Shown here: piece by piece, positions 1 through 64,000 of the stretch
Position numbering within the stretch: position 1 is the first letter of the stretch
Layout of the letters: every line of letters begins with the position of its first letter
Source: Bifidobacterium psychraerophilum
Lineage (GTDB): Bacteria > Actinomycetota > Actinomycetes > Actinomycetales > Bifidobacteriaceae
Assembly: GCF_000741705.1 (NCBI RefSeq)
Contig: NZ_JGZI01000008.1
Coordinates: forward strand, 124,001 to 188,000
DNA: 64,000 nucleotides
Reading direction: 5' to 3'
Translations under genes and position numbers: made by a program
The notes under the pieces: model-generated
The model's database searches: none
Told to the model about the DNA's origin: nothing
The model's input: only the letters and a program-made list of their open reading frames with translations

Positions 1-657
1 ATGGATGATGAAACTGGTGATGATGGGATTCTGCACATGGGAGCGTGCGGTGGCATCCATGGCCATAACCGCATCGGCTACGTCGGTATCCGAAGGCGCC
101 TGCCAATCGATGTCGAAACCGCAGCGGTATGCACAGATTGATTTGAAGCCGACGCAGCCCACCGACTGCACGGCCAGTTCGGAGCGGAAAGTCTCCGGGA
201 AACCCCCCGCCTCCGCGGTGCTCGCCAACACCGTCTCCGCTAGGCTCTCGAGGCGGAGCAGTCGCCGGACCCTGCCCTGTGAGCGGTGCGAGAACTCGTC
301 AAGGGAGATGAGTTCCTTCCCGCCCCAACCGGGGTCGATGATCCAATCGCTCACCCCGGCGTTCCCAAGCATCCGTGCGTCGATTTCGGCTTCCGGCATG
401 TGCTCACGCAGCTTCACGTACTCGTCGATCCGGCATCGGGAGCCGAAGAGCAACGGGGAGCAGTGACGAAGCAGCGAGAAACCGGCCTGGCTGTCGAAAC
501 GGCTCTGACCCTCGCCCAGAGGTCCGGCTGATTCGCAGATAAGCTTTTCAAGACGTTCATACGATGGTTTTTCGGCCAGACAGCTGTGAACATGATGGTC
601 GATGAGCGGCATCGAGTCGATGTGTTCGCGAATGACTTCCAATGAGTGCCGTGCCAC
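1..657 (-). CDS. Amidohydrolase (metal-dependent, FluG N-terminal-like), 3' end outside window
   Basis: Open reading frame of 219 codons that continues past the left edge, so the C-terminus is missing. It starts with GTG at 657 behind an AAGGGAGA ribosome binding site. Near the N-terminus it reads MPLIDHHVHSCL, the HxH metal-binding motif of amidohydrolase-superfamily TIM barrels, followed by a long helical stretch typical of the amidohydrolase 2 / FluG-like group. It lies 12 bases after the class III aminotransferase and follows the glutamine synthetase-like gene, so it is probably the third gene of one operon. Inference: it hydrolyses an amide, ring or carboxylate intermediate made by the other two enzymes. 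The substrate cannot be read from the sequence. Confidence 0.75.
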   Translation of the reverse strand, partial: MARHSLEVIREHIDSMPLIDHHVHSCLAEKPSYERLEKLICESAGPLGEGQSRFDSQAGFSLLRHCSPLLFGSRCRIDEYVKLREHMPEAEIDARMLGNAGVSDWIIDPGWGGKELISLDEFSHRSQGRVRRLLRLESLAETVLASTAEAGGFPETFRSELAVQSVGCVGFKSICAYRCGFDIDWQAPSDTDVADAVMAMDATARSHVQNPIITSFIIH

Positions 658-669
658 AGTCTTCTCCCT

Positions 670-2037
670 TCACCAACCGCCGAAGCCGGCGATGTCGTCA
701 TCGCCGACCATGCCCGCGCTGACGTCCCCTATCGCCTGAAGCACCCCTGAGAGACCGAGTCGCAAGGTCTGCTCGTCGATGTTCAGCGCCGGCGTGATCT
801 CCAGGACGTGTCCGCCGACATAGTACACAACCACACCGAGCTGATGTGCCCTGAAACAGACCTTCTCCGCGAATCGTTCGGAGTCCTGCCGCGTGCCATC
901 GCTGAGTTCGATCGCCATGCTCAAACCCCGCCCACGCACCTCGACGATGTGATTCTTCACGGCTGCATCCCCGTTGCGTACGGATTCATCGCAATATCGC
1001 CGTGCCTCCTCACCTTTCCTCAGCGCTTGTTCGGCCAGCCCTTCCTCGGTCAGAATGTCAAGCAGACACACGGCCGCGGCCGAGCAGACGGGATTTCCTC
1101 CCATGGTGAGCAGGGACGATCCAGGTACGCAATCGAGTATCGCAGCAGGCCCGACGATTGCGGAGATAGGCAGACCCCCTCCGAGGGCCTTGCCGAATGT
1201 CACGATATCCGGATGGATGCCCTCGTACTGGTAGGCATGGAGCATGCCCGAACGGCCGAGGCCGACCTTCACCTCGTCACAGATCATCGGTACATCGAAG
1301 CGGTCGCACAGCTCCCGAAGCCCGGACAGGAATCCGAGCGGTGGGATGATCATGCCTCCATCCGAAAGAATGGCCTCGACGATAAGACAGCAGACATCCC
1401 CCTTGCCCAAGGCCTGCCGCGCGCTCTCGATGCAATACGCAAGCTCCTCCTCCGGCGTGGCCAAGTCGGCATGCGGATGACCGGCATCAGGGTACGGAAG
1501 GAAGGTGACACAGGAATCGGGTCGTGCGCCGCCTTCGACCTGTACTCCGGAAAGACCCAAGGCCTCGCCGAGCCCACCATGATAGCTGTGTTCGAAGGCC
1601 AGGACGCGGCGTCCTCCTCCGTGCTCTTCGCTCGCCCTGCGGCACAGTCTCAGCGCGATGTCGTTGGCATCGGAGCCGCTGTGGCCGAAATAGACGCGAC
1701 GGTCATCGTTCGTGGTGCCATACCCCACGGAGTCCGTGAGCTCGAGGAGCCGTTCCGCGGCGAGCAGGGTCTGTTCGTTGATGATGGAACCGATTCCCAT
1801 ACCGGGGCAGTTGCCGAGACAATCATGGACCGCCCGTTGGATGCGGGGATCCGAATATCCGATGGCCGCAGCCGTCCAGGTAGCGGAGAGGTCGATGAAC
1901 TCCTCGCCTTGGGGGCCGAACAGTATGGACCCGCGTCCTCCGCTCATCGCCTGGGTGAAGAAGCGAACCTTCTGCGCCGCCGCGATGTCACGCGTGTCCC
2001 GTGCGATCAGTTCATCCGCCGAAGCCGTCATGATCAT
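670..2037 (-). CDS. Class III (PLP-dependent) aminotransferase
   Basis: 455-residue protein of the usual length for omega-amino acid or 4-aminobutyrate aminotransferases. The PLP lysine is in TFGKALGGGLP, the cofactor-binding acidic segment is ICDEVKVGLGR, and GHSGSDANDIALRL near residue 120 is the usual GS-A-N phosphate-binding region. It transfers an amino group from an amine or omega-amino acid to a keto acid. It sits between the glutamine synthetase-like gene (42 bases upstream) and the amidohydrolase (12 bases downstream), which points to a joint catabolic pathway. A second ATG lies two codons after the first. Amine specificity is not predictable by eye; a glutamate-1-semialdehyde or ornithine role is less likely from context. 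Confidence 0.85.
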   Translation of the reverse strand: MIMTASADELIARDTRDIAAAQKVRFFTQAMSGGRGSILFGPQGEEFIDLSATWTAAAIGYSDPRIQRAVHDCLGNCPGMGIGSIINEQTLLAAERLLELTDSVGYGTTNDDRRVYFGHSGSDANDIALRLCRRASEEHGGGRRVLAFEHSYHGGLGEALGLSGVQVEGGARPDSCVTFLPYPDAGHPHADLATPEEELAYCIESARQALGKGDVCCLIVEAILSDGGMIIPPLGFLSGLRELCDRFDVPMICDEVKVGLGRSGMLHAYQYEGIHPDIVTFGKALGGGLPISAIVGPAAILDCVPGSSLLTMGGNPVCSAAAVCLLDILTEEGLAEQALRKGEEARRYCDESVRNGDAAVKNHIVEVRGRGLSMAIELSDGTRQDSERFAEKVCFRAHQLGVVVYYVGGHVLEITPALNIDEQTLRLGLSGVLQAIGDVSAGMVGDDDIAGFGGW

Positions 2038-2079
2038 TCCTTCCGTGGTCTGTCCCGGAGCCTGCGCGACCGCGAATCG

Positions 2080-3444
2080 TCACCAGACGAATCGCATCGT
2101 TCTGGCGATCTCCTCGGGTGTGCTGTCCTTATAGGTCGATGACATCAGATTCCTGATGGACAAGGCTGCGTCCACCACTTCCTGCCCCAGTAGCTCCACT
2201 GCGAATCGCGAGGAGCGCAGTGAATCGGTGACGGCGTCGTAGGTGCCCGGCAAAGCCTTGACCCGTCGTTCCTCAAGTTCGGAGTCGCTGAGCAGAGCGG
2301 GATCGACGGTCGTCTCCTTCGCGAGTTCGAATCGATGATCGATGCCGTCCAGGGCAGAAGCGAGGATGCAGGACATCGCGTAATACGGATTGGCCGAAAG
2401 ATCCGCACATTTCAGCTCGACATTCGCGCCCAGGGGGTTGCCGCGCGTCGCGGCGCAGAAACGGATCGCAGCCTCCCTGTTTTCAAGGCCCCAGCATGCG
2501 GCGGCTCCGGACCATGAATCAGGGGAGAGTCGGAGTTGCGAGACCGGCGACCCGGAGTATATGGCGCTGAGCTCCACGATGTGCTCGTGGATGCCGGCGA
2601 TGGCCTGGGCCCCTTCCTGTGTGAGGCCGTGAGGGCCATCGCCACCGGAGAAGATAGGGGTGCCGTCGCTGAAATGCGTCATTGAGAAGTGTATGTGGCC
2701 CCCATTGCCGGTGAGGTCCACGAAGGGTTTGGGAGAGAAGCTTACCGACATCCCCAGCTGACGTGCGACGCTTTTGATGATGAGCTTGGTCAGCACCGCC
2801 TGATCGGCCGCCTGTGTGGGGGATACCGGTGCGGTCGACACCTCAAGCTGGCATTTGTCGTATTCGCAGTGCATCTGTTCAAGGGGGATCCCGGATTCGG
2901 CGCATTGCCTTTGGACCATTGCGAAGAAGCGTTCACGTTCCATGAAGCTTTCGGTGCCATAGGCATCCCAGGGCATATTCGCGAGGGACGAGGAATCCGG
3001 TGCGTCCTTGACGGAAGCGTCGAGCAGGTAGAACTCGAATTCGCAGCCGAACAGCGCCTGATACCCCGATTCGTGGGCTCTGCGTTCCAGTCTCATCAAC
3101 AGGGAACGTGGACAGAAGGGGGAGATCTCGCCGTCCTGCGAGGTCAGGATGGTCGGTGCCCAGATGGCGATGTCGTCCAGCGGACGCTTCATCGCCGGAT
3201 CTATGTGCAACCGCCAATCGCCGACGACGCTGATCGATGGGGTGAACGCGATCTGGCTGTCCGGGCAGAAGACCGTCCAGGTTGGCGATGCGCCCATCCC
3301 GGATCGGGCGAAGGTCGATTCGCGTGACGCCGGCACCGCCTTCGAACGGACGACCCCATCCAGTCCGACGAAGCTGCCGAGCAGCATGCGTCCCGCACTT
3401 TGTGGTTTGCCTGTTCCGAGCAATGTTGTGTTTTCCATACCCAT
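2080..3444 (-). CDS. Glutamine synthetase-like gamma-glutamyl ligase
   Basis: 454-residue glutamine synthetase catalytic fold. Metal and substrate motifs are visible: GCEFEFYLL, HCEYDKCQLEVS, GNGGHIHFSM, the NREAAIRF arginine segment and VELKCADLSANPYYA. The order and length match GSI-type enzymes, but the motifs depart from housekeeping GlnA (for example RLSPDSWSG in place of the usual RLVPGYEAP), and the gene clusters with catabolic enzymes. Known relatives of this kind (PuuA, GlnA3, GlnA4, IpuC) ligate glutamate to polyamines, ethanolamine or alkylamines using ATP. Inference: this enzyme gamma-glutamylates an amine. It is the first gene of the minus-strand operon, divergent from the amidotransferase gene. 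Confidence 0.8.
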   Translation of the reverse strand: MGMENTTLLGTGKPQSAGRMLLGSFVGLDGVVRSKAVPASRESTFARSGMGASPTWTVFCPDSQIAFTPSISVVGDWRLHIDPAMKRPLDDIAIWAPTILTSQDGEISPFCPRSLLMRLERRAHESGYQALFGCEFEFYLLDASVKDAPDSSSLANMPWDAYGTESFMERERFFAMVQRQCAESGIPLEQMHCEYDKCQLEVSTAPVSPTQAADQAVLTKLIIKSVARQLGMSVSFSPKPFVDLTGNGGHIHFSMTHFSDGTPIFSGGDGPHGLTQEGAQAIAGIHEHIVELSAIYSGSPVSQLRLSPDSWSGAAACWGLENREAAIRFCAATRGNPLGANVELKCADLSANPYYAMSCILASALDGIDHRFELAKETTVDPALLSDSELEERRVKALPGTYDAVTDSLRSSRFAVELLGQEVVDAALSIRNLMSSTYKDSTPEEIARTMRFVW

Positions 3445-3565
3445 ACTGTGACCCCACCGTGTGTCAGATTTGTTACAGAAATTCGAATATATTGTTTTTT
3501 GTAATGCTTATAATTATCGGGTTCTCGGGGGATCCGTCATATTCAAGAGGAAGTGAAGCGTTCTT
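3445..3565. promoter_or_regulatory. Divergent control region of the gamma-glutamyl cluster
   Basis: 121 bases between the ligase and amidotransferase starts, more AT-rich than the flanking genes. A perfect TATAAT at 3509-3514 could be the -10 of the plus-strand genes, though no convincing -35 lies 17 bases before it. ATTCGAAT at 3481-3488 is an 8-bp palindrome that could be part of an operator. The RpiR regulator encoded downstream is the obvious candidate to act here. Confidence 0.45.
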
Positions 3566-4357
3566 ATGTGCCGTCTGTTAGCTACTGTGTCCGCCAGGGC
3601 AACAACCATCGAAGAGGTTCTCGGGGATACCGGGTTGCGGGAATTCAGCCGACTCAGTGAATTCCACGACGATGGTTGGGGCGCGGCGCGGCTTGATGAG
3701 CGAGGGGACATCGAGACGCGCACATCCATAACGAAGGCGGACGCCGATCCTGACTTCGAACGATACACCACGAGCGACCGCGCCACCGAACACCTGCTGC
3801 ACCTTCGCTGGGCAAGCGCCGGGATGGGGACGGTCGCCAGGAATTCGCACCCGTTCAGGCGTGAGGGCTACGCATTCATGCATAACGGCAACATCGCGGC
3901 TCCCCGGCTTCTTGACGAACTGCTCGACGAGGATTCGCGCGCGGGGGTCCGTGGCGGCACCGACTCCGAGCGCTTCTTCGCATACATCATGCAATGCTGC
4001 CGGAACTCCTCCTCCGTCGAGCAGGGCATCATCGCGGCGGTCAAAGACATCCGTGAGGCCTTCCCGGGGCGCAGCCTCAACTCCTTCCTGATGCACGACG
4101 GCAGCATCTATGTCATCAACTGCCACGCGGGCGCGCACCTCGATCTCAGCGCTTATCCGGAGCGGGTGGGGCATACGCCCTGGCAGCACGATGAGACCCA
4201 CTATCTCGACCTGCTGGTCTCCCGCAAAGAGGGATCGATCGCCGTGGCCTCAACCGGAATGCGCCATGGTGAATGGGAAAAACTGCCCGAGGAGAGTATC
4301 TTTAAGCTCAATAAGGAAGATGAAGCACCTTCGATCCGAACCATTTGGGAAGGGTAA
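3566..4357 (+). CDS. Class II glutamine amidotransferase (EgtC/YafJ-like)
   Basis: 263-residue stand-alone Ntn-type amidotransferase domain. The protein begins MCRLL, so Cys2 becomes the N-terminal nucleophile after methionine removal. HDDGWG, RWASAGMG, NSHPF, FMHNGNI and GGTDSERFF are the conserved family motifs. Family members either release ammonia from glutamine or, like EgtC, cut gamma-glutamyl amides. Beside a gamma-glutamyl ligase, the second role fits well: it could remove the glutamyl group at the end of the pathway. That assignment is inference. The stop overlaps the start of the RpiR gene by one base, so the two are co-translated. Confidence 0.85.
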   Translation: MCRLLATVSARATTIEEVLGDTGLREFSRLSEFHDDGWGAARLDERGDIETRTSITKADADPDFERYTTSDRATEHLLHLRWASAGMGTVARNSHPFRREGYAFMHNGNIAAPRLLDELLDEDSRAGVRGGTDSERFFAYIMQCCRNSSSVEQGIIAAVKDIREAFPGRSLNSFLMHDGSIYVINCHAGAHLDLSAYPERVGHTPWQHDETHYLDLLVSRKEGSIAVASTGMRHGEWEKLPEESIFKLNKEDEAPSIRTIWEG

Positions 4358-5220
4358 TGAACGACCCCAGCAGCACATCAACGGTGGTGGAAAGCATCAA
4401 GTCGGCGTTCTCCGGATTGTCCAACGCCGAACGTCTTGTCGCCCGCAGCATCCTGTCCGATTACCCGGCCTCCTGTCTGGGGCCTGTAGCCGTAATCGCC
4501 AAGAACGCCGGTGTCTCCGCACCTTCAGTGGTGCGCTTCGCGAAATCGCTGGGATACTCCTCATATATCGAATTCAGGGATGCCGTTCTTTCGGAGCTCG
4601 CACAACAGAGCAAAGGACCGCTCGACCGTGCACGACAGTTGAAGGTGGATGGCGACCTCCCGCGAGTACGGGAGAAGATGGAGATCCTGCTCTCCACGGC
4701 CACACGTAATCTCGCAGCGATACCCGACACTGAATGGGACGGTCTCGCCACGATGCTCGCCGACACCGGGAAGAACATATTCGTGGCTGGTGGACGCTTC
4801 AGCACCGCCGTGGCGCGCATCCTTGCACTGAATCTTCAGCTGCTGCGGCCCGGGGTGATCCTGCTCGATGATCTGGACCAACGCGACAAGGGCATCCTGC
4901 TCGATATGAACCGCAAGTCGGTGCTGGTGGTCTTCGACTTCTATCGCTACCAGAAGTCGGTTATCAAAGCCGCGCACGTGGCCAGGCAGAAAGGCGCCAC
5001 GATCGTCCTCATTTCGGATGGGGATATTTCTCCGATCAGCGCGGACGCTTCGATAGTGCTGCCGGTCTCCACAACGAGTTTTCTGCCGATGAGCGGTCTT
5101 TCCACCGCGACCACCATCATCGAGATACTGCTTGGGGATGTATACGCGAAAATCGGTAAGGACGCGAGCACCCATCTTGCCCAATGGGAGCTTTTCACCG
5201 GTGACGAGACGCTGCAATGA
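4357..5220 (+). CDS. MurR/RpiR-family transcriptional regulator
   Basis: 287 residues. The N-terminal helix-turn-helix (about residues 10-80, with ADY-like SDYPASCLGPVAVIAKNAGVS and VVRFAKSLGYSSY) is followed by a SIS sugar-phosphate-type domain (about 110-270, with FVAGGRFSTAVARI and LVVFDFYRYQKSV). The start at 4357 overlaps the preceding TAA and has a GGGAAGGG-type ribosome binding site; an in-frame upstream start would lie inside the amidotransferase gene. It is probably the local regulator of the divergent cluster. RpiR proteins usually sense phosphosugars, so its effector here is unknown. Confidence 0.85.
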   Translation: MNDPSSTSTVVESIKSAFSGLSNAERLVARSILSDYPASCLGPVAVIAKNAGVSAPSVVRFAKSLGYSSYIEFRDAVLSELAQQSKGPLDRARQLKVDGDLPRVREKMEILLSTATRNLAAIPDTEWDGLATMLADTGKNIFVAGGRFSTAVARILALNLQLLRPGVILLDDLDQRDKGILLDMNRKSVLVVFDFYRYQKSVIKAAHVARQKGATIVLISDGDISPISADASIVLPVSTTSFLPMSGLSTATTIIEILLGDVYAKIGKDASTHLAQWELFTGDETLQ

Positions 5221-5287
5221 GAAGGTCCGCCGCCCGATAACGGCCATAGCTGAAGCAGTGAAGCCGACTCGCCATGATGGGCATCAA

Positions 5288-6151
5288 TCACTGCCCCGGG
5301 TTCTGGTAGAGATCGGTGCACAGATCCACAAGGGTGGGAATGGCCGGATGCGGATCGTCTTTGTGCCAGGCGAGGGCGACCGGGATTCGTGGGCCGTCGC
5401 TGATGGGTCGGTAGACGACGCCCGGTCTCGGGTAGTGGGCCGCGGTTGCTTCAGCGGTGGTGCCGACACCGTCGCCGGCTGCGATGGCGTCAAGCCATTC
5501 GTCCACATCGCCGGTCTGTCGAGTCGCCCGCGGTTGGTGTTCCGCGGGCCATAGGCTGGTCTGGGTGGTACCGGTACGAGCATCGATGAGCACCGTACGT
5601 TCGGTGATTTCGGCCATGCGCAGGCTGCGCCGCCGTCTCCAAGAGTCGTCGGCGGCGAAAGCTACCAATCTACGTTCGAGGCCTACCACGGCAGAGTCGA
5701 AATCGATGTTGTTGACGGGCACTCGCAGGATCGCCACATCGCAAAAGCCCTCGGCAAGTCCCGAAGTGTGCGTGTTGCAGCGCACCAGAGTGAGATGGAT
5801 GTCGGGATGTTCCGCCGCCCACTGACGTTGAAGAGGCACGGTGCGGGCGCCGATCGCCGCCCATGCGTAGCCGACGCGGATAGTTGTCTTGCCGGTGGCC
5901 GCGATCGCGATGATCGCATCGGCATCCTCCAGCACCCGGCGCGCCTGTGTGACGATGGACTGGCCCACCCGAGTCGGTACGCTGCTGCGCGGTCCACGTC
6001 GCATTAGCGTGAGACCGAGATCATGTTCCAAGGCCTTGACGCTGCGCGAAACCGCCGCCTGAGACATTCGTAGTTCGATGGCCGCATCGGTGAACGTCCC
6101 GGTGTCTGCGACCGCAACCAAGGCGCGAAGCTGCGCGAGATCAAATGCCAT
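5288..6151 (-). CDS. LysR-family transcriptional regulator
   Basis: 287 residues starting MAFDLAQLRALVAV, a typical LysR N-terminus. The winged helix includes GTFTDAAIELRMSQAAVSRSVKALE, and a type 2 periplasmic-binding-like effector domain follows from about residue 90 to the C-terminus. The reading frame extends further upstream, but that part would enter the divergent transporter gene. It is 69 bases from the start of the EamA exporter, which it most likely controls together with its own gene. It converges with the RpiR gene. Confidence 0.88.
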   Translation of the reverse strand: MAFDLAQLRALVAVADTGTFTDAAIELRMSQAAVSRSVKALEHDLGLTLMRRGPRSSVPTRVGQSIVTQARRVLEDADAIIAIAATGKTTIRVGYAWAAIGARTVPLQRQWAAEHPDIHLTLVRCNTHTSGLAEGFCDVAILRVPVNNIDFDSAVVGLERRLVAFAADDSWRRRRSLRMAEITERTVLIDARTGTTQTSLWPAEHQPRATRQTGDVDEWLDAIAAGDGVGTTAEATAAHYPRPGVVYRPISDGPRIPVALAWHKDDPHPAIPTLVDLCTDLYQNPGQ

Positions 6152-6176
6152 AACCAAATGGTATCGCAGTGCCACA

Positions 6177-6193
6177 ATATGCATTTTGCGTAT
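6177..6193. promoter_or_regulatory. Candidate LysR operator
   Basis: Dyad ATATGCA-TTT-TGCGTAT (7-3-7, one mismatch) in the 69-base gap between the divergent LysR and EamA genes. Its position and dyad form fit a LysR recognition site. This is an inference from symmetry and location only. Confidence 0.4.
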
Positions 6194-6220
6194 CAGAGTG
6201 CGCTCAGTAGCGTCGCTTGT

Positions 6221-7099
6221 ATGACTGCAGAAATCCGGAATCCGTCCACCAAGCACAAACTCATCGGCGTATCCACGCTGCTGGCGAGTGCGCTCTCCAA
6301 CCAGGTCGGCGCAGCCCTCGGTGCACTTGCCTTCCCTGTGATCGGCACGCTCGGTGTGGTATCAATACGCCAACTCATCGCTGCCGGAGTGCTTGTTGGC
6401 ATCGCGAGACCGCGATTCCGTACCCTAACTCGGGCGCAGTGGTGGCCGATACTCTTGTTGGGAGCGGTGTTCGGAATGATGAACATCTGCCTGTACGCCG
6501 CTATCGACCGACTCGGCCTCGCCTTGGCCGTCACCCTCGAATTCCTCGGTCCTCTCGGCGTAGCTATGGCCATGTCGAGGCGGTGGCTCGACGCCGTCTG
6601 TGGCATCATCGCCCTCGCTGGCGTGGTGCTGCTGACCGACCCCCAACCGTCGAGCGATTTCACCGGTATCGCACTCGGATTGGCTGCCGCCGGTGCGTGG
6701 GCGGCCTATATCCTTCTTAACCGCGTCGTCGGCGCTCGGGTACCGGGGTTGAGAGGCACGTCCGCAGCGGCCACCGTCTCTGCCATACTATGGACACCCA
6801 TAGCTTTGGTCGTCCTAGTGTCAATCAACTGGGTCGCATCAGTTTCCTCGTTGCTGCTCGGCCTCGCCTGCGGAGTGCTCTCCTCCGCCGTCCCATACAT
6901 TGCCGATCTCATCACCTTGCGCCGACTGCCGCCTGCCTTGTTCGGCGTGCTCATGAGCATCAACCCCGTCTATGCTGCCCTCGTAGGACTTATCATCCTC
7001 CATCAGCGGCTTGCGGCCAACGAATGGGCGGGTATCGCTGTAATCGTTGCAGTCAACGCACTTATCACCGTCATTCCGGGCCGCCAGCATCGCCGCTGA
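6221..7099 (+). CDS. EamA/RhtA-family transporter
   Basis: 292-residue membrane protein with about ten hydrophobic segments in two repeated halves, the layout of EamA (drug/metabolite transporter) proteins. GALFGMMNICLYAAIDRLGLALAVTLEFLGP-type sequence in the first half resembles RhtA, which exports threonine and homoserine. The start at 6221 (MTAEIRNPS) is preferred to the upstream in-frame ATG at 6158, which lies almost against the LysR start. Divergent pairing with LysR is common for amino acid or metabolite exporters. The substrate is not known. Confidence 0.85.
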   Translation: MTAEIRNPSTKHKLIGVSTLLASALSNQVGAALGALAFPVIGTLGVVSIRQLIAAGVLVGIARPRFRTLTRAQWWPILLLGAVFGMMNICLYAAIDRLGLALAVTLEFLGPLGVAMAMSRRWLDAVCGIIALAGVVLLTDPQPSSDFTGIALGLAAAGAWAAYILLNRVVGARVPGLRGTSAAATVSAILWTPIALVVLVSINWVASVSSLLLGLACGVLSSAVPYIADLITLRRLPPALFGVLMSINPVYAALVGLIILHQRLAANEWAGIAVIVAVNALITVIPGRQHRR

Positions 7100-7211
7100 C
7101 TCCCAACGAAGTCACGGGGTTCTATATGGAGTGGAAGCGCATATGCGGCAGCAGACTGAAGAAAAGGGAAATCAAACCAATCAGGCCAGGGGTTTGAGCA
7201 ACGATCATCTG

Positions 7212-7249
7212 GTGGAGCTAGCCGGGTTCGAACCGGCGACACTCTGCTT
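7212..7249 (-). repeat. Partial tRNA-Ala copy (far attachment-site repeat)
   Basis: 29 bases (7212-7240) are identical to 9142-9170, and after one mismatch the match continues for 8 more bases (to 7249). This covers the discriminator base, acceptor 3' strand, T arm and 3' side of the anticodon stem of tRNA-Ala. The 5' half of a tRNA is absent, so it is not a functional tRNA gene. It marks the far end of the integrated element. Confidence 0.85.
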
Positions 7250-7581
7250 TGTTTAACCGGATTGTGGATGGATCCGATAGCTAACGGATGATACTGAAAG
7301 CGTTGAGATATAAGTAAATCTACGCAAGCGTGACACCTAGTGGAATTGGCAGAAACATGCGAAAACTTGAGGTCATCGTGTCTGGATCGTGTGTGTGGGG
7401 ATGTCTGTTTGGGAGTGTAGAAATTATAGATAGAGGGTTTTGGATTACACAATCTAGCATTCTCTGCAGGTCATTGTTACCTTTGTCCGGATCATTGAGA
7501 GATTGCTTTGTCTGGGTTTTCCAGGACAGGGGTTACTGAGTACTCCTTTGTGTGCTTTTGTTAAATCGAGACAGGTTCATC

Positions 7582-8499
7582 ATGCTGCAGTTTATGAAAG
7601 ATTATTCAGGGCTACTCACGAGCTTCCTTAATTTATTTATTGCCCTGTTGAGCGTGGGTACGGCATTGAGACTAGCGCTAAAAGGGCATGTATCTAAGAG
7701 CCTAGGAGCCCGCGCGTGTGAGGCGGTGAAGGAGCTGGGCGATTTGGATAAAGTCGATGCCGCTCTCTTCCAAGGGAAGAAGCGGATAGTCGTCGATCGG
7801 GAACGCTCACGATTGGAAGATGAAATTGCCCAGGGTTTCGCCTATAGACAATTTAAAATCTATTTTAGAAAGCATATATCAGAGGCAAATAAAGAGTTGA
7901 GAGTGCAGCAGCGGTCACTCGATTTTATGTGGTGGTTGGTCGTTGGGTTCTTTGTCCCGATACCCTTTATGAGTATTTTCCCTCTATTGGCTGACATATC
8001 TCAGGGTCCTGGCAACTTTCCGGAGACGGGGGGCATCAAAGTGCTTTTTCTGCTGGCCGGTTCATCGTTCCTCTTAGTTTTCTCAAGCACTTTTGTTAAT
8101 TTGTTGTGGCAGGAGAAGGTCATTAGGTTAGGTTTTGATAAGTTCATTGCGGCTCAGGTTAATCTAAGCAATCCTGAGCGGACGGGTAGCGTTTTGTATG
8201 ACAGAAAAGCCTTCGAGCAGTTGGAGCGGTATTGCATCGATCATAAAAGGCATGCTTGGGTCTATAGGATTCCCGGTTTATTGACGGGGACGAGTTTTGT
8301 AGTTGCTGTTATTCTTGTCGCTTTCGCGAAGGCGGGTGGTGGTAGGTTTTCAACCATCATGGGTGTTGGATTGGTGTTGTATCTGTTCTTTTTGTTGCTT
8401 ATTCTCGTGGAAATGATTGTCTACTTTGTGTGGCAATTTTTTGGGAACGATCCTTATCGTTTCAGCAAAAAACAGTTTGAAGATATCAAAGTGAGGTAA
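7582..8499 (+). CDS. AT-rich multi-pass membrane protein of unknown function (island cargo)
   Basis: About 305 residues if started at ATG 7582; a GTG at 7552 in frame is possible, and ATG 7594 also. I do not recognise the family. About five hydrophobic stretches are visible: near residues 7-32, 114-137, 152-177, 233-255 and 263-290. Between the first and second lies a charged, helical region with many Lys, Arg and Glu (about 35-110), likely cytoplasmic, and another between the third and fourth (about 178-232). The gene is intact although the primase and integrase beside it are broken, and it uses AT-rich codons unlike its neighbours. This suggests recent transfer and perhaps selection for its function. 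A phage- or defence-related role is possible but not shown. Confidence 0.7.
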   Translation: MLQFMKDYSGLLTSFLNLFIALLSVGTALRLALKGHVSKSLGARACEAVKELGDLDKVDAALFQGKKRIVVDRERSRLEDEIAQGFAYRQFKIYFRKHISEANKELRVQQRSLDFMWWLVVGFFVPIPFMSIFPLLADISQGPGNFPETGGIKVLFLLAGSSFLLVFSSTFVNLLWQEKVIRLGFDKFIAAQVNLSNPERTGSVLYDRKAFEQLERYCIDHKRHAWVYRIPGLLTGTSFVVAVILVAFAKAGGGRFSTIMGVGLVLYLFFLLLILVEMIVYFVWQFFGNDPYRFSKKQFEDIKVR

Positions 8500-8504
8500 G
8501 TGGT

Positions 8505-8890
8505 TTCTTGATCGTAGCCTGACTCATGTTCCAGGTGTTTCCGGTGGTTTTGATGTATCTGCCGTGGTTGAAGAATTCGATGTTTTTGTTTTGTAGCTGG
8601 GCTCTGGTGGAGTGCGCGAAGATGTGCGTGCCTTCCCTGGAGATGCTGATTTCCTGGTAGGTCCATTGTTCGCTGATGCCGTCGATGACCTGTCGGGCGA
8701 GGAGGCTGGTGAGTTGTCCGTCGTGCAGGCAGTGGTCGAAGTCCCAGCAGGCGAAGCGGTGACCGAGCATGAAGCTGTAGCCGGCCCCCGGTCTGCATGT
8801 TCGAGAAGGTGTGCTGGGATCGGTGTTGGATACCGGGTACCGTGTGGGGCCTGTGAGAGGGGCGTAACTGGGCTTTGTGTCTACATGTTG
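8505..8890 (-). pseudogene. N-terminal fragment of phage/plasmid prim-pol-type primase
   Basis: Reading leftward from about 8890, one open frame gives TKPSYAPLTGPTRYPVSNTD, then GAGYSFMLGHRFACWDFDHC, then TYQEISISREGTHIFAHS and HGRYIKTTGNTW. This follows the order of the N-terminal primase-polymerase domain of phage and plasmid replication proteins: the Pro-Ser/Asp-Pro-Ser-Thr region, the acidic DFDHC-type catalytic motif, the EIS..GTHI motif and the GRYxxxTG motif. The homology stops after that, where a full protein would continue for several hundred residues with a helicase part. It has no clear start and is a remnant. It converges on the membrane-protein gene. Confidence 0.65.
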
Positions 8891-8907
8891 GGATACACGT
8901 ATGCGGG

Positions 8908-9102
8908 CGCATAGCGATAGCCAACGGTGCCGACGTCAAGATCCCGCAAGCCCAGTTGGGGCATGCCATCGCCACCGAGACATTGAACGTCTACAGCGCA
9001 CCGTGGCCCGAGCGATTGGGTGAGGTAGCAAGTGCTGTAAATAACGAGAGGTCTGCCGCAATCGTGTCTAATCGTGTGCAGAATTGGGATGGACAGAAAT
9101 AA
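8908..9102 (+). pseudogene. C-terminal remnant of a tyrosine recombinase (integrase)
   Basis: About 65 residues match the end of XerC/phage-type integrases: IANGADVKIPQAQLGHAIAT, then ETLNVYSAPWPERL. The LGH motif and the tyrosine in NVYS correspond to the conserved His and catalytic Tyr. The rest of the catalytic domain and all of the N-terminus are missing, so it is inactive. It ends 40 bases from the intact tRNA-Ala, the normal place for an integrase that uses a tRNA 3' end as attachment site. Confidence 0.75.
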
Positions 9103-9142
9103 GAAAACCCTCGGAAAGCTACTGTTTCCAAGGGAAGAACTG

Positions 9143-9215
9143 TGGAGCTAGCCGGGTTCGAACCGGCGACCCTCTGCTTGCAAAGCAGATGCGCTACCAG
9201 CTGCGCCATAGCCCC
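9143..9215 (-). tRNA. tRNA-Ala (TGC)
   Basis: 73-base cloverleaf read on the minus strand: 5' acceptor GGGGCTA, D stem GCGC, anticodon loop TTTGCAA with anticodon TGC, T loop TTCGAAC, and discriminator A. CCA is not encoded. Its 3' part is the attachment site of the degraded element on its left (29-base exact repeat, 9142-9170). It lies 28 bases from tRNA-Ile on the same strand. Confidence 0.95.
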
Positions 9216-9243
9216 GAAATACTGAATTGCGGAAAATCTCGCG

Positions 9244-9317
9244 TGGGCCCGGGAGGACTTGAACCTCCGACCTCATCCTTATCAGGGATGCGCTCTAACC
9301 ACCTGAGCTACGGGCCC
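9244..9317 (-). tRNA. tRNA-Ile (GAT)
   Basis: 74-base cloverleaf on the minus strand: acceptor GGGCCCG, anticodon loop CTGATAA with anticodon GAT, T loop TTCAAGT, discriminator A. It is upstream of tRNA-Ala in the same direction, so the two are probably cotranscribed. Confidence 0.95.
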
Positions 9318-9477
9318 ATTCACGCATGACTGGAAAATCACACGACTGCCCACAATAGTGGTACTCGCTGGAGAAGTCAATTTAGGCCGTCCGGTTTTTG
9401 AAATCGGTGTGTTGCCTGCGCGGAATGGTCGAAGCGGGTGGTGTGGCGGTATCCAGTGCTTGCGCGAAGATAGCGCT

Positions 9478-10104
9478 ATGCCATCCACGCTACCCAGGGC
9501 AGGTACCTCCACCAGGCGCAGACGTATGAGGACATCCGTGCTCCGCTGCGGGGAAGAGACGATCCAGGTGAAGCGGGGTGCGGTCAAGAATCTCTACCTG
9601 CGGGTCAAGCCTCCCGATGGGCATATAGAGGTCACTGCGCCGCAGCGTGTTTCGGACGGTATGATCCTGGATTTCGTCACATCCAAAGGCTCCTGGATCT
9701 CCCATGCGAGAAGCAGGCTGTCCGCATCGATCAGCGCAGGATCGCAAGGCGGTTCTCCGACGTCGTGGAGCGATGAGGATCTTGCCTTGGCCAGACAGAG
9801 CATGCAGAGGCAGCTATCGGCCCTGCTCGACCACTGGGTGCCTGTGGTCGGACGGGCGCCTTCGGCGATCTCGCTCAGATTGATGTCCTCGCGTTGGGGA
9901 TCCTGCACCCCGGCCACCCGCCGCATCCGGCTGAACCTTGAACTGGCCCGCCTTGATCCCAGATTCCTGGAGTATGTGCTCGTCCACGAGCTGACGCATC
10001 TCTACGTGCATGGGCATGGGCCGGAATTCCGCCGGCGCATGGATCTCTATCTGCCGGGATGGAAGGCGCTGAGAAAAGAACTCAATACGCATGTCATCGT
10101 CTGA
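9478..10104 (+). CDS. YgjP/SprT-like (M48-type) metal-dependent hydrolase
   Basis: 208 residues starting MPSTLPRAG; in-frame codons further upstream (from 9358) are judged noncoding. The zinc motif HELTH appears in VHELTHLYVHGHGPEFR, and SSRWGSC before it is the other hallmark of the YgjP/WLM-like family (DUF45). The N-terminus is basic. Members are small cytosolic putative metallopeptidases of poorly known role. The gene stands alone between the tRNAs and the convergent LacI gene, with no clear terminator in the 134-base gap to the latter. Confidence 0.85.
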   Translation: MPSTLPRAGTSTRRRRMRTSVLRCGEETIQVKRGAVKNLYLRVKPPDGHIEVTAPQRVSDGMILDFVTSKGSWISHARSRLSASISAGSQGGSPTSWSDEDLALARQSMQRQLSALLDHWVPVVGRAPSAISLRLMSSRWGSCTPATRRIRLNLELARLDPRFLEYVLVHELTHLYVHGHGPEFRRRMDLYLPGWKALRKELNTHVIV

Positions 10105-10238
10105 AATCCGACCGTTCGCCTCAACCGAACCGCGGGTACGGTGATGATGCCCCTCGCCTATGCCAGGTTCGAGCACGGGCGGTCCGGAGAACGGGGATAT
10201 CCGCCCAGGCATGCGGATCCCGATCATTCCTGATGGCC

Positions 10239-11366
10239 CTACGCGGCCGGAATCGCTTCCAGAACCCCCTCACAGCTTTCACGCAGCAGCACGCTCACGG
10301 GCATCTCGGTGGAGTATGGCGGGTCGTCCGGGTGTTCGATGCGTTTGACCACGGTGCTCACCGCCGCACGTCCAAGATTGACCATCGGCTGCCTGACCGT
10401 GGTCAGACGGGGATGGGATGTGTCGGACTCCTCGATGCCATCGAATCCGGTGACGATCACATCATCCGGCACGCGAAGTCCGGCTTGGGTGAGTGCGTCC
10501 AGCGCGCCGAGTGCCATCTGATCATTGGCGCAGACCAGGGCCTGTGGCAGGTCGCCTCGCTCGATGAGGTCCTGGGTGATTTTCTTCGCCGTGGGACGCG
10601 AGAATTTGCCCCTATAGATAGGTATCGATTCCGGGCTGATGCCGCGCGCGGCCAAGCCTTCCTGGAAGCCCACGTATCGCTTGTGGTTATCGGGTGAGTC
10701 GTCGGGCCCTGCCATATAGATGAAGCTTCGGATCTGATGGGCGTCGACCAGATGCTCGACGAGTGTGCACATGCCTTTTCTGTTGCTCACGCGGACGAGG
10801 TCCATGCTCTTCTCACCGCCGATCGGAGCGTCGGCGACCATGACCAGGGGAATCCGCTTGACCAGGGATTCGATGAGTCGGTCTGGAACGCTTCGGGCGA
10901 GGATGATGACCCCATCGACCTTGCCGATCATGTCGTGCACCATCTGATTCACATCGGATTCGCCTCTTCCCTGGCCGATGCTGACCATCAGGGAAAGCCC
11001 CTGGCTCCATGCCTCCAATTCGCATCCACGGAGCACATGGTCGAAGTACAGGGAGTCGCGATGTATTCTGCCGGTGACGGGACGGTCCACATGTATCTCG
11101 GCGGTGTCATGGTCGGTCAGTTCGAAGTCGCTGAGCGTCTCCAGCTCATCGACATTCGGCAGGAAGAGACCGATGATCCCTGTTTTGCGCGCGGCAAGGC
11201 TGCGGGCGCTGCCGCTGGGCACATATCCGAGCTGCTGCACTGCCGTTTCGATGGACTCCCGCGTTGCCTGCCGTACGCTCTCCGGCTTGCGGAGCGCCCG
11301 GGAGACGGTTGCTATGGATACACCCGCCTGCTCGGCGACGTCATAGACTGTCGGTTTCTTGGCCAC
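10239..11366 (-). CDS. LacI-family repressor of the glucan locus
   Basis: 375 residues. The N-terminal helix-turn-helix reads PTVYDVAEQAGVSIATVSRA, followed by a periplasmic-binding-like sugar-sensing domain to the C-terminus. The GTG start at 11366 is preferred because GGAGGG lies 5 bases before it; a TTG four codons upstream overlaps that ribosome binding site. The gene is divergent from the transporter and glucan enzyme genes. Three LacI-type dyads lie in the shared gap, so it most likely represses the locus and possibly itself, with release by a glucooligosaccharide. Confidence 0.9.
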   Translation of the reverse strand: MAKKPTVYDVAEQAGVSIATVSRALRKPESVRQATRESIETAVQQLGYVPSGSARSLAARKTGIIGLFLPNVDELETLSDFELTDHDTAEIHVDRPVTGRIHRDSLYFDHVLRGCELEAWSQGLSLMVSIGQGRGESDVNQMVHDMIGKVDGVIILARSVPDRLIESLVKRIPLVMVADAPIGGEKSMDLVRVSNRKGMCTLVEHLVDAHQIRSFIYMAGPDDSPDNHKRYVGFQEGLAARGISPESIPIYRGKFSRPTAKKITQDLIERGDLPQALVCANDQMALGALDALTQAGLRVPDDVIVTGFDGIEESDTSHPRLTTVRQPMVNLGRAAVSTVVKRIEHPDDPPYSTEMPVSVLLRESCEGVLEAIPAA

Positions 11367-11419
11367 GTTGCCCTCCAAAACCTGTTTTCATACATTTCTT
11401 TCACGATAAGGCATAACTG

Positions 11420-11453
11420 TAGCGCTATTTTCACATTCTTGAGAGCGCTATCA
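11420..11453. promoter_or_regulatory. Two LacI-type operator cores near the repressor gene
   Basis: TAGCGCTA at 11420-11427 is an 8-bp palindrome. TGAGAGCGCTATCA at 11440-11453 is a 14-bp dyad with one mismatched pair. Both share the AGCGCT core, centred on CG as in LacI-family operators, and are 23 bases apart. They lie about 55-90 bases upstream of the repressor start, so they could serve autoregulation or looping with the site at 11550. Confidence 0.6.
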
Positions 11454-11536
11454 TTCGGCGTGTCGAATTGCGTATCGTCCAGAAACGTTGAAATATCAAT
11501 GTTTTTAGTCATGTAAGAAAATGTAAAAACGCGAAC

Positions 11537-11565
11537 TTGCGTAAGTCAATGTAAGCGCATACAGT
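11537..11565 (+). promoter_or_regulatory. Promoter of the glucan locus with overlapping LacI operator
   Basis: -35 TTGCGT (11537-11542) and -10 TACAGT (11560-11565) are separated by 17 bases. The dyad TGTAAGCGCATACA (11550-11563, one mismatched pair, CG centre) covers the spacer and most of the -10. A repressor bound there would block RNA polymerase directly. Transcription from about 11572 would give a leader of about 100 bases before the binding-protein gene. Confidence 0.6.
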
Positions 11566-11672
11566 TGTTGCAAGTCAAGGCTAGTGACCTGGGTCATTCC
11601 GGGGAGCTGGTAGACGCGCGTGGGGGTAACCACATCCGCGCATCCTTGTCAACGAGGACAGAAAGATTATCA

Positions 11673-13322
11673 ATGATGAAGAAGAGAATCGCAATGCGGA
11701 TCTCCGCAGCGCTCGTCGCCGCCGCAACTTTGTTCGGCGTCGCAGCTTGCGGAAACAGCACCGCAAATAGTTCAGGCGACGCAAGTTCGAGCTCCGAGCT
11801 GCTCTTTGGTGGAGACAGCGGAAGCCCAACCTTCGTACGCAACTTCAACCCATTCTCGACCAGCAAGCGAATCGGCATCAACTTCATGTACGAGCCGCTC
11901 GAAGTCGTCAACGCCATCGACGGCACCTCAACACCATTCCTGGCCACCGGCCACAAGATCGTGGATGCCAAGACCATCCAATACACGGTTCGTGACGGTG
12001 TGAAGTGGTCGGACGGAACCGCATTCACCGCGGATGACGTCGTGTACACCTTCAACCTGATCAAGAAGAACGCCGCTCTGGACACCCTGGGTGTCTGGCA
12101 GCACGTCGATTCGGTCGAATCCTCAGGCGATACCGTGACCTTCCACCTGAAGACCGCCGATGTTCCCGCCGTGACCATCATCAACCAGCAGCTGATCGTC
12201 CCCAAGCACATCTGGGAAAAGGTCAGCGATCCCGTCAAGTGGACCAACGAGAACCCTGTGGCCACCGGCCCATACAGCCTCGACACCTTCACCCCGAACC
12301 AGTACACGCTTAAGAAGAACACCACGTACTGGCAGAAGGACAAGGTAGCCGCAGAGAAGATCGTGCTGCCGGCATCCAACAAGCAGCTCGACTTGGTCAA
12401 CAAAGGCTATGACTGGGCATATTCATACATGACCAATGTCGACAAGACCTGGGTTGGCGCCGACAAGCAACACAACCACTACTGGTTCCCTCCGGGCGGC
12501 ACCGTTTCGCTCTTCCCGAACCTCACCAAGGCTCCTTACAACGACGTGAACTTCCGCAAGGGCCTGAGCTACGCCATCGACCGCAGCAAGATCGCAAAGG
12601 ATGCTGAAGAAGGCTACGTCGAAGGCGCCACGCAGACCGGTCTGCTCCTCCCCAACCAGGAGAAGTGGGTCAACACCTCCATCGCCAACAAGGGCAATAT
12701 CGATCAGAGCAAGAGCAAGGCGCTTGAGTACTTCGCCAAGGCCGGCTACACCGAGAAGGACGGCAAGCTCGTCGACTCCTCAGGTACCCAGCTTGTGCTG
12801 AACATCACCGTTCCGAACGGCTACACCGACTGGCTCCGTGGCGTGCAGACCCTGCAGTCGCAGCTCTCCGCCCTCGGCATCTCGGTCAAGCTGACCCAGC
12901 CGCAGCCTGCCGCCTACACACAGGCCCAGAACAACGGCGACTTCGATCTGATCGTTTCCTCCTTCGGTGGCAGCGGCAGCATCTTCCAGGATTACAACAA
13001 CTTGCTCAACAGTGAGTTCGCTCTTCCTGTCGGACAGTCCACAACGGCTAACTTCCAGCGTTACAAGAACACCGACACGGATAAGCTGCTCGCCGAGCTC
13101 AAGGTGGCCACCTCCGAGACCGATCAGAAGAAGATCGTCGACGAGTTGCAGAACGTGGTCTACGACCAGGTACCTGTGGTCAGCATGTTCTACGGCGGAC
13201 TCTGGGGCCTCTACAGCACCAAGAAGTTCACCGGTTGGCCAAGTGCCGACAACCCATACGCTCCTCCGAGCACATGGACCCAGGCCAACCTCTTGATCGT
13301 CACCAACCTCAAGAAGGCCTGA
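11673..13322 (+). CDS. ABC transporter substrate-binding lipoprotein (family 5, Opp-type)
   Basis: 549 residues. The start MMKKRIAMR follows AGGACAGAAAG; the upstream in-frame ATG at 11565 overlaps the promoter. The signal peptide ends in a lipobox, LFGVAACG, with the lipid-bearing cysteine, then a Ser/Ala-rich linker. The rest is a family 5 extracellular binding protein (KWSDGTAFTADDVVYTFNL is the signature region). Family 5 proteins bind oligopeptides, but a subgroup binds cello-, laminari- or manno-oligosaccharides. Context with GH94 and GH3 enzymes argues for a beta-glucooligosaccharide. It is the first gene of the transporter operon. Confidence 0.88.
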   Translation: MMKKRIAMRISAALVAAATLFGVAACGNSTANSSGDASSSSELLFGGDSGSPTFVRNFNPFSTSKRIGINFMYEPLEVVNAIDGTSTPFLATGHKIVDAKTIQYTVRDGVKWSDGTAFTADDVVYTFNLIKKNAALDTLGVWQHVDSVESSGDTVTFHLKTADVPAVTIINQQLIVPKHIWEKVSDPVKWTNENPVATGPYSLDTFTPNQYTLKKNTTYWQKDKVAAEKIVLPASNKQLDLVNKGYDWAYSYMTNVDKTWVGADKQHNHYWFPPGGTVSLFPNLTKAPYNDVNFRKGLSYAIDRSKIAKDAEEGYVEGATQTGLLLPNQEKWVNTSIANKGNIDQSKSKALEYFAKAGYTEKDGKLVDSSGTQLVLNITVPNGYTDWLRGVQTLQSQLSALGISVKLTQPQPAAYTQAQNNGDFDLIVSSFGGSGSIFQDYNNLLNSEFALPVGQSTTANFQRYKNTDTDKLLAELKVATSETDQKKIVDELQNVVYDQVPVVSMFYGGLWGLYSTKKFTGWPSADNPYAPPSTWTQANLLIVTNLKKA

Positions 13323-13342
13323 TACCAGGTCCCCCGATCCTC

Positions 13343-13375
13343 GGTGCCCGCACGATGATGTGATGGGCGGGCACC
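13343..13375 (+). other. Hairpin between binding protein and permease genes
   Basis: GGTGCCCGC and GCGGGCACC form a 9-bp stem with a 15-base loop, 20 bases after the binding-protein stop. No T run follows. Such intra-operon hairpins commonly stabilise or partly terminate the mRNA so that the binding protein is made in excess over the permeases; that role is inferred. Confidence 0.55.
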
Positions 13376-13467
13376 ATTGGATGCAGACGGGTGGTGATGA
13401 TGGTCAGCCGCTTCGGAACCATCGCTCACCGCCCGTGTTTTAATGCCAATACGCGAAAGGTCATCTC

Positions 13468-14448
13468 GTGCGTTACTTTCTAGGGAAAATAGGTTTATTC
13501 CTGCTGACACTGTGGGCTGCAGTGACGGTCAATTTCATACTTCCGAGGATGATGCCTGGTTCGCCTGCTGATGCAGCAATAGCGAAACTCGCACAGAATG
13601 GCCCGGTGACTCCGGCGCTGCGTGCTTCCATCGAAGCCCAGCTCGGTGTGCCCAAGGGCAACCTCCTGAGCCAGTACTTCCAATACCTCAACAATGTGAT
13701 CCACCTCAATTTCGGTGTGTCATACAGCAACTTCCCTGCGAACGTATCTGACCTTGTCGGTGCCGCCCTTCCCTGGACGATCACCCTGGTTGGCGTCGTC
13801 ACCATTCTTTCCTTCGTCATCGGCACCGTGCTCGGCGCCGTGATGGCCTGGAAGCGCGGCAGTGCAGTGGATGCCACCGGCAGCGTCGGCAGCTCCTTCC
13901 TCTCCGCATTCCCCCCATTCTGGCTCGCTCTCATGCTGCTCTACTTCCTGGGATACGTCACGGGACTCTTCCCGACTTCCGGCTCCTACTCGGCAAGCGC
14001 CGTTCCGGAATTCAGCGCCTCATTCTTCGGCGACGCGTTGTACCACGCGATCCTGCCAGGCCTGACGATTCTGATCACATCCCTCGGCGGATGGATCATG
14101 GGTATGCGCAATACGATGATCAGCACACTCGGCGATGACTACGTCACCTTCGCGGAGGCCAACGGCCTGCACCAAGGCACGGTCATGCTCAAGTATGCGG
14201 CCCGAAACGCGCTGCTCCCGAACCTTACCTCTTTCGGACTGGTGCTCGGAGGCGTGGTCGGAGGATCACTGCTCGTCGAGCAGGTCTTCAACTACCCGGG
14301 CGTGGGTCTGCTGCTCTTCCAAGCGGTGACCAACCAGGATTACCCGCTGATGCAGGCGCTGTTCCTGATGATTACGGTGAGCGTGCTTATCGCCAACTTC
14401 ATCGTTGATTTGCTCTACGGCGTGCTCGATCCAAGGACAAGAAGGTGA
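13468..14448 (+). CDS. ABC transporter permease (DppB/OppB-type)
   Basis: 326 residues with about six membrane segments. It starts with GTG 13468 behind GAAAGG. The N-terminal TM segment and FILPRMMPGSPAD motif are typical of OppB/DppB permeases, and the EAA loop is in DDYVTFAEANGLHQGTVMLK near residue 230. It forms the membrane pore with the next gene. Its stop overlaps the GTG start codon of the second permease. Confidence 0.9.
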   Translation: MRYFLGKIGLFLLTLWAAVTVNFILPRMMPGSPADAAIAKLAQNGPVTPALRASIEAQLGVPKGNLLSQYFQYLNNVIHLNFGVSYSNFPANVSDLVGAALPWTITLVGVVTILSFVIGTVLGAVMAWKRGSAVDATGSVGSSFLSAFPPFWLALMLLYFLGYVTGLFPTSGSYSASAVPEFSASFFGDALYHAILPGLTILITSLGGWIMGMRNTMISTLGDDYVTFAEANGLHQGTVMLKYAARNALLPNLTSFGLVLGGVVGGSLLVEQVFNYPGVGLLLFQAVTNQDYPLMQALFLMITVSVLIANFIVDLLYGVLDPRTRR

Positions 14449-15413
14449 GTTCCATGACATCGACTTCACAAACACCAGCTTCGGACGCTCCGAAGCACGG
14501 CAACAAACCACAGAAGATCGCCAAGCACAACAGCGATAACGCCCTGGTGCGCGGTCTCAAGGTGGCGGGACGCGGCATCGCGACCGTCTGGAGCGTACCG
14601 AAGGCACGCTTCGGCATCATTCTGCTCTCCCTGATCATTCTGAGCGCCATATTCGCACCGCTCATCAGCCCTTATGATCCCAAGGCGACGGGTTTTGAGG
14701 CAGGCGCCAACCCCACCATGGACCATTGGCTGGGAACCACGGCCAACGGACAGGATGTGCTTTCCCAGTTGATCTGGGGCGGACGCATCTCCGTGCTCGT
14801 CGCACTCGTCGGTGGTCTGCTTTCCACATGCATCGCAGTCATCGTCGGTCTGAGCTGGGGCTATATCCGGTCCTTCTTCGGTGAGTTCATCGGATTCATC
14901 GTGAACCTGTTCCTCGTGATCCCTTCCCTGCCTCTGATGATCGTTGTGGCCGCATATCTCCAGAACGGCGGCATGGGGGTCATCATCCTGGTGATCGTCC
15001 TGACTGGTTGGGCCTGGGGCTCACGAGTCCTGAGAAGCCAGACGCAGTCCCTGCGTTCGCGCGATTTCGTGACGGCCGCCTCCTTCAGTGGGGACAGCTC
15101 GCCTCGCGTGATCTTCCATGAGATCTTCCCCAATATGCTGTCGCTGATCATCAACAACTTCTTCGGGGCTGCCACGGCCGCCGCGTTGGCTGAAGCGGGT
15201 CTGGAGTTCCTGGGTCTCGGGGATTCCACCACGGTCAGCTGGGGCACGATGATTTATTGGGCACAGAACAACAATGTCCTGCTTACCGGCCAATGGGCAC
15301 TGCTGCTGGCGCCCGGCCTGATGATTGCACTGCTCGCGGTCTCGATGACGTTCATCAACTTCGGCGTCGACCGTTTGAGCAACCCGCGTCTGCGTGAAGG
15401 GAGCTCACGATGA
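14445..15413 (+). CDS. ABC transporter permease (DppC/OppC-type)
   Basis: 322 residues. The GTG at 14445 overlaps the preceding stop; ATG 14454 (MTSTSQTP) is an alternative start. It has a hydrophilic N-terminus of about 60 residues, then about six TM segments. ISPYDPKATG and LGTTANGQDVLSQLIWGGR are classic OppC/DppC motifs, and the EAA loop includes RSQTQSLRSRDFVTAASFSG. Its end overlaps the ATPase gene by four bases, so the three are translationally coupled. Confidence 0.9.
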   Translation: MSSMTSTSQTPASDAPKHGNKPQKIAKHNSDNALVRGLKVAGRGIATVWSVPKARFGIILLSLIILSAIFAPLISPYDPKATGFEAGANPTMDHWLGTTANGQDVLSQLIWGGRISVLVALVGGLLSTCIAVIVGLSWGYIRSFFGEFIGFIVNLFLVIPSLPLMIVVAAYLQNGGMGVIILVIVLTGWAWGSRVLRSQTQSLRSRDFVTAASFSGDSSPRVIFHEIFPNMLSLIINNFFGAATAAALAEAGLEFLGLGDSTTVSWGTMIYWAQNNNVLLTGQWALLLAPGLMIALLAVSMTFINFGVDRLSNPRLREGSSR

Positions 15414-17062
15414 GCCTGCTGAAAGTCCAGAACCTTTCGATCGAATACGACACCCCTGGTATCGAAGCGGTCAAAGCTGTGACCGATGTCAACTTCGAGT
15501 TGGAGCAGGGCGAGTTCGTCGGACTTGTCGGTGAATCGGGATCGGGTAAGTCAACGCTCGGTTTCGCCATCACCAGGCTCTCCAAGCCGCCGGCACGCAT
15601 TTCCGAAGGAAGTGTGCTGTTCAACGGCAAGGACATCACGACCCTCAGTGACGAAGAGCTGCGCCGCCAGCGCCAGGGCGGTTTCGCCATGGTGCTGCAG
15701 TCAGGTATGAACGCGCTCAACCCGGTTCGTACCATCCGCAAGCATTTCCAGGACATCTTCAAAGCGCATAAGCATGTGGCGAAGGACCGTTGGGAAGCGC
15801 GCAGCGAGGAGCTGATAGGCAAGGTCGGTCTCCCGAAGAGCACGCTTTCGAGGTACCCCGGGGAGCTTTCCGGAGGCATGCGTCAGCGCGTTTCCATCGC
15901 CCTCGCACTGTCACTCGACCCGAAACTGATGGTCTTCGATGAGCCCACCACCGCGCTTGACGTGCTGGTCCAGCATGATGTGATGCGCACGATCCGCGAG
16001 CTGCAGAAGTCGGAAGGCTTCACGGCCGTGCTTATCAGCCATGATCTGGGTGTGGTGCTCGAATCGACGCAGCGCGTCCTGGTGATGCACAACGGCCATA
16101 TCGTCGAGGATGCCTCAAATGCGGACATTCTCAGCCATCCCAAGGATGACTACACGAAGATGCTGTTGAGCCATTACGGCGACCCCCGTGCGGAGGAGGT
16201 TTCCGTCCCGGGGCTGAGCCCTCGCGGAACCGCCAAGTACGAAGGTGCGGCCCAGGATCTCGATAGCCTGACCATCACCGTCAAGGACATCTCCAAGACC
16301 TACCCTGCGCGCAAGCGTGGCGAGCAGCCAGTCAAGGCCGTCAGCAATGTGAGCTTCACATTGAAGCCGGGAGAATCCCTGGCACTGGTGGGCGCTTCGG
16401 GCTCGGGCAAATCCACCATCGCCAAGATGATAACGGGCGTCGAGAATCCGACCGAAGGCAGCATCACGCTCGGTAACACGCATGTTGAGCGTATGCACAG
16501 CAAACGCGATCTGCGCAAACTGCATTCGGATATCCAGATGGTGTTCCAGGATCCGTACGCGGCCCTGAACCCACTGCACAATGTGGAATACATCCTGACC
16601 CGGCCGATCGTGAATTACACCAAGCTGCGTGGTGAGGATGCGCGCAAGCGGATGCTCGAATTGCTGGAGACCGTCGGTCTGACGCCAGTCGAGCAATTCG
16701 CCGCGAAGCTTCCCCATCAGCTTTCGGGTGGGCAGCGGCAGCGCGTCGTGATCGCAAGGGCCCTGGCGAGCGATCCCAAGGTGCTGGTGGCGGATGAACC
16801 GGTTTCCATGCTGGATATGACACTTCGCGCGGGCATTCTCGCCCTGCTCGATGATCTGCGTGTGCGTCTGAACGTGAGCATGCTGTACATCACCCACGAC
16901 CTGCTCAGTGCACGACTGATCACCGATCGCATCATGGTGCTCAACCACGGTCAGATCGTCGAACGAGGGCAGACGGCTGAAGTGCTGCAGCATCCGAGCG
17001 ATGATTACACGGTTCGTTTGCTTGACGCCATTCCGAAGCTTGAAGCACACACCGAAGCGTAG
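15410..17062 (+). CDS. ABC transporter ATPase, two fused nucleotide-binding domains (DppD-DppF type)
   Basis: 550 residues holding two complete ATPase domains: first about 1-255 (Walker A GESGSGKST, signature LSGGMRQRV, Walker B LMVFDEPTTALD), second about 285-545 (Walker A GASGSGKST, signature LSGGQRQRV, Walker B LVADEPVSMLD). The second Walker B region has DEPVSMLD in place of the usual DEPTSALD. Fused OppDF proteins are common in actinobacteria. It powers import of the ligand taken up by the binding protein and the two permeases just upstream. Confidence 0.92.
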   Translation: MSLLKVQNLSIEYDTPGIEAVKAVTDVNFELEQGEFVGLVGESGSGKSTLGFAITRLSKPPARISEGSVLFNGKDITTLSDEELRRQRQGGFAMVLQSGMNALNPVRTIRKHFQDIFKAHKHVAKDRWEARSEELIGKVGLPKSTLSRYPGELSGGMRQRVSIALALSLDPKLMVFDEPTTALDVLVQHDVMRTIRELQKSEGFTAVLISHDLGVVLESTQRVLVMHNGHIVEDASNADILSHPKDDYTKMLLSHYGDPRAEEVSVPGLSPRGTAKYEGAAQDLDSLTITVKDISKTYPARKRGEQPVKAVSNVSFTLKPGESLALVGASGSGKSTIAKMITGVENPTEGSITLGNTHVERMHSKRDLRKLHSDIQMVFQDPYAALNPLHNVEYILTRPIVNYTKLRGEDARKRMLELLETVGLTPVEQFAAKLPHQLSGGQRQRVVIARALASDPKVLVADEPVSMLDMTLRAGILALLDDLRVRLNVSMLYITHDLLSARLITDRIMVLNHGQIVERGQTAEVLQHPSDDYTVRLLDAIPKLEAHTEA

Positions 17063-17092
17063 TTTCGCGTATCGATCCACAAAGGGGTTGCA

Positions 17093-17998
17093 ATGAGTTT
17101 TGAGCAACAATCACAGAAGGCCTCGGAGAAGATCCACAGCGGTCGGGTATTCAGCTCGCTGCCGATGCCTGAGGGTGTCGAGGCACTTGTTATCGAGGCC
17201 TCGGTCGGGCCGCTGACGGCCATCCATGCACCCGTTGCGGAAGGGGTGAAGGGCAAGGGCACCGCGCTCTTCATACCCGGTTTCACCGGCAGCAAGGAAG
17301 ATTTCTATGAGCTCTTCGCGCTGCTGCCTCAGCGGGGTTGGGATGTATGGGCATATTCCCAGCGTGGCCAGGGCGACTCGGTCGCGCCTAGCGGCATCGA
17401 GTCCTACGGAAGGGATCAGACCGCCTCTGACGCCTTGGAAGTCGCCGCCATCATCACGCAGGCCACGGCCTGCGATGGCATACACCTGCTAGGACACAGC
17501 TTCGGTGGACTGGTGGCCCAGGCCACGGTCATCAAGGATCCCAGCCCGTTCAGAAGTCTGACCCTGATGAGCTCAGGCCCCCACGGATGGCCCGGCCGCA
17601 AGGCGGATATCCGCGAACGCCTGCTGAACAGCGGCGGTGTGGACCTCTGGCGTCTGGATAACCCGGATAAGGCCGATTGGCCCGATGACAGGCTCGATCC
17701 CTTGCAGCGCTTCCTGCGTGAGCGTTCGGAACGCACCAGCACGGATCAGCTCATCGGAGCCATCGATCAGCTCGCGAATGTGCACGACACCACCTTCGAG
17801 GTGAAGGACACCGGTCTTCCGGCCCTGGTCTTCCACGGCATCGACGACATCTATGCCTGGCCGCAGGAGTGGCAGCACCGCATGGCGATCCTGCTGGGGG
17901 CCAGATATGAAATCATCCCCGATGCGGCCCACTGCCCGAACGGTGAGAACCCGGTGCCAACAGCCGATCTGCTTGACGATTTCTGGTCGAAGCACTGA
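17093..17998 (+). CDS. Alpha/beta hydrolase in the glucan operon
   Basis: 301 residues with the alpha/beta hydrolase fold. The nucleophile elbow is LLGHSFGG, the oxyanion region FIPGFTGSKEDF, with the acid in HGIDDIYAWP and the histidine in PDAAHCPNGE. It starts 30 bases after the ATPase stop behind AAAGGGG, so it belongs to the operon. There is no signal peptide, so it acts in the cytoplasm. It could be an esterase that removes acyl groups from imported oligosaccharides, but this is inference; the family also includes lipases and haloperoxidase-like enzymes. Confidence 0.8.
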   Translation: MSFEQQSQKASEKIHSGRVFSSLPMPEGVEALVIEASVGPLTAIHAPVAEGVKGKGTALFIPGFTGSKEDFYELFALLPQRGWDVWAYSQRGQGDSVAPSGIESYGRDQTASDALEVAAIITQATACDGIHLLGHSFGGLVAQATVIKDPSPFRSLTLMSSGPHGWPGRKADIRERLLNSGGVDLWRLDNPDKADWPDDRLDPLQRFLRERSERTSTDQLIGAIDQLANVHDTTFEVKDTGLPALVFHGIDDIYAWPQEWQHRMAILLGARYEIIPDAAHCPNGENPVPTADLLDDFWSKH

Positions 17999-18140
17999 TC
18001 GGCCGGTCGTGGGATCTCTGAACACCGAGACCTCAAGACCCCGAGCCCAGGCATCACGCGAATACAGCATTTGACGGTTGCGTGCACGAGGAATGCCGTG
18101 CATGCCGCCGCAAGAACGAGATAGAACGAAGGACACCATC

Positions 18141-21100
18141 ATGACTGTTGACACCAAAGGATCAACCATTCCCGACAAGCAGTCTGTCGACTGGAGTGTT
18201 TGGAAGCAGGGCAAGGAAACCGATCCTGTGATCACGAACGGCGATGTGGAGATCGCATTCACCGAATTCGGTGATATCGCCAGCATCAGTTCGGGAGAAC
18301 TCCAGATCTCCCAGTACCGTCCAGGTCAACATGACGCTGGTATCGCGGGGCTTTGGCTCAGGCGGCACGATGGGAACGGCATCACCAGCACGCCGCTGAT
18401 CGGTGTCTACTCCAATTCGAACTGGGGCGCGGAAGGCGGCACCGCGGTCTGGAAGGGCTCGGATCTGGGCGCTTCATGGACCGTCACCTTGGCGATCGAT
18501 CCCGAAAGCCCCACATGGGCATGGCATGTGAGTGTGGATGCTGCGGCATCCGATACCGCATCGTGGGATATCGTCACCGATCAGGATCTCGCACTGGCTC
18601 CGCGTGCCCAGGCACTCACCAGCGAACCGTACATCTCCCAGTACATCGCGTACAGAAGCGCCGATCTTCCGGGACTGGGCCGAGTGGTCGCCGCACGGCA
18701 GACCATGTCCAGCGCACCGAAGATGCCGCTGCTGGTCAGCGCCATCAAGGAGGGTGCCCAGGCACATCTCACTGACGGCTTCGACTTCTACGGCAAGCAG
18801 GCACGCCTCGGTTCACGACCGCAGATGCTGGACGATGCCACCTGGGATGGTGGCAGAACCAATCAATACGAGTTCGGCATGATCGCTCTGCTGTCGAATT
18901 CCGAGAAGGCAAGTCAGGAGGGTCTCGAATGGACCGAGGTCCTCACCTTCGACCCTGATTTCCGCGGCGAACTTCCCGATGCCTGTGAGGATTACTCCAA
19001 GAAGGCCCTGGAACGCACGGAGGCATTCCTCCCCGAGGCGCTTCGCCAGGCGGCGTCGTTGCAGTTGAGCGAAGCCGGTTCGTCCAGGTCGGCCGACGCC
19101 CACGCGCCATCCCTGCTCGCGGTCGCACCGGTGATCAACGGTGATGACCTCGCTGACGAGGAGTTGGTACGCCTTGCCTCAGGCCAGGCCCGGGATCTGG
19201 AACGCGACGACGAAGGGCATGTGCTCTCATACTTCGCCGACCGGGCAGCCCATGTGGTGGCGAAGAGCAAGGAACTGCTGGTAAGCCGCTCACATGGACA
19301 GGTGCTTCTCGCCGGAAGCGTGAACACGTCCGAACACCCGGTTTTCGCAACAACCACCTATGCCCCCGGCGTTTTCGCCTCGCATATCGTATTCGGCAAT
19401 ACGAATATGAACCGTCTGGTTTCGGTACAGCGCACCAGTCTGAACCTGCTGCGTTCCGAGGGTGTGCGCATCCTGATCCGCAAGGACGGGCAGTGGTCCG
19501 TTCTCGGCGTTCCCTCCGCATACATCATGGAATTGGGTGCTTCACGGTGGGTGTATCGCTTCGGTGAGCAGACCATCACCGTGACCACAACGGCATATGC
19601 CGACCGCGACGGCATGAGCGTCGAACTCCAGGCAAGCGAAGCCGTGGACGTTCTGATGACCGCCGACGTGGAGTTCCCGGAGAACTGGAAGATCCGGAAT
19701 GCCGGGATACCAGGACACGACCAGGCGATTGCGCTCACACCAGAGGCCGGTACCTCGGTCGCGGGCCACTGCCCCGGATTGGGCTATGTGTTCGCAGCCG
19801 ACGGTGCCGTGATCTCCAATGACGCGCCCCTCTTCGGTCAGCAGGATGGTACGCGATCCGAAGGCACCGCGCTGCTGAGCTTCTCGGAGCGACAGACGAC
19901 ATCTCTGAAGGTGGTCGTCACCGCAAGCATGGATGACGCCGACAAGGCCGTCGAGAGCGCCGCCCAGGCACTCGACGACGCGAAGACCACCGAAGAGCAG
20001 CTCGTCGCGCAGTACGCCTACATCAGCGCCTTCATGGACGACTTCAGCATCTCCACCGAGGGCAGGCTCAAGGAATGGAACGAGGGCGCACCGTGGTTCG
20101 TGCAGAACGCCCTGGTGCACTTCCTGTCCCCTCACGGTCTTGAGCAATACTCGGGCGCGGCATGGGGCACCCGTGACGTGTGCCAGGGGCCTTTCGAAAT
20201 GGCATTGGCCTTCGGCCACTTCGACATCGCGAAAGACATCATCCTCAAGGTCTTCGGGCATCAGAACCCGGACGGTTCACTGCCCCAATGGTTCATGTTC
20301 GACGAATACGCCGAGATGTTCCAGCATGATTCACACGGTGATATCCCGGTTTGGCCTCTGATGGCGGTCTACCAGTACCTTGAGGTGGGTGGCGACCGTT
20401 CCCTGCTCGAGGAGCAGGTCGATTTCTGGGATGACGCGGCGCGCACGGGTGACAAACCCACCGTGGCCGATCACCTTGAGCAGACCCTGGAATACATCCG
20501 CACGCATCGGGTGCCCGGCACCGAGCTCTTCTGCTACGGCGAGGGCGATTGGGATGACACCCTGCAACCCGCACAGCAGTCGATGAAGAAGGAGATGGCC
20601 TCCACATGGACCATCGCCCTGCTCTTCCAGGCGACAACCGCATTGCAGCGCCTCCTCAACGAGGCTGGTTGCGAGGAACTGGCACAGGAGTTCGGTGCCG
20701 AGGCCGATGGCATCAAGCGCCAGTTCGCCAAGAACTTCATCTACGACGACGTGCTCGCGGGCTATGTGGTCTTCACCGAGGATGGGCCTGTTCCGGTCAT
20801 CCATCCTGAAGATACGCGAACCGGCCTGCACTACCGCCTGATTCCCATGACCCGCTCCATCATCGCGGGTCTGCTGCCACCGGAAGGTGCGCGCAGCCAC
20901 GAGCAGCTGATCGAGGAGAATCTGCACTATCCGGATGGTGTGCGTCTGATGAACCACCCGGCCAACTATCACGATGGCGTCACCACCTACTTCAAGCGTG
21001 GTGAGCAGGCTGCGAATATCGGCCGCGAAATCGGTCTGATGTATACGCACGCGCATATCCGATACACCGAGGCGCTCGCACAGCTCGGTCGCGATTCGGT

Positions 21101-21626
21101 GGCTGACGAACTGCTGCGCATCAGCCCCGTGGATCAGTTCCAGCGGCTCGCGACCAGTGAGATCCGTCAGCGGAATTGCTACTTCGCTTCGTCGGACGCC
21201 GACTTCCCGGATCGCTATACCGCCGCTGAGCAGTGGGACCGCCTGCGTGCGGATGCCAAGGATCCGGTTGGCGTTCGTGGAGGATGGCGTGTCTATTCCT
21301 CAGGCCCCGGCATCTACCTGCGCCAGGTGATCCAGCATGTCTTCGGCCTGCAGATCCATACGGACAGCGTGGCGATCGACCCGATCCTGCAGATGCAGGA
21401 TGACGGTACCAGCGTTGACCTCGGACTCTTCGGGGCCAAGCGCACGCTGCGCTACCACCTCAGCGACGATGACGCACCCGTTGTGGCATCGGTCGACGGC
21501 AGGGAGCTGGACGGCAACCGCTATGACCTGCCATATCGCCCAGGAGGTCTGGTGCTCAGTGCAGAGGCGATCGCTGACGCCAAGGTCATCGACATCAGCG
21601 TGGGCGTGCACCGCGCGAAGATCTGA
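18141..21626 (+). CDS. GH94-family glucan phosphorylase, 1,2-beta-oligoglucan phosphorylase-like
   Basis: 1161 residues, far longer than cellobiose phosphorylase (about 800) and close to the 1,2-beta-oligoglucan phosphorylase of Listeria innocua. The N-terminal half is beta-sandwich-like; the catalytic (alpha/alpha)6 barrel lies in the second half. AAWGTRDVCQGPFEMALAFG and GEGDWDDTLQPAQ (about residue 800, with the candidate general-acid aspartates) are visible GH94-type motifs. No signal peptide, so it is intracellular. It would cut glucooligosaccharides with phosphate to give glucose 1-phosphate, saving ATP. Linkage specificity rests on length and on the GH3 neighbour. The 142 bases before it hold no promoter I can name. 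Confidence 0.7.
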   Translation: MTVDTKGSTIPDKQSVDWSVWKQGKETDPVITNGDVEIAFTEFGDIASISSGELQISQYRPGQHDAGIAGLWLRRHDGNGITSTPLIGVYSNSNWGAEGGTAVWKGSDLGASWTVTLAIDPESPTWAWHVSVDAAASDTASWDIVTDQDLALAPRAQALTSEPYISQYIAYRSADLPGLGRVVAARQTMSSAPKMPLLVSAIKEGAQAHLTDGFDFYGKQARLGSRPQMLDDATWDGGRTNQYEFGMIALLSNSEKASQEGLEWTEVLTFDPDFRGELPDACEDYSKKALERTEAFLPEALRQAASLQLSEAGSSRSADAHAPSLLAVAPVINGDDLADEELVRLASGQARDLERDDEGHVLSYFADRAAHVVAKSKELLVSRSHGQVLLAGSVNTSEHPVFATTTYAPGVFASHIVFGNTNMNRLVSVQRTSLNLLRSEGVRILIRKDGQWSVLGVPSAYIMELGASRWVYRFGEQTITVTTTAYADRDGMSVELQASEAVDVLMTADVEFPENWKIRNAGIPGHDQAIALTPEAGTSVAGHCPGLGYVFAADGAVISNDAPLFGQQDGTRSEGTALLSFSERQTTSLKVVVTASMDDADKAVESAAQALDDAKTTEEQLVAQYAYISAFMDDFSISTEGRLKEWNEGAPWFVQNALVHFLSPHGLEQYSGAAWGTRDVCQGPFEMALAFGHFDIAKDIILKVFGHQNPDGSLPQWFMFDEYAEMFQHDSHGDIPVWPLMAVYQYLEVGGDRSLLEEQVDFWDDAARTGDKPTVADHLEQTLEYIRTHRVPGTELFCYGEGDWDDTLQPAQQSMKKEMASTWTIALLFQATTALQRLLNEAGCEELAQEFGAEADGIKRQFAKNFIYDDVLAGYVVFTEDGPVPVIHPEDTRTGLHYRLIPMTRSIIAGLLPPEGARSHEQLIEENLHYPDGVRLMNHPANYHDGVTTYFKRGEQAANIGREIGLMYTHAHIRYTEALAQLGRDSVADELLRISPVDQFQRLATSEIRQRNCYFASSDADFPDRYTAAEQWDRLRADAKDPVGVRGGWRVYSSGPGIYLRQVIQHVFGLQIHTDSVAIDPILQMQDDGTSVDLGLFGAKRTLRYHLSDDDAPVVASVDGRELDGNRYDLPYRPGGLVLSAEAIADAKVIDISVGVHRAKI

Positions 21627-21647
21627 TACAAGCATCCGATAAGCAAG

Positions 21648-21673
21648 GGTCCCGCAGCCACGGTTGCGGGACC
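21648..21673 (+). other. Hairpin between GH94 and GH3 genes
   Basis: GGTCCCGCA and TGCGGGACC form a 9-bp stem with an 8-base loop, ending 16 bases before the GH3 start and just ahead of its ribosome binding site GGAGAG. It may stabilise the upstream message or tune read-through. No T run is present. Confidence 0.5.
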
Positions 21674-21689
21674 TCGGTAGGAGAGAATC

Positions 21690-23843
21690 ATGGAACAATC
21701 ACAGTTGACGGATCTGCTCGGTCAGATGACTCTCGATGAGAAGATCGGGCAGTTGCTGCAGATCACAGGCGACTTCTATTCCGATAAGGCCGAGGAACGT
21801 ACCGGCCCGATGACCCAGCTCGGACTGAACGAGGACGATCTGGCGAATGCGGGCACGGTGCTGGGCGTTACCGGTGCGGAAGAATGCCGCAAGATACAGA
21901 CCGCGTACATGAAGCGCAACCGTCTGCATATCCCGACCTTGTTCATGGGCGATGTGATCCACGGATTCCGTACGATCTTCCCGATTCCGCTCGGCCTGGC
22001 ATCGTCATGGGACGATGAGGCCGCCGAAACGATGGCGCGTGTGTCCGGCCATGAGGCTTCGGTCTCGGGTCTGTTCGTGACCTTCTCCCCGATGGTCGAT
22101 CTGGTGCGCGACCCCCGCTGGGGCCGTGTGATGGAGGCTACGGGAGAGGATCCTTACCTCAACGGCAAACTCGCCGCGGCTATGGTCCATGGCTACCAGG
22201 GTGATGACCTCCGTGGCGACACCAGTCGTGTAGCCGCATGCGTGAAGCATTTCGCTGCCTATGGCGCAGCGGTCGCAGGACGTGATTACAACACCGTTGA
22301 TATGTCCGAACGCCAGCTCCGCGACATGTATCTGCCGGGGTACAAGACGGCGATCGACGCGGGCGCAAAACTGGTGATGACATCCTTCAATACCGTTGAC
22401 GGTATACCGGCTTCGGGCAACCGTCACCTCTTCCGCGACATCCTTCGCCGCGAATGGGGCTTCAATGGCGTCGTCATCTCCGACTTCGGCGCGGTGAAGG
22501 AGATGATCTCGCACGGTGTTGCCGGAGATGAGCGTGATGCCGCGAAACTGGCCATCAAGGCCGGCGTTGATATCGAGATGATGACGGTCTGCTATCTGCG
22601 CAACCTCGGCGATCTCATCGAATCCGGGGAGATCCCGGAGCAGGTGCTTGATGAAAGCGTCATGCGCATCCTGCAGTTGAAGAACGACCTCGGTCTTTTC
22701 GAGAACCCACTGCGTGGCGCCGATGAGGCGGAGGAGCGCAAGGTGGTGATGAGCCAGAAGCACCGCAATGCCGCACGTCGTGTCAGCGAGGAATCCATCG
22801 TGCTGCTCAAGAACGAGGATGCCGCGCTGCCTCTGGATGCCGCGAACACGGTCGCGCTGCTGGGCCCCGGTGCCCGCTCCACCGATCTTCTCGGAGCATG
22901 GTCATGGAAGGGCGAGGAGCAGGATGTGACTGCTCTGGATGCCTCCCTGAACGAAGCCGGCTTCCAGGTGCAGACCACGGATGAGATCTTCGACTATCTC
23001 GACCCTTCACAGCAGGCGATCGATGCCGCGGTGCAGTTGGCGGGCAAGGTCGATGTGGTGGTCCTTGCCCTCGGGGAGCCCTCCTTCATGAGTGGAGAGG
23101 CTTCCAGCCGTTCCGACATCCGTCTGCCTCAGGCGCAGATCGAGCTGTTCAAAGCCGTCCAGGCGGTGAACCAGAACGTGATCGTCACACTGTTCAACGG
23201 ACGTCCCCTCGATTTGAGCGATGTCCAGCCAGCCAAGGCGATCGTTGAGGCTTGGTTCCCAGGCACCGAGGGAGGCCGTGCCTTGGCGGATGTGTTGCTC
23301 GGCAAGGTGAATCCTTCGGCCAAACTGACGATGTCCTTCCCCGTTAGTGTCGGACAGGTGCCGCTCTACTACAATGTGGACAACACCGGTCGCCCCTATG
23401 AGAACGATCCTGAAGGCAAATACGTATCGAAGTATCTGGATGTCTCGAATTACGCCGCCTACCCCTTCGGTTTCGGACTGAGCTACAGCTCATTCGAATA
23501 CGGTCAGGTCGAAGTCTCCGACAGCAGCTTCGATGCCGAGCATCCTTTGGAGATCAGCCTGACGCTCAGGAACACTTCGGAGCGTGCAGGAACGGAGATC
23601 GTGCAGCTCTACGTCCACGATCTTGTGGGCGAGGTGGTGCGCCCGATCAAGCAGCTCAAGGGCTATCAGCGTGTGACCCTGGAAGCGGGGGAGAGCCGAA
23701 GGGTGAGTTTCACGCTGAGCGAGCAGGATGTGCGCTATGTGCATCTCGGCGATCGTCTGGAAAGCGATCCGGGGCAGTTCGATGTGATGGTCGGGCCGAA
23801 CAGTCGAGATCTAAGCGAAGCCATCCGCGTCGAACTCTTCTGA
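21690..23843 (+). CDS. GH3 beta-glucosidase
   Basis: 717 residues without a signal peptide. The N-terminal TIM barrel carries GDVIHGFRTIFPIPLG, DPRWGRVMEATGEDPYL, KHFAAYGAAVAGRDYN and the nucleophile aspartate in VVISDFGAV. An alpha/beta sandwich domain follows (about 390-560), and a fibronectin III-like domain ends the protein (from about 610). It matches in length the Listeria innocua sophorose-preferring GH3 enzyme, which sits beside a similar GH94 gene. It would release glucose from the non-reducing end of the short oligomers left by the phosphorylase. It is probably the last gene of the operon. Confidence 0.88.
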   Translation: MEQSQLTDLLGQMTLDEKIGQLLQITGDFYSDKAEERTGPMTQLGLNEDDLANAGTVLGVTGAEECRKIQTAYMKRNRLHIPTLFMGDVIHGFRTIFPIPLGLASSWDDEAAETMARVSGHEASVSGLFVTFSPMVDLVRDPRWGRVMEATGEDPYLNGKLAAAMVHGYQGDDLRGDTSRVAACVKHFAAYGAAVAGRDYNTVDMSERQLRDMYLPGYKTAIDAGAKLVMTSFNTVDGIPASGNRHLFRDILRREWGFNGVVISDFGAVKEMISHGVAGDERDAAKLAIKAGVDIEMMTVCYLRNLGDLIESGEIPEQVLDESVMRILQLKNDLGLFENPLRGADEAEERKVVMSQKHRNAARRVSEESIVLLKNEDAALPLDAANTVALLGPGARSTDLLGAWSWKGEEQDVTALDASLNEAGFQVQTTDEIFDYLDPSQQAIDAAVQLAGKVDVVVLALGEPSFMSGEASSRSDIRLPQAQIELFKAVQAVNQNVIVTLFNGRPLDLSDVQPAKAIVEAWFPGTEGGRALADVLLGKVNPSAKLTMSFPVSVGQVPLYYNVDNTGRPYENDPEGKYVSKYLDVSNYAAYPFGFGLSYSSFEYGQVEVSDSSFDAEHPLEISLTLRNTSERAGTEIVQLYVHDLVGEVVRPIKQLKGYQRVTLEAGESRRVSFTLSEQDVRYVHLGDRLESDPGQFDVMVGPNSRDLSEAIRVELF

Positions 23844-23873
23844 TCCACCCCGGGCGCATCTGCTCGGGATACG

Positions 23874-23925
23874 AATATGGGCGGCTGCCCGAATGCAGGA
23901 TGCATTCCGGGCAGCCGCCCATATT
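23874..23925. terminator. Bidirectional terminator between GH3 and dps
   Basis: A near-perfect 52-base inverted repeat. The arms include ATATGGGCGGCTGCCCG on the left and its complement on the right, around a GAATGCA/TGCATTC inner part and a short loop. It lies 30 bases after the GH3 stop and 13 bases after the convergent dps stop, so it can end both transcripts. Confidence 0.85.
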
Positions 23926-23938
23926 CTTGCCTCTGTGC

Positions 23939-24418
23939 TCACACCAGGTGTGAACGCATGAACCACTGGAACTTCTCGAGCTCCTGCACGTGATCCTGCA
24001 CGATGTTCGAGCTGATCACATCCAGTTCGTCCAGTTCGGCGATCGCCTTGCGGTCATCGGCGATGAATGAATCGTAGTACTCGACCAAGGCCTTCAGGAA
24101 GCTTTCGGTGGAGTGACGGCCGGTCAGGTCGATGCCCTTCCACGAACGGTTGCGGATGATCGCGTCAGGACGACCATCGGGTGAGCCGCCGAGTGTGGCG
24201 ATGCGCTCCGCCGTCTCATCGGCCTGTGCGAGAACGGCTTCGACCTCGGGATCGATCATCTCGTGAACGGCGATGAAGTTCGGGCCGGTCACATTCCAGT
24301 GAGCGTGCTTGAGCACGAGGGCAGCTTCCTGCTCCTGGCTCAGACGGTTCTGCAGAATCGAAATGATTTTCTCTGAAGCGGCTTCATCCAGTCCCGGGAC
24401 TGTGAATTTCAATGCCAT
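23939..24418 (-). CDS. dps: Dps-family ferritin-like DNA-protection protein
   Basis: 159 residues of the expected length, starting MALKFTVPG; codons further upstream in frame are outside the gene. The ferroxidase region is seen in LKHAHWNVTGPNFIAVHEMID and AQADETAERIATLGGSPDG. Dps dodecamers oxidise and store iron and shield DNA from peroxide damage. It acts in the cytoplasm. It lies close to ahpC and the thioredoxin reductase-like gene, which together form an oxidative-stress neighbourhood. Its upstream sequence (24419-24555) shows no clear operator. Confidence 0.92.
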   Translation of the reverse strand: MALKFTVPGLDEAASEKIISILQNRLSQEQEAALVLKHAHWNVTGPNFIAVHEMIDPEVEAVLAQADETAERIATLGGSPDGRPDAIIRNRSWKGIDLTGRHSTESFLKALVEYYDSFIADDRKAIAELDELDVISSNIVQDHVQELEKFQWFMRSHLV

Positions 24419-24555
24419 AATGTCTCCCTCACTGCTAACAGCGTTCGTTCCGCCCTGATGGCGATCACTTGCGTTCATCGCCTTCAACGGGCCTTGCTTC
24501 CAACTGTAGGTGGCGGCAGACGTATCTCAAAATAACACTTGTTCTGTGAGCGTCA

Positions 24556-25884
24556 TCACTCTGTTTTGAGCAGCTCTTCGACATGTTCGTCATCGGTGCG
24601 GCGCTTGACCTCGATGGTGCCGATACGTCGACCATCGACCTTGGTGACCTTCATCTCGTAGCCACCGTCGGAACGGAGCACCTCGCCGATCTCGCCCATC
24701 CGTCCGGTATGTGCCAGGAAGTACCCGGCCACCGTCTCGTAAGGGCCGTCCTCAAGTTCGATGCCGGTCAAGTCGGCGAAATCCTGAAGCGTCATGCCGC
24801 CTTCCACGCTTACCGCGCCGTTGACGAAAGCCTGCTGCGGTTCCTGTTTCGCGGGATGGTCATCGGGAAGATCGTATTCATCGCGTATATCCCCGACCAG
24901 CTCCTCGGTCATGTCCTCAAGTGTGACGATGCCATCGGTGCCGCCGTACTCATCGATGACCACCGCCAGATGGATGCCGCGTTTGCGCAGCAGTTCCAGG
25001 CTCGGCAGCAATTTGGAGGTGCCCGGTAGCTCTATGCCCTCACGCACCACATCGCGAACCGTGCTGGCTTCGGGGTCGCGGATATCAAGCAGATCACGGA
25101 CGTGGACGAAACCGAGTACATCGTCGAAGTCCTTGCCGCTGACAGGGTATCGGGAGTAAGGCTCGTTGCGCACGAAGGCCGCCGCCTCAGCGAGGGGCAT
25201 ATCGCCGTCGAGGAACACCACATCGGCCCTCGGGCGCATCACCTCGGCGACGATGGTTTCGGAAGCGTCGAATACGTCATCCAGAATGGTGCGTTCGTCT
25301 TTGCTGAGCCGGGTGTTCGAGGAGACCAGCACGCGCAGCTCATCATCGCTGACCTGTGTTTCGGCCTGCTGGGGATCGAAGCCGAGCAGTCGCACTATGC
25401 CATTGGTGTTTTTGCCGATCAGCCAGATCAGGGGACGGCAGATGCGTGAGAATATGTCGATTGCAGGCACTGCGGCTCGTGCGATCTGTTCCGCCCGCTG
25501 CATCGCTATGCGCTTGGGCACCAGTTCCGAGATCACGATCGAGAAGTATGCGATCACAATGGTGAGTACGACGGTCACCAGCGGGGAGGCCAGATTGGTG
25601 GGCACTCCCCAGCGTTCGAATACGGGAATCAGGAAGGGTGCTATCGAGGATGCGCCAACTGACGAGGAGAGGAAACCCGACAGTGTGACGCCGATCTGCA
25701 CTGTGGACAGGAAGGTGTTGGGATCCCTGGCGATCTTGCCGACCCTTGCGCCCCGGGCATCCTCCTGTTCCATGCGCTCGACCTGCGAACCGCGCAGTGA
25801 GACCAATGCCAGCTCGGTACCCGAGAAAACGGCGCCGATCACCAGAAAAACAACAATAAGGACAATGTTAAGCCACAATGACAT
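24556..25884 (-). CDS. CNNM/CorC-HlyC-type membrane protein with CBS domains
   Basis: 442 residues. DUF21/CNNM transmembrane region about 1-190 (four hydrophobic stretches; FSGTELALVSLRGSQVERME near the N-terminus), a CBS pair about 205-320 (VMRPRADVVFLDGDMPL, GFVHVRDLLDIRDP), then a CorC_HlyC domain to the end. Despite the historical hemolysin name, these proteins act in magnesium or cobalt export and sensing. It stands alone, transcribed away from dps. Confidence 0.88.
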   Translation of the reverse strand: MSLWLNIVLIVVFLVIGAVFSGTELALVSLRGSQVERMEQEDARGARVGKIARDPNTFLSTVQIGVTLSGFLSSSVGASSIAPFLIPVFERWGVPTNLASPLVTVVLTIVIAYFSIVISELVPKRIAMQRAEQIARAAVPAIDIFSRICRPLIWLIGKNTNGIVRLLGFDPQQAETQVSDDELRVLVSSNTRLSKDERTILDDVFDASETIVAEVMRPRADVVFLDGDMPLAEAAAFVRNEPYSRYPVSGKDFDDVLGFVHVRDLLDIRDPEASTVRDVVREGIELPGTSKLLPSLELLRKRGIHLAVVIDEYGGTDGIVTLEDMTEELVGDIRDEYDLPDDHPAKQEPQQAFVNGAVSVEGGMTLQDFADLTGIELEDGPYETVAGYFLAHTGRMGEIGEVLRSDGGYEMKVTKVDGRRIGTIEVKRRTDDEHVEELLKTE

Positions 25885-25960
25885 ACCTCTAACATACGTG
25901 AGCCCATGCGACTTGCGCTAATAGTATGTAAACCCACGCATTATCCCTATACGGGCGGGG

Positions 25961-26593
25961 TCAGAAGGAGAGAACCTCGACCTTGCCGGTGGTCAGCAGG
26001 TAGCGTGATCCCACGATCATGATCTGTCCCGATGCCACGGCTTCGCGCAGCACCGTGGACCGTTCGACGAGGTTTTCGATGGTGCGGGCCACATGCACGC
26101 GCTCGTAGTCATCGCTGCTGTCGAGTTCGGACTCCCTGGCCGTCTGAATCGAGGCGCCGACCTGGCGCACCACGATGGAATCGGAATCTTCGGCCTTTCC
26201 GAGGCTGAGGCCCTTCAGCGCGGATTGCACGGCACCGCAATGCTCATGCCCCATGACGACGATGAGATTCACATGAAGCGCCTGAACCGAGAATTCCAGT
26301 GATGCCACCACGGCCTCGTCAAGGATTTCTCCGGCCGTCCGGATGGTGAACAGATCACCGAGACCCTGGTCGAATACGATCTCGGGTGGCACGCGTGAAT
26401 CGGAGCAGGAAAGCACCGTGGCGAAAGGATGCTGACCGTCGATGAGCTGTTCCCGTGTTTCCGCATCCTGCCAGGGATGTTCGGCTTCGCCTTGAGAGAA
26501 ACGACGGTTTCCGGCAAGCATGCGACTCCATGTGCTGGTGGCCAGATCCCCATCGGGGCGTTCGAGTGCCGTTGCCTTGTCTTCCTGCTGCAT
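25961..26593 (-). CDS. Beta-carbonic anhydrase
   Basis: 210 residues. The zinc ligands are visible: Cys in SCSDSRVPPEIVFDQG (also the Asp-Arg dyad), and His and Cys in GHEHCGAVQSAL. It interconverts carbon dioxide and bicarbonate in the cytoplasm. Bicarbonate is the substrate of phosphoenolpyruvate carboxylase, encoded 12 kb away, which fits the metabolism. It is divergent from ahpC across a 276-base gap (26594-26869), in which I see only the short dyad GTGAC-G-GTCAC at 26609-26619. Confidence 0.92.
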   Translation of the reverse strand: MQQEDKATALERPDGDLATSTWSRMLAGNRRFSQGEAEHPWQDAETREQLIDGQHPFATVLSCSDSRVPPEIVFDQGLGDLFTIRTAGEILDEAVVASLEFSVQALHVNLIVVMGHEHCGAVQSALKGLSLGKAEDSDSIVVRQVGASIQTARESELDSSDDYERVHVARTIENLVERSTVLREAVASGQIMIVGSRYLLTTGKVEVLSF

Positions 26594-26869
26594 TGTGCCT
26601 GCCTCCTTGTGACGGTCACCTTATCCTACTCCCGGCTGCCTTCGTGCAGGGATCCACCGATGATGCCCCACAAGCTCGGTTTTCCGGGCTTTTGGGTATG
26701 CGCAGGCCTGCCTGTGTGTGCAAGCTCACATAGCTGGGGGCGGGAAGCGCGTGCATCGGCACAGGGCGACGGGATAGCATTGATGGCAACCAGACCTTCC
26801 GCGGAGTGTCCGGATTACGGAGGCTCGCTCAAGGGGTGCAGGAAGGTATTTCGTCGAAAGGGGATAGCA

Positions 26870-27433
26870 ATGACGCTGCTGCAGCATGAGCTGACAGATT
26901 TCACTGTGCAGTCATACCAGAACAACGAGTTTCATGAGGTGACCAAGGAGGATGTGCTCGGGCATTGGTCCGTGTTCTTCTTCTATCCTGCGGACTTCAC
27001 CTTCGTCTGCCCAACCGAGCTGGAGGATCTCGCCGAGAAGTATGCGGACTTCCAAAAGGCAGGGTGCGAGGTCTACTCCGTTTCATGTGACACGCATTTT
27101 GTGCATAAGGCATGGCACGATGCCAACGAGAAGATCGCGAAGATCACCTACCCGATGCTGGCCGACCCGACCGCAACGCTGGCCAAGGATCTCGACACCT
27201 ACAACGAGGCCGATGGCACCGCGGAGCGTGGCGACTTCATCATCAGCCCCGAGGGCAAGGTCGTGGCATACGAGGTCATCTCCTCGAACGTGGGCCGTAA
27301 CGCCGAAGAGATCCTGCGCAGGGTTCAGGCCTCTCAGTTCGTGTATGCGCACGGCGATCAGGTCTGCCCCGCGAAGTGGGAGCCCGGGGACGAGACCATC
27401 GCCCCGAGCCTTGATCTGGTCGGACAGCTCTGA
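26870..27433 (+). CDS. ahpC: Alkyl hydroperoxide reductase AhpC (2-Cys peroxiredoxin)
   Basis: 187 residues. The peroxidatic cysteine is in DFTFVCPTELEDL and the resolving cysteine in DQVCPAKWEPG, the typical 2-Cys AhpC pattern. The start at 26870 has AAAGGGG upstream; a longer in-frame reading from 26429 is noncoding and opposes the carbonic anhydrase gene. It reduces hydrogen peroxide and organic peroxides. The next gene encodes the reductase-like partner, so the pair forms a complete peroxide-reduction system. Confidence 0.95.
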   Translation: MTLLQHELTDFTVQSYQNNEFHEVTKEDVLGHWSVFFFYPADFTFVCPTELEDLAEKYADFQKAGCEVYSVSCDTHFVHKAWHDANEKIAKITYPMLADPTATLAKDLDTYNEADGTAERGDFIISPEGKVVAYEVISSNVGRNAEEILRRVQASQFVYAHGDQVCPAKWEPGDETIAPSLDLVGQL

Positions 27434-27492
27434 TCAGACGGGATGTCGTCGACCCTGAGGGGGAGGGCGAGTCCGTACCTGTAATTGCTTCT

Positions 27493-27530
27493 TTGGCCGC
27501 GAGATCCTCCATATGGTTTCCCGCGGCCAA
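27493..27530 (+). other. Hairpin in the ahpC-reductase gap
   Basis: TTGGCCGCG and CGCGGCCAA form a 9-bp stem with a 20-base loop, about 60 bases after the ahpC stop and 92 before the next start. No T run follows. It could attenuate transcription so that the peroxiredoxin exceeds its reductase; this role is inferred. Confidence 0.45.
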
Positions 27531-27622
27531 TGCATATGCAAGGCGCAGGTCGGTCCCGCCTCGGCTCGGACGAGAGTTCCAGGGTCGTCGCAAGATGATT
27601 TCGAAGCGTTGAAGGAGCGTTG

Positions 27623-29419
27623 ATGACACAAGGAAGTGCTGCGACTACAGCGGCGAAGACAACAGATCCTGATCTCTACGATGTGGTGGTGATCGGTGGA
27701 GGGCCCGCAGGTTTGACGGCTGGGCTGTACCTTGCACGTGCGCGATACCGCACCCTGATTCTGGAAAAAGAGGATTTCGGCGGGCAGATCACCATCACCG
27801 CCGAAGTGGTGAATTATCCCGGTATCGCCAAAACGACAGGTAAGGCGCTTACCGATACGATGCACGCCCAGGCGAAGGATTTCGGCGCCGAGTTCAAGAG
27901 TGCGGAAGCCACCGGCATCGACGCCGAGGGCGACATCAAGGTCGTGCACACCAATCGTGGGGATATACGGACCTTCGGTGTGCTGATCGCCAGCGGGGCC
28001 AGCCCGCGCAAGCTTGGCTTCCAGGGGGAGAACGAGTACGCGGGCCGGGGTGTGGCCTATTGCGCGACCTGCGACGGTGAGTTCTTCACAGGCAAAGAGG
28101 TCCTCGTTGTGGGTGGCGGTTTCGCCGCGGCCGAGGAATCGGTGTTCCTGACCAAATACGCCAGCAAGGTGACGCTGCTCGTGCGTGAGGAGGACTTCAC
28201 CTGTGATGCCGGTGTGGCTCAGGAGGCGAAGGACGATCCCAATATCGAAATCCACTACCACACGGAGCTCGATGAGGTTTCGGCCGGTCAGGGCGGGTTG
28301 AGCGAGGCGACGATCCACGATGTGCATACCGGCGAATCCAAGCTCTGGAAGCCCACCACCAGCGACACATTCGGTGTGTTCGTCTTCGCGGGCTATGTGC
28401 CCCAGACCGCTGTGGTCAAAGGGCTCGTCGATCTTGATGATTACGGCTACGTGATCACGGACTCTCACCTGCAAACCTCCGTCGAAGGCATTTACGCGGC
28501 GGGTGACCTATGCCAGAAGCATCTGCGTCAGGTGGTCACGGCCACGGCTGACGGTGCATCCGCCGCAGTGGAGTTGGAACGCTACGCTTCGCAGCTTTCG
28601 GATAAGACCGGCCTGCTGCCGGTGAGACCAACAGGCTCCACCAGCAACAAGGAGACCACCACCACACCCGCGGGCACTTCGCCCGCCCCGGCGCCAACAC
28701 CGCAATCCGCCGACTCCGCGAAGGCTTCGCAGAGCGCGTCGGCCCTGTTCTCGGCCGATGTGAAGGCCCAGTTGAGCATGGTGTTCTCACGCTTGGTTAA
28801 ACCCGCCGTTTTGCGGCTTGAACTCGATGGCACGCCATTGTCCAAGGAGCTGCGTGGCTTCGTCGGCGAGGTTGTGGCCTTGAGTGGAGGCAAGCTCAGC
28901 AGTGTGGTCAGTGACGATACCGCCGAAGTCGATGACGAAGGCAAGGCACGCTTTGATCCCGCCGGGGTATTGCCTGTCGCCCGTCCTTGTGTGCGCATCT
29001 GCACGGCGAATGAACAAGGTGATTTGGTCCCGACCGGTCTGGCCTTCCACGGTGTCCCGAGCGGGCACGAGTTCAATTCCTTCGTGCTCGGCATCTACAA
29101 CGCCGCAGGCCCGGGTCAGGCGCTTGAGGACGACGTCAAGGAACGGATCGACGGGCTGTCGAAGCCGGTCGATGTGATGCTGCTGGTGTCGCTGACCTGC
29201 ACGATGTGCCCGGAGACGGTGCTTTCGTCGCAACGCATCGCCGCCGCCAATCCGAAGGTCCGCGCGGAAGCCTACGATGTCTCGCACTTCCCCGAACTCA
29301 AGGAGCAGTACGGTGTGATGAGCGTCCCCTGCATCGTCATCAATCACGACGATGGACAGCAGACCGTGGAGTTCGGTAAGAAGAGCGTTCCCCAGATGCT
29401 CGACCTGATCGGAGCCTAG
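27623..29419 (+). CDS. Thioredoxin reductase fused to a C-terminal glutaredoxin-like domain (AhpF-like, reversed order)
   Basis: 598 residues. The first part (about 15-335) is a complete TrxB-like flavoprotein: FAD motif VVIGGGPAGLTAGLYLARAR, redox pair in YCATCDGEF, NAD(P)H motif VVGGGFAAAEES, and ATGD-type YAAGDLCQ. A Thr/Pro/Ala-rich linker (about 340-375) leads to a tandem thioredoxin/glutaredoxin-like domain with the CxxC in LTCTMCPETVL. In classical AhpF the glutaredoxin-like part comes first; here the order is reversed. The position after ahpC says it reduces that peroxiredoxin using NAD(P)H. ATG 27623 follows GAAGGAG. Confidence 0.9.
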   Translation: MTQGSAATTAAKTTDPDLYDVVVIGGGPAGLTAGLYLARARYRTLILEKEDFGGQITITAEVVNYPGIAKTTGKALTDTMHAQAKDFGAEFKSAEATGIDAEGDIKVVHTNRGDIRTFGVLIASGASPRKLGFQGENEYAGRGVAYCATCDGEFFTGKEVLVVGGGFAAAEESVFLTKYASKVTLLVREEDFTCDAGVAQEAKDDPNIEIHYHTELDEVSAGQGGLSEATIHDVHTGESKLWKPTTSDTFGVFVFAGYVPQTAVVKGLVDLDDYGYVITDSHLQTSVEGIYAAGDLCQKHLRQVVTATADGASAAVELERYASQLSDKTGLLPVRPTGSTSNKETTTTPAGTSPAPAPTPQSADSAKASQSASALFSADVKAQLSMVFSRLVKPAVLRLELDGTPLSKELRGFVGEVVALSGGKLSSVVSDDTAEVDDEGKARFDPAGVLPVARPCVRICTANEQGDLVPTGLAFHGVPSGHEFNSFVLGIYNAAGPGQALEDDVKERIDGLSKPVDVMLLVSLTCTMCPETVLSSQRIAAANPKVRAEAYDVSHFPELKEQYGVMSVPCIVINHDDGQQTVEFGKKSVPQMLDLIGA

Positions 29420-29475
29420 CCCCGGGCGGCATTGGCTGAGTCCAGAAGCGGCGAAGCTCGCATCTGCTTCCGCAA

Positions 29476-29522
29476 GTGCCCCGTGGCCCCCTGTTGAACT
29501 GTTGCAGGGGGTCACGGGGCAC
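29476..29522. terminator. Bidirectional terminator after the AhpF-like gene
   Basis: GTGCCCCGTGGCCCCCTG at 29476-29493 pairs with CAGGGGGTCACGGGGCAC at 29505-29522 (one mismatch), with an 11-base loop. It lies between two convergent genes, 57 bases after each stop. Confidence 0.85.
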
Positions 29523-29578
29523 TGTTGCATTACTCGTTGCTTTACATGCGGCTTGCGGCTCGTCGCTCCGGGCGCACG

Positions 29579-30856
29579 CTACTGTTTCGCGACCGCCGTC
29601 TGGGGGAGTTTGACCCGGGAAACCAGCCATATGGAGAGCAGCGCAATCGCATACAGCACGGTGATCACCGGAATCACCGCCGCGTACCTATGCGCCTGGT
29701 CTGAGGCGTGCGACACCACGAAGGAGGCGAGCTGATTGCCGGAAAGCCCGGCGATGGCCCAGGCGCTCAGCGTCAGCCCGTGGGTTGTCGAAACCGCTTT
29801 GATGCCAAAATGCTGATCCAGCAGCACGGGCAGTGTGGAGAATCCGCCGCCATACCCCGCATTGATGAGGAAAAGCATGGCGAGCACGGCCCAGAGCAGC
29901 GCATTGCCGATGCTGTTGGTCAGGAGCTGCAACACACACACCGCGATGGACATGACGAAGATGATCTTGTAGCTGCTTTCGCGTCGTTTCAAATGATCGG
30001 AGAGCGTGGCGAAACCAACGCGCCCGAGGGCGTTGAAGAGGGCGTCCACGGCGAGAATCGTGCCGATGATGCCCGCGATGGCAATCGAGAACTCCGAGGA
30101 GGACATGCTGGCATACCGTGGAATCTGATGCAGCAGATCCTTGAGGATGTCTTTCTCCTGGGAGATCAGTGCCAGACCGCAGGTGATATTGAGGTAGAAG
30201 GCGATCCAGATTCCCCAGAAAAGGGGCTTCTTGAGCAGCGCGCCGCGTCGGTATTCGGCTGAGGGCTTCTCGTACACATACCCCGAAGGCCTTTTGATGA
30301 GCAGGAACCCACCCAGCATCATCACGGTGTAGACGGCGGCCAGCACGTAGAACATATTGACCAGTCCGACGCCTTCGATGAGGAATTCCATCACGGGACT
30401 CGCGATCGCCTTGGCCAGTCCGAAGCCCGCGACGGCGATCCCGGTTGCCATGCCCTTGTTATCCGAGAACCAGAGCATCAGATTCTTCACAGGGGTGAGA
30501 TATCCGATACCGAGGCCTATCCCCATGATGACGCCGTAGAAGATGAATACGCCCGGTGTGAAGTGCAATGCGATGCTCGCTCCGGTTCCGGCGAACCCCA
30601 CCACGAAGCAGACCGTGGCGATAAGCGCGGATTTCTTGATGTCCTTCTCGACCATCGGCCCAAGGAATGCCGCAGACATGCCGAGGAAGAAGATGGCGAG
30701 CGAAAATCCCCACTCGATGGTTCCCGATGAAACGTGCAGCTCATCTGCGATGAGCTGCTTGAACACGCTCCAGCAGTACACGGTTCCTATGGAAATATGA
30801 AGTAACAAAGCGGGTGCAACAGCACGTGTCCAGCGGTTGTCTGGCAACAATGTCAT
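29579..30856 (-). CDS. MFS transporter, oxalate/formate antiporter (OFA)-like
   Basis: 425 residues with twelve predicted membrane segments. LLHISIGTVYCWSVFKQLI at the N-terminus and GIGYLTPVKNLMLWFSDNKG are hallmarks of the OFA subgroup of MFS carriers. The start MTLLPDNRW is preferred; an in-frame ATG lies 11 codons upstream. OFA proteins exchange oxalate and formate, or carry other small carboxylates. No oxalate-decarboxylation genes are nearby, so the substrate is open. It stands alone. Its upstream gap (30857-31051) holds no gene; an A/T-rich tract lies near 30930-30950. Confidence 0.85.
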   Translation of the reverse strand: MTLLPDNRWTRAVAPALLLHISIGTVYCWSVFKQLIADELHVSSGTIEWGFSLAIFFLGMSAAFLGPMVEKDIKKSALIATVCFVVGFAGTGASIALHFTPGVFIFYGVIMGIGLGIGYLTPVKNLMLWFSDNKGMATGIAVAGFGLAKAIASPVMEFLIEGVGLVNMFYVLAAVYTVMMLGGFLLIKRPSGYVYEKPSAEYRRGALLKKPLFWGIWIAFYLNITCGLALISQEKDILKDLLHQIPRYASMSSSEFSIAIAGIIGTILAVDALFNALGRVGFATLSDHLKRRESSYKIIFVMSIAVCVLQLLTNSIGNALLWAVLAMLFLINAGYGGGFSTLPVLLDQHFGIKAVSTTHGLTLSAWAIAGLSGNQLASFVVSHASDQAHRYAAVIPVITVLYAIALLSIWLVSRVKLPQTAVAKQ

Positions 30857-31051
30857 TCTGGTTTTCCCTCTCCGCAGAGGGGCGTGCACATGGGAATCAC
30901 GGCGACTGTGGTCCTCTGCTTGTTCAAACTAACATCTTTTTTTACTGGCGTCCCTTGCGAATCCAAGGATGATTATGAGATAGATAACATTATTGATGTG
31001 TGCTTGGGCGTGTTCATGCAGGTGGATCCTCACGTGTGCTGGTCGAATCGT

Positions 31052-31086
31052 CGGAGCCTGCCACATCGCAGGCGTGGGAGGCTCCG
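31052..31086 (-). terminator. Terminator-like hairpin after the YczE-like gene
   Basis: CGGAGCCT and AGGCTCCG form the outer stem, with further internal pairing (GCC/GGC). It begins 48 bases after the stop of the minus-strand membrane-protein gene and is the best terminator in this gap. Confidence 0.5.
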
Positions 31087-31133
31087 CCTCCTGAATATTT
31101 ATACACCATGCCTAATATATTCCGCCAGTTCGG

Positions 31134-31619
31134 TTAGGACGCTTCCGAAGCCGGGCGGCGTGGCCCGAACAGCTTCTCCCATACGCTAATAAGCTCCCCC
31201 ACCAGCAGTACCGCCAGGGCGGTTCCCAAACCGATGGTCAGGCCATAGAAATCGACAATCCAACCGAATACCAGGGCCACTCCCATCTGGGCGATCACAC
31301 GCCAGCGAAAAGAGCGCAGCAGGCACAGTTCGATGATGACCAGAATGATGAAGAAGACCGTAGTCATCTGCCCCAAGGTGACGGGTAGTAATAGCGAGAG
31401 CACTTCAGGTACGGCCACGAGTGCGCTGACGCCCAGACCGCAACAGGCGAACAGCGCCGTCCCTATGGCCAGCACATTGATACCGGCGGCGAACAACACC
31501 GAACGACGGCCCCAGTGCGATGCATGTCCTGTGTTCAACTGCTGTGATCCTTCGTGTGTCGTTGGCGTGGTAGGGAAGGGGGGGAGCGACTGATGCGGAC
31601 CAGGGCGATGACTAGGCAT
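31134..31619 (-). CDS. YczE/YitT-like integral membrane protein (probable)
   Basis: 161 residues. The ATG at 31619 overlaps the end of the MerR gene (ATGCCTAG), so translation is coupled. After a hydrophilic, proline-rich N-terminus of about 40 residues come four or five hydrophobic segments. AIGTALFACCGLGVSALVAV and MGVALVFGWIVDFYGL resemble the YczE/DUF6198 group of unknown function. The pairing with MerR suggests that the regulator controls it. The family call is tentative. Confidence 0.6.
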   Translation of the reverse strand: MPSHRPGPHQSLPPFPTTPTTHEGSQQLNTGHASHWGRRSVLFAAGINVLAIGTALFACCGLGVSALVAVPEVLSLLLPVTLGQMTTVFFIILVIIELCLLRSFRWRVIAQMGVALVFGWIVDFYGLTIGLGTALAVLLVGELISVWEKLFGPRRPASEAS

Positions 31620-32130
31620 GCCGTTCTTCGCGAGGCCCGGCGGTCGTTGGGTGCGCTGCGGGATCGTTCGCTTGTTTCGACTCGGTGATCCCTTGGTAGT
31701 ATGCGATTTTGCTGTCCAGCAATGCGAGGCTGTCGGCAAGCTCCTGCTGTTGGCGCAGTAATTCCCTGCGGTGTGTCAGCAGCAATTCAAGCCTTCTGCC
31801 GGCGGTCTCCAGCCCTTCGGAACGTAGATGCACATAATGGGCGATGGTCTCCACCGGCATTCCCGTTGCCCGGAGGCGACGGACGAATCTGATTCGCTCT
31901 ATGTCCAGATCGCTATATATGCGGCGGCCGCTCATGTCACGGGCGATCTGGTCGATCAGACCCAGCTTTTCGTAATACCGGAGCGTATCGATGCTCAGAC
32001 CGGTACGCATGGATACCTCGCCGACGGAATACTCCGGAATGACCTGAGAGGCGGGCACATTCAGCAGCTCCGCCATCGCCGCCAGTTCGGCTCTGCTCGG
32101 AATGCCCTTGTCTGTTGCCAAATGTTGCAT
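31612..32130 (-). CDS. MerR-family transcriptional regulator
   Basis: 172 residues. After about 33 extra N-terminal residues comes the winged helix YSVGEVSMRTGLSIDTLRYY, then KLGLIDQIARDMSGRRIY and a coiled dimerisation helix. No cysteine cluster like those of metal sensors is visible, so the effector is unknown. A promoter with 19-base spacing lies directly upstream and places transcription start at or next to the ATG. It is co-encoded with the membrane protein that overlaps its 3' end. Confidence 0.88.
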   Translation of the reverse strand: MQHLATDKGIPSRAELAAMAELLNVPASQVIPEYSVGEVSMRTGLSIDTLRYYEKLGLIDQIARDMSGRRIYSDLDIERIRFVRRLRATGMPVETIAHYVHLRSEGLETAGRRLELLLTHRRELLRQQQELADSLALLDSKIAYYQGITESKQANDPAAHPTTAGPREERHA

Positions 32131-32136
32131 ATGAAG

Positions 32137-32167
32137 AAGGTACGACCTGGAGTGAGCTCTAGGTCAA
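32137..32167 (-). promoter_or_regulatory. MerR-type promoter with 19-base spacer, leaderless start
   Basis: Read on minus: -35 TTGACC (32167-32162), 19-base spacer, -10 TACCTT (32142-32137). The spacer is covered by the dyad GACCTGGAG-TGAG-CTCTAGGTC (32144-32165 on plus, one mismatch). Over-long spacers with a central dyad are the mark of MerR-activated promoters. Transcription would begin about 7 bases past the -10, at about 32130, the A of the MerR ATG. Confidence 0.7.
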
Positions 32168-32245
32168 ACGGTCAGCGTGTCTATTCGATACTGCACCCAG
32201 AAGCCACGTGGGCGTGGGCGCACGACATGATGCCGGATCGCTCGG

Positions 32246-33295
32246 CTACCCCGCGTAGTCGGCGATGACGGTCCGGCTTGTGCCGTCGAGTGTGATGCTT
32301 CCGCCATGCGGGATGATCCACTGCGGTCGGGTGTGCCCGAATGGCACGCCGACGCACACCACGGCCTGAGGATTGTATAAGGCCATTTGCCCGAGAATCG
32401 CATCGCGTTGCTCATGACGCAGGGCCGCGCGTTCCCCGGCCGAGGGTACGGGCGCGGATAGCTCGCTGACTGGCGGCCGGGCGACAAGCACACCGGCGGC
32501 GGCTTGCAGCAGGCCGCGTTCCCCCAGGGAACGAAGCCAGCGCTTCACCGCAAGGGCGGAGGGGAGTTCCTCGCTGCTCTCCAGCAGGAGGATCACCCCC
32601 TCAAGGTCGGCGAGCGGAGGCATCCGTCCGGCCATCGCTATCTCGTCTATCACTTCGATGCAGCCGCCCCACGTACGAGCTGTGACGGCCTTCCGCGGGC
32701 CGGCCCACTCCCACGCTTCGGTGGCCTCACGGTTGCCGAATGAGGTCAGTGCCCGGGGATCCTCCCATGGGATCCCGAAATCCTCGGATTCACTCGTTTG
32801 GGTGAGTTCGATGCTGCCGCCCTCAAGGAGCGCGGCCCGCAGGGAACGCAGATGGATGTCGTCCACTCCCGGTCCCGCGCCAAGATGGATCTGCGTTGAA
32901 CCGCCATAGAAACTCGGGACCCCTAAATTCCACAGCAGATTATGGAGATTGGTGTTGTCGCTGTAGCCGAGGAAGGGCTTTGGATTGGCGGCGATGATGG
33001 AGGGGTCGATGTGCGGAATGACCGTGACCTGATCATCACCGCCGATTGTGGCCATCACCGCACGAATACCGGGATCCGCGAATGCCGCCTCGATATCGGC
33101 GGCGCGTGCTTCGGCACTGGCACCAAGTTGTCGCGTGGTGGGGTATTCCACCGGGATGAGACCGGTCGACTCGGATAGTCTGCGCAGGGCCTGTTCGTGT
33201 ATGGCGGGTGAAATGGCCGGAGCCGCGAAAGCCGGCGATATCACCGCAACGCGATCTCCCCGTCTGGCTTTGGGTACGGATTTGAATGGGCGCAC
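32246..33295 (-). CDS. Peptidase family S66 (LD-carboxypeptidase / MccF-like)
   Basis: 349 residues. The GTG at 33295 is chosen because GAGGAGG lies 6 bases before it; an in-frame ATG 21 codons upstream lacks this. ARRGDRVAVISPAF, IGGDDQVTVIPHID, FLGYSDNTNLHNLLWNLG (the serine in GYSDNT) and EVIDEIAM are S66 signatures. Members trim LD-linked murein tetrapeptides or, as MccF, destroy microcin C-type toxins. Its lone position and the YSDNTNL nucleophile region fit the MccF branch, but both roles remain possible. Confidence 0.82.
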   Translation of the reverse strand: MRPFKSVPKARRGDRVAVISPAFAAPAISPAIHEQALRRLSESTGLIPVEYPTTRQLGASAEARAADIEAAFADPGIRAVMATIGGDDQVTVIPHIDPSIIAANPKPFLGYSDNTNLHNLLWNLGVPSFYGGSTQIHLGAGPGVDDIHLRSLRAALLEGGSIELTQTSESEDFGIPWEDPRALTSFGNREATEAWEWAGPRKAVTARTWGGCIEVIDEIAMAGRMPPLADLEGVILLLESSEELPSALAVKRWLRSLGERGLLQAAAGVLVARPPVSELSAPVPSAGERAALRHEQRDAILGQMALYNPQAVVCVGVPFGHTRPQWIIPHGGSITLDGTSRTVIADYAG

Positions 33296-33383
33296 GACCG
33301 TCCTCCTCTGTTCGGATATCCCCCCAATCCTACGCAGCCTCAGGGCTGGGTGCGTCATACCCTCGGATGCCCTGTCGTGTTGT

Positions 33384-34142
33384 TCAGGTGAGATGGGTCC
33401 GGGTCCATAAGCTTATCGCGGTGCGTATGGTGTTCGCGTTCGCCTGACCGCCGTAGACGTCGGAGAATCGCGCATCCGCGACGTAGAGTTCCGCAAGGCC
33501 GCGATACTGATCGGATGTGGGCGCCCGACCTCCCCAATAAGCCTTCACCCAGAGGTAATGCTCCCCGATGAGTTCCTGGAACGCTGCTGCATCAGCCGGA
33601 ATCCCGGATTCGGCCGCATCGCGCAGCGCCTGGTTGATGCGTACGTCCCGTTGTCGCATGGCTGTTCTTTCGCTTTCGTTGAGGGCCGCGTCGTGTGCGA
33701 TGCTGCGCTCCCACGCCGCATCCCCCCAGCGCCGCCTGACTTCCTGCTCATGGCTGTCACGATCGAATCCTGCGAATAGTTCCTCCACGCTCATCGTCTC
33801 CCCTTCCCTGATTGCGGCCAGTGTGCGCTTCGCCGCGTCTATCCGTTGTGTGGTGAGCCGCCGATCCTCCTCAAGCTGTGCCACATGCGCCCGAATCGCA
33901 TCCTCAAGTGTCAGCCCGTCATCAAGGGTTGTTTTGATGGCGTTCAAGGACAGGCCGAGTTCACGGAGCGACAGGATTCTGTGCAGGCGGGCCAGTTCGG
34001 CCATGCCGTAGAAGCGGAGCCCATTCGCCCCGACACGACTGGGTTTCAGCAGAGCGATGCTTTCGTAGTAGCGCAGTGTTCTGCTCGTCACGCCCGCCGA
34101 TCTGGATACTTCGGCGATGGTCCACTGCCTTGTCTCCTCCAT
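33384..34142 (-). CDS. TipA-like MerR regulator
   Basis: 252 residues. N-terminal winged helix (WTIAEVSRSAGVTSRTLRYY, LLKPSRVGANGLRFYG), a dimerisation helix, and a C-terminal TipAS-like domain (about 115-250, with ELFAGFDRDSHEQEV and ELYVADARFSDVYGG). TipAS domains capture thiopeptide antibiotics and activate resistance genes. It starts 3 bases after the VOC gene, so the two form one transcript, and the promoter upstream of the VOC gene has MerR geometry. Confidence 0.85.
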   Translation of the reverse strand: MEETRQWTIAEVSRSAGVTSRTLRYYESIALLKPSRVGANGLRFYGMAELARLHRILSLRELGLSLNAIKTTLDDGLTLEDAIRAHVAQLEEDRRLTTQRIDAAKRTLAAIREGETMSVEELFAGFDRDSHEQEVRRRWGDAAWERSIAHDAALNESERTAMRQRDVRINQALRDAAESGIPADAAAFQELIGEHYLWVKAYWGGRAPTSDQYRGLAELYVADARFSDVYGGQANANTIRTAISLWTRTHLT

Positions 34143-34145
34143 GGC

Positions 34146-34658
34146 TCAGTGATCCTTTCCGTCCACAGCGCTTTTCGAAGCATTATCGAGACCTTCTGCT
34201 GTTTCGTAGTCCCCGGAGATGTGTTCGCTCGCCCAGGCCGCGGCCGTCTGGTATTCGGATGCGCGCGGTGCCGTCAACGTCACCGTATTGCCATCCGGAT
34301 CGGTGAAGGACAGATCGGTGGTGAACCACGGGGTATCTCTCGGGCCGGCGACCTCCACATCGAGATCCTCCATCGCGCTCGCAATGTCACTGAGATCGAT
34401 GCCATCCGCCGCAATCGAGACCTGATGCCGTGGCGCATCCCCTGCGCGTCCGGGGACCAACAGGATATCCTGATACCGTTCTCGGCGCAGATGAAGCAGT
34501 GACGGGGCGCCGCCCGGTCCTGGAATGGTGGCGAGCGTCACGAAACCCGCGGCACCGTAAATCTCCTGGGCCAGGGCGAAATCACTGGTCGGGAAGGTGA
34601 CGAACATCGGCATCGCATATATTGACCGGTCAATTTCCGGCTTCTTTGGTGCTTTCAT
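34146..34658 (-). CDS. VOC (glyoxalase/bleomycin resistance)-superfamily protein
   Basis: 170 residues. A single VOC fold is visible in AMPMFVTFPTSDFALAQEIYG, ILLVPGRAGDAP and the second half with WFTTDLSFTDPDGNTVTLTA. Members include glyoxalases, extradiol dioxygenases and antibiotic-binding resistance proteins. With the TipA-like regulator on the same transcript, an antibiotic- or electrophile-protection role is likely but not shown. The ATG at 34658 is at the predicted transcription start, so the mRNA is probably leaderless. Confidence 0.82.
   Translation of the reverse strand: MKAPKKPEIDRSIYAMPMFVTFPTSDFALAQEIYGAAGFVTLATIPGPGGAPSLLHLRRERYQDILLVPGRAGDAPRHQVSIAADGIDLSDIASAMEDLDVEVAGPRDTPWFTTDLSFTDPDGNTVTLTAPRASEYQTAAAWASEHISGDYETAEGLDNASKSAVDGKDH
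34621..34634. promoter_or_regulatory. Palindrome within the first codons of the VOC gene
   Basis: ATTGACCGGTCAAT is a perfect 14-bp palindrome, 24-37 bases inside the VOC coding region. Its TTGAC half-sites match those in the promoter spacer dyad. A second regulator site is possible; chance is also possible. Confidence 0.35.
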
Positions 34659-34664
34659 GCTTCC

Positions 34665-34695
34665 AAGCTACAAGTTGACGCAAGGTCAATGTCAA
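34665..34695 (-). promoter_or_regulatory. MerR-type promoter of the VOC/TipA-like operon
   Basis: Read on minus: -35 TTGACA (34695-34690), a 19-base spacer, -10 TAGCTT (34670-34665). The spacer holds TTGAC-CTTGC-GTCAA. The spacing and dyad are typical of MerR control, here by the TipA-like regulator. The start would fall at about 34658, the VOC ATG. Confidence 0.65.
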
Positions 34696-34780
34696 TATGG
34701 GAGCAAAGGGGTGTCGGTGTCATCGCCGGAGCATCCCGTACCCGCCGCTGGAATCGGGCCCTGGGAAGACGGAAGAGGCT

Positions 34781-34921
34781 TCACTTCCTGAAGGGTGTAT
34801 CGGCCGCCTCTTCCCGCCCTTTGCGGTGCTTGAGGTATCTGACGAGAAAGTAGACACCGGTTCCGATTGCTGCGGCGACGATGAGGAGGAATACGACTCC
34901 TATAATTGCTGATGCTATCAT
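34781..34921 (-). CDS. Small single-pass membrane protein
   Basis: 46 residues: MIASAIIGVVFLLIVAAA followed by a hydrophobic continuation (one membrane segment about 4-27), then a basic tail RYLKHRKGREE. An AAGGAT ribosome binding site precedes the ATG at 34921. I do not recognise it. It could be an accessory or stress-related small protein. Upstream, 34922-35149, I see no gene. Confidence 0.5.
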   Translation of the reverse strand: MIASAIIGVVFLLIVAAAIGTGVYFLVRYLKHRKGREEAADTPFRK

Positions 34922-35149
34922 CCGTATCCTTCGTTGAAGATCTCCGTTACGGCCTGCCTGGTCACGAGAATAATCGGGCGGCAGGGCGAAAACGCGCAAG
35001 AGGATGGATCTCAGCCGAAGAGGGTACACAACGATGTCCGATATGGCCGAAACCTTGTTTTCTGGGACAAGGGTTGCCTGCCGGGTGAATCGCCGCAACG
35101 AGGATATGGGGAATTGCCCGGGGATGTTGGCTGGAACGTTGGATGCGGT

Positions 35150-35740
35150 CTAGAACTTGAATCGCATCGTTCGAATGCGTTCGAGATGACGAAGGCGTTT
35201 CTGTGTGGACGAGCTGCTGATGCCTCCGAGATTGATCCACGTGCCGCGCCTGACGCCGATTTGCTTCAGTGTCTTATTGATGAAGATGCGACGTATGCCG
35301 TTGCCGAGCAAGAATCGGTAGTACGCGGTCGGCGAGGTGGATGTGGTCAGTACATAGGCGTGCTTCAGATTGGTCAGGCAGCCGTGGATGCCCGTCTTGG
35401 TCACCGTATGGCTCAGCCCTTCACCCTCTTTCATCACTTTGTCGATGAAGCCTTTGAGCATACCGGGGATGCCGTTCCACCAGATCGGGGTGATGATGAT
35501 CAACCCGTCGGAGTGCTGCAATGCGGCGAGGTATCGGCGTACCAGTGGGTCGTGGGTTTCCCCGGTGTGGAAGAGTCGCAGTTCCTCCGCGTCGTAATAC
35601 GGTTGGAACTGGTCCGCGTGCAGATCCAGCAGCTCGAATGTCGTCGAGCTGCCGTTCATGTTGGCGATTACCGATTCAAGAACCGCATGGTTGAAACTTT
35701 TCGTGTACGGATGGCAATAGATGATGGTTACTCTGCTCAT
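35150..35740 (-). CDS. Flavodoxin-fold NAD(P)H oxidoreductase (MdaB/YwrO/KefF-like)
   Basis: 196 residues with the flavodoxin-like quinone reductase fold: IIYCHPYTKSFNHAVLE near the N-terminus (FMN phosphate site) and IIITPIWWNGIPGMLKGFIDKV in the middle. It would reduce quinones or similar electrophiles by two electrons using NAD(P)H. Its start shares a base with the TetR stop (TGATG), so the two are co-translated and TetR probably controls it. Confidence 0.85.
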   Translation of the reverse strand: MSRVTIIYCHPYTKSFNHAVLESVIANMNGSSTTFELLDLHADQFQPYYDAEELRLFHTGETHDPLVRRYLAALQHSDGLIIITPIWWNGIPGMLKGFIDKVMKEGEGLSHTVTKTGIHGCLTNLKHAYVLTTSTSPTAYYRFLLGNGIRRIFINKTLKQIGVRRGTWINLGGISSSSTQKRLRHLERIRTMRFKF

Positions 35741-36312
35741 CAGACTCTCTTTTCCTGTGATGCGATGAGTGCGGTGAGGGTGCGTTGCATCAGGTCGTCA
35801 CCCTCGGTGATGACGCCTTGCCGAAGCAACTGAACGAAACCTTGCAGGAATGCCCACACTTGCAGGAACAGTATCTGCGGAGGAACATCCAGATCACGGT
35901 CCTTCACGATGCTTCCGATCACGGTTTTCGTGAGTTCAAGCAGGGGGAACACGTGGGTGCCGTCTTCCAGGGCGCTTCTGGTCCACGGGCTGAAAAACAG
36001 GAATTCAATCCGTTTTGGATCGTGCAGTGAGTGTTCCGACAGTGCCTTGCCTATGGCGAGCAGTGCCTGTTCTGCCTGGTCCGGTATCAGGCCTTGTACG
36101 GCGGGGGATATCTCTTCGTACAGATCGCGGGACATCTCTTTCGCCACCGCGGCGAAAAGCGATTCCTTGCTGCTGAAATGCTTGTAAAAGGATCCTGTCG
36201 TCAATCCGAGCCCCTGCATCAGATTGCGTATGGAGACCTGTTCCCAGCCCTGCAGGCCGATTGTTTCGGCTGCATACTCCACAAGCCTTCGTTTGGTGTC
36301 GTTTCGATTCAT
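35740..36312 (-). CDS. TetR-family repressor
   Basis: 190 residues starting MNRNDTKRR; codons further upstream in frame overlap the operator region. The helix-turn-helix is VSIRNLMQGLGLTTGSFYKHF, followed by an all-helical ligand domain. A perfect palindrome lies 22 bases upstream of the start. It is the first gene of a two-gene unit with the oxidoreductase and most likely an autorepressor released by an electrophile or drug. Confidence 0.88.
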   Translation of the reverse strand: MNRNDTKRRLVEYAAETIGLQGWEQVSIRNLMQGLGLTTGSFYKHFSSKESLFAAVAKEMSRDLYEEISPAVQGLIPDQAEQALLAIGKALSEHSLHDPKRIEFLFFSPWTRSALEDGTHVFPLLELTKTVIGSIVKDRDLDVPPQILFLQVWAFLQGFVQLLRQGVITEGDDLMQRTLTALIASQEKRV

Positions 36313-36333
36313 GGTTATCCCCCCAAACAAAAG

Positions 36334-36348
36334 GATAACACTGTTATC
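36334..36348. promoter_or_regulatory. TetR operator
   Basis: GATAACA-C-TGTTATC is a perfect 15-bp palindrome just upstream of the TetR gene, in the right place to block its promoter. Symmetry and position are seen; binding by the neighbouring TetR is inferred. Confidence 0.65.
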
Positions 36349-36381
36349 TTATGATCGCTGCACGATGGCCGCAACCCGCCA

Positions 36382-36573
36382 TCAGCGGTAGAGGTATTTG
36401 CCCTGATCCATCTTTGATGAGATGTCACGAAGTGCCTTGGCGGTTTCGCGGTCGATCTCATCACCGTGTTGGAGCTTCTCGGCTTGGCTGCTCAAGTGGT
36501 TCTGCACGCCGAAAAAGGAGGCTATGGCTATCAGCGCAACCACGGTGATCCCCAGGATAATCATCAACCACAT
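36382..36573 (-). CDS. Small membrane-anchored protein
   Basis: 63 residues: MWLMIILGITVVALIAIASF is one N-terminal membrane segment, then a charged, probably helical tail (SSQAEKLQHGDEIDRETAKA). GGAAGGA lies before the ATG at 36573. I do not recognise the family. It ends 34 bases before the TetR operator but is transcribed toward it. The 273 bases upstream (36574-36846) hold no other gene. Confidence 0.5.
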   Translation of the reverse strand: MWLMIILGITVVALIAIASFFGVQNHLSSQAEKLQHGDEIDRETAKALRDISSKMDQGKYLYR

Positions 36574-36846
36574 CTTCTGTGTCCTTCCCGTGCGGCATCC
36601 ATACGAGCCCCGGCCGTCAGCTCACGGCATGCGCGGCCTATGTGGTGCGGTACCCCTCCTGCGGAGCGCGTCGTGTCTGCGTGCCTCAAGGCATTGCGTC
36701 TTTGCCGAGTCCCTTCAACGTCAGCTTAGGCCTTTTGGCGGTATTCTGCCGCGGCCCGGCGCAATATCAGCCGAATAGGGTACGGCGGCTCGGGGATGCC
36801 CGGTGGTGCTTGGCGGCGTGCCGCCATTGGGTGAGGGACATGGGCT

Positions 36847-37269
36847 TCAGGATGCCAGCTGCTTTCTGATGGAGATCAGGAAGTCGGTCGCCTCCGAAAG
36901 CTCATCGCTTTCGAGATGGAGACCCCGCATGATTCCCTCCCTGATCCGGAAGGATTCCTTGGCCAGCATGGTGCCTTCGGGCGTGAGACTGATGAGCATT
37001 GCCCTGCGGTCCTCGTCCGAGGCCTTTACGTCCACGAGCCCGCGTTCTTTCATTCGTGAGATGAGCCTGCTCGGGTGCCCCGATTCGGCGATCAGATGTT
37101 CGGAAAGCGTCTTGAGACTGCACGGTTGCAGGTCGCTCAATGCCATCAGGGCATCCGCCTGCACGCAGGAGAGGCCGATGGGGCGCAGCCCCGACATCAG
37201 TTGCTCGTCGAGCTCGTGATTGAGGGATCGGAGCTGCCTGATGAAGCCGAGATATTGCGGTTGTCCCAT
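36847..37269 (-). CDS. MarR-family regulator
   Basis: 140 residues from MGQPQYLGF (GGAAGGGA precedes). The winged helix includes CSLKTLSEHLIAESGHPSRL and the wing DRRAMLISLTPEG. It has a cysteine near residue 36 (LSCVQAD) and another in the LQPCS turn, so redox sensing is possible. It is divergent from an MDR oxidoreductase with two similar operators in between, the usual layout for a MarR repressor of a detoxification gene. Confidence 0.88.
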   Translation of the reverse strand: MGQPQYLGFIRQLRSLNHELDEQLMSGLRPIGLSCVQADALMALSDLQPCSLKTLSEHLIAESGHPSRLISRMKERGLVDVKASDEDRRAMLISLTPEGTMLAKESFRIREGIMRGLHLESDELSEATDFLISIRKQLAS

Positions 37270-37300
37270 ATATGTTCCCTTCCTTGGCCCGTACCAATAT

Positions 37301-37345
37301 ACATGATATGTCATCTATGTGCTACTCTTTTACATGACATGTCAC
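37301..37345. promoter_or_regulatory. Paired MarR operators
   Basis: ACATGATATGTCAT (37301-37314) and ACATGACATGTCAC (37332-37345) are near-copies exactly 31 bases apart, about three helical turns, so both face the same side of the DNA. The second contains the perfect palindrome TGACATGTCA. They lie between the MarR and MDR starts and probably control both. Confidence 0.65.
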
Positions 37346-37396
37346 CTAATAGGATGCGTGTGAAGGCTGTGCATCACGGAGAAGAGGAAATCACTC

Positions 37397-38314
37397 ATGC
37401 TTGCAGCAGTGCAGAGGAATGGGTCGGGAATCGCTGCCATCGCGGTCGAGGAGCTTGATGAAGTCGCCGCGGGAATGGGAGGAACGCTTATCGAAGGTGC
37501 CTACGCCCCGGTCATGCCGTGGGACATCAAGGCGGGGGAGGGAACCATCGGCGGGAGGCGTCTGCCCTCGGTCATCGGATATGCGCTCAGTGGAACCGTC
37601 ATCGGCGCCGGACCCCTTGGACTGCGCAACGCCGTAGGAAGACGCGTCATATCGCTTGTTCCCGAGGGGTCGAATGCGCAACGCGGTGTGGCGCCTCTGG
37701 CCCCCTTCGTCTTTACGGTTCCCGACAACGTGGGTATGGCTCAGGCGGCAAGCGTTATCGGTGGTGGCGATGCGGCCCTGATGCTGTCGAAGGTCCCGGA
37801 GTTGAATCCGGGTGATCGGGTTGTGGTCTCCGGCGCGAACGGGGGTGTGGGGACATGGCTGGTGCAGATACTCGATCTGATGGGTGTCAGGACGGATATC
37901 CTCAGTTCTTCACGAAGTCTCGGGGGCAATGCGGAGCTCTTCCCCGGCAAGCACGTCACTGACGATCCGGCGCAGCTGGCCTCCCACGCCTATGCCGCGG
38001 GTTTTGACCTGACAGGCGAAGGGAGTGTGCTGCGGATCCTGGAGAGCCAGCTGAAGAGCGGGGGCACCCTGGTGATGGCGGCGACGCCTGATCACCGGGC
38101 CTCAAGAAACGACATCAAGGCCGTCTTCCGCAACAGGCCGATCGGTCCGAAAGGATACAACTGGCTGCTGGCGCGACTCGCCGATGCTTCGATTACGGCG
38201 GTGATCGACTCCATCTACCCCTTGCGGGAGGTGCGTGAGGCCCAATGGCATGTGAAGCGGGATCCGCATAAAGGTCGTACCTTGCTCAGGCTCAATGACA
38301 ATGCGGAGCCATGA
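37397..38314 (+). CDS. Quinone oxidoreductase-like MDR-family reductase
   Basis: 305 residues of the medium-chain dehydrogenase/reductase fold. YALSGTVIGAGP lies in the N-terminal part; the Rossmann region carries GANGGVGTWLVQILDLMGV and the C-terminal half closes the dinucleotide site. No structural zinc cysteine cluster is seen, as in quinone reductases. GAGGAAAT precedes the ATG. It would reduce quinones or enones with NADPH, in line with the MarR pairing. Confidence 0.85.
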   Translation: MLAAVQRNGSGIAAIAVEELDEVAAGMGGTLIEGAYAPVMPWDIKAGEGTIGGRRLPSVIGYALSGTVIGAGPLGLRNAVGRRVISLVPEGSNAQRGVAPLAPFVFTVPDNVGMAQAASVIGGGDAALMLSKVPELNPGDRVVVSGANGGVGTWLVQILDLMGVRTDILSSSRSLGGNAELFPGKHVTDDPAQLASHAYAAGFDLTGEGSVLRILESQLKSGGTLVMAATPDHRASRNDIKAVFRNRPIGPKGYNWLLARLADASITAVIDSIYPLREVREAQWHVKRDPHKGRTLLRLNDNAEP

Positions 38315-38383
38315 CTGCACCGGATGGTGATGCGGTCGCGACGATGCGGGCGGATCGTCGCGGCATCTGGTTGTGCATACGAA

Positions 38384-38417
38384 AATCCCGCACACGACAG
38401 CTCGGGTGTGCGGGATT
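38384..38417 (-). terminator. Terminator of ppc
   Basis: AATCCCGCACAC (38384-38395) pairs with GTGTGCGGGATT (38406-38417). On the minus strand the stem is followed by TTTTCG, a short T run. It lies 25 bases after the ppc stop and also near the end of the convergent reductase gene. Confidence 0.8.
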
Positions 38418-38441
38418 CTCGTTGAAGGAGCGGGACTCAGA

Positions 38442-41198
38442 TCATCCGGTGTTCTGCAGGCCGGCGGCTACTCCGGACACGGTGCAGAGAATCAGATAGA
38501 TGAAGTCGGCCTGTTGGCTGGTGCTGAGTTCTTCCTTGTCGTTGCGACGACGCAGTGAGCGCAGCGCGCGGACCTGGGTGACCGAAAGTGCGTCAACATA
38601 GGGCGAACGGATGCGGATGGCCTGGCCAAGCACGTGCCTGTGCTGCAGCGGCCACTTGTCGCCAACGATCTTGAGCACCCACTTGCGTGTGAGCTCCATC
38701 TCGTCAAGGACCTTCTTCGCCAGATCGTCACGGTCGCCGAGCGCGAGGTACATCTTGGCGATGCGCTCGTCCGTCTTGGCGATCGACATCTCGATGTTGT
38801 CGATGAAAGTGCTGAACAGCGGCCACTCTTCGTATGCCAAACGCATGGTTTCCAGATCGTTGAACTGTTCGCAGGCGGTCCCCAGGCCGTACCAGGCGGC
38901 CAGATTGATGCGGGCCTGCGCCCAGGAGAACACCCAGGGGATCGTTCGCAGATCATCCAGTGATTTCGCGCCGATGCCGCGCTTCGCCGGACGTGATCCG
39001 ATGGGGAGCAGACCGACTTCGGTCAGTGGCGTCACAATGGAGAACCACGGGGCGAAATCGGGTGTTCCCAGCAGATCCAGGAAGCGGTTATGCGATGCCT
39101 CGTTCAGAGCCGTGGCCATCTGCGAGTACTTCTGGGTCATCTCGGTGTTGCGCTTCTCCACGCTCGGAGCCGACTGCAGCAAGGTCGCCGCCGCAACGGA
39201 CTCGATGTGGCGAATGGCCAGGATCGGATTGCCGTAACGGGCGAAGATGACCTCGCCCTGCTCGGTGAGCTTGAAGCGGCAGTTCACGGAGCCGACCGGC
39301 TGTGCAAGCACGGCGCGGTTCGCGGGACCGCCGCCGCGACCGACGGCACCGCCGCGACCGTGGAAGAGGGTCAGGTCGATATCGTGGCTCAGCGCCCACT
39401 TGGCGATGCGCTCCTGTGCGGAGTGCAAGGCCAGCGTTGCCGAAGTCGGGCCGGCATCCTTCGAGGAATCCGAGTATCCCAGCATGACTTCCATCTTGTT
39501 GCCGGTCGCCTTCAGACGTGCCTGCACCTCAGGAATCTTGATGATCTCTTCGAGGGTGTCGACCGAGTTCTCCAGATCCTCAAGCTGCTCGAAGAGGGGG
39601 ATGACGTCGATCGTCGGCACATCCTTGGGATGCGCGAAGGCCAAACGGTTCAGTTCGAAGACGTCCTTGACGTGCTGCGCCGACTTGGTGAAGGAGATGA
39701 TGTAGCGTCTGGCGGCTTTGATGCCGTTGCGGCGCTGGATCGAACCCAGCGCACGGAAGGTGTCGAGCACCTCGTGCGTCATCGGCTGAAGCGCTCCGCG
39801 CTCACCGTGCAGACCGTGTTCGCGGATGTCCTCAAGCGCTCGGGCATGCACCACGGAATGCTGACGGAACTCCATCTCGACCAGATGGAATCCGAAGGTC
39901 TGCGCCTGCCAGATCAGATCCTGCAGAGGACCATACGCGTGGCGTGGAGCATTGGCGGCGGCCAGTGAACGCTGCACGACCTTGAGGTCCTCGATGAATT
40001 CATCGCAGCTCTTGTACATCAGATCCGCATCGCGCAGAATCGAAGCGTGCAGACGGTCGGCGATGACGAGCACCACCGAACGATGCGGCTCCTGGCTCGA
40101 GATGAAGGAGGCCTTGTCGGTAAGGCGCTCGCTCATTTCCTTCTGATGGCTCCAAAGGCTCAGCAGCTCCGAGCTCGGGGGGGTCGTCTCGCTTTCCACC
40201 GTCAGGTTCTTGCCAACCGTGCGGGTCGACTGCTCAAGTTTGAAGATCACATGATCGGTGAACTTGCGAGCGACCATGCGGCTGACCTTGGCGGTGACGT
40301 TCGGGTTGCCGTCACGGTCGGAACCGATCCAGCTGCCGGGGTGGAAGAAGGCGGGGCACACGGGTTCGACTCTTCCGGCCTTCTTGCCGAGGATCCAATC
40401 GTCGAAGCGCCTGTAGACCTTGGGAATGGTGTCGAAGAGCGTGTTGTCGAAGATGTCGATAATCGTGTCGGACTCTTCAACAGGGGTCGGCTTTTTCAGG
40501 CCGATTGGCGAAGTACGGAAGAGCGCATCGATCTCATTGTAGAGACGGCGCTCATTCTCTTCCAGATCGGATCCACCGAGCTTGGGGCGTTCCTCAAGCA
40601 GTTCAGCCACGCGACGGATCTTGCCCTCGACCGCCTTGCGGCGGGCCTCCGTGGGATGGGCGGTGAACACCGGGTGGAATTCAAGCTTCTCGAGCAGTTC
40701 CTGCGCCTTGGCCGGACCCATCTCATCGATCAGCTGATGGTAGGCCCCGGTCATCTCGTTCACGGGATCCGTTGCGGCGTTGAGATCCACTTCGGACTCA
40801 CGCTTATGCAGAGCGGCGACGCGGTAATTCTCCTCGCACAGATTCGCGAGGTGGAAGTATGTGGTGAATGCGCGTGCCAGCAACTGCGAGTCGTGCATCG
40901 AGGTCCCGTCGATGAGGGCCACGGCTTTCGCGAGCCCATCCTCATCGGGATGCGGATCGGTGAGTATGTCGCTGAAATGCTCGGCGCTCGCCTCGACCGC
41001 ATTCTGACGGAGTGCATCGAATGATTCGAGTAATTGCGGGTTGAATTCTCCCAGGACATCGCGAAGAATGCGCAGACACAAATCCATGTCATACTTCAAC
41101 GATTCGGGAAGATCACGCTCCTCGGGACCTTTGGTCCCCGTGCCGGAACTTACGATTCCGGCATCAGCAGCTTTGATCTGGTCATTATTATCTGCCAT
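38442..41198 (-). CDS. ppc: Phosphoenolpyruvate carboxylase
   Basis: 918 residues, the normal length. The start at 41198 (MADNNDQ) follows AAGGAGG; an ATG six codons upstream lies before that site. Catalytic motifs are visible: FTAHPTEARR (His), GSDRDGNPNVT, MLGYSDSSKDAGP and LFHGRGGAVGRGGGP. It carboxylates phosphoenolpyruvate to oxaloacetate, the main anaplerotic reaction in bifidobacteria. It is transcribed alone and is divergent from the thrE-like gene. Confidence 0.97.
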   Translation of the reverse strand: MADNNDQIKAADAGIVSSGTGTKGPEERDLPESLKYDMDLCLRILRDVLGEFNPQLLESFDALRQNAVEASAEHFSDILTDPHPDEDGLAKAVALIDGTSMHDSQLLARAFTTYFHLANLCEENYRVAALHKRESEVDLNAATDPVNEMTGAYHQLIDEMGPAKAQELLEKLEFHPVFTAHPTEARRKAVEGKIRRVAELLEERPKLGGSDLEENERRLYNEIDALFRTSPIGLKKPTPVEESDTIIDIFDNTLFDTIPKVYRRFDDWILGKKAGRVEPVCPAFFHPGSWIGSDRDGNPNVTAKVSRMVARKFTDHVIFKLEQSTRTVGKNLTVESETTPPSSELLSLWSHQKEMSERLTDKASFISSQEPHRSVVLVIADRLHASILRDADLMYKSCDEFIEDLKVVQRSLAAANAPRHAYGPLQDLIWQAQTFGFHLVEMEFRQHSVVHARALEDIREHGLHGERGALQPMTHEVLDTFRALGSIQRRNGIKAARRYIISFTKSAQHVKDVFELNRLAFAHPKDVPTIDVIPLFEQLEDLENSVDTLEEIIKIPEVQARLKATGNKMEVMLGYSDSSKDAGPTSATLALHSAQERIAKWALSHDIDLTLFHGRGGAVGRGGGPANRAVLAQPVGSVNCRFKLTEQGEVIFARYGNPILAIRHIESVAAATLLQSAPSVEKRNTEMTQKYSQMATALNEASHNRFLDLLGTPDFAPWFSIVTPLTEVGLLPIGSRPAKRGIGAKSLDDLRTIPWVFSWAQARINLAAWYGLGTACEQFNDLETMRLAYEEWPLFSTFIDNIEMSIAKTDERIAKMYLALGDRDDLAKKVLDEMELTRKWVLKIVGDKWPLQHRHVLGQAIRIRSPYVDALSVTQVRALRSLRRRNDKEELSTSQQADFIYLILCTVSGVAAGLQNTG

Positions 41199-41404
41199 GT
41201 GGCCTCCTTGTGCCAAACGTCCGGTTGCTCGATCTACCAGCTTTCCACGGCTCCTCCGTGGTTGTGATAGCTGATCGTTCCAAGCCCACAGCCTTCAGTT
41301 CAGCTCTTGCGTGCAACATTGTAAGTCCTCTTTCGCCCAGTTGTATTACATTGGTCTGCCAATGGTCTGTGAAGTACATAACGAAAAGGTGCTTTCGGTG
41401 CAGG

Positions 41405-43003
41405 GTGTGGAGTAAACATGAAGCTGTGGGCTTCGCAAAAAGATTCAGAGACAACAGTCAGAAGGCGCAGCGCGCCACACACCAGAGTGAATCCGGCCAG
41501 GAGAAGATCAGCGCCTTTCACACGCACTCCATCCCTTTGGATATGGAGGATATCGTCAGGGATCTGGACAAGCCGGTCACCGAGGCGGGTATTGCGGCCA
41601 AAGCCAGCCTGATCGTGCGCGTCGGGGCCCTGGACCTGTCTTCGGGAACGGGAAGCTTCAGGGTGCGCGAGATGATGCACCGCATAGCGTATCCCCTTGG
41701 AGTGCATGTGCGCGCCGACGTCAACCTGACCGATATCGAAGCGACATGCACCGATGGCAAGGAGCGGATCACGGAGGTGATCGACCTGCCTTCGACGGGT
41801 GTGAACACCGAGCGCATCTGGCTGCTCGAGCATTTCGCGGACTGGTTCAGCGTGAGCTGCGGGTTAAGCAGCGTATACCATCATGAAGCCGAAATCTCAG
41901 AGGCACTGGTGGATAAGCTAGGCAGCCCGTCATCCGCCCTTTCGGCGTTGAGGGCATTGGGCCGCGTCAAGCAGGTGATCGCCAGAAAGAAAGAGGAGGA
42001 TGGCGATTTCAAGGGGCTGACCGTTCGTAAGGCCCATGCACGGCTTGACGTCATAGAGAAGCGCAAACCCTTGTACCCCGCGTGGTTCGCCGCGTTCGGC
42101 TCCGCTGTCGCCTGCGCGGCCTTCGTGTTTCTGCTCGGCGGCGGTCCCTTCGATATGGCCGGTGCCTTTGTGGGAGCCGGAATCGGTCATTTCGTACGCA
42201 GGCTGATGCTCGCCAAGCACCTCAACCAGTTCTTCGTGACCTTCGTCTCCGTTGCGGTCGCCGCCTTGGCATGCGTGGGCATGCTCAGGTTCATCGGTAT
42301 CTTCAATCCCATCGCCTTGGAGCATGACACCGCATATATAGGCGCGATGCTCTTCGTCATTCCCGGTTTCCCATTGGTCACCGGTGGTCTGGATATCGCC
42401 AAGATCGATTTCCCATCCGGGCTGCAGCGGCTGATGTACGCCTTGTCGATCATCCTGATGGCGACTTTTGCCGGTTGGGCCGTCGCCCGTGCTGTTTCCT
42501 TGAATCCTCAGGGTTTCGAACCGCTCGGACTTGATCCGATGCTGAACGGCGTTCTCAGATTCTTCGCGGCCTTCGCCGGTGTATGGGGCTTCTCCGTCCT
42601 CTTCAACTCACCGCAGCGTATGGCCTTCACGGCCGCTTTGATCGGTGCGATAACCGATACCATGCGTCTTGAAATCCAGGACCTGCTCAACGTGCCACCG
42701 GAGGCCGCTGCCTTCTTCGGGGCTTTCGCCGCAGGCCTGCTCGCAACCGCCTGGCGTTCGGCCGTCAGACGAGGGTGGCTGCCTCCACATCTGGGGTACC
42801 CGCGCATATGTCTGACGGTTCCCTCGATCGTGATCATGGTCCCCGGTCTGTATATGTACCGGGCGATGTTCTACCTCGGCCAGTTCTCAACGCTGAATGC
42901 GCTCGACTGGGCCTTCCGCGCGTTCATGGTGATCATCTGTCTGCCGGTCGGACTGGCGATGGCACGTGTGATCACCGATAAGTCATGGCGTTATGACGTA
43001 TAG
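41405..43003 (+). CDS. thrE: ThrE-type threonine/serine exporter
   Basis: About 530 residues from GTG 41405. The cytoplasmic N-terminal domain (about 55-215, with GTGSFRVREMMHRIAYPLG) is followed by about ten membrane segments, the ThrE/YjjP-YjjB layout. HVRADVNLTDIEATC and FVIPGFPLVTGGLDIAKI are characteristic. ThrE exports threonine and serine. The start is uncertain: the codon with the best ribosome binding site (GGAG, ATG at 41418) is in another frame, and GTG 41405 or the in-frame ATG 41540 would be needed for this one. In the gap from ppc, CATTGG-TCTG-CCAATG (41349-41364) is a short dyad. Confidence 0.8.
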   Translation: MWSKHEAVGFAKRFRDNSQKAQRATHQSESGQEKISAFHTHSIPLDMEDIVRDLDKPVTEAGIAAKASLIVRVGALDLSSGTGSFRVREMMHRIAYPLGVHVRADVNLTDIEATCTDGKERITEVIDLPSTGVNTERIWLLEHFADWFSVSCGLSSVYHHEAEISEALVDKLGSPSSALSALRALGRVKQVIARKKEEDGDFKGLTVRKAHARLDVIEKRKPLYPAWFAAFGSAVACAAFVFLLGGGPFDMAGAFVGAGIGHFVRRLMLAKHLNQFFVTFVSVAVAALACVGMLRFIGIFNPIALEHDTAYIGAMLFVIPGFPLVTGGLDIAKIDFPSGLQRLMYALSIILMATFAGWAVARAVSLNPQGFEPLGLDPMLNGVLRFFAAFAGVWGFSVLFNSPQRMAFTAALIGAITDTMRLEIQDLLNVPPEAAAFFGAFAAGLLATAWRSAVRRGWLPPHLGYPRICLTVPSIVIMVPGLYMYRAMFYLGQFSTLNALDWAFRAFMVIICLPVGLAMARVITDKSWRYDV

Positions 43004-43103
43004 CCCTCCGCAGGGCTCGTGCATCCATTGAACCCGCAGTGGGGAGCCTGATGAAGGAAGCTCTCTGAGGGCCTGGAACCGTACGATCCCGGTTTCAAAC
43101 GCC

Positions 43104-44195
43104 TCAGTACTTCATACCCATCGCGGCGCGGACCTCGTCAAGAGTCTCCTCGGCTATGGCGTTGGCCTGCGCGTTGCCGTCGTGCAACACATCGCGCACC
43201 GAATCCATATCCTTGGCAAGCTCCGCCCTGCGCTCGCGATGAGGCGCGAGGAATTCGTTCACCGCACTGGTCACATACTGTTTGAGCGCGCCGGAACCGG
43301 ATTCTCCGATCTCCTCGGCGATCTCAACGGGATCGCGTCCGGTCACCAGAGCCGCCGTGGTCAGCAGCGCGGAGACCTGGGGGCGGTTCACCGGATCAAA
43401 AGTGATGCGACGTTGCGAATCGGTGGGTGATTTCTTGATGAGTTTGGCGGTTTCCTCGGCGGTGGCGCTCAGCATGATCGAATTGCCGTAGGATTTGCTC
43501 ATTTTGCGTCCGTCGAGTCCCGGGATCTCCGGTGCATCGGAAAGAATCGCGGCAGGTTCCGGGAAGATCGGCTTCTTCGAGGCATAGCGTTCATTGAAAC
43601 GACGTGCGATGGTGCGGGTTATTTCCACATGGGGCAGGTTGTCCTTGCCGATCGGGACCACATTCGCCTTGCAGAAGAGGATATCGCAGGCCTGATGAAC
43701 GGGGTAGGTCAGCAGCAGACCGGTCAGTGCATGCCCGCTGGCCTCCATCTCCGACTTCACCGTTGGATTGCGGTGCAGCTCCGCCTCCGTGACCAGGGAC
43801 AGGAAAGGAAGCAGCAGCTGGTTTTCCGCGGGGACGGCCGAATGCGTGTACATCATCGTGCGTTTGGGATCTATACCCGCCGCCAGATAGTCCAGTACCA
43901 GATTCAGCACATTGTCGCCGATGCGGTCGGTGGTGTCACGGTCGGTGATGACCTGGTAATCGGCGATGATGATATTGGTGTGTACACCCCGCTCCTGCAT
44001 CTGGACGCGTCCCAGGAGCGAGCCGAAGTAGTGGCCCAGGTGCAGACGGCCGGTCGGCCGGTCACCGGTGAGCATGGTATATGCGCCGGGATTGGCTTCA
44101 AGCTTGGTCAATGTTGCATCGGAAAGCTTCTTTGCCGTGAGGAAGCTCGCGCTTACTTCGTTGCCTGCCGCCGTCAGCTGCCGTTCATCCGTCAT
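43104..44195 (-). CDS. trpS: Tryptophanyl-tRNA synthetase
   Basis: 363 residues, class I synthetase. The HIGH-type motif is in GRLHLGHYFG and KMSKS in GRKMSKSYGN. The start MTDERQL follows AAGGGA; earlier codons in frame are outside the gene. It charges tRNA-Trp in the cytoplasm. It converges with thrE and is transcribed away from the DUF3073 gene. No T-box-like leader was seen. Confidence 0.95.
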   Translation of the reverse strand: MTDERQLTAAGNEVSASFLTAKKLSDATLTKLEANPGAYTMLTGDRPTGRLHLGHYFGSLLGRVQMQERGVHTNIIIADYQVITDRDTTDRIGDNVLNLVLDYLAAGIDPKRTMMYTHSAVPAENQLLLPFLSLVTEAELHRNPTVKSEMEASGHALTGLLLTYPVHQACDILFCKANVVPIGKDNLPHVEITRTIARRFNERYASKKPIFPEPAAILSDAPEIPGLDGRKMSKSYGNSIMLSATAEETAKLIKKSPTDSQRRITFDPVNRPQVSALLTTAALVTGRDPVEIAEEIGESGSGALKQYVTSAVNEFLAPHRERRAELAKDMDSVRDVLHDGNAQANAIAEETLDEVRAAMGMKY

Positions 44196-44362
44196 TCTGT
44201 TGTCCCTTGAGTGCCTGTGCCAGTATTCTGCATAGAGTCGAAATCTTGCTTTTATCGTAAAAGTCTCAGCAGACAACGTAACTGGTGGTAACCTCTTATG
44301 TGATGCAAATTTAGAATCGTGTTGCCTATTGCGTGGGCACTTGAACTGGCGAAGGGGGTCGG

Positions 44363-45148
44363 ATGGGCCGCGGACGTCAGAAGGCTAAGCAGACGAAAAT
44401 AGCCCGTAAGCTCAAATATCTGACAACTGATACCGATTATGACGAACTCGCAAAAGAGTTGAACAACCAGGAAGCTTCCAACGAACAGGAAGCGGCGGTT
44501 GTGGGGGATGAGTTCGGTCCTGTTGAATCAGTGAGCTCACACACGGATGCCGAGGAGTCGGCTCCTGCGATGAATGATGATTTGGATGATTATGCCAAGT
44601 GGGCGGCCCAAGCCGCAGCCAAGGCCACCGCATCCGAAGCGCCGGCTGCACCAGTCGTGCGACATCGCCCAATCCCGATTCCGGTGCCGAGTGCGTTGAA
44701 GCCGAAGTTGGAGAAGGTCAAAGCCAAGCGTGCAAGCCAATCCGACGGCTCGGGGGCCGTTGATGACGAGGCGGACGCGACTGCAGCGACAAGTGGGCAC
44801 GCGACAGCTCCTAAGAAGACCGTGAAGCGGAGCCCTGCGAAGAAGGGGACTGCGAAGGCGAGTGCCGCGAAGGCCGGTACTGCAAAGACCTCCGCGAAAA
44901 AGACTTCCACCGCAAAGACTTCCGCCACACAGGCATCGGTCAGGAAAAGCGCCACTGAGAGTGGCACCGCCGGCAAGAAGACCACGGTTCGAAAGACCGC
45001 AGCCAGGAAGACGAGCGTCTCGGGAACGAGCAGCACGGCGGCCAGCGGCACATCAAGCTCAGATACGGCGAAGACCCGCCGCGCAAGCACCAGGAAGCCT
45101 GCGTCCACGCGATCCTCCACGAGTGCGAAAAGCACGAAGAAGGCATAG
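44363..45148 (+). CDS. DUF3073 protein with a histone H1-like Lys/Ala tail
   Basis: 261 residues. The first 60 residues are the actinobacterial DUF3073 domain (MGRGRQKAKQTKIARKLKYL). A middle acidic, then Pro/Ala-rich part (about 60-120) is followed by about 110 residues of Lys/Ala/Thr/Ser repeats (KRSPAKKGTAKASAAKAG and similar), like histone H1 tails or the tails of mycobacterial nucleoid proteins. DUF3073 proteins are normally short. The tail suggests DNA or RNA binding; the role is unknown. It has its own start and ends in a strong terminator. Confidence 0.8.
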   Translation: MGRGRQKAKQTKIARKLKYLTTDTDYDELAKELNNQEASNEQEAAVVGDEFGPVESVSSHTDAEESAPAMNDDLDDYAKWAAQAAAKATASEAPAAPVVRHRPIPIPVPSALKPKLEKVKAKRASQSDGSGAVDDEADATAATSGHATAPKKTVKRSPAKKGTAKASAAKAGTAKTSAKKTSTAKTSATQASVRKSATESGTAGKKTTVRKTAARKTSVSGTSSTAASGTSSSDTAKTRRASTRKPASTRSSTSAKSTKKA

Positions 45149-45194
45149 CCCCGGCGGTGTCGGCCCAAGGGTCTTGAGCCTCCCCTCCTTAACG

Positions 45195-45228
45195 GTCAGC
45201 CCGGAACACCATGGTGTTCCGGGCTGAC
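45195..45228. terminator. Terminator after the DUF3073 gene
   Basis: GTCAGCCCGGAACACC-AT-GGTGTTCCGGGCTGAC is a perfect 34-base palindrome, followed on plus by TTGTTTT. It can also end the convergent sterol-carrier-family gene. Confidence 0.9.
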
Positions 45229-45280
45229 TTGTTTTGGCATCCACGCCCTTTCGCCGACTCCGGCTGATCGCCGTAAGGCC

Positions 45281-45706
45281 TTAGGCCTGTGGATGCTCGG
45301 CGGAGAGCAAGGGCAACAGGCGGCTCAGATCGTCGCGCTCACCCATTGCGCTGATATGTCCGGAGTCCCGCTCGGACGACCAGCTGGTGATCCCGCAGGC
45401 CACACGAAGCCAGACATCCGGATCGAGCTCGATGGTGTCCGGAGGAGTCAGATTATGGGGGTCGGAACTGGGACCGTCAAGAATCTTCACCGCGCCCCAG
45501 GGTGCCACGCGCACCTCGACCGCTCCGCCTGGCGCGCGCAGGGTCAGCAGATACAGGGAATAGCGAACGGCCATCGCGTAGTCCTTGCGTGGCAGATCCA
45601 CATGGGCCTTTGCGTCCCCGGCCGCGGCCTGATGCAGGGCAAGACCGTGCCATCGTTCCAAGGCCGCTCTCCCGCTCTCCAGATCCTGATTCCTGATGAC
45701 GCTCAT
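45281..45706 (-). CDS. Actinobacterial sterol carrier-family (SCP2-like) protein
   Basis: 141 residues. VEVRVAPWGAVKILDGP, TIELDPDVWLRVACGITSW and MGERDDLSRLLPLL follow the pattern of the small actinobacterial sterol-carrier-family proteins. It has a hydrophobic pocket fold and no signal peptide. Its ligand in bifidobacteria, which make no sterols, is unknown. It is divergent from glgP across 140 bases. The ribosome binding site is weak. Confidence 0.75.
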   Translation of the reverse strand: MSVIRNQDLESGRAALERWHGLALHQAAAGDAKAHVDLPRKDYAMAVRYSLYLLTLRAPGGAVEVRVAPWGAVKILDGPSSDPHNLTPPDTIELDPDVWLRVACGITSWSSERDSGHISAMGERDDLSRLLPLLSAEHPQA

Positions 45707-45846
45707 AGGGGTATTCTCGCTCTTCCGGTGGTCAATGTGCGTGCTGATCGGCCAGCGTTACCTGATGTTCATGCCCGCTGGCCTGACTCGGGATGGAAAA
45801 GCAGGCATAATGAGAGGCACGGTTCGATCAGGAAAGAGGATTCTTC

Positions 45847-48303
45847 ATGACTGAAGTTACTGCGCCGAAGGCATCGCTGTCGGGTTCTGAGTTCGCGGGC
45901 GAGATTCGTAGCAAATTGAAATATCAGCTTGGCGTTGACGAATCATCAGCCAAGGCGTCCGATGTGTATGTGGCTGTTGCATCTGCGGTGCGTGACCATC
46001 TGTCTGATTCATGGATGCGGACCCGCGCCGAGATGGTGCAGGGGAACACCAAAGCGGTCGGGTATCTCAGCGCCGAGTTCCTGATCGGCAGGCAGCTCTC
46101 GAATGCCCTGCTCAATGTCGGTTTGGACGAACAGTTCGCCCTGGCGATGAAGGAGCTGGGATTCGACCAGGACGAGGTGATCGCAGCCGAAGCGGAGCCG
46201 GGGCTTGGCAATGGTGGTTTGGGCCGTCTGGCTGCCTGCTATGTGGATTCCCTGGCATCGCTGGGCGTACCCGCATTCGGATACGGCATTCGTTATCGTT
46301 ACGGCATCTTCCGTCAGGAATTCGACAAGGCCGGCCGCCAGGTCGAGAAGCCGGATTACTGGCTGACGCAGGAAGAGCCTTGGGGACACGTTGACTATCA
46401 TCGTTCGCAGCGGGTCGGCTTCGGTGGCACGGTGCAGGAACACGACGGGGCGAAGGTCTGGGAGCCGGCGTGGTCCGTGCGCGCGGTCCCCGTCGACTAT
46501 CCGGTTCCGGGATATGAGTCGGGCCGGGTCAACACCCTGCGACTCTGGGAGTCGCGATCATACGATGAGTTCGATCTCTCCGCCTTCAACGACTCTGATT
46601 ACATGGGCGCCGTGGTGCCGCAGGTTGAGGCCGAGAACATCACGAAGATCCTGTACCCGGAGGATTCCACCCCGCAGGGCAAGCGCCTTCGTTTGGAACA
46701 GCAGTACTTCTTCGTGGCGGCATCCATCCACGATGCCATCGCGACCTTCTACCCGGGTCAGGAGCATCCGGATCTGCGCACCTTCCCCGAGAAGATATGC
46801 TTCCAATTGAATGACACGCATCCTGTGATCGGCATCCCCGAGCTGATGCGCGTTTTGCTCGATGAATACGGCTATGACTGGGATACCGCGTGGGACATCA
46901 CCACAAGAACATTCAATTACACCTGCCACACCCTGCTCCCTGAGGCTTTGGAGGTCTGGTCCGCGCAATTGATCGGTGAATTGCTGCCAAGGCATCTGCA
47001 GATCATAGATCGAATCGACGCGCAGTTCGTCGAAGGGCTTGAGAACAAAGGTCTTGATGGTGAGAGGATCGACCGCATGCGCATCCTCACGCGTGACGGC
47101 AATCCCCAGGTGCGTATGGCCTTCCTGGCCACGGTCGGTGGCCTGCATGTGAACGGCGTCGCGGAGCTCCACTCGCAGCTCCTGCGCGATGTCACCCTGA
47201 AGGATTTCAGTGATGTGTTCCCCGAAAGGTTCACCAACGTCACCAATGGCGTGACGCCACGTCGGTTTGTGCGCCTGGCCAATCCGCGTCTGTCCGCGCT
47301 CATCTCCGAAGGTCTGGGCACCGACCGTTGGATGTCCGATCTTGAGCGGCTTCAGGGCCTGGCTCCGTTGGCTGATGATGCATCCTTCGTGGAGCGCTTC
47401 GCGGAGGTCAAGCGGGCCAATAAACGTGATTTCTCGGTCTTCGCGCAGCAGCGCTACGGCTTCGAGGTCGATCCGGGCACCATGTTCGATTCGATGGTCA
47501 AGCGTCTGCATGAGTACAAGCGCCAGTCCCTGAAGATCCTCGCGGTTATCGCCCAATACGCCGCCATCAAGGACGGCACGGCGGGCGACATGCTGCCGCG
47601 CACGGTGTTCTTCGGTGCCAAGGCGGCACCGGGGTATGCGATGGCGAAGCTCACGATCCGTCTCATCAACAATGTGGCGCGTGTGATTGATGCCGATCCT
47701 GACGTTGCAGGACGCCTGCAGGTCCGCTTCCCGGAGAATTACAATATCGAGCTCGCGGAGCATCTGATTCCCGCCACCGAACTTGACGAACAGATCTCGC
47801 AGGCAGGCAAGGAGGCCTCCGGGACCGGCAATATGAAGTTCGCTTTGAACGGCGCCTTGACCGTCGGCACACTGGACGGAGCGAACGTTGAGATTCGGGA
47901 GCGCGTAGGAGCCGAGAACTTCTTCCTCTTCGGACTTGAAGTCGAGGATGTCGATCGCTTGTATGCCGAAGGATACGATCCCCTGTCCTATGTGCAGGCC
48001 GATCCGAGGCTGAGGAAGGCCGTTGACATGGTTGCGGGCGGCGTATTCTCCGAGGGCGACCGCGATGTGTACGCCTCTTTGGTCTCCGACTGGCTCACCA
48101 AGGACTACTTCATGACGATGGCGGACTTCACGGCCTACATGGATATTCAGCAGGAGGTCGAAGATGCGTATCGCGATCAGGCACGTTGGAACCGCAGCGC
48201 GATTCTGAACGTGGCGAACAGCGGATACTTCAGCTCGGACCGTTCGATCAAGGATTACCTGGAGCGCATCTGGCACACCAGCCCCTCCCCATCCTCGATC
48301 TGA
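45847..48303 (+). CDS. glgP: Glycogen/maltodextrin phosphorylase
   Basis: 818 residues, standard length. The PLP lysine is in EASGTGNMKFALNGAL, and FYPGQEHPDLRTFPEKICFQ and NGVTPRRF are family motifs. It releases glucose 1-phosphate from alpha-1,4-glucans with phosphate, in parallel with the beta-glucan phosphorylase at 18-21 kb. GAAAGAGGATT precedes the ATG. It stands alone and ends before a pair of hairpins. Confidence 0.97.
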   Translation: MTEVTAPKASLSGSEFAGEIRSKLKYQLGVDESSAKASDVYVAVASAVRDHLSDSWMRTRAEMVQGNTKAVGYLSAEFLIGRQLSNALLNVGLDEQFALAMKELGFDQDEVIAAEAEPGLGNGGLGRLAACYVDSLASLGVPAFGYGIRYRYGIFRQEFDKAGRQVEKPDYWLTQEEPWGHVDYHRSQRVGFGGTVQEHDGAKVWEPAWSVRAVPVDYPVPGYESGRVNTLRLWESRSYDEFDLSAFNDSDYMGAVVPQVEAENITKILYPEDSTPQGKRLRLEQQYFFVAASIHDAIATFYPGQEHPDLRTFPEKICFQLNDTHPVIGIPELMRVLLDEYGYDWDTAWDITTRTFNYTCHTLLPEALEVWSAQLIGELLPRHLQIIDRIDAQFVEGLENKGLDGERIDRMRILTRDGNPQVRMAFLATVGGLHVNGVAELHSQLLRDVTLKDFSDVFPERFTNVTNGVTPRRFVRLANPRLSALISEGLGTDRWMSDLERLQGLAPLADDASFVERFAEVKRANKRDFSVFAQQRYGFEVDPGTMFDSMVKRLHEYKRQSLKILAVIAQYAAIKDGTAGDMLPRTVFFGAKAAPGYAMAKLTIRLINNVARVIDADPDVAGRLQVRFPENYNIELAEHLIPATELDEQISQAGKEASGTGNMKFALNGALTVGTLDGANVEIRERVGAENFFLFGLEVEDVDRLYAEGYDPLSYVQADPRLRKAVDMVAGGVFSEGDRDVYASLVSDWLTKDYFMTMADFTAYMDIQQEVEDAYRDQARWNRSAILNVANSGYFSSDRSIKDYLERIWHTSPSPSSI

Positions 48304-48338
48304 GGGCGCGCTCCGCAAAGCGCCGCCACATCTCGCAC

Positions 48339-48377
48339 GGTATGCCCCCACTCATCGCCTTTGAGTGGGGGCATACC
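48339..48377 (+). terminator. Terminator of glgP
   Basis: GGTATGCCCCCACTC pairs perfectly with GAGTGGGGGCATACC around a 9-base loop, 35 bases after the glgP stop. Confidence 0.8.
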
Positions 48378-48480
48378 GAAAGCTGCGGGCTCCATAAGAC
48401 GCGGAATGAGTGAGCATGTGGCCGGCACGACGACAGGAGTCTCAGCGGGATAGTTTCAGGGGTAGGTGCCGGCGCAACAA

Positions 48481-48531
48481 ACAGTGGCCGGGGGATCTGC
48501 ATGATTGAATCATGCAGATCCCCCGGCCACT
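48481..48531. terminator. Perfect 25-bp-stem hairpin between glgP and a small gene
   Basis: Two 25-base arms (starting CAGTGGCCGGGGGATCTG) pair without a mismatch around a single central base. This is far more than termination needs. It lies 178 bases beyond the glgP stop and 100 bases beyond the stop of the convergent small gene, so it may end the latter. The rest of the 328-base gap (48304-48631) holds the glgP terminator and the short dyad CGTTCT-GTG-AGAACG at 48602-48616, with no gene. Confidence 0.75.
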
Positions 48532-48631
48532 GAACTGAAGCTATTGGAGGTGAAGCTCCTAGGCTTGGCTGTGCACCGACAGCACTAGTATCGCGGGATG
48601 CCGTTCTGTGAGAACGTCACTCCCGACGGAA

Positions 48632-48919
48632 CTACTTGGCCTCTTCGGCGCTTTCCTCGGCTGCTGCGTCATCGTCGGCTTCGGACTTCTCGCCGTCATC
48701 CGCCGCATCATCCGTGGACTCCTCGTCGGCGTCCTCATCGGATTCCGATTTCTCGGCAATGCCCAGATCAACCGGCGACGAGCTGTTCTCCCAAGGCTCT
48801 TCCCAAGGGTCATAGTCTGGGTTCTGCTGCTTGTAGATATACAAACCCACTACTCCTGCAAGCAATGCGCCAAACAGCAACGCGAAAAACTTCCAGCCGT
48901 TCGAAGACTTGTTCTTCAT
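48632..48919 (-). CDS. Small membrane protein with a strongly acidic tail
   Basis: 95 residues from ATG 48919 (AAAGGAG precedes; the in-frame ATG at 48934 is before that site). One membrane segment (WKFFALLFGALLAGVVGLYI) is followed by about 65 residues rich in Asp and Glu (DEDADEESTDDAADDGEKSE). I do not recognise it beyond a small bifidobacterial-type hypothetical membrane protein. The tail is expected to be on the cytoplasmic or outer face depending on orientation. Confidence 0.7.
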   Translation of the reverse strand: MKNKSSNGWKFFALLFGALLAGVVGLYIYKQQNPDYDPWEEPWENSSSPVDLGIAEKSESDEDADEESTDDAADDGEKSEADDDAAAEESAEEAK

Positions 48920-49093
48920 GTTGGCTCCTTTCACCGTGATAAGGCAACTTGCCCATCCAAGCCACCGCTAGTCACTATCATAATTCTCATTTTGTGGTGA
49001 TTGCGTGTGAATTGCGTGCTGAAGATTCCTTCATCGGCTTTCAGGCTGAGTTCTCAGGGAATTCACGGTCGGGTCTTCGATAGAGTGGAGCGC

Positions 49094-49885
49094 ATGAACA
49101 ATCGATTCAATCGTGGTGCTTTCGGTTTTGGCTCAGGACCTTCCCTCTCGACACTCTTCTCCCGCAGACGGATAGCGGCTTCATGGCGTAACGGGGGAGC
49201 CGTCGTAACAGGCGGGATCATCGTCGCCTGTGTGGCTATCTGGCTCGTTGAAATCGTGCTGAATCTCGTCGCGCCGAGCGCACTGAGCGCGGTGCTCAAC
49301 GAAACGGTATTCGTGCCGGTATACGCGGTGGCCCATCCCTGGATCTTCATCACCGCCATGTTCCTGCATGCGACCAATCTCTTCCATGTCTTGTTCAATA
49401 TGCTGACGCTCTGGTCGATCGGCCCGGTTCTGGAGCGCATGATGGGGCATTGGCGCTTCCTGGCCTTCTACCTGATTGCCGGAGTGGGTGGCGGCATAGG
49501 CATGATGGTGTGGGGTGTGGTCTCCCCCAACGGGCAGGGGTGGATAACCGCCTCCTATGGCGCATCCGGTGCATTGTTCGGACTGTTCGCCTCGGTGCTG
49601 ATCGTGGCCAGGCGGGTCGGTGCCGATATCCGCTCGATGACGGTGTGGATAGGCATCAATTTCCTGATGCCCTTCGTGATCAAGGGCATAGCATGGCAGG
49701 CCCATGTGGGCGGCTTCATTACCGGTGCCTTGTTGACTTGGTTGCTGGTCTCAGGCCTTCCCGCATTGCGGCAGCGCAGTTTTACACAGAGAATGTGGAT
49801 ATATGGCTCGGCCGTATTCGCGCTGCTGGTAGTGGTGGCCATCCTGTGTGATACCCAGAATCCCTTGCGGGCATTGGTGTTCTAA
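49094..49885 (+). CDS. Rhomboid-family intramembrane serine protease
   Basis: 263 residues with about seven hydrophobic segments. The catalytic serine is in SYGASGALFG (GxSG) and the histidine in AWQAHVGGFITG; the loop-1-like HATNLFHVLFNMLTLW is conserved. Start MNNRFNRG with GTGGAG before it. It cuts substrates within the membrane. It is followed directly by a terminator and the DnaA-box region. No substrate candidate is adjacent. Confidence 0.92.
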   Translation: MNNRFNRGAFGFGSGPSLSTLFSRRRIAASWRNGGAVVTGGIIVACVAIWLVEIVLNLVAPSALSAVLNETVFVPVYAVAHPWIFITAMFLHATNLFHVLFNMLTLWSIGPVLERMMGHWRFLAFYLIAGVGGGIGMMVWGVVSPNGQGWITASYGASGALFGLFASVLIVARRVGADIRSMTVWIGINFLMPFVIKGIAWQAHVGGFITGALLTWLLVSGLPALRQRSFTQRMWIYGSAVFALLVVVAILCDTQNPLRALVF

Positions 49886-49921
49886 CACTGTGGCCCCACT
49901 CCGGGGAGCGGGGCCACAGTG
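49886..49921. terminator. Terminator after the rhomboid gene
   Basis: CACTGTGGCCCC (49886-49897) pairs perfectly with GGGGCCACAGTG (49910-49921), directly after the rhomboid stop. Confidence 0.85.
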
Positions 49922-49926
49922 GCAAA

Positions 49927-49940
49927 TTACACGCGTGTAA
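49927..49940. promoter_or_regulatory. Perfect palindrome beside DnaA boxes
   Basis: TTACACGCGTGTAA is a perfect 14-bp palindrome centred on CG, the form of a LacI-type or similar operator. It lies between the rhomboid terminator and the DnaA-box cluster. The binding protein is unknown. Confidence 0.5.
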
Positions 49941-49941
49941 T

Positions 49942-49996
49942 CTATCCACATGCTGTGCACAACAGTGTGGATAACCACCCACCTAGCTGTGGATAA
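49942..49996. promoter_or_regulatory. DnaA-box cluster
   Basis: Two perfect DnaA boxes on minus (TGTGGATAA at 49966-49974 and 49988-49996) and one with a single mismatch on plus (CTATCCACA at 49942-49950), 22-24 bases apart. The cluster lies in a noncoding stretch of about 115 bases between the rhomboid and crgA genes. A role in initiation, in titration of DnaA or in local regulation is possible. Confidence 0.6.
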
Positions 49997-50035
49997 CTAT
50001 CCGGTCACCTGCTCTGCGGCAGCCTATGCCAAGGC

Positions 50036-50596
50036 TTATCTCCACCACATCGTCATGATGAAGCCGAGCATGATGAAAGCGAAGCCGATGGCCAGATTCC
50101 ATGCGCTGATATTCGGGATCGGATAGGACCCTGTGATGTAGTAGACTACGCACCAGATCAGTCCGATGACCATCAGCGTGCAGAAGAGCGGCACGAACCA
50201 GCCGGGGTTCGCCTTGGTGCCCTTGATGGATTCCTCGACGCGCTTGGTGTTGTCATCCTGACGCTGCATCATGCGCTTCATCTGCGGGGTGAGTGCAGAC
50301 TTATCCACCGTGGCGTTCAGCACGGCTTCGACTTTGTCGATGGATACGCCGTAGCTCTCGTCGTCCTCGGTCTTCTCCGCTTCATCGGCCTGTGTGGCTG
50401 GCTCTGATTGATCCGAAGCATCGTCGCCCTCATGGGCTGCGTCCTCCGCAGGGGCGTCCACCGACGCGTCCTCCCGGATTTCGCTCTCAGTATGGTCATT
50501 GGCCGACGTTTCGATTGCCACATCTGCCCCGGACTCGTTGCCCTGCTTGGATCCCCGCGCTTGCGCGTCGGTTTCGTGCAGCTCTTGCTCAGCCAT
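50036..50596 (-). CDS. crgA: CrgA cell-division protein with long acidic N-terminus
   Basis: 186 residues from ATG 50596 (GGAG precedes); the frame upstream is noncoding. About 100 N-terminal residues are rich in Glu, Asp and Ala (DASVDAPAEDAAHEGDDASD), followed by a CrgA domain with two membrane segments (GWFVPLFCTLMVIGLIWCVV and WNLAIGFAFIMLGFIMTMWW). CrgA bridges FtsZ and peptidoglycan synthases in mycobacteria. Most CrgA proteins are under 100 residues, so this one carries a large cytoplasmic extension. It is divergent from the DUF881 gene. Confidence 0.85.
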   Translation of the reverse strand: MAEQELHETDAQARGSKQGNESGADVAIETSANDHTESEIREDASVDAPAEDAAHEGDDASDQSEPATQADEAEKTEDDESYGVSIDKVEAVLNATVDKSALTPQMKRMMQRQDDNTKRVEESIKGTKANPGWFVPLFCTLMVIGLIWCVVYYITGSYPIPNISAWNLAIGFAFIMLGFIMTMWWR

Positions 50597-50681
50597 GGGT
50601 GTGTTCTCCTTCGATAGGCTATAAGTCATAGTAATGGTTAGACTCGAAAGCGACCACATCGGTCGTCGAGAAAGGGTGTTC

Positions 50682-51428
50682 ATGGCTCGGCATCACGCTC
50701 GTCACAGCGCACGGCATAGCACTGCCGGTCTGTTCAGCGTCGCCCTGATCATGGCATTGACCGGATTCCTCCTGGTGACCAACATACGCGTGAACCGCTC
50801 GGTCACCGTCACATCCGATACCGCGGGCCTGGTGGCCGAGCGTGAGGAGCTGGTCAGCAAGCTCAGCTCACAAATCAGCAATCTCAGCGAACAGATCAAC
50901 ACCCTGAAGGACCTCACCAGCACGTCAAGCAGCTCGGCGGACACGGAGGATGTGGGCTCGGGAACCGTGCTGCCCGCGATTGAAGGGCCCGGCCTGACCG
51001 TCACCTTGGACGACTCCCCGCTCTGGGAGCAGCAGGTCGATCAGTCCGGCTCCTCGGCCACGATCAACGATTATGTCGTTCATCAGCAGGATATCGAGGG
51101 TGTGGTCAATGCGCTCTGGGCCGGTGGCGCCGAATCCATGCAGATCCAGGGGCAGCGCGTGCTGCCGACCACCGCAGTGCGATGCGTCGGCAACGTCCTG
51201 CTGCTGCAGGGTAAAAAATACTCGCCACCATACAAGGTCTCCGCGATAGGACCCACCCAGCAGATGACCGATGCCCTTGACGATTCGAGAACCATTCAGA
51301 TTTACAAGGGATATGTGACTTCGATAGGATTGGGTTGGTCCGTTGAGACTTCGGATAATCTGAGATTCGCGAAAACGACGGCCGTGTTACAGCCTTTGCA
51401 CTACGCCACCGAATACAAGAAGGACTGA
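50682..51428 (+). CDS. DUF881-family membrane-anchored protein
   Basis: 248 residues. One N-terminal membrane segment (LFSVALIMALTGFLLVTNIR) is followed by a coiled coil (about 47-75, LVAEREELVSKLSSQISNLS) and the DUF881 domain (IEGPGLTVTLDDSP, INDYVVHQQDIEGVVNALW). In actinobacteria it sits beside crgA and is thought to belong to the envelope or division machinery. AAAGGG precedes the ATG. The sortase gene begins 6 bases after its stop. Confidence 0.88.
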   Translation: MARHHARHSARHSTAGLFSVALIMALTGFLLVTNIRVNRSVTVTSDTAGLVAEREELVSKLSSQISNLSEQINTLKDLTSTSSSSADTEDVGSGTVLPAIEGPGLTVTLDDSPLWEQQVDQSGSSATINDYVVHQQDIEGVVNALWAGGAESMQIQGQRVLPTTAVRCVGNVLLLQGKKYSPPYKVSAIGPTQQMTDALDDSRTIQIYKGYVTSIGLGWSVETSDNLRFAKTTAVLQPLHYATEYKKD

Positions 51429-51434
51429 GCTGAG

Positions 51435-52580
51435 ATGGCACGTCACTCCCATGATGAGCACACTGGTCGAAACATAGGTCAGGGCACGGGTGCGGGAAGA
51501 CCGGCCGTCAAACGCAGCGCCTTCTTCGCGGCCCTGGGGATCCTCGGAGAGGTGCTGCTTAGCTTGGCTGTGGTATGCGCCCTGTATATCGTGTGGCAGT
51601 TGTGGTGGACGGGTGTGGAGTCCTCCCAGAGCCAGTTGCGGCAGCGGGAGTCGGTGTCCTGGTCGGAACCTGCCAGTGAGAGTGGAAGCACCAAGATCGC
51701 GGCCGCCCAACAAGGCGATCCGCCCGTGCAGCCGACGAGCGCCAAAGACGGTGATCTCGTGGCCGAACTCTATGTGCCTCGTTTCGGCTCGCAATGGCAG
51801 CGCAACATCGTCGAAGGCACGAGCAGCGAACAGTTGGCCAAGCATGGTCTGGGGCATTACACCGAAACGCAGATGCCGGGGCAACTTGGGAATTTCGCGG
51901 TTGCCGGACACCGCTCGGGATATGGCGAACCCCTCGCGCATGTGGATGAGTTGCAGAAGGGCGATGCCATCGTGGTGCGTACCAAGGATTACTGGTATGT
52001 ATACCACTACACCGGCAAGGAGATCGTGCTGCCGACGCAGACCGATGTGATCGCAGCCAACCCTGAACAGCCTTCCGCCGAGGCGACGAAATGGATGATC
52101 ACGCTGACCACATGCGAGCCTCGCTATACTTCGGCGACCCATCGTTGGATCAGTTGGGGGGAACTCGACTATTGGGCCAAAGTCTCCGATGGGGTGCCCA
52201 AGGAGATTTCGGACGGCGCTTCGACCGGAGCCACAACCTTCTCCAAACAGTCCAACGCATCGCTGTTGGACAGGCTCACCTCACTCGCCCCCGTCGTGAT
52301 GTGGCTTCTGATCGCGTATGCGGTGATCGCCGTCGCGGCGGGCATCGCATGGCGTTATCCGGTGCTCAGGGCCATCCGCAACGGGGAGATCGCACGCCCC
52401 GAACCCAGCATCTACGGTTGGCTCACACGCCATCAGCCCGGAATCAAGCCGATACGCCTGTTGCTGGTGCTGCTGCTGATCCTTGCGGCCGCCGCGGCAC
52501 TATTCCAATGGGGATTCCCCTGGCTGGCCTCAAACGTGCCATATCTGCAAATCATGTCGAATTACGTTTCGGTTCAGTAG
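51435..52580 (+). CDS. Sortase (class E-like) with C-terminal membrane segments
   Basis: 381 residues. One N-terminal membrane anchor (about 33-58), the sortase barrel with His in AVAGHRSGYGEP, Cys in LTTCEPRYTSATHR, and the Arg of the same motif (about residue 233). After the catalytic domain there are two more hydrophobic segments (VMWLLIAYAVIAVAAGIAW and LLLVLLLILAAAAALFQWG), about 100 residues beyond the usual end. Sortases attach proteins to the wall. No sorting-signal protein is encoded nearby. Co-transcribed with the DUF881 gene. Confidence 0.85.
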   Translation: MARHSHDEHTGRNIGQGTGAGRPAVKRSAFFAALGILGEVLLSLAVVCALYIVWQLWWTGVESSQSQLRQRESVSWSEPASESGSTKIAAAQQGDPPVQPTSAKDGDLVAELYVPRFGSQWQRNIVEGTSSEQLAKHGLGHYTETQMPGQLGNFAVAGHRSGYGEPLAHVDELQKGDAIVVRTKDYWYVYHYTGKEIVLPTQTDVIAANPEQPSAEATKWMITLTTCEPRYTSATHRWISWGELDYWAKVSDGVPKEISDGASTGATTFSKQSNASLLDRLTSLAPVVMWLLIAYAVIAVAAGIAWRYPVLRAIRNGEIARPEPSIYGWLTRHQPGIKPIRLLLVLLLILAAAAALFQWGFPWLASNVPYLQIMSNYVSVQ

Positions 52581-52699
52581 TCCGCATCATCTTCAGCTGA
52601 GCGCGCTGGGCGTGCGGATGCGCAATAATGAAAGTAGATGGCGCCGTGTCACAGGACATGGCGCATCAATCGATGAGACGGCACGGTTCGGGGAGCATG

Positions 52700-53350
52700 A
52701 TGACAGACAGCGCGAAGATACTGGTGATCGACAACTACGACTCATTCGTTTACACGATCGTGGGGTATCTGAAGACCCTTGGGGCAACGGTCAGCGTGGT
52801 GCGCAATGACGCCATCAGCGCGCAGGATGCGACCGCGCTCGCCGAATACGATGGTGTGCTGATCTCACCAGGCCCAGGCACCCCGGCCGAATCAGGGGCG
52901 AGCGAGGCGATGATCAGGCTGTGCGCGCAGACCCGTACGCCGATGTTCGGCGTATGCCTCGGTCTGCAGGCCCTGGCCGAGGTCTACGGCTGCACGGTGG
53001 ATCATGCTCCGACGATTATGCATGGGAAGACCAGCGCCGTCGAGCATGTGGACGACGAGATTTTCGAGGGCATTGCGAATCCGATGACCGCGACGAGATA
53101 CCATTCGCTTGCCGTGGAGCCGTCGACCGTTCCGGAAGAGCTTGTGGTCAGCGCATGGACGCAGCAGGATCACATCATCCAGGGTCTCAAGCACAGGGAA
53201 CTGCCGCTGTACGCCGTGCAGTTCCACCCTGAATCCGTGCTCACCGAGGGCGGTTACCGCCTGCTTGCGAATTGGCTGCTGATCTGTGGGCAGGATGACG
53301 CGGTGCGGCGTTCAGCAGGGTTGAAGCCCAAGGTGTCCGCGAAGAACTGA
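52700..53350 (+). CDS. Class I glutamine amidotransferase, PabA/TrpG-like
   Basis: 216 residues from ATG 52700 (GGGGAG precedes by 4 bases). VIDNYDSFVYTI, SPGPGTPAES, the catalytic Cys in MFGVCLGLQAL and His-Glu in QFHPESVLTEGG are present. It supplies ammonia to a chorismate-using synthase. No pabB or trpE is adjacent; in actinobacteria this gene sits in the same place next to pknB as an isolated component. The choice between PabA and TrpG cannot be made here. Confidence 0.9.
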   Translation: MTDSAKILVIDNYDSFVYTIVGYLKTLGATVSVVRNDAISAQDATALAEYDGVLISPGPGTPAESGASEAMIRLCAQTRTPMFGVCLGLQALAEVYGCTVDHAPTIMHGKTSAVEHVDDEIFEGIANPMTATRYHSLAVEPSTVPEELVVSAWTQQDHIIQGLKHRELPLYAVQFHPESVLTEGGYRLLANWLLICGQDDAVRRSAGLKPKVSAKN

Positions 53351-53412
53351 GCCTTGAGACCCGTTCCGGGTTGTTCATCCGTATCCGCCGTCATCCCCAA
53401 GTCCGGTGGCGA

Positions 53413-55563
53413 TCAGTTCGAATCGACGTACAAAGTCACCTGCTTGTTGCTGACGGTGATTTTGGTGACCGTCGCCGAGTCATCGCTGCTGCTGTCGTTC
53501 TTCTTGACGGTGTATCCGTTGGATTGCAACTCTGTGGTCGCATCGGACTGACTCATCCCGACCACGCTATTCGGATCGAATGTTGCGGATGGGGCGCTCG
53601 TCGTCAAGGTGATCGTCGAACCTTTATCCACGGAGGAGCCTGCGGCGGGATCGGTGCTCGTCACCGTCGCGGAGTCATCGGATGACCCCTTGGTCGTGAC
53701 CGAAAGGGAACTGCCGATGGTCGACTTCGCATCCTTCAAGGTCATGCCCACCACATTCGGAACGGTCACCTGCTCCTTGCCCTTGGAGACGTAGACCGTT
53801 ATGGCGGTTCCCTGCTCGACCGAAGTGCCTGCGGCGGGATTGCTCCGCGTGACCGAGCCGGTCGGAACCGTATCGGAATTCTCCTGGGTGGTGTTGGTGT
53901 TGAAGCCTTGATCGTTCAAGGTCTGCAAGGCATCGGCCTGTGATTTGCCGGTGACGTCAGGCACCTTGGTCATGCCCGATGAGATGTAGAGCAGCACGCT
54001 GCTCCCCTTGGACAGGGCCTGCCCTGCGGCGGGATCGGTGCGCGTCACATGGTCCTTCTCGACGGTGCCGCTGTCTTCCACCGATGCCGTGGAACCGACG
54101 GTGAATCCGGCGCTCTCCAGCTCCTGGCGCGCCTCATCCTGCGATTTGCCGGTGACGTCGGGAACCTTCACGGATTGCGGCCCTGTGGAGAACCAGACGG
54201 TGACGGTCGAACCCTTGTCGACCTTCGCGCCACCCTTCGGGCTCTGCTTGGTGAAAGTACCCTGGGGCTCGGTCGAATCAGTATCCTGCTTCTCCTGGAA
54301 CACCAGACCGGCGCTTTCTATCTTCTCCTGCGCCCTGGCGGCGGACATCTGGGATGTGATCTCAGGCACGGTAACGGTTTCGACGCTGGCGGGCTTGTTC
54401 AGGAACCAGATCGCCGCAACCGCAGCGGCCAGAACCAGCGCTCCCACGATCGACCAGAGGATTATCTTCTTGCGACGGCTTTTTTTGTTGTCCGCCGCGC
54501 GCTGCTCGGCTCGTGTCGCAGTCGCGATGTTCCCGGTGGCGGGCCCGCTCTGGCCCATGGCGGGATTGAAGGCCTGCGTCGCAGCCAAGGTCTCGGTAGG
54601 CGAGTTCATCGCCACCGTGGTGGCATCCTGCTCGGCGTCCTTGCGCGCCTTCATATTCGACAGATCGGTCAAAGGGTTGAAGGCGGCCGCAAGAGGCGTG
54701 CCACCGTTCATGAAGGTGAGCACATCGTTTTTGAAGTCCGCGGCCGTGCCGTAGCGGTTCTGCCGGTCCTTGGCCATGGCCTTGGCGCAGATCGAATCCC
54801 ACATCTTCGGCAGGCCGGGAATGATGGCGCTGGGAGGTGTGGCGACCTCGGAGACGTGCTGGTATGCGATGGCCACGGCGGAGTCCCCCTTGAAAGGAGG
54901 ACGTCCGGTGAGCATTTCGTAGAGCACGCAGCCTGCGGAATACAGGTCGGAACGCATATCTACGCTTTCACCACGCGCCTGCTCGGGGCTCAGATACTGC
55001 GCGGTGCCCACAACCCCCTGGGATTGCGTCATCGTGGCTGCGGAGTCGTCCAAGGCGCGGGCGATGCCGAAGTCCATCACCTTGACCATGCCCTGGTCGC
55101 TGATCATGATGTTGCCGGGCTTGATGTCGCGGTGGATGATCCCCATCCTGTGCGAGTACTCCAAAGCGTTGAGCACGCCGAGCATGACCTGTTCGGCGTC
55201 CCGTTGGCTGAGCGGCCCGTTGGATTTGATGATGTCGCGCAGGGTCTGGCCCTTCACGTATTCCATCACCAGATACGGCACCCGCTCATGGTTGCCGTTC
55301 TCGTCCTCGAGGGTCTCCTCGCCGGAATCGTAGATCGACACGATATTCGGGTTGTTCAGCTGCGCGACGGAATGCGCCTCGCGGCGGAAGCGGGAAAGGA
55401 ATATCTCGTCATTGGTCAGGTCGGAACGCATGATCTTGATGGCGACGGTGCGCCCGAGACGTGCATCCTGAGCCACATGGACCTCGGCCATCCCTCCGCG
55501 TCCGATGAGCTGTCCCAGCTCATAGCGCCCATTCGCCAATGATGACGGCAACGTGGTGCTCAT
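53413..55563 (-). CDS. pknB: Serine/threonine kinase PknB with PASTA domains
   Basis: 716 residues. Kinase domain about 10-280 (IGRGGMAEVHVAQD, IHRDIKPGNIMIS, DFGIARALDD), cytoplasmic linker, one membrane segment (ILWSIVGALVLAAAVAAIWF), then five PASTA-like repeats (VTVPEITSQ, VKVPDVTGKS, TKVPDVTGKS, VTVPNVVGMT, SVVGMSQSD). It senses peptidoglycan fragments outside and controls growth and division by phosphorylation. The start overlaps the pknA stop (ATGA), so they are coupled. It is the last gene of the cluster transcribed leftward from fhaA. Confidence 0.95.
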   Translation of the reverse strand: MSTTLPSSLANGRYELGQLIGRGGMAEVHVAQDARLGRTVAIKIMRSDLTNDEIFLSRFRREAHSVAQLNNPNIVSIYDSGEETLEDENGNHERVPYLVMEYVKGQTLRDIIKSNGPLSQRDAEQVMLGVLNALEYSHRMGIIHRDIKPGNIMISDQGMVKVMDFGIARALDDSAATMTQSQGVVGTAQYLSPEQARGESVDMRSDLYSAGCVLYEMLTGRPPFKGDSAVAIAYQHVSEVATPPSAIIPGLPKMWDSICAKAMAKDRQNRYGTAADFKNDVLTFMNGGTPLAAAFNPLTDLSNMKARKDAEQDATTVAMNSPTETLAATQAFNPAMGQSGPATGNIATATRAEQRAADNKKSRRKKIILWSIVGALVLAAAVAAIWFLNKPASVETVTVPEITSQMSAARAQEKIESAGLVFQEKQDTDSTEPQGTFTKQSPKGGAKVDKGSTVTVWFSTGPQSVKVPDVTGKSQDEARQELESAGFTVGSTASVEDSGTVEKDHVTRTDPAAGQALSKGSSVLLYISSGMTKVPDVTGKSQADALQTLNDQGFNTNTTQENSDTVPTGSVTRSNPAAGTSVEQGTAITVYVSKGKEQVTVPNVVGMTLKDAKSTIGSSLSVTTKGSSDDSATVTSTDPAAGSSVDKGSTITLTTSAPSATFDPNSVVGMSQSDATTELQSNGYTVKKNDSSSDDSATVTKITVSNKQVTLYVDSN

Positions 55564-56594
55564 ATCGAATCCTCTCTGCTCAACATCTCTGATTCGGTGT
55601 TCAAGTTCTGCACTATTCGCGCGGCTGCGTCCAGATCTGCCGTGGTCAGCTTACGCGAAGCGCGCCATGCAGCCTGCAGCATATTATGCACGGCGTGTGG
55701 CGCACTCACCACGCGTCTGGGCATCCGCCTGTTCGGTTCAAGGATCAGCTCGGTGTCGTGTGTCTGCTGATCGAGCAGCCGGCGTTCGATGCGTGCCAGG
55801 GTCTTGGAGACCATCATCGCATCGGGCGGACGGTCAAGCGGATCCTTCGACAGCATGGACATGATGAAGGCCGCCAGCTGGGTGTCGACCAGATCAGGCA
55901 GCGGAGGAACGGGTTCGTTGACGTGTGCGGCGGCGATATCGACCGCCGTGGCCCCGGTGAAGGGTCTGTGCCCGCACAGGCCCTCATATGCGACGACGCC
56001 GAGCGAGTATATGTCCGACTGCGGCGTGGCCTTCAACCCCTGTGCCTGCTCGGGAGATATGTATTGGGCCGTGCCGACGACCATGCCGTCCTGCGTGATC
56101 TGGCCCTGGTTGGTCGAGTAGGAGACACCGAAATCGGTGATCTTGACCTCGCCCGTATCGGAAACCATGATATTCGCCGGTTTCACATCCCGGTGGATGA
56201 CACCGTGGGAATGCGCGACGAAAAGACCGCGTGCCGTCTGGATGAGTATCGGCAGCAGGTCGACGGCGTCCATCTTGCCGTGGTCCTGCAGTATCTCCGC
56301 CAGCGATTTGCTGGGCACATATTCCATGATCAGGAAGCCGATGCCGGCGTGTTCGTAGTATTCAAAAAGCGCGGCGATATTCGGGTGCGCAAGATTGGCT
56401 GAATTGTGGGCTTCAGCGCGGAGCCTGCGCAGTTTCGCCTCTTCGTTGCGCACATCGCCACGGAGGGCTTTGATCGCCACCGTGCGACCCAGCTCGATGT
56501 CGTAGCCTTTCCAGACTTCGCCCATGCCGCCTTGCGCCAGACGCTGGTCCAAACGGTAGCGTCTGTGGATGAGTTGGCCTTCGATCAGTCTCAT
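55560..56594 (-). CDS. pknA: Serine/threonine kinase PknA
   Basis: 344 residues from ATG 56594, which overlaps the pbpA stop; the longer in-frame start would lie inside pbpA. Kinase domain about 10-270 (LAQGGMGEVWKGYD, VIHRDVKPANIMVS, DFGVSYSTNQG). There is no obvious membrane segment after the kinase domain, unlike mycobacterial PknA, so it may be cytoplasmic. It works with PknB to control growth and septation. Confidence 0.9.
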   Translation of the reverse strand: MRLIEGQLIHRRYRLDQRLAQGGMGEVWKGYDIELGRTVAIKALRGDVRNEEAKLRRLRAEAHNSANLAHPNIAALFEYYEHAGIGFLIMEYVPSKSLAEILQDHGKMDAVDLLPILIQTARGLFVAHSHGVIHRDVKPANIMVSDTGEVKITDFGVSYSTNQGQITQDGMVVGTAQYISPEQAQGLKATPQSDIYSLGVVAYEGLCGHRPFTGATAVDIAAAHVNEPVPPLPDLVDTQLAAFIMSMLSKDPLDRPPDAMMVSKTLARIERRLLDQQTHDTELILEPNRRMPRRVVSAPHAVHNMLQAAWRASRKLTTADLDAAARIVQNLNTESEMLSREDSI

Positions 56595-58051
56595 TGGAGG
56601 GCCTCCTGCATGATCTGCTTCATAATCGGCCCGGCGGTCACGGATCCGGCCGATTCGGCGTCGCGCACCACCACGGCGACCGCGATCTTCGGGTTGTCTG
56701 CCGGTGCGAAGCCGATCATCCATGCATCAATGGAGGTGTTGTTGCCCGTTTGCGCGGTTCCGCTCTTCGCGGCGACCTGCGCATTCGTCAGCTGCAGACT
56801 CGGTGCATCCTTGGTGACCATGCTTTTCATCATATTCGTCAGTGACTTCGCGGTATCCGAGGAGAAGGCCTGGGAGTATTCGGAAGGGCTGGTCTGGGAT
56901 ATGACGCTGAGATCACTGGAACGCACCCGGTCGACTATGGTCGGCTGCATCAATTTGCCGTCATTCGCCACCGCCGCCGCGATCATCGCGTTCTGCAGCG
57001 GTGTCTCGACGGTGTCCCCCTGACCGATCGAAGCGAGGGCCAGCTTATCGGCGGTTGCGGTGTCGGGGAAACTCGACGCGGTGGCCTTCATCGGCACGCC
57101 TGTCGTTGAGGTCCCGTCAACGGTGATCGAGCTTCCGAATCCAAGTTTGGTGGCCTGGTCGCTGATCGTCTTGTTGCCGAGAGCCACACCCAGCTGCGCG
57201 AACGCGGTATTGGAGGAGTAGGCGAGGGCGTCGCTCATCGAGATTTTCCCGTTGGAACCGTTGGCCGCCGATGTGGTGTTCGTCAGTTGCGTATTGGTGT
57301 TGGGCAGCGTGTATGAGCTGCCTGCCGGCAGTTGGGTGTCTTCCTTGTACTTCCCAGATTCCAGAGCGGCTGCCGCGACAACGACCTTGAAGGTGGATCC
57401 AGGGGGGTAGTGTTCGGAGATCGCCCGGTTGAGCATCGGGTTACTGGCATCCTGGACCAGCGAACTGTATGCCGCGTTGGCTTTTGTGGAATCGTGCACG
57501 GCTAGCGTATTCGGATCATAGCTTGGTGTGCTCGCCATCGCCAGAATGCGACCTGTGCTGGGTTCGATGGCCACAACCGAGCCTGTTCTGTTGCCCAGCA
57601 GTGAATAGGCGAGTGATTGCAGCTTGGGATTGATTGAGGTCTCAATCGAGGCACCACGGTTCTGGCTGCCAGACAACAGGGATTTGAATTTGTTCCACCA
57701 CAGGCTGTCCGATTGCCCGCTCAGCAGCTCGTTGCGCGAGGCCTCCACACCGCGGTCGGCGCGGGCGGTGATGGAATAGTAGCCGGTGACCGGGGCGTAG
57801 ACGGTGCCGTTGGAGTACTTGCGCTGGTATTCGAGTGAATCGTTGGATGGGTCGGATTCGGCCAGCACGGTGCCATCGGAGGCCAGGATGGAACCACGGG
57901 GTACGCCGAATTCGTGATACAGCGCGCGGCTGTTCCTGGAATCCGCATTCAGCGATCCCGCCCTGAAGGTCATCAGCACGGTTGTGGACATTCCCAGAAT
58001 GACGAAAAGCACGATCACCGCGGTGAAGAGTTGACGGAGGGATTTATTCAT
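56591..58051 (-). CDS. pbpA: Penicillin-binding protein (class B transpeptidase)
   Basis: 486 residues. One N-terminal membrane segment, a dimerisation domain (about 40-150) and the transpeptidase domain: SxxK in YPPGSTFKVVVAA, SxN in YSSNTAFAQLG and KTG-type KSGTAQTG. It cross-links peptidoglycan outside the membrane in partnership with the RodA/FtsW protein encoded just before. The start overlaps the end of rodA by four bases. Confidence 0.93.
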   Translation of the reverse strand: MNKSLRQLFTAVIVLFVILGMSTTVLMTFRAGSLNADSRNSRALYHEFGVPRGSILASDGTVLAESDPSNDSLEYQRKYSNGTVYAPVTGYYSITARADRGVEASRNELLSGQSDSLWWNKFKSLLSGSQNRGASIETSINPKLQSLAYSLLGNRTGSVVAIEPSTGRILAMASTPSYDPNTLAVHDSTKANAAYSSLVQDASNPMLNRAISEHYPPGSTFKVVVAAAALESGKYKEDTQLPAGSSYTLPNTNTQLTNTTSAANGSNGKISMSDALAYSSNTAFAQLGVALGNKTISDQATKLGFGSSITVDGTSTTGVPMKATASSFPDTATADKLALASIGQGDTVETPLQNAMIAAAVANDGKLMQPTIVDRVRSSDLSVISQTSPSEYSQAFSSDTAKSLTNMMKSMVTKDAPSLQLTNAQVAAKSGTAQTGNNTSIDAWMIGFAPADNPKIAVAVVVRDAESAGSVTAGPIMKQIMQEALQ

Positions 58052-59532
58052 CTCGCCTCTCCTTTCACTGTGCGTGGCTGTTCGGTGGTCTGGGGGAACT
58101 GGGAGGTGTTCGTGGAAGCCCCCGACTCCGCATCCTTCGCTTCCTGGCGCGTCCTGATCTCATGATCGCGCAACGCGGCCAGGGCCTCGTATTGGAAGGT
58201 GTCCGAGGACACTTCAGGCTCGGGCTTGTTGGCCTGGTTCGAGATCACGATGAGCAGCGAGGCGAGTATCGAATTCGCCACAAGGCTGGAACCTCCCGCC
58301 GCCATGAAAGGCATGGTGAGGCCGGTCAGCGGGATGACAAGGGTGATCCCGCCCACCACGGTGAAGACCTGGAAGGCCATCGTGAAGACCAGGCCGGATG
58401 CGAGCAGCTTGCCGAAACCGTCCTTGACCTTCATCGCGGTGATCATGCCGGAGGCGATGATGATCAAATACAGCATCAGCACCGTGAGCAGCCCGACGAG
58501 GCCGAGTTCCTCACCCACGGATGAGTAGATGAAGTCCGAATTGGCCAGAGGGGTGAACCAGGGATGCCCCTGGCCGAGGCCCGTACCAAGCAGTCCGCCG
58601 GTGGCGAGTCCGAAGACGCCACGAACCAGCTGCCCGGAGCCCCCGTAGGTCTTGTTGTACTCGGCGTCGCTGAAGGGATGCAGCCAGGCATCGATGCGGG
58701 CATCGACATGGCTGAACACCAGGGTCGCCAGAAAGGCCCCGATGATGAAGAAAACCGCTCCGAGGAATATCCAGCTGCGTCTGCCGGTGGCCACATACAG
58801 CATCGAGACGAACATGGCGAAGAACATCAATGAGGTGCCGAGGTCATGCTGAAGGACCAGCACGCCCATCGAGGCCACCCAGACCACGATGATCGGTCCG
58901 AGGTCACGTATGCGGGGCAGTCTGACCCCCAGGAACTTGCTGCCGCCGACGGCCAGCTGGTCACGGTGATCGAAGAGGTACGAGGCGAAGAAGAAGGCCA
59001 GGAAGAGTTTTGCGAACTCGCCGGGCTGCAGGCTGTGGCTGCCGATGCCGATCCAGATTCTGGCGCCGCCGATCTCCTTTCCCAGACCCGGGATCATCGG
59101 GGAGAGCAGCAGTCCTATGCCGACGACCATGCTGACGTATGAGAAGCGTCTGAGCACCCTGTAGTCGCGAAGGCACACGATAAGCACGCAGCTGAGCACC
59201 AATGCCGTGGCCAGCCAGACCAGTTGTCGGGTCGCCACATCCGAGGGCTTGCCAAGTGCGGTATTGGCGTTATCTATACGGGCGATCATCATCGTGCCGA
59301 TGGCGCTGAGCAACAGCACACAGGGCAGGATCGCCTGGCTGGCATAGGGCTGGTAGCGTGCGATCAGGGCCCACAGCAGCACGAAGAGCGCCCCGACGAC
59401 CAGGAGCAGTACCAGGAAGGTGGTCGAAGCGTCGCCTGTGGTGCGGCGGAACATCTGGAAGAAGCCTATGGCGCTGATCGCCATGGCCAGAAGCAGCAGA
59501 CTGATCTGTTTCAGCCTCATACGAACGGTCAT
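58048..59532 (-). CDS. rodA: RodA/FtsW-family lipid II polymerase
   Basis: 494 residues with about twelve membrane segments. MIPGLGKEIGGARIWIGIG and HDLGTSLMFFAMF are SEDS motifs. It polymerises lipid II into glycan strands, working with the PbpA transpeptidase. A hydrophilic tail of about 50 residues follows the last segment. The start overlaps the PP2C stop; ATG 59520 is an alternative. Confidence 0.93.
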   Translation of the reverse strand: MTVRMRLKQISLLLLAMAISAIGFFQMFRRTTGDASTTFLVLLLVVGALFVLLWALIARYQPYASQAILPCVLLLSAIGTMMIARIDNANTALGKPSDVATRQLVWLATALVLSCVLIVCLRDYRVLRRFSYVSMVVGIGLLLSPMIPGLGKEIGGARIWIGIGSHSLQPGEFAKLFLAFFFASYLFDHRDQLAVGGSKFLGVRLPRIRDLGPIIVVWVASMGVLVLQHDLGTSLMFFAMFVSMLYVATGRRSWIFLGAVFFIIGAFLATLVFSHVDARIDAWLHPFSDAEYNKTYGGSGQLVRGVFGLATGGLLGTGLGQGHPWFTPLANSDFIYSSVGEELGLVGLLTVLMLYLIIIASGMITAMKVKDGFGKLLASGLVFTMAFQVFTVVGGITLVIPLTGLTMPFMAAGGSSLVANSILASLLIVISNQANKPEPEVSSDTFQYEALAALRDHEIRTRQEAKDAESGASTNTSQFPQTTEQPRTVKGEAR

Positions 59533-61082
59533 GACGTCTTACCTCCGCTTGGGGAGGACGATGCCGTGTCTGAGGCAGAGGCGCTCGGGGATGATGTTGA
59601 ATCCTCCTGCGTTTTGAGGTTCTTGGCCTCGCTGCGAATCAGCATCGCGTGTTCACGGCCCTCCTGCAGATTGGCGACGCTGATGCCTTCGCTCAGTTGC
59701 TCCCTCCATGACTGAGGCAGGGAGCTGACCGTAATCGTCGTCCGTTCGACCTCATGGGACAGGTTCAGGCCGAAGACATTCGTGGGGACACCTTGATAGA
59801 TGGCCACAACATTGTCGCTTTCACCGAGATAGTACTGCGTCTGGCTCCACCGGTACGACGCGAAGACGCCGGCTCCCACGATCGCCAGCAGCACAGCCGT
59901 GATTGCCGCGATGGATATCCGCATGCGGCGTTTGCGTGAACGGCTTTGGTTGCGCTGTGTGACGTGTTCATGATGTATGGCCCTGGCCACGGCGGGATCG
60001 TTCGGATCGGCGCTTGCGCTGCCGTCCTTCTTGTGCACGACCGGAATCTCACCGGTGTCGGGCACCTGACGTTCCCCCCGATCCTCGCGTGTGGCCGAAG
60101 GCTGAGCCATCCTGACGCCATCATCTGCAGCCTGCTGGTGGGCGCGCTGATTCGATTCGGTCGATGACAGCGCGGCGGCACGTTGAGCGGGGGAGCGGTC
60201 GCCCGCGCGCAACTTCGGGGCGGTGGTCACCGGCCCTTCGACGATGTCTGCAATCGGTTCGAGGCTTGCGCTGGCGGCTCCTGCGACCACAGGGTTCTGG
60301 TGGGGGAGGTCGAAGGCGCTGGCGTCAAGGGAGAGGGTGGCATCGGCGACCACAGCGGTCACATTGTCCGTGCTGCCGGCCTTGAGGGCCATCGTCACCA
60401 GGCGTTGCGCGCATTCCTCCTGATCCGAGACCGAGATCAGCGTCTCTTCGATGGTCGAGTCCTCGAGCACGCCGCACAGGCCATCCGAGCACAGCAGCCA
60501 ACGGTCAGCGGGCTTGGCCGAACGTATGGAGATGTCGGGACGGGGGTCGATGTCGAAATCACCGAGCACACGCATCACGACATTGCGCTGCGGATGGTTC
60601 TTCGCTTCCGCTTCGCTGATCCTGCCGGTATTGATCAGATGCTGCACGTAGCTGTGATCCTGCGTCATGCGGATGATGTGCCCATCCCTCAGCAGATAGG
60701 CGCGGGAATCACCGATATGGGCGAGCACCCAGTATCCGGCGACCAAAGCCACGGCGGTGACCGTGGTGCCCATTCCGGAAAGCCGGCGTTCGCGTTTGGC
60801 CTTGCCGACGATGGCATCGTGGGCGGCCATGACGGAGGTCTCCATCATCTCCGCGACATCCTGCACATCGTCGTCGGTATCGTCGCGTTCTATATGCGCC
60901 AGCGAGCGTATCGCGATCGTCGATGCGGTGTCTCCTCCTGCATGTCCTCCCATGCCGTCGCATATCGCGACCAGTCTCTCCCCTGCGAATGCCGAATCCT
61001 GGTTGTTGCTACGAACATAGCCAACATCCGATACCGCCGTGGAGTATAGGAAGAGTGAGCGCGCCGACCGATTATCGTTCAT
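59529..61082 (-). CDS. pstP: PP2C-family phosphatase (PstP-like)
   Basis: 517 residues. Cytosolic PP2C domain about 10-240 (metal aspartates in NNQDSAFAG and ICDGMGGHAGGD; IGDSRAYLLRDG; LLCSDGLCGVL), a long linker, a membrane segment near 390-410 (RISIAAITAVLLAIVGAGVF) and an external part of about 100 residues. It removes phosphates placed by PknA and PknB. It is separated from fhaB by 6 bases. Confidence 0.93.
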   Translation of the reverse strand: MNDNRSARSLFLYSTAVSDVGYVRSNNQDSAFAGERLVAICDGMGGHAGGDTASTIAIRSLAHIERDDTDDDVQDVAEMMETSVMAAHDAIVGKAKRERRLSGMGTTVTAVALVAGYWVLAHIGDSRAYLLRDGHIIRMTQDHSYVQHLINTGRISEAEAKNHPQRNVVMRVLGDFDIDPRPDISIRSAKPADRWLLCSDGLCGVLEDSTIEETLISVSDQEECAQRLVTMALKAGSTDNVTAVVADATLSLDASAFDLPHQNPVVAGAASASLEPIADIVEGPVTTAPKLRAGDRSPAQRAAALSSTESNQRAHQQAADDGVRMAQPSATREDRGERQVPDTGEIPVVHKKDGSASADPNDPAVARAIHHEHVTQRNQSRSRKRRMRISIAAITAVLLAIVGAGVFASYRWSQTQYYLGESDNVVAIYQGVPTNVFGLNLSHEVERTTITVSSLPQSWREQLSEGISVANLQEGREHAMLIRSEAKNLKTQEDSTSSPSASASDTASSSPSGGKTS

Positions 61083-61088
61083 GCCGCG

Positions 61089-61622
61089 TTACCTCAACTC
61101 GAAAGTGGTTGCGCCTATGCGCACCGGGACTCGTGGTTCCAGCACCGTGGGTTCGGTGATCCGTTGGTCGTTGACCACTGTGCCGTTGGTGCTGTGCAGA
61201 TCGTGGATGATCCAGCGGCCCTGCTCCGGATCAGGCGCCACGCTGGCATGGTGTGAGGATACGAACTCATCATCAAGGACCATGGTGTTGGATGCCGCAC
61301 GACCCAAAGTGATCGCCTGCCGTCCGAGAGGGACCGAAACACCTGCAAGGGGTCCGTCGATGACCACGAGCAAAGTCGGTCCGTTGTCCCTCGACGCGCT
61401 CTCACGGGATGCATTGCCGTGTGCGGAGCGGGGTTCAGAAGTCGACTGCGCCGATGCTGATACCGCGGCACGCGCCGCTTTCTCGCGCCTCCTGCGAGCT
61501 CTCGAAGGCCGAGGTGAAAAGGCTGTGATCTCCTTATGCAAAGAGCGTATGACCAGCCACACAAACACCCATAGCAGAGCCAGGAACCCATACTTAAGGA
61601 TGGCGAATGTAAGTTCCGTCAT
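61089..61622 (-). CDS. fhaB: FhaB-type FHA-domain protein
   Basis: 177 residues. N-terminal membrane segment (ILKYGFLALLWVFVWLVI), a basic linker, and a C-terminal forkhead-associated domain (LGRAASNTMVLDD, SSHHA, STNGTVVND). FHA domains read phosphothreonine from PknA and PknB. In mycobacteria FhaB (FipA) joins the division machinery. Confidence 0.92.
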   Translation of the reverse strand: MTELTFAILKYGFLALLWVFVWLVIRSLHKEITAFSPRPSRARRRREKAARAAVSASAQSTSEPRSAHGNASRESASRDNGPTLLVVIDGPLAGVSVPLGRQAITLGRAASNTMVLDDEFVSSHHASVAPDPEQGRWIIHDLHSTNGTVVNDQRITEPTVLEPRVPVRIGATTFELR

Positions 61623-61648
61623 GCTTCGACCTTACGCCTATGCGGGAC

Positions 61649-62350
61649 CTACCCCTGTTCCTGCGATGATGCCCAGTACAGGATTCGGGTACGTCCGATG
61701 GTGACAGTGTTGCCGTCAAGCAGTGTTGCCGCAGGGACCTGGTGCCCTTCGACATAGGTGCCGTTGGTGGAACCCAGATCGCGTGCGATCACGCCTTTTT
61801 CGGTGATATCAATTTCAAGATGCCTGCGGGAGATCCCGGGATCGTCGATGACGATATCGCAATTGGATCCTCTGCCAAGCACCGTTTTGGGTGCTGTGAG
61901 CAGATACTGCCTGCCGTTGATCTCCAGAACGGGGCAGTCCTTCGTCTCGCTTGGCGCCGTTACAGGAGCCGCATTGCCCTGCACCGATTCCGAGGTGAGA
62001 TGGAAATCGCCCTTGCTGAGATTCAGGTCTTCCTCGAAAATGACCACGACCGGTCCGACGAAAGCGTAATGCTGGCTTTCGGCGTACTTGGTGAGGTTGT
62101 CGGCCAGTTCATTGGCGAGGGCCTCCGAGCCCCACTGCTCAATGCGGTCGAAGTCGGGAGTGGACAGCTTGAAGCGGTATTCGTTAGGCGCGACCGTACG
62201 GTCACGTCCCATAGGCATCGCCTGCGCGTCGATTTCACGCTCCAAAGCGCTGGACAAATCGACGGGCTGAAGATCCTTTGAGCCGAACTTTGAGAACACG
62301 CCGTTTACGGCACTTTCAACGCTTTTCTCAAAACGGTCGAGAACGCTCAT
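61649..62350 (-). CDS. fhaA: FhaA-type FHA-domain protein
   Basis: 233 residues from ATG 62350 (AAAGGG 6 bases before; two in-frame ATGs upstream are too close to that site). N-terminal DUF3662 domain (about 1-115, SVLDRFEKSVESAVNGVFSK), then a C-terminal FHA domain (LGRGSNCDIVIDD, SRRHLEI, STNGTYVEG). It is the first gene of the minus-strand cluster and lacks a membrane segment. In mycobacteria FhaA controls peptidoglycan synthesis. Divergent from the S9 peptidase gene. Confidence 0.92.
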   Translation of the reverse strand: MSVLDRFEKSVESAVNGVFSKFGSKDLQPVDLSSALEREIDAQAMPMGRDRTVAPNEYRFKLSTPDFDRIEQWGSEALANELADNLTKYAESQHYAFVGPVVVIFEEDLNLSKGDFHLTSESVQGNAAPVTAPSETKDCPVLEINGRQYLLTAPKTVLGRGSNCDIVIDDPGISRRHLEIDITEKGVIARDLGSTNGTYVEGHQVPAATLLDGNTVTIGRTRILYWASSQEQG

Positions 62351-62485
62351 AGTCATCCCTTTCTGTATACCCACATTATCCTACGCAGTGCGGGCAGCAG
62401 GAGGGCTTTGCAGGGGCAATACTTGCAAAGTCTTCAAGCCGTGCCGTTCTCTGACCGCGTCGCACCTGGTGCTAGCGTGAGTTGC

Positions 62486-64000
62486 ATGGGCGAATCCAAG
62501 CATACAGTCAGTGACGGTGTGATATCCGATTTTCCGCGAAAGCGGGCCAGAACATTACGTTTCAGCCTCGGGGCGCCACGTTCGGCACAGGTGGTGGGAG
62601 ACGGCAGCAGGGCACTGTTCCTGCGCTCCGACGGGCCGGAGGATCTGGTCACGAGCCTGTGGCTCAGCGTTTTCGACCGGGATGGCGGCCACGCTGAGCG
62701 TCTTCTGGCCGATCCCCGCGTGCTGCTCGCCGATGCGGGTGAAGAGGAGGTTCCTGCACAGGAACGGGCCCGCAGGGAACGTGCACGTGAGGGTGCGCAG
62801 GGCATTGTGACCTTCAGCGTCGATGCGGCTGGAAAGTACGCGGTGTTTGCGCTCGGTGGACGGTTGTGGATCACCAGCATCACCGCCGAAGGCGAGGAAG
62901 CGGAGACCCGCGAAATAGGGATGCGGGATGCGGGCTCGCAACAGGGGCAGCTCCCAGGGCCGGTCATCAACCCGCGGATAAGCCCGGATGCCTCTCTTAT
63001 CGCGTACTCGACAGGGACCCGAATCATCATTGTTCCCACCGATGGCAGGGGCGCTGCGACGACCGTGCTCGGTGTCGGTCCGGATGAGGGGACGGACGTC
63101 ACCCTCGGCCTCGCGGAATTCGTGGCGGGAGAGGAAATGGACCGCTACGAAGGATTCTGGTGGTCGCCCGATTCCAGGGCCTTGGTGGTGGAACGGGCTG
63201 ATGAATCCAAAGAGACGATGTGGTACATCAGCGATCCGGCGAATCCCGGACGGCCCGCCGAAGGTCGGAGATACCCGCGTGCGCTCACCCGGAATGCGGA
63301 GGTCAGCCTTATCGCGCTACGGTTCACACACGGCGATACGCAGGGTGGGAATGGCGGAATCGTGGTGCGGGCCGTGGCCGATATCCGCTGGGATCATGAG
63401 CATTACGAGTATCTGGCAGCCTTGCGCTGGGAAGCGGGTCAGGATCCTGTGGCGCTGGTGCAGAACCGTTTGCAGAACAAGGACCAGGTGGTGCTTGTCC
63501 CGCTCTCCAGGAGTGCCGCATACAGGCAGGATGCCGAGCAGGATGATGCCGCTTCGGCTCCCCGTCCGGTCGTGCAGGTTGAGGTCGTGGAGGAGCACAG
63601 CAGCGATACCTGGCTGGATCTTTTCCCCGGGTGCCCGTGCAGAACACCCGACGGTCATCTCCTGTCCGCCGTCGCCGACGGGACATGCGACAGCAATCGC
63701 TTGGCTCTTGACGGCAGGGCCTTCACCCCTGCCGGCTGGCAGTTGCGCGAAGTGATCGATGTGGATGACAGCGGCGTGCTTGCGGTCGCATCACGCGATC
63801 CGAGAAGTTTCGACGTGGTGGCCTTCGGATTCGACGGCTCGGTGCAAACCCTCAACGAGGAGCCCGGTGTGTGGGGCGCCTCGCGCGCGGGCGCGGGATT
63901 GGTACTGAACGGCAGGGGCATGGCATCGGCGCAGAGTCATATGACCCATACCTGGGCGTCGGATGGCAAGGTCTATCAGGCGAATATAGAGAACCACTCC
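62486..64000 (+). CDS. S9-family peptidase (dipeptidyl-peptidase IV-like), 3' end outside window
   Basis: 505 codons from ATG 62486, cut off by the right edge. The visible part is beta-propeller: repeated short blade motifs such as PRISPDASLIAYSTG, YEGFWWSPDSRALVVER and YEYLAALRWEAG, with the DPP IV N-terminal pattern. The catalytic alpha/beta hydrolase domain would come next. There is no signal peptide, so it is cytoplasmic and would cut dipeptides or short peptides. It may be the first gene of its own operon, with a 135-base gap from fhaA. Confidence 0.8.
   Translation, partial: MGESKHTVSDGVISDFPRKRARTLRFSLGAPRSAQVVGDGSRALFLRSDGPEDLVTSLWLSVFDRDGGHAERLLADPRVLLADAGEEEVPAQERARRERAREGAQGIVTFSVDAAGKYAVFALGGRLWITSITAEGEEAETREIGMRDAGSQQGQLPGPVINPRISPDASLIAYSTGTRIIIVPTDGRGAATTVLGVGPDEGTDVTLGLAEFVAGEEMDRYEGFWWSPDSRALVVERADESKETMWYISDPANPGRPAEGRRYPRALTRNAEVSLIALRFTHGDTQGGNGGIVVRAVADIRWDHEHYEYLAALRWEAGQDPVALVQNRLQNKDQVVLVPLSRSAAYRQDAEQDDAASAPRPVVQVEVVEEHSSDTWLDLFPGCPCRTPDGHLLSAVADGTCDSNRLALDGRAFTPAGWQLREVIDVDDSGVLAVASRDPRSFDVVAFGFDGSVQTLNEEPGVWGASRAGAGLVLNGRGMASAQSHMTHTWASDGKVYQANIENHS

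Follow-up and report, generated by a model that had tools for sequence, protein, structure and literature searches.

A bifidobacterial Opp-type importer gene set linked to a 1,2-beta-oligoglucan phosphorylase: a probable locus for the use of beta-1,2-gluco-oligosaccharides

Introduction

The closest described counterpart of the locus analyzed here is the lin1838-lin1843 cluster of Listeria innocua, with which it shares a LacI regulator, a 1,2-beta-oligoglucan phosphorylase (SOGP; Lin1839 in Listeria), a GH3 protein (Lin1840), and an ABC importer (binding protein Lin1841). We take the importer of L. innocua to be of the sugar type (CUT1). In contrast, the locus of Bifidobacterium psychraerophilum combines a family-5 binding protein with OppB/OppC-type permeases and a fused ATPase of its own, and it encodes an additional alpha/beta hydrolase. 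The same two cytosolic steps as those proposed below are described for the Listeria cluster in the available parts of two reports (PMC3960220, PMC4757417).

A second described system, the SGR_2422-2427 cluster of Streptomyces griseus together with similar Bifidobacterium clusters, is also associated with the uptake and cleavage of beta-1,2-gluco-oligosaccharides, with an esterase annotated nearby, but it relies on a Lin1841-like binding protein and on hydrolysis by a GH1 enzyme, and neither an SOGP nor an Opp-type importer is listed in the part of its description available (PMC12369401). The preliminary description of the present locus had presented the use of these oligosaccharides as an ability rarely described in bifidobacteria; however, it had already been suggested in print for some of them on the basis of that different, GH1-containing cluster (PMC12369401, available part).

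Here we describe a locus whose most likely function, judged from sequence comparisons, is the uptake of short chains of beta-1,2-linked glucose via a peptide-type transporter and their degradation inside the cell. Opp/Dpp importers are generally used for peptides, although carbohydrate importers of the Opp type have been described in other systems.

Results and Discussion

Organization and conservation of the locus

All the genes named in the preliminary description were found between positions 10239 and 23843 of the window, the whole stretch of 64,000 nucleotides of B. psychraerophilum that was analyzed. On the forward strand, a predicted lipoprotein solute-binding protein of family 5 (SBP_bac_5; 11673..13322) is followed by an OppB-type permease (13468..14448; BPD_transp_1), an OppC-type permease (14445..15413; BPD_transp_1 and OppC_N), and a fused OppD/OppF-type ATPase of 550 aa with two ABC_tran stretches (15410..17062), the family-5 Opp-type composition that had been proposed. 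Downstream on the same strand lie the alpha/beta hydrolase (17093..17998), the GH94 phosphorylase (18141..21626), and the GH3 beta-glucosidase (21690..23843). The start of the binding protein was placed by eye at ATG 11673, directly before the lipoprotein signal, in preference to TTG 11565, and that of the GH94 protein at ATG 18141, its open frame extending back to TTG 18078.

The SOGP_N phosphorylase domain was detected in 18 of 189 genomes of the family, after removal of L021 (taken as a duplicate of L087) and L025 (a fragment). Both permeases and the fused ATPase were present in all 18 SOGP_N loci, and the order of the importer genes was the same in every one of them, which argues that the arrangement is more than chance. 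The scan of named genomes was a non-exhaustive one with six short peptide patterns of a single protein.

A gene for a LacI-family regulator (10239..11378, reverse strand; Pfam LacI and Peripla_BP_3), divergent from the operon and an addition to the gene list of the preliminary description, occupies the same place in 15 of the 18 loci, the remaining three stretches stopping short of that position. A putative 14 bp LacI operator, TGTAAGCGCATACA (11550..11563, no strand assigned), is identical in 18/18 loci; allowing up to one mismatch, no second copy was found in the genome of the strain, and it was likewise the only site in 16 of the 18 genomes. A second putative operator, TGAGAGCGCTATCA (11440..11453, no strand assigned), is centred on AGCGCT, and such a site lies 109-113 bp upstream of the first one in 13/18 loci. 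A looser AGCGCT palindrome, found at six places of the same genome (one at the locus) against three in the reversed control, was dropped. Control of the operon by the LacI protein would be consistent with this organization.

The phosphorylase and the beta-glucosidase

The 1161-residue GH94 protein had been assigned to the 1,2-beta-oligoglucan phosphorylase type from its length and its DVCQGP and DWDDTLQPA motifs, both of which are present in the translation. Domain and structure searches point in the same direction. SOGP_N, SOGP_2nd, and Glyco_hydro_94 were recognized, the SOGP domains PF21958 and PF21250 scoring 181 and 148 bits, whereas the fourth SOGP domain fell under the Pfam cut-off (PF21270, 24.3 against 27). 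The best solved relative in the PDB was LpSOGP of Lachnoclostridium phytofermentans (5h3z, E 8.9e-169), followed at 3e-6 by cyclic beta-1,2-glucan synthases and a putative beta-glycan phosphorylase, and at 1.5e-4 by cellobiose phosphorylase. By sequence, therefore, its nearest relatives are not the cellobiose, laminaribiose, or chitobiose phosphorylases, and a grouping with these would have spoken against the assignment. It retains 14 of the 15 substrate residues listed for LpSOGP, the exception being G623, replaced by S671; the same 14 are kept in the 17 bifidobacterial loci that cover the sites (17/17) and in 40/40 other loci, while a second GH94 protein encoded by this genome, used as control, retains 6/15. 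One survey, in the part available, labelled bifidobacterial GH94 proteins as cellobiose phosphorylases by family alone (PMC8074910).

The 717-residue GH3 protein adjoins the GH94 gene, as previously noted, and its closest solved relative is Lin1840, a sophorose beta-glucosidase (E 5.7e-215). The nucleophile D270 of Lin1840, as well as R572 and Y583, are kept as D265, R568, and Y578, and W271 of subsite +1 corresponds to F266, still an aromatic residue, so the nucleophile and subsite +1 residues would place the protein in the Lin1840 type (sophorose/laminaribiose). In six loci of relatives, a GH1 gene replaces the GH3 gene, and one of these six carries both importer types; these GH1 proteins may be of the S. 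griseus-cluster type and would take over the same step.

The importer and its binding protein

No SBP1, MalF, or MalG match was found between positions 5001 and 30000 of the window, so the importer does not belong to the Lin1841-type CUT1 systems. Outside the bifidobacteria, 29 of 40 loci carry a CUT1 importer within the stretch, among them that of Listeria goaensis (L047), with its SBP1/MalF/MalG set. This is in agreement with the sugar-type contrast drawn in the preliminary description, and its idea of a different uptake solution for the same substrate is likewise favored by the comparison, with the qualification that Opp-type importers of carbohydrates have precedents elsewhere.

The nearest solved relatives of the binding protein are carbohydrate binders. 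In a phmmer search against the PDB, the first 14 matches scored 149-260 bits and the later ones no more than 66 bits (among the best 60 of 87 matches); in a profile search, the first 14 reached 188-325 bits, and the next, a peptide binder, 104 bits. These 14 profile matches are chitin-oligosaccharide binders plus five further proteins, one of them named mannoside-binding, which we take to be beta-glycan binders of Thermotoga. By sequence, the protein therefore belongs to the carbohydrate-binding group of family 5, with the Vibrio chitooligosaccharide-binding protein VhCBP and Opp-fold carbohydrate binders, presumably of Thermotoga, rather than to the peptide Opp/Dpp group. Aligned with VhCBP, it retains N204, D365, and W513 among the tested sugar contacts, with W363 changed to Tyr (N272, D422, W571, and Y420, respectively, in P0002 numbering); the equivalence of N272 with N204 comes from one alignment only, a gap occupying the window protein's N204 column in the alignment with homologues and paralogues. 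In contrast, N409, F411, R436, and F437 of VhCBP are not kept. As these residues mostly contact the surroundings of the N-acetyl group, according to the available part of its description (PMC8449061), their loss is consistent with glucose rather than GlcNAc in the ligand. A structure model built from four sequences (mean pLDDT 37.0) was too poor for fold search.

The general use of Opp/Dpp systems for peptides, and the proline iminopeptidases among the weak solved relatives of the neighboring hydrolase, could suggest a peptide transporter placed beside glucan genes by chance. This reading is already disfavored, and we regard it as very improbable, in view of the conservation in 18/18 loci, the far lower scores of peptide binders, and the relationships of the protein among family-5 members. 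By blastp, five of the six other family-5 proteins of the same genome scored 35-66 bits, against 200-436 bits for six homologues elsewhere, five of which adjoin LacI, GH1, or GH3 genes. Identity to these paralogues in the residue alignment was no higher than 20-25%, and three of the five have a gap at the D365 column; the sixth (L092), with an in-frame stop, was left out of this comparison.

The six homologues, with 31-44% identity, come from other actinobacterial genomes in which SOGP_N was not detected, so specificity for beta-1,2-glucan is not a property of the entire family-5 clade; W513 is retained in only one of them. Three of the six adjoin other GH1/GH3 genes, and Lin1840 cleaves laminaribiose as well (PMC4757417, available part), which could suggest that the importer carries laminari-, cello-, or mixed-linkage oligosaccharides and that the phosphorylase acts on a derived product or in the synthetic direction. 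However, the available parts of their descriptions give both LpSOGP and Lin1839 as enzymes specific for beta-1,2-linked chains (PMC5309861; PMC3960220), the window protein retains 14 of the 15 residues listed, and the importer type accompanies SOGP in 18/18 loci, so that we consider this alternative unlikely. The binding protein also speaks against it, for its type accompanies SOGP in two Streptococcaceae metagenome-assembled genomes (MAGs) as well. Both loci detected there combine a window-type binding protein (54-58% identity, over the N-terminal part) with an SOGP of another, distant clade, in a quick tree without bootstrap, flagged for long branches and uneven composition, from which L021, L025, L061, and L085 were excluded. 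In one of them, a Glycoamylase-domain protein (PF10091, a family that we take to cover GH144 and GH189) lies between the two genes; a search for this family in the 18 SOGP genomes found it in one and not in the other 17.

The alpha/beta hydrolase

A 301-aa alpha/beta hydrolase (Abhydrolase_1/6), a candidate esterase that was absent from the preliminary description, is encoded at 17093-17998. It is common to the 18 loci, in all of which the candidate triad (S136, D252, H280) is unchanged, and by eye it lacks a signal peptide, whereas phmmer gave no match at E 1e-5 in the 40 non-bifidobacterial loci, some of them short contigs. These observations raise the possibility that the importer is specialized for a decorated or conjugated form, such as acylated beta-1,2-gluco-oligosaccharides or plant acylated sophorosides, with cytosolic deacylation by the hydrolase preceding phosphorolysis. 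A separate CUT1 and GH1 cluster, to which the uptake of plain oligomers could fall, is present in at least three of the 18 genomes, and the Opp-type system may thus have a different substrate; in addition, a related hydrolase (117 bits) adjoins GH1 and GH3 genes elsewhere in the same genome, and SGR_2422, in the S. griseus cluster, is annotated as an acetyl-esterase (PMC12369401, available part). However, the hydrolase has no close solved relative (best E 1.4e-6, for a proline iminopeptidase; macrolide esterases and an epoxide hydrolase follow at about 1e-5), and its model from two sequences (mean pLDDT 45.8) was too poor for fold search, so that its substrate cannot be read from the sequence. 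We therefore hold this proposal as tentative; it refines, rather than replaces, the import and intracellular degradation of beta-1,2-linked chains. In its complete form, to be viewed with equal reserve, a dedicated bifidobacterial Opp-type route would import the decorated molecule whole, the esterase would deacylate it in the cytosol, and SOGP with GH3 or GH1 would harvest the glucose, plain oligomers following the separate CUT1 and GH1 route in some species.

Conclusions

In conclusion, the reading of the preliminary description is largely supported by these comparisons, and we consider it highly probable that the locus is a LacI-controlled operon for the use of external beta-1,2-gluco-oligosaccharides. 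The family-5 lipoprotein would capture the oligosaccharide outside the cell, and its import as an intact molecule would fall to the OppBC-type permease together with the fused two-domain ATPase. In the cytosol, after the probable removal of an acyl group by the alpha/beta hydrolase, the GH94 enzyme would phosphorolyse chains of at least three units to glucose 1-phosphate, and GH3, or GH1 in the six relatives, would split the leftover sophorose. The enzymes are of known kinds; what is new is the Opp-type importer and the conserved hydrolase around the phosphorylase. Beta-1,2-gluco-oligosaccharides are thus the predicted substrate of importers whose class commonly carries a peptide-transport annotation. 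Because the phosphorylase stays the same while importer and hydrolase are exchanged around it, these loci also form a natural series that is directly testable.

Gene Content of the Locus

At window positions 10239–23843, the reading frames and domains agreed with the preliminary description. The locus encodes a divergent LacI regulator, a lipoprotein of family 5 with two permeases and a 550-residue protein containing two ATPase domains, as well as the GH94 (1161 residues) and GH3 (717 residues) proteins. In addition, an alpha/beta hydrolase of 301 residues, absent from that description, is encoded between the importer and the GH94 gene. Adjacent tRNA-Ala and tRNA-Ile genes lie just upstream of the locus (9142–9317, minus strand).

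Phosphorylase and Glucosidase

The GH94 protein carries the N-terminal and supersandwich domains of 1,2-beta-oligoglucan phosphorylase (SOGP), with the fourth SOGP domain under the Pfam cut-off (24.3 versus 27 bits). In agreement with the earlier assignment to this enzyme, its best match among solved proteins was the Lachnoclostridium phytofermentans SOGP (LpSOGP, PDB 5h3z; E 8.9e-169), followed by two cyclic beta-1,2-glucan synthases and a putative beta-glycan phosphorylase (3e-6), with cellobiose phosphorylases appearing from 1.5e-4. When the 15 residues named for LpSOGP in an excerpt of PMC5309861 were mapped, 14 were identical in the window protein, the exception being G623, replaced by Ser. 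The same 14 were found in all 17 bifidobacterial loci covering the sites (in the eighteenth, the contig ends inside the phosphorylase gene) and in 40/40 SOGP loci from other bacteria. As a control, another GH94 protein encoded in this genome kept 6 of the 15, its differences including the acceptor-site residues Q621, A626, R907, R916, and Y1004. In the alignment read by eye, LpSOGP Y141 and N138 correspond to Tyr and Ser, respectively.

The best solved match of the GH3 protein was Lin1840 of Listeria innocua (E 5.7e-215), whose residues D270, R572, and Y583 are conserved, with W271 replaced by Phe; according to an excerpt of PMC4757417, Lin1840 splits both sophorose and laminaribiose. A GH3 gene lies downstream of the phosphorylase in 11 of the 18 family loci, scoring at least 997 bits where the match is unbroken (ten genomes) and 615 + 414 bits in the eleventh (G119), where it is split in two. 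Six loci show no downstream GH3: in five of them the gene immediately following the phosphorylase is a GH1, and in one a GH1 comes after a CUT1 (sugar-type) importer set; no close GH3 was found elsewhere in these six genomes (best scores 281–291 bits). In the remaining locus the contig ends, and fragments of a close GH3 appear on two other contigs. A B. adolescentis GH1 enzyme is described as preferring sophorose in an excerpt of PMC9024363.

Importer Binding Protein

A phmmer search of the binding protein against solved proteins gave 14 first matches at 149–260 bits and the next one at 66 bits, a split reproduced by a 19-sequence profile (188–325 versus at most 104 bits). These 14 were nine chitin-oligosaccharide-type binders and five others, one named mannoside-binding; the five are, we presume, Thermotoga proteins, and 2o7i among the solved structures is presumably a binder of cellulose oligosaccharides. 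Judged by score, the closest solved relatives are carbohydrate binders, the outcome expected from the sugar-import role proposed earlier rather than from a peptide preference.

In comparison with the Vibrio protein VhCBP, as far as described in an excerpt of PMC8449061 and leaving aside E10 (before the printed chain), the mutation-tested N204, D365, and W513 are conserved as N272, D422, and W571, W363 is replaced by Tyr, and S221 is present, although variable among relatives. In contrast, N409, F411, R436, and F437, several of which touch the N-acetyl group according to the same excerpt, are not conserved. Among the 18 full-length family proteins, the Asn, Asp, and Tyr were each kept in all, and the Trp in 17. 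Six homologues from other Actinomycetota kept D365 in 6/6 and W513 in 1/6 cases; LacI, GH1, or GH3 genes adjoin five of them, and a search of all six genomes for the SOGP_N domain found none. Five other family-5 proteins of the window's own genome kept D365 in 0/5 cases, at low identity and three with gaps. One further family-5 gene of this genome (L092, C7:15712–16809) contains an in-frame TGA.

Conservation, Hydrolase, and Regulation

The SOGP_N domain was detected in 18/189 family genomes, 12 of the 27 from the window's genus and six from another genus. The order binding protein, OppB, OppC, fused ATPase, hydrolase, and phosphorylase was kept in all 18 loci (the window and 17 others), and LacI was visible in 15, the other three stretches stopping short of its position. 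Ahead of the binding-protein gene, 18/18 loci share an identical TGTAAGCGCATACA, and 13 have a second, AGCGCT-centred site 109–113 bp farther upstream. At up to one mismatch, TGTAAGCGCATACA was a single copy in this genome and in 16/18 genomes overall, with five sites in G005 and six in G006. We infer that the LacI protein binds TGTAAGCGCATACA as a putative operator.

The candidate triad S136, D252, and H280 was invariant in 18/18 hydrolases, no signal peptide was seen by eye, and no such hydrolase was found in the 40 other loci. The protein would be a candidate esterase that deacylates the sugar after import, the step that we hold with least certainty. Elsewhere in the same genome (L120, on C7), the gene for a related alpha/beta hydrolase is flanked on one side by an MFS transporter gene and on the other by GH1 and GH3 genes; a CUT1 set is encoded nearby on the opposite strand.

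In genome G023 (L072 and L116), a CUT1 set (SBP1, MalF, MalG) lies between phosphorylase and GH1, both importer types thus sharing one locus. A search for remnants of a second LacI gene detected them in this locus, L068, and L071, gave a weak signal in L073, and found none in L069 or L070. In addition to the Opp-type locus, a distinct LacI-SBP1-MalF-MalG-GH1 cluster is present in at least three of the 18 genomes (G017, G118, G119; stretches L117, L118, L119). Relative to the window, the four importer proteins of L063 (G024) are 67–78% identical and its LacI, hydrolase, phosphorylase, and GH3 75–89%, whereas in L064 the importer is 93–98% and the phosphorylase 76% identical, a pattern suggesting that the importer genes were exchanged as a block.

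Importers of SOGP Loci in Other Bacteria

The named-genome scan gave 42 loci, two of them bifidobacterial. Among the 40 others, 29 stretches encoded a CUT1 binding protein together with the two permeases, three held weak permease matches only, and no importer was found in six, some on short contigs. A family-5 binding protein was present in two, both Streptococcaceae MAGs whose contigs stop within that gene, the rest of the importer falling outside the sequence. One encodes a Glycoamylase-domain protein between the SOGP and binding-protein genes, a domain that we take to cover GH144. In L040, from a Streptococcaceae MAG, a 1099-residue open frame upstream of the SOGP gene (5339–8638) had no Pfam match at E 0.001.

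In a quick SOGP tree, the bifidobacterial enzymes formed one clade beside six enzymes encoded in CUT1-importer loci of Cellulomonadaceae and Promicromonosporaceae, and the two MAG enzymes were placed among Bacillota. In a quick binding-protein tree, the MAG protein clustered with its bifidobacterial counterparts, at support 81 for that set and 99 once a further actinobacterial protein is included. These differing placements suggest at least two pairings of importer and phosphorylase, on the basis of a 224-residue fragment and trees without bootstrap.

SOGP and Lin1840 have been described before, as have carbohydrate-binding Opp-type proteins, and an excerpt of a 2025 paper (PMC12369401) mentions that some Bifidobacterium carry clusters encoding close homologues of a GH1 enzyme from Streptomyces and of a component of an ABC importer. 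Among the open-licence papers listed for bifidobacteria with sophorose, GH94, or family-5 proteins and for oligopeptide-type importers with sophoro-oligosaccharides, no title or abstract opening pointed to an Opp-type importer with SOGP.
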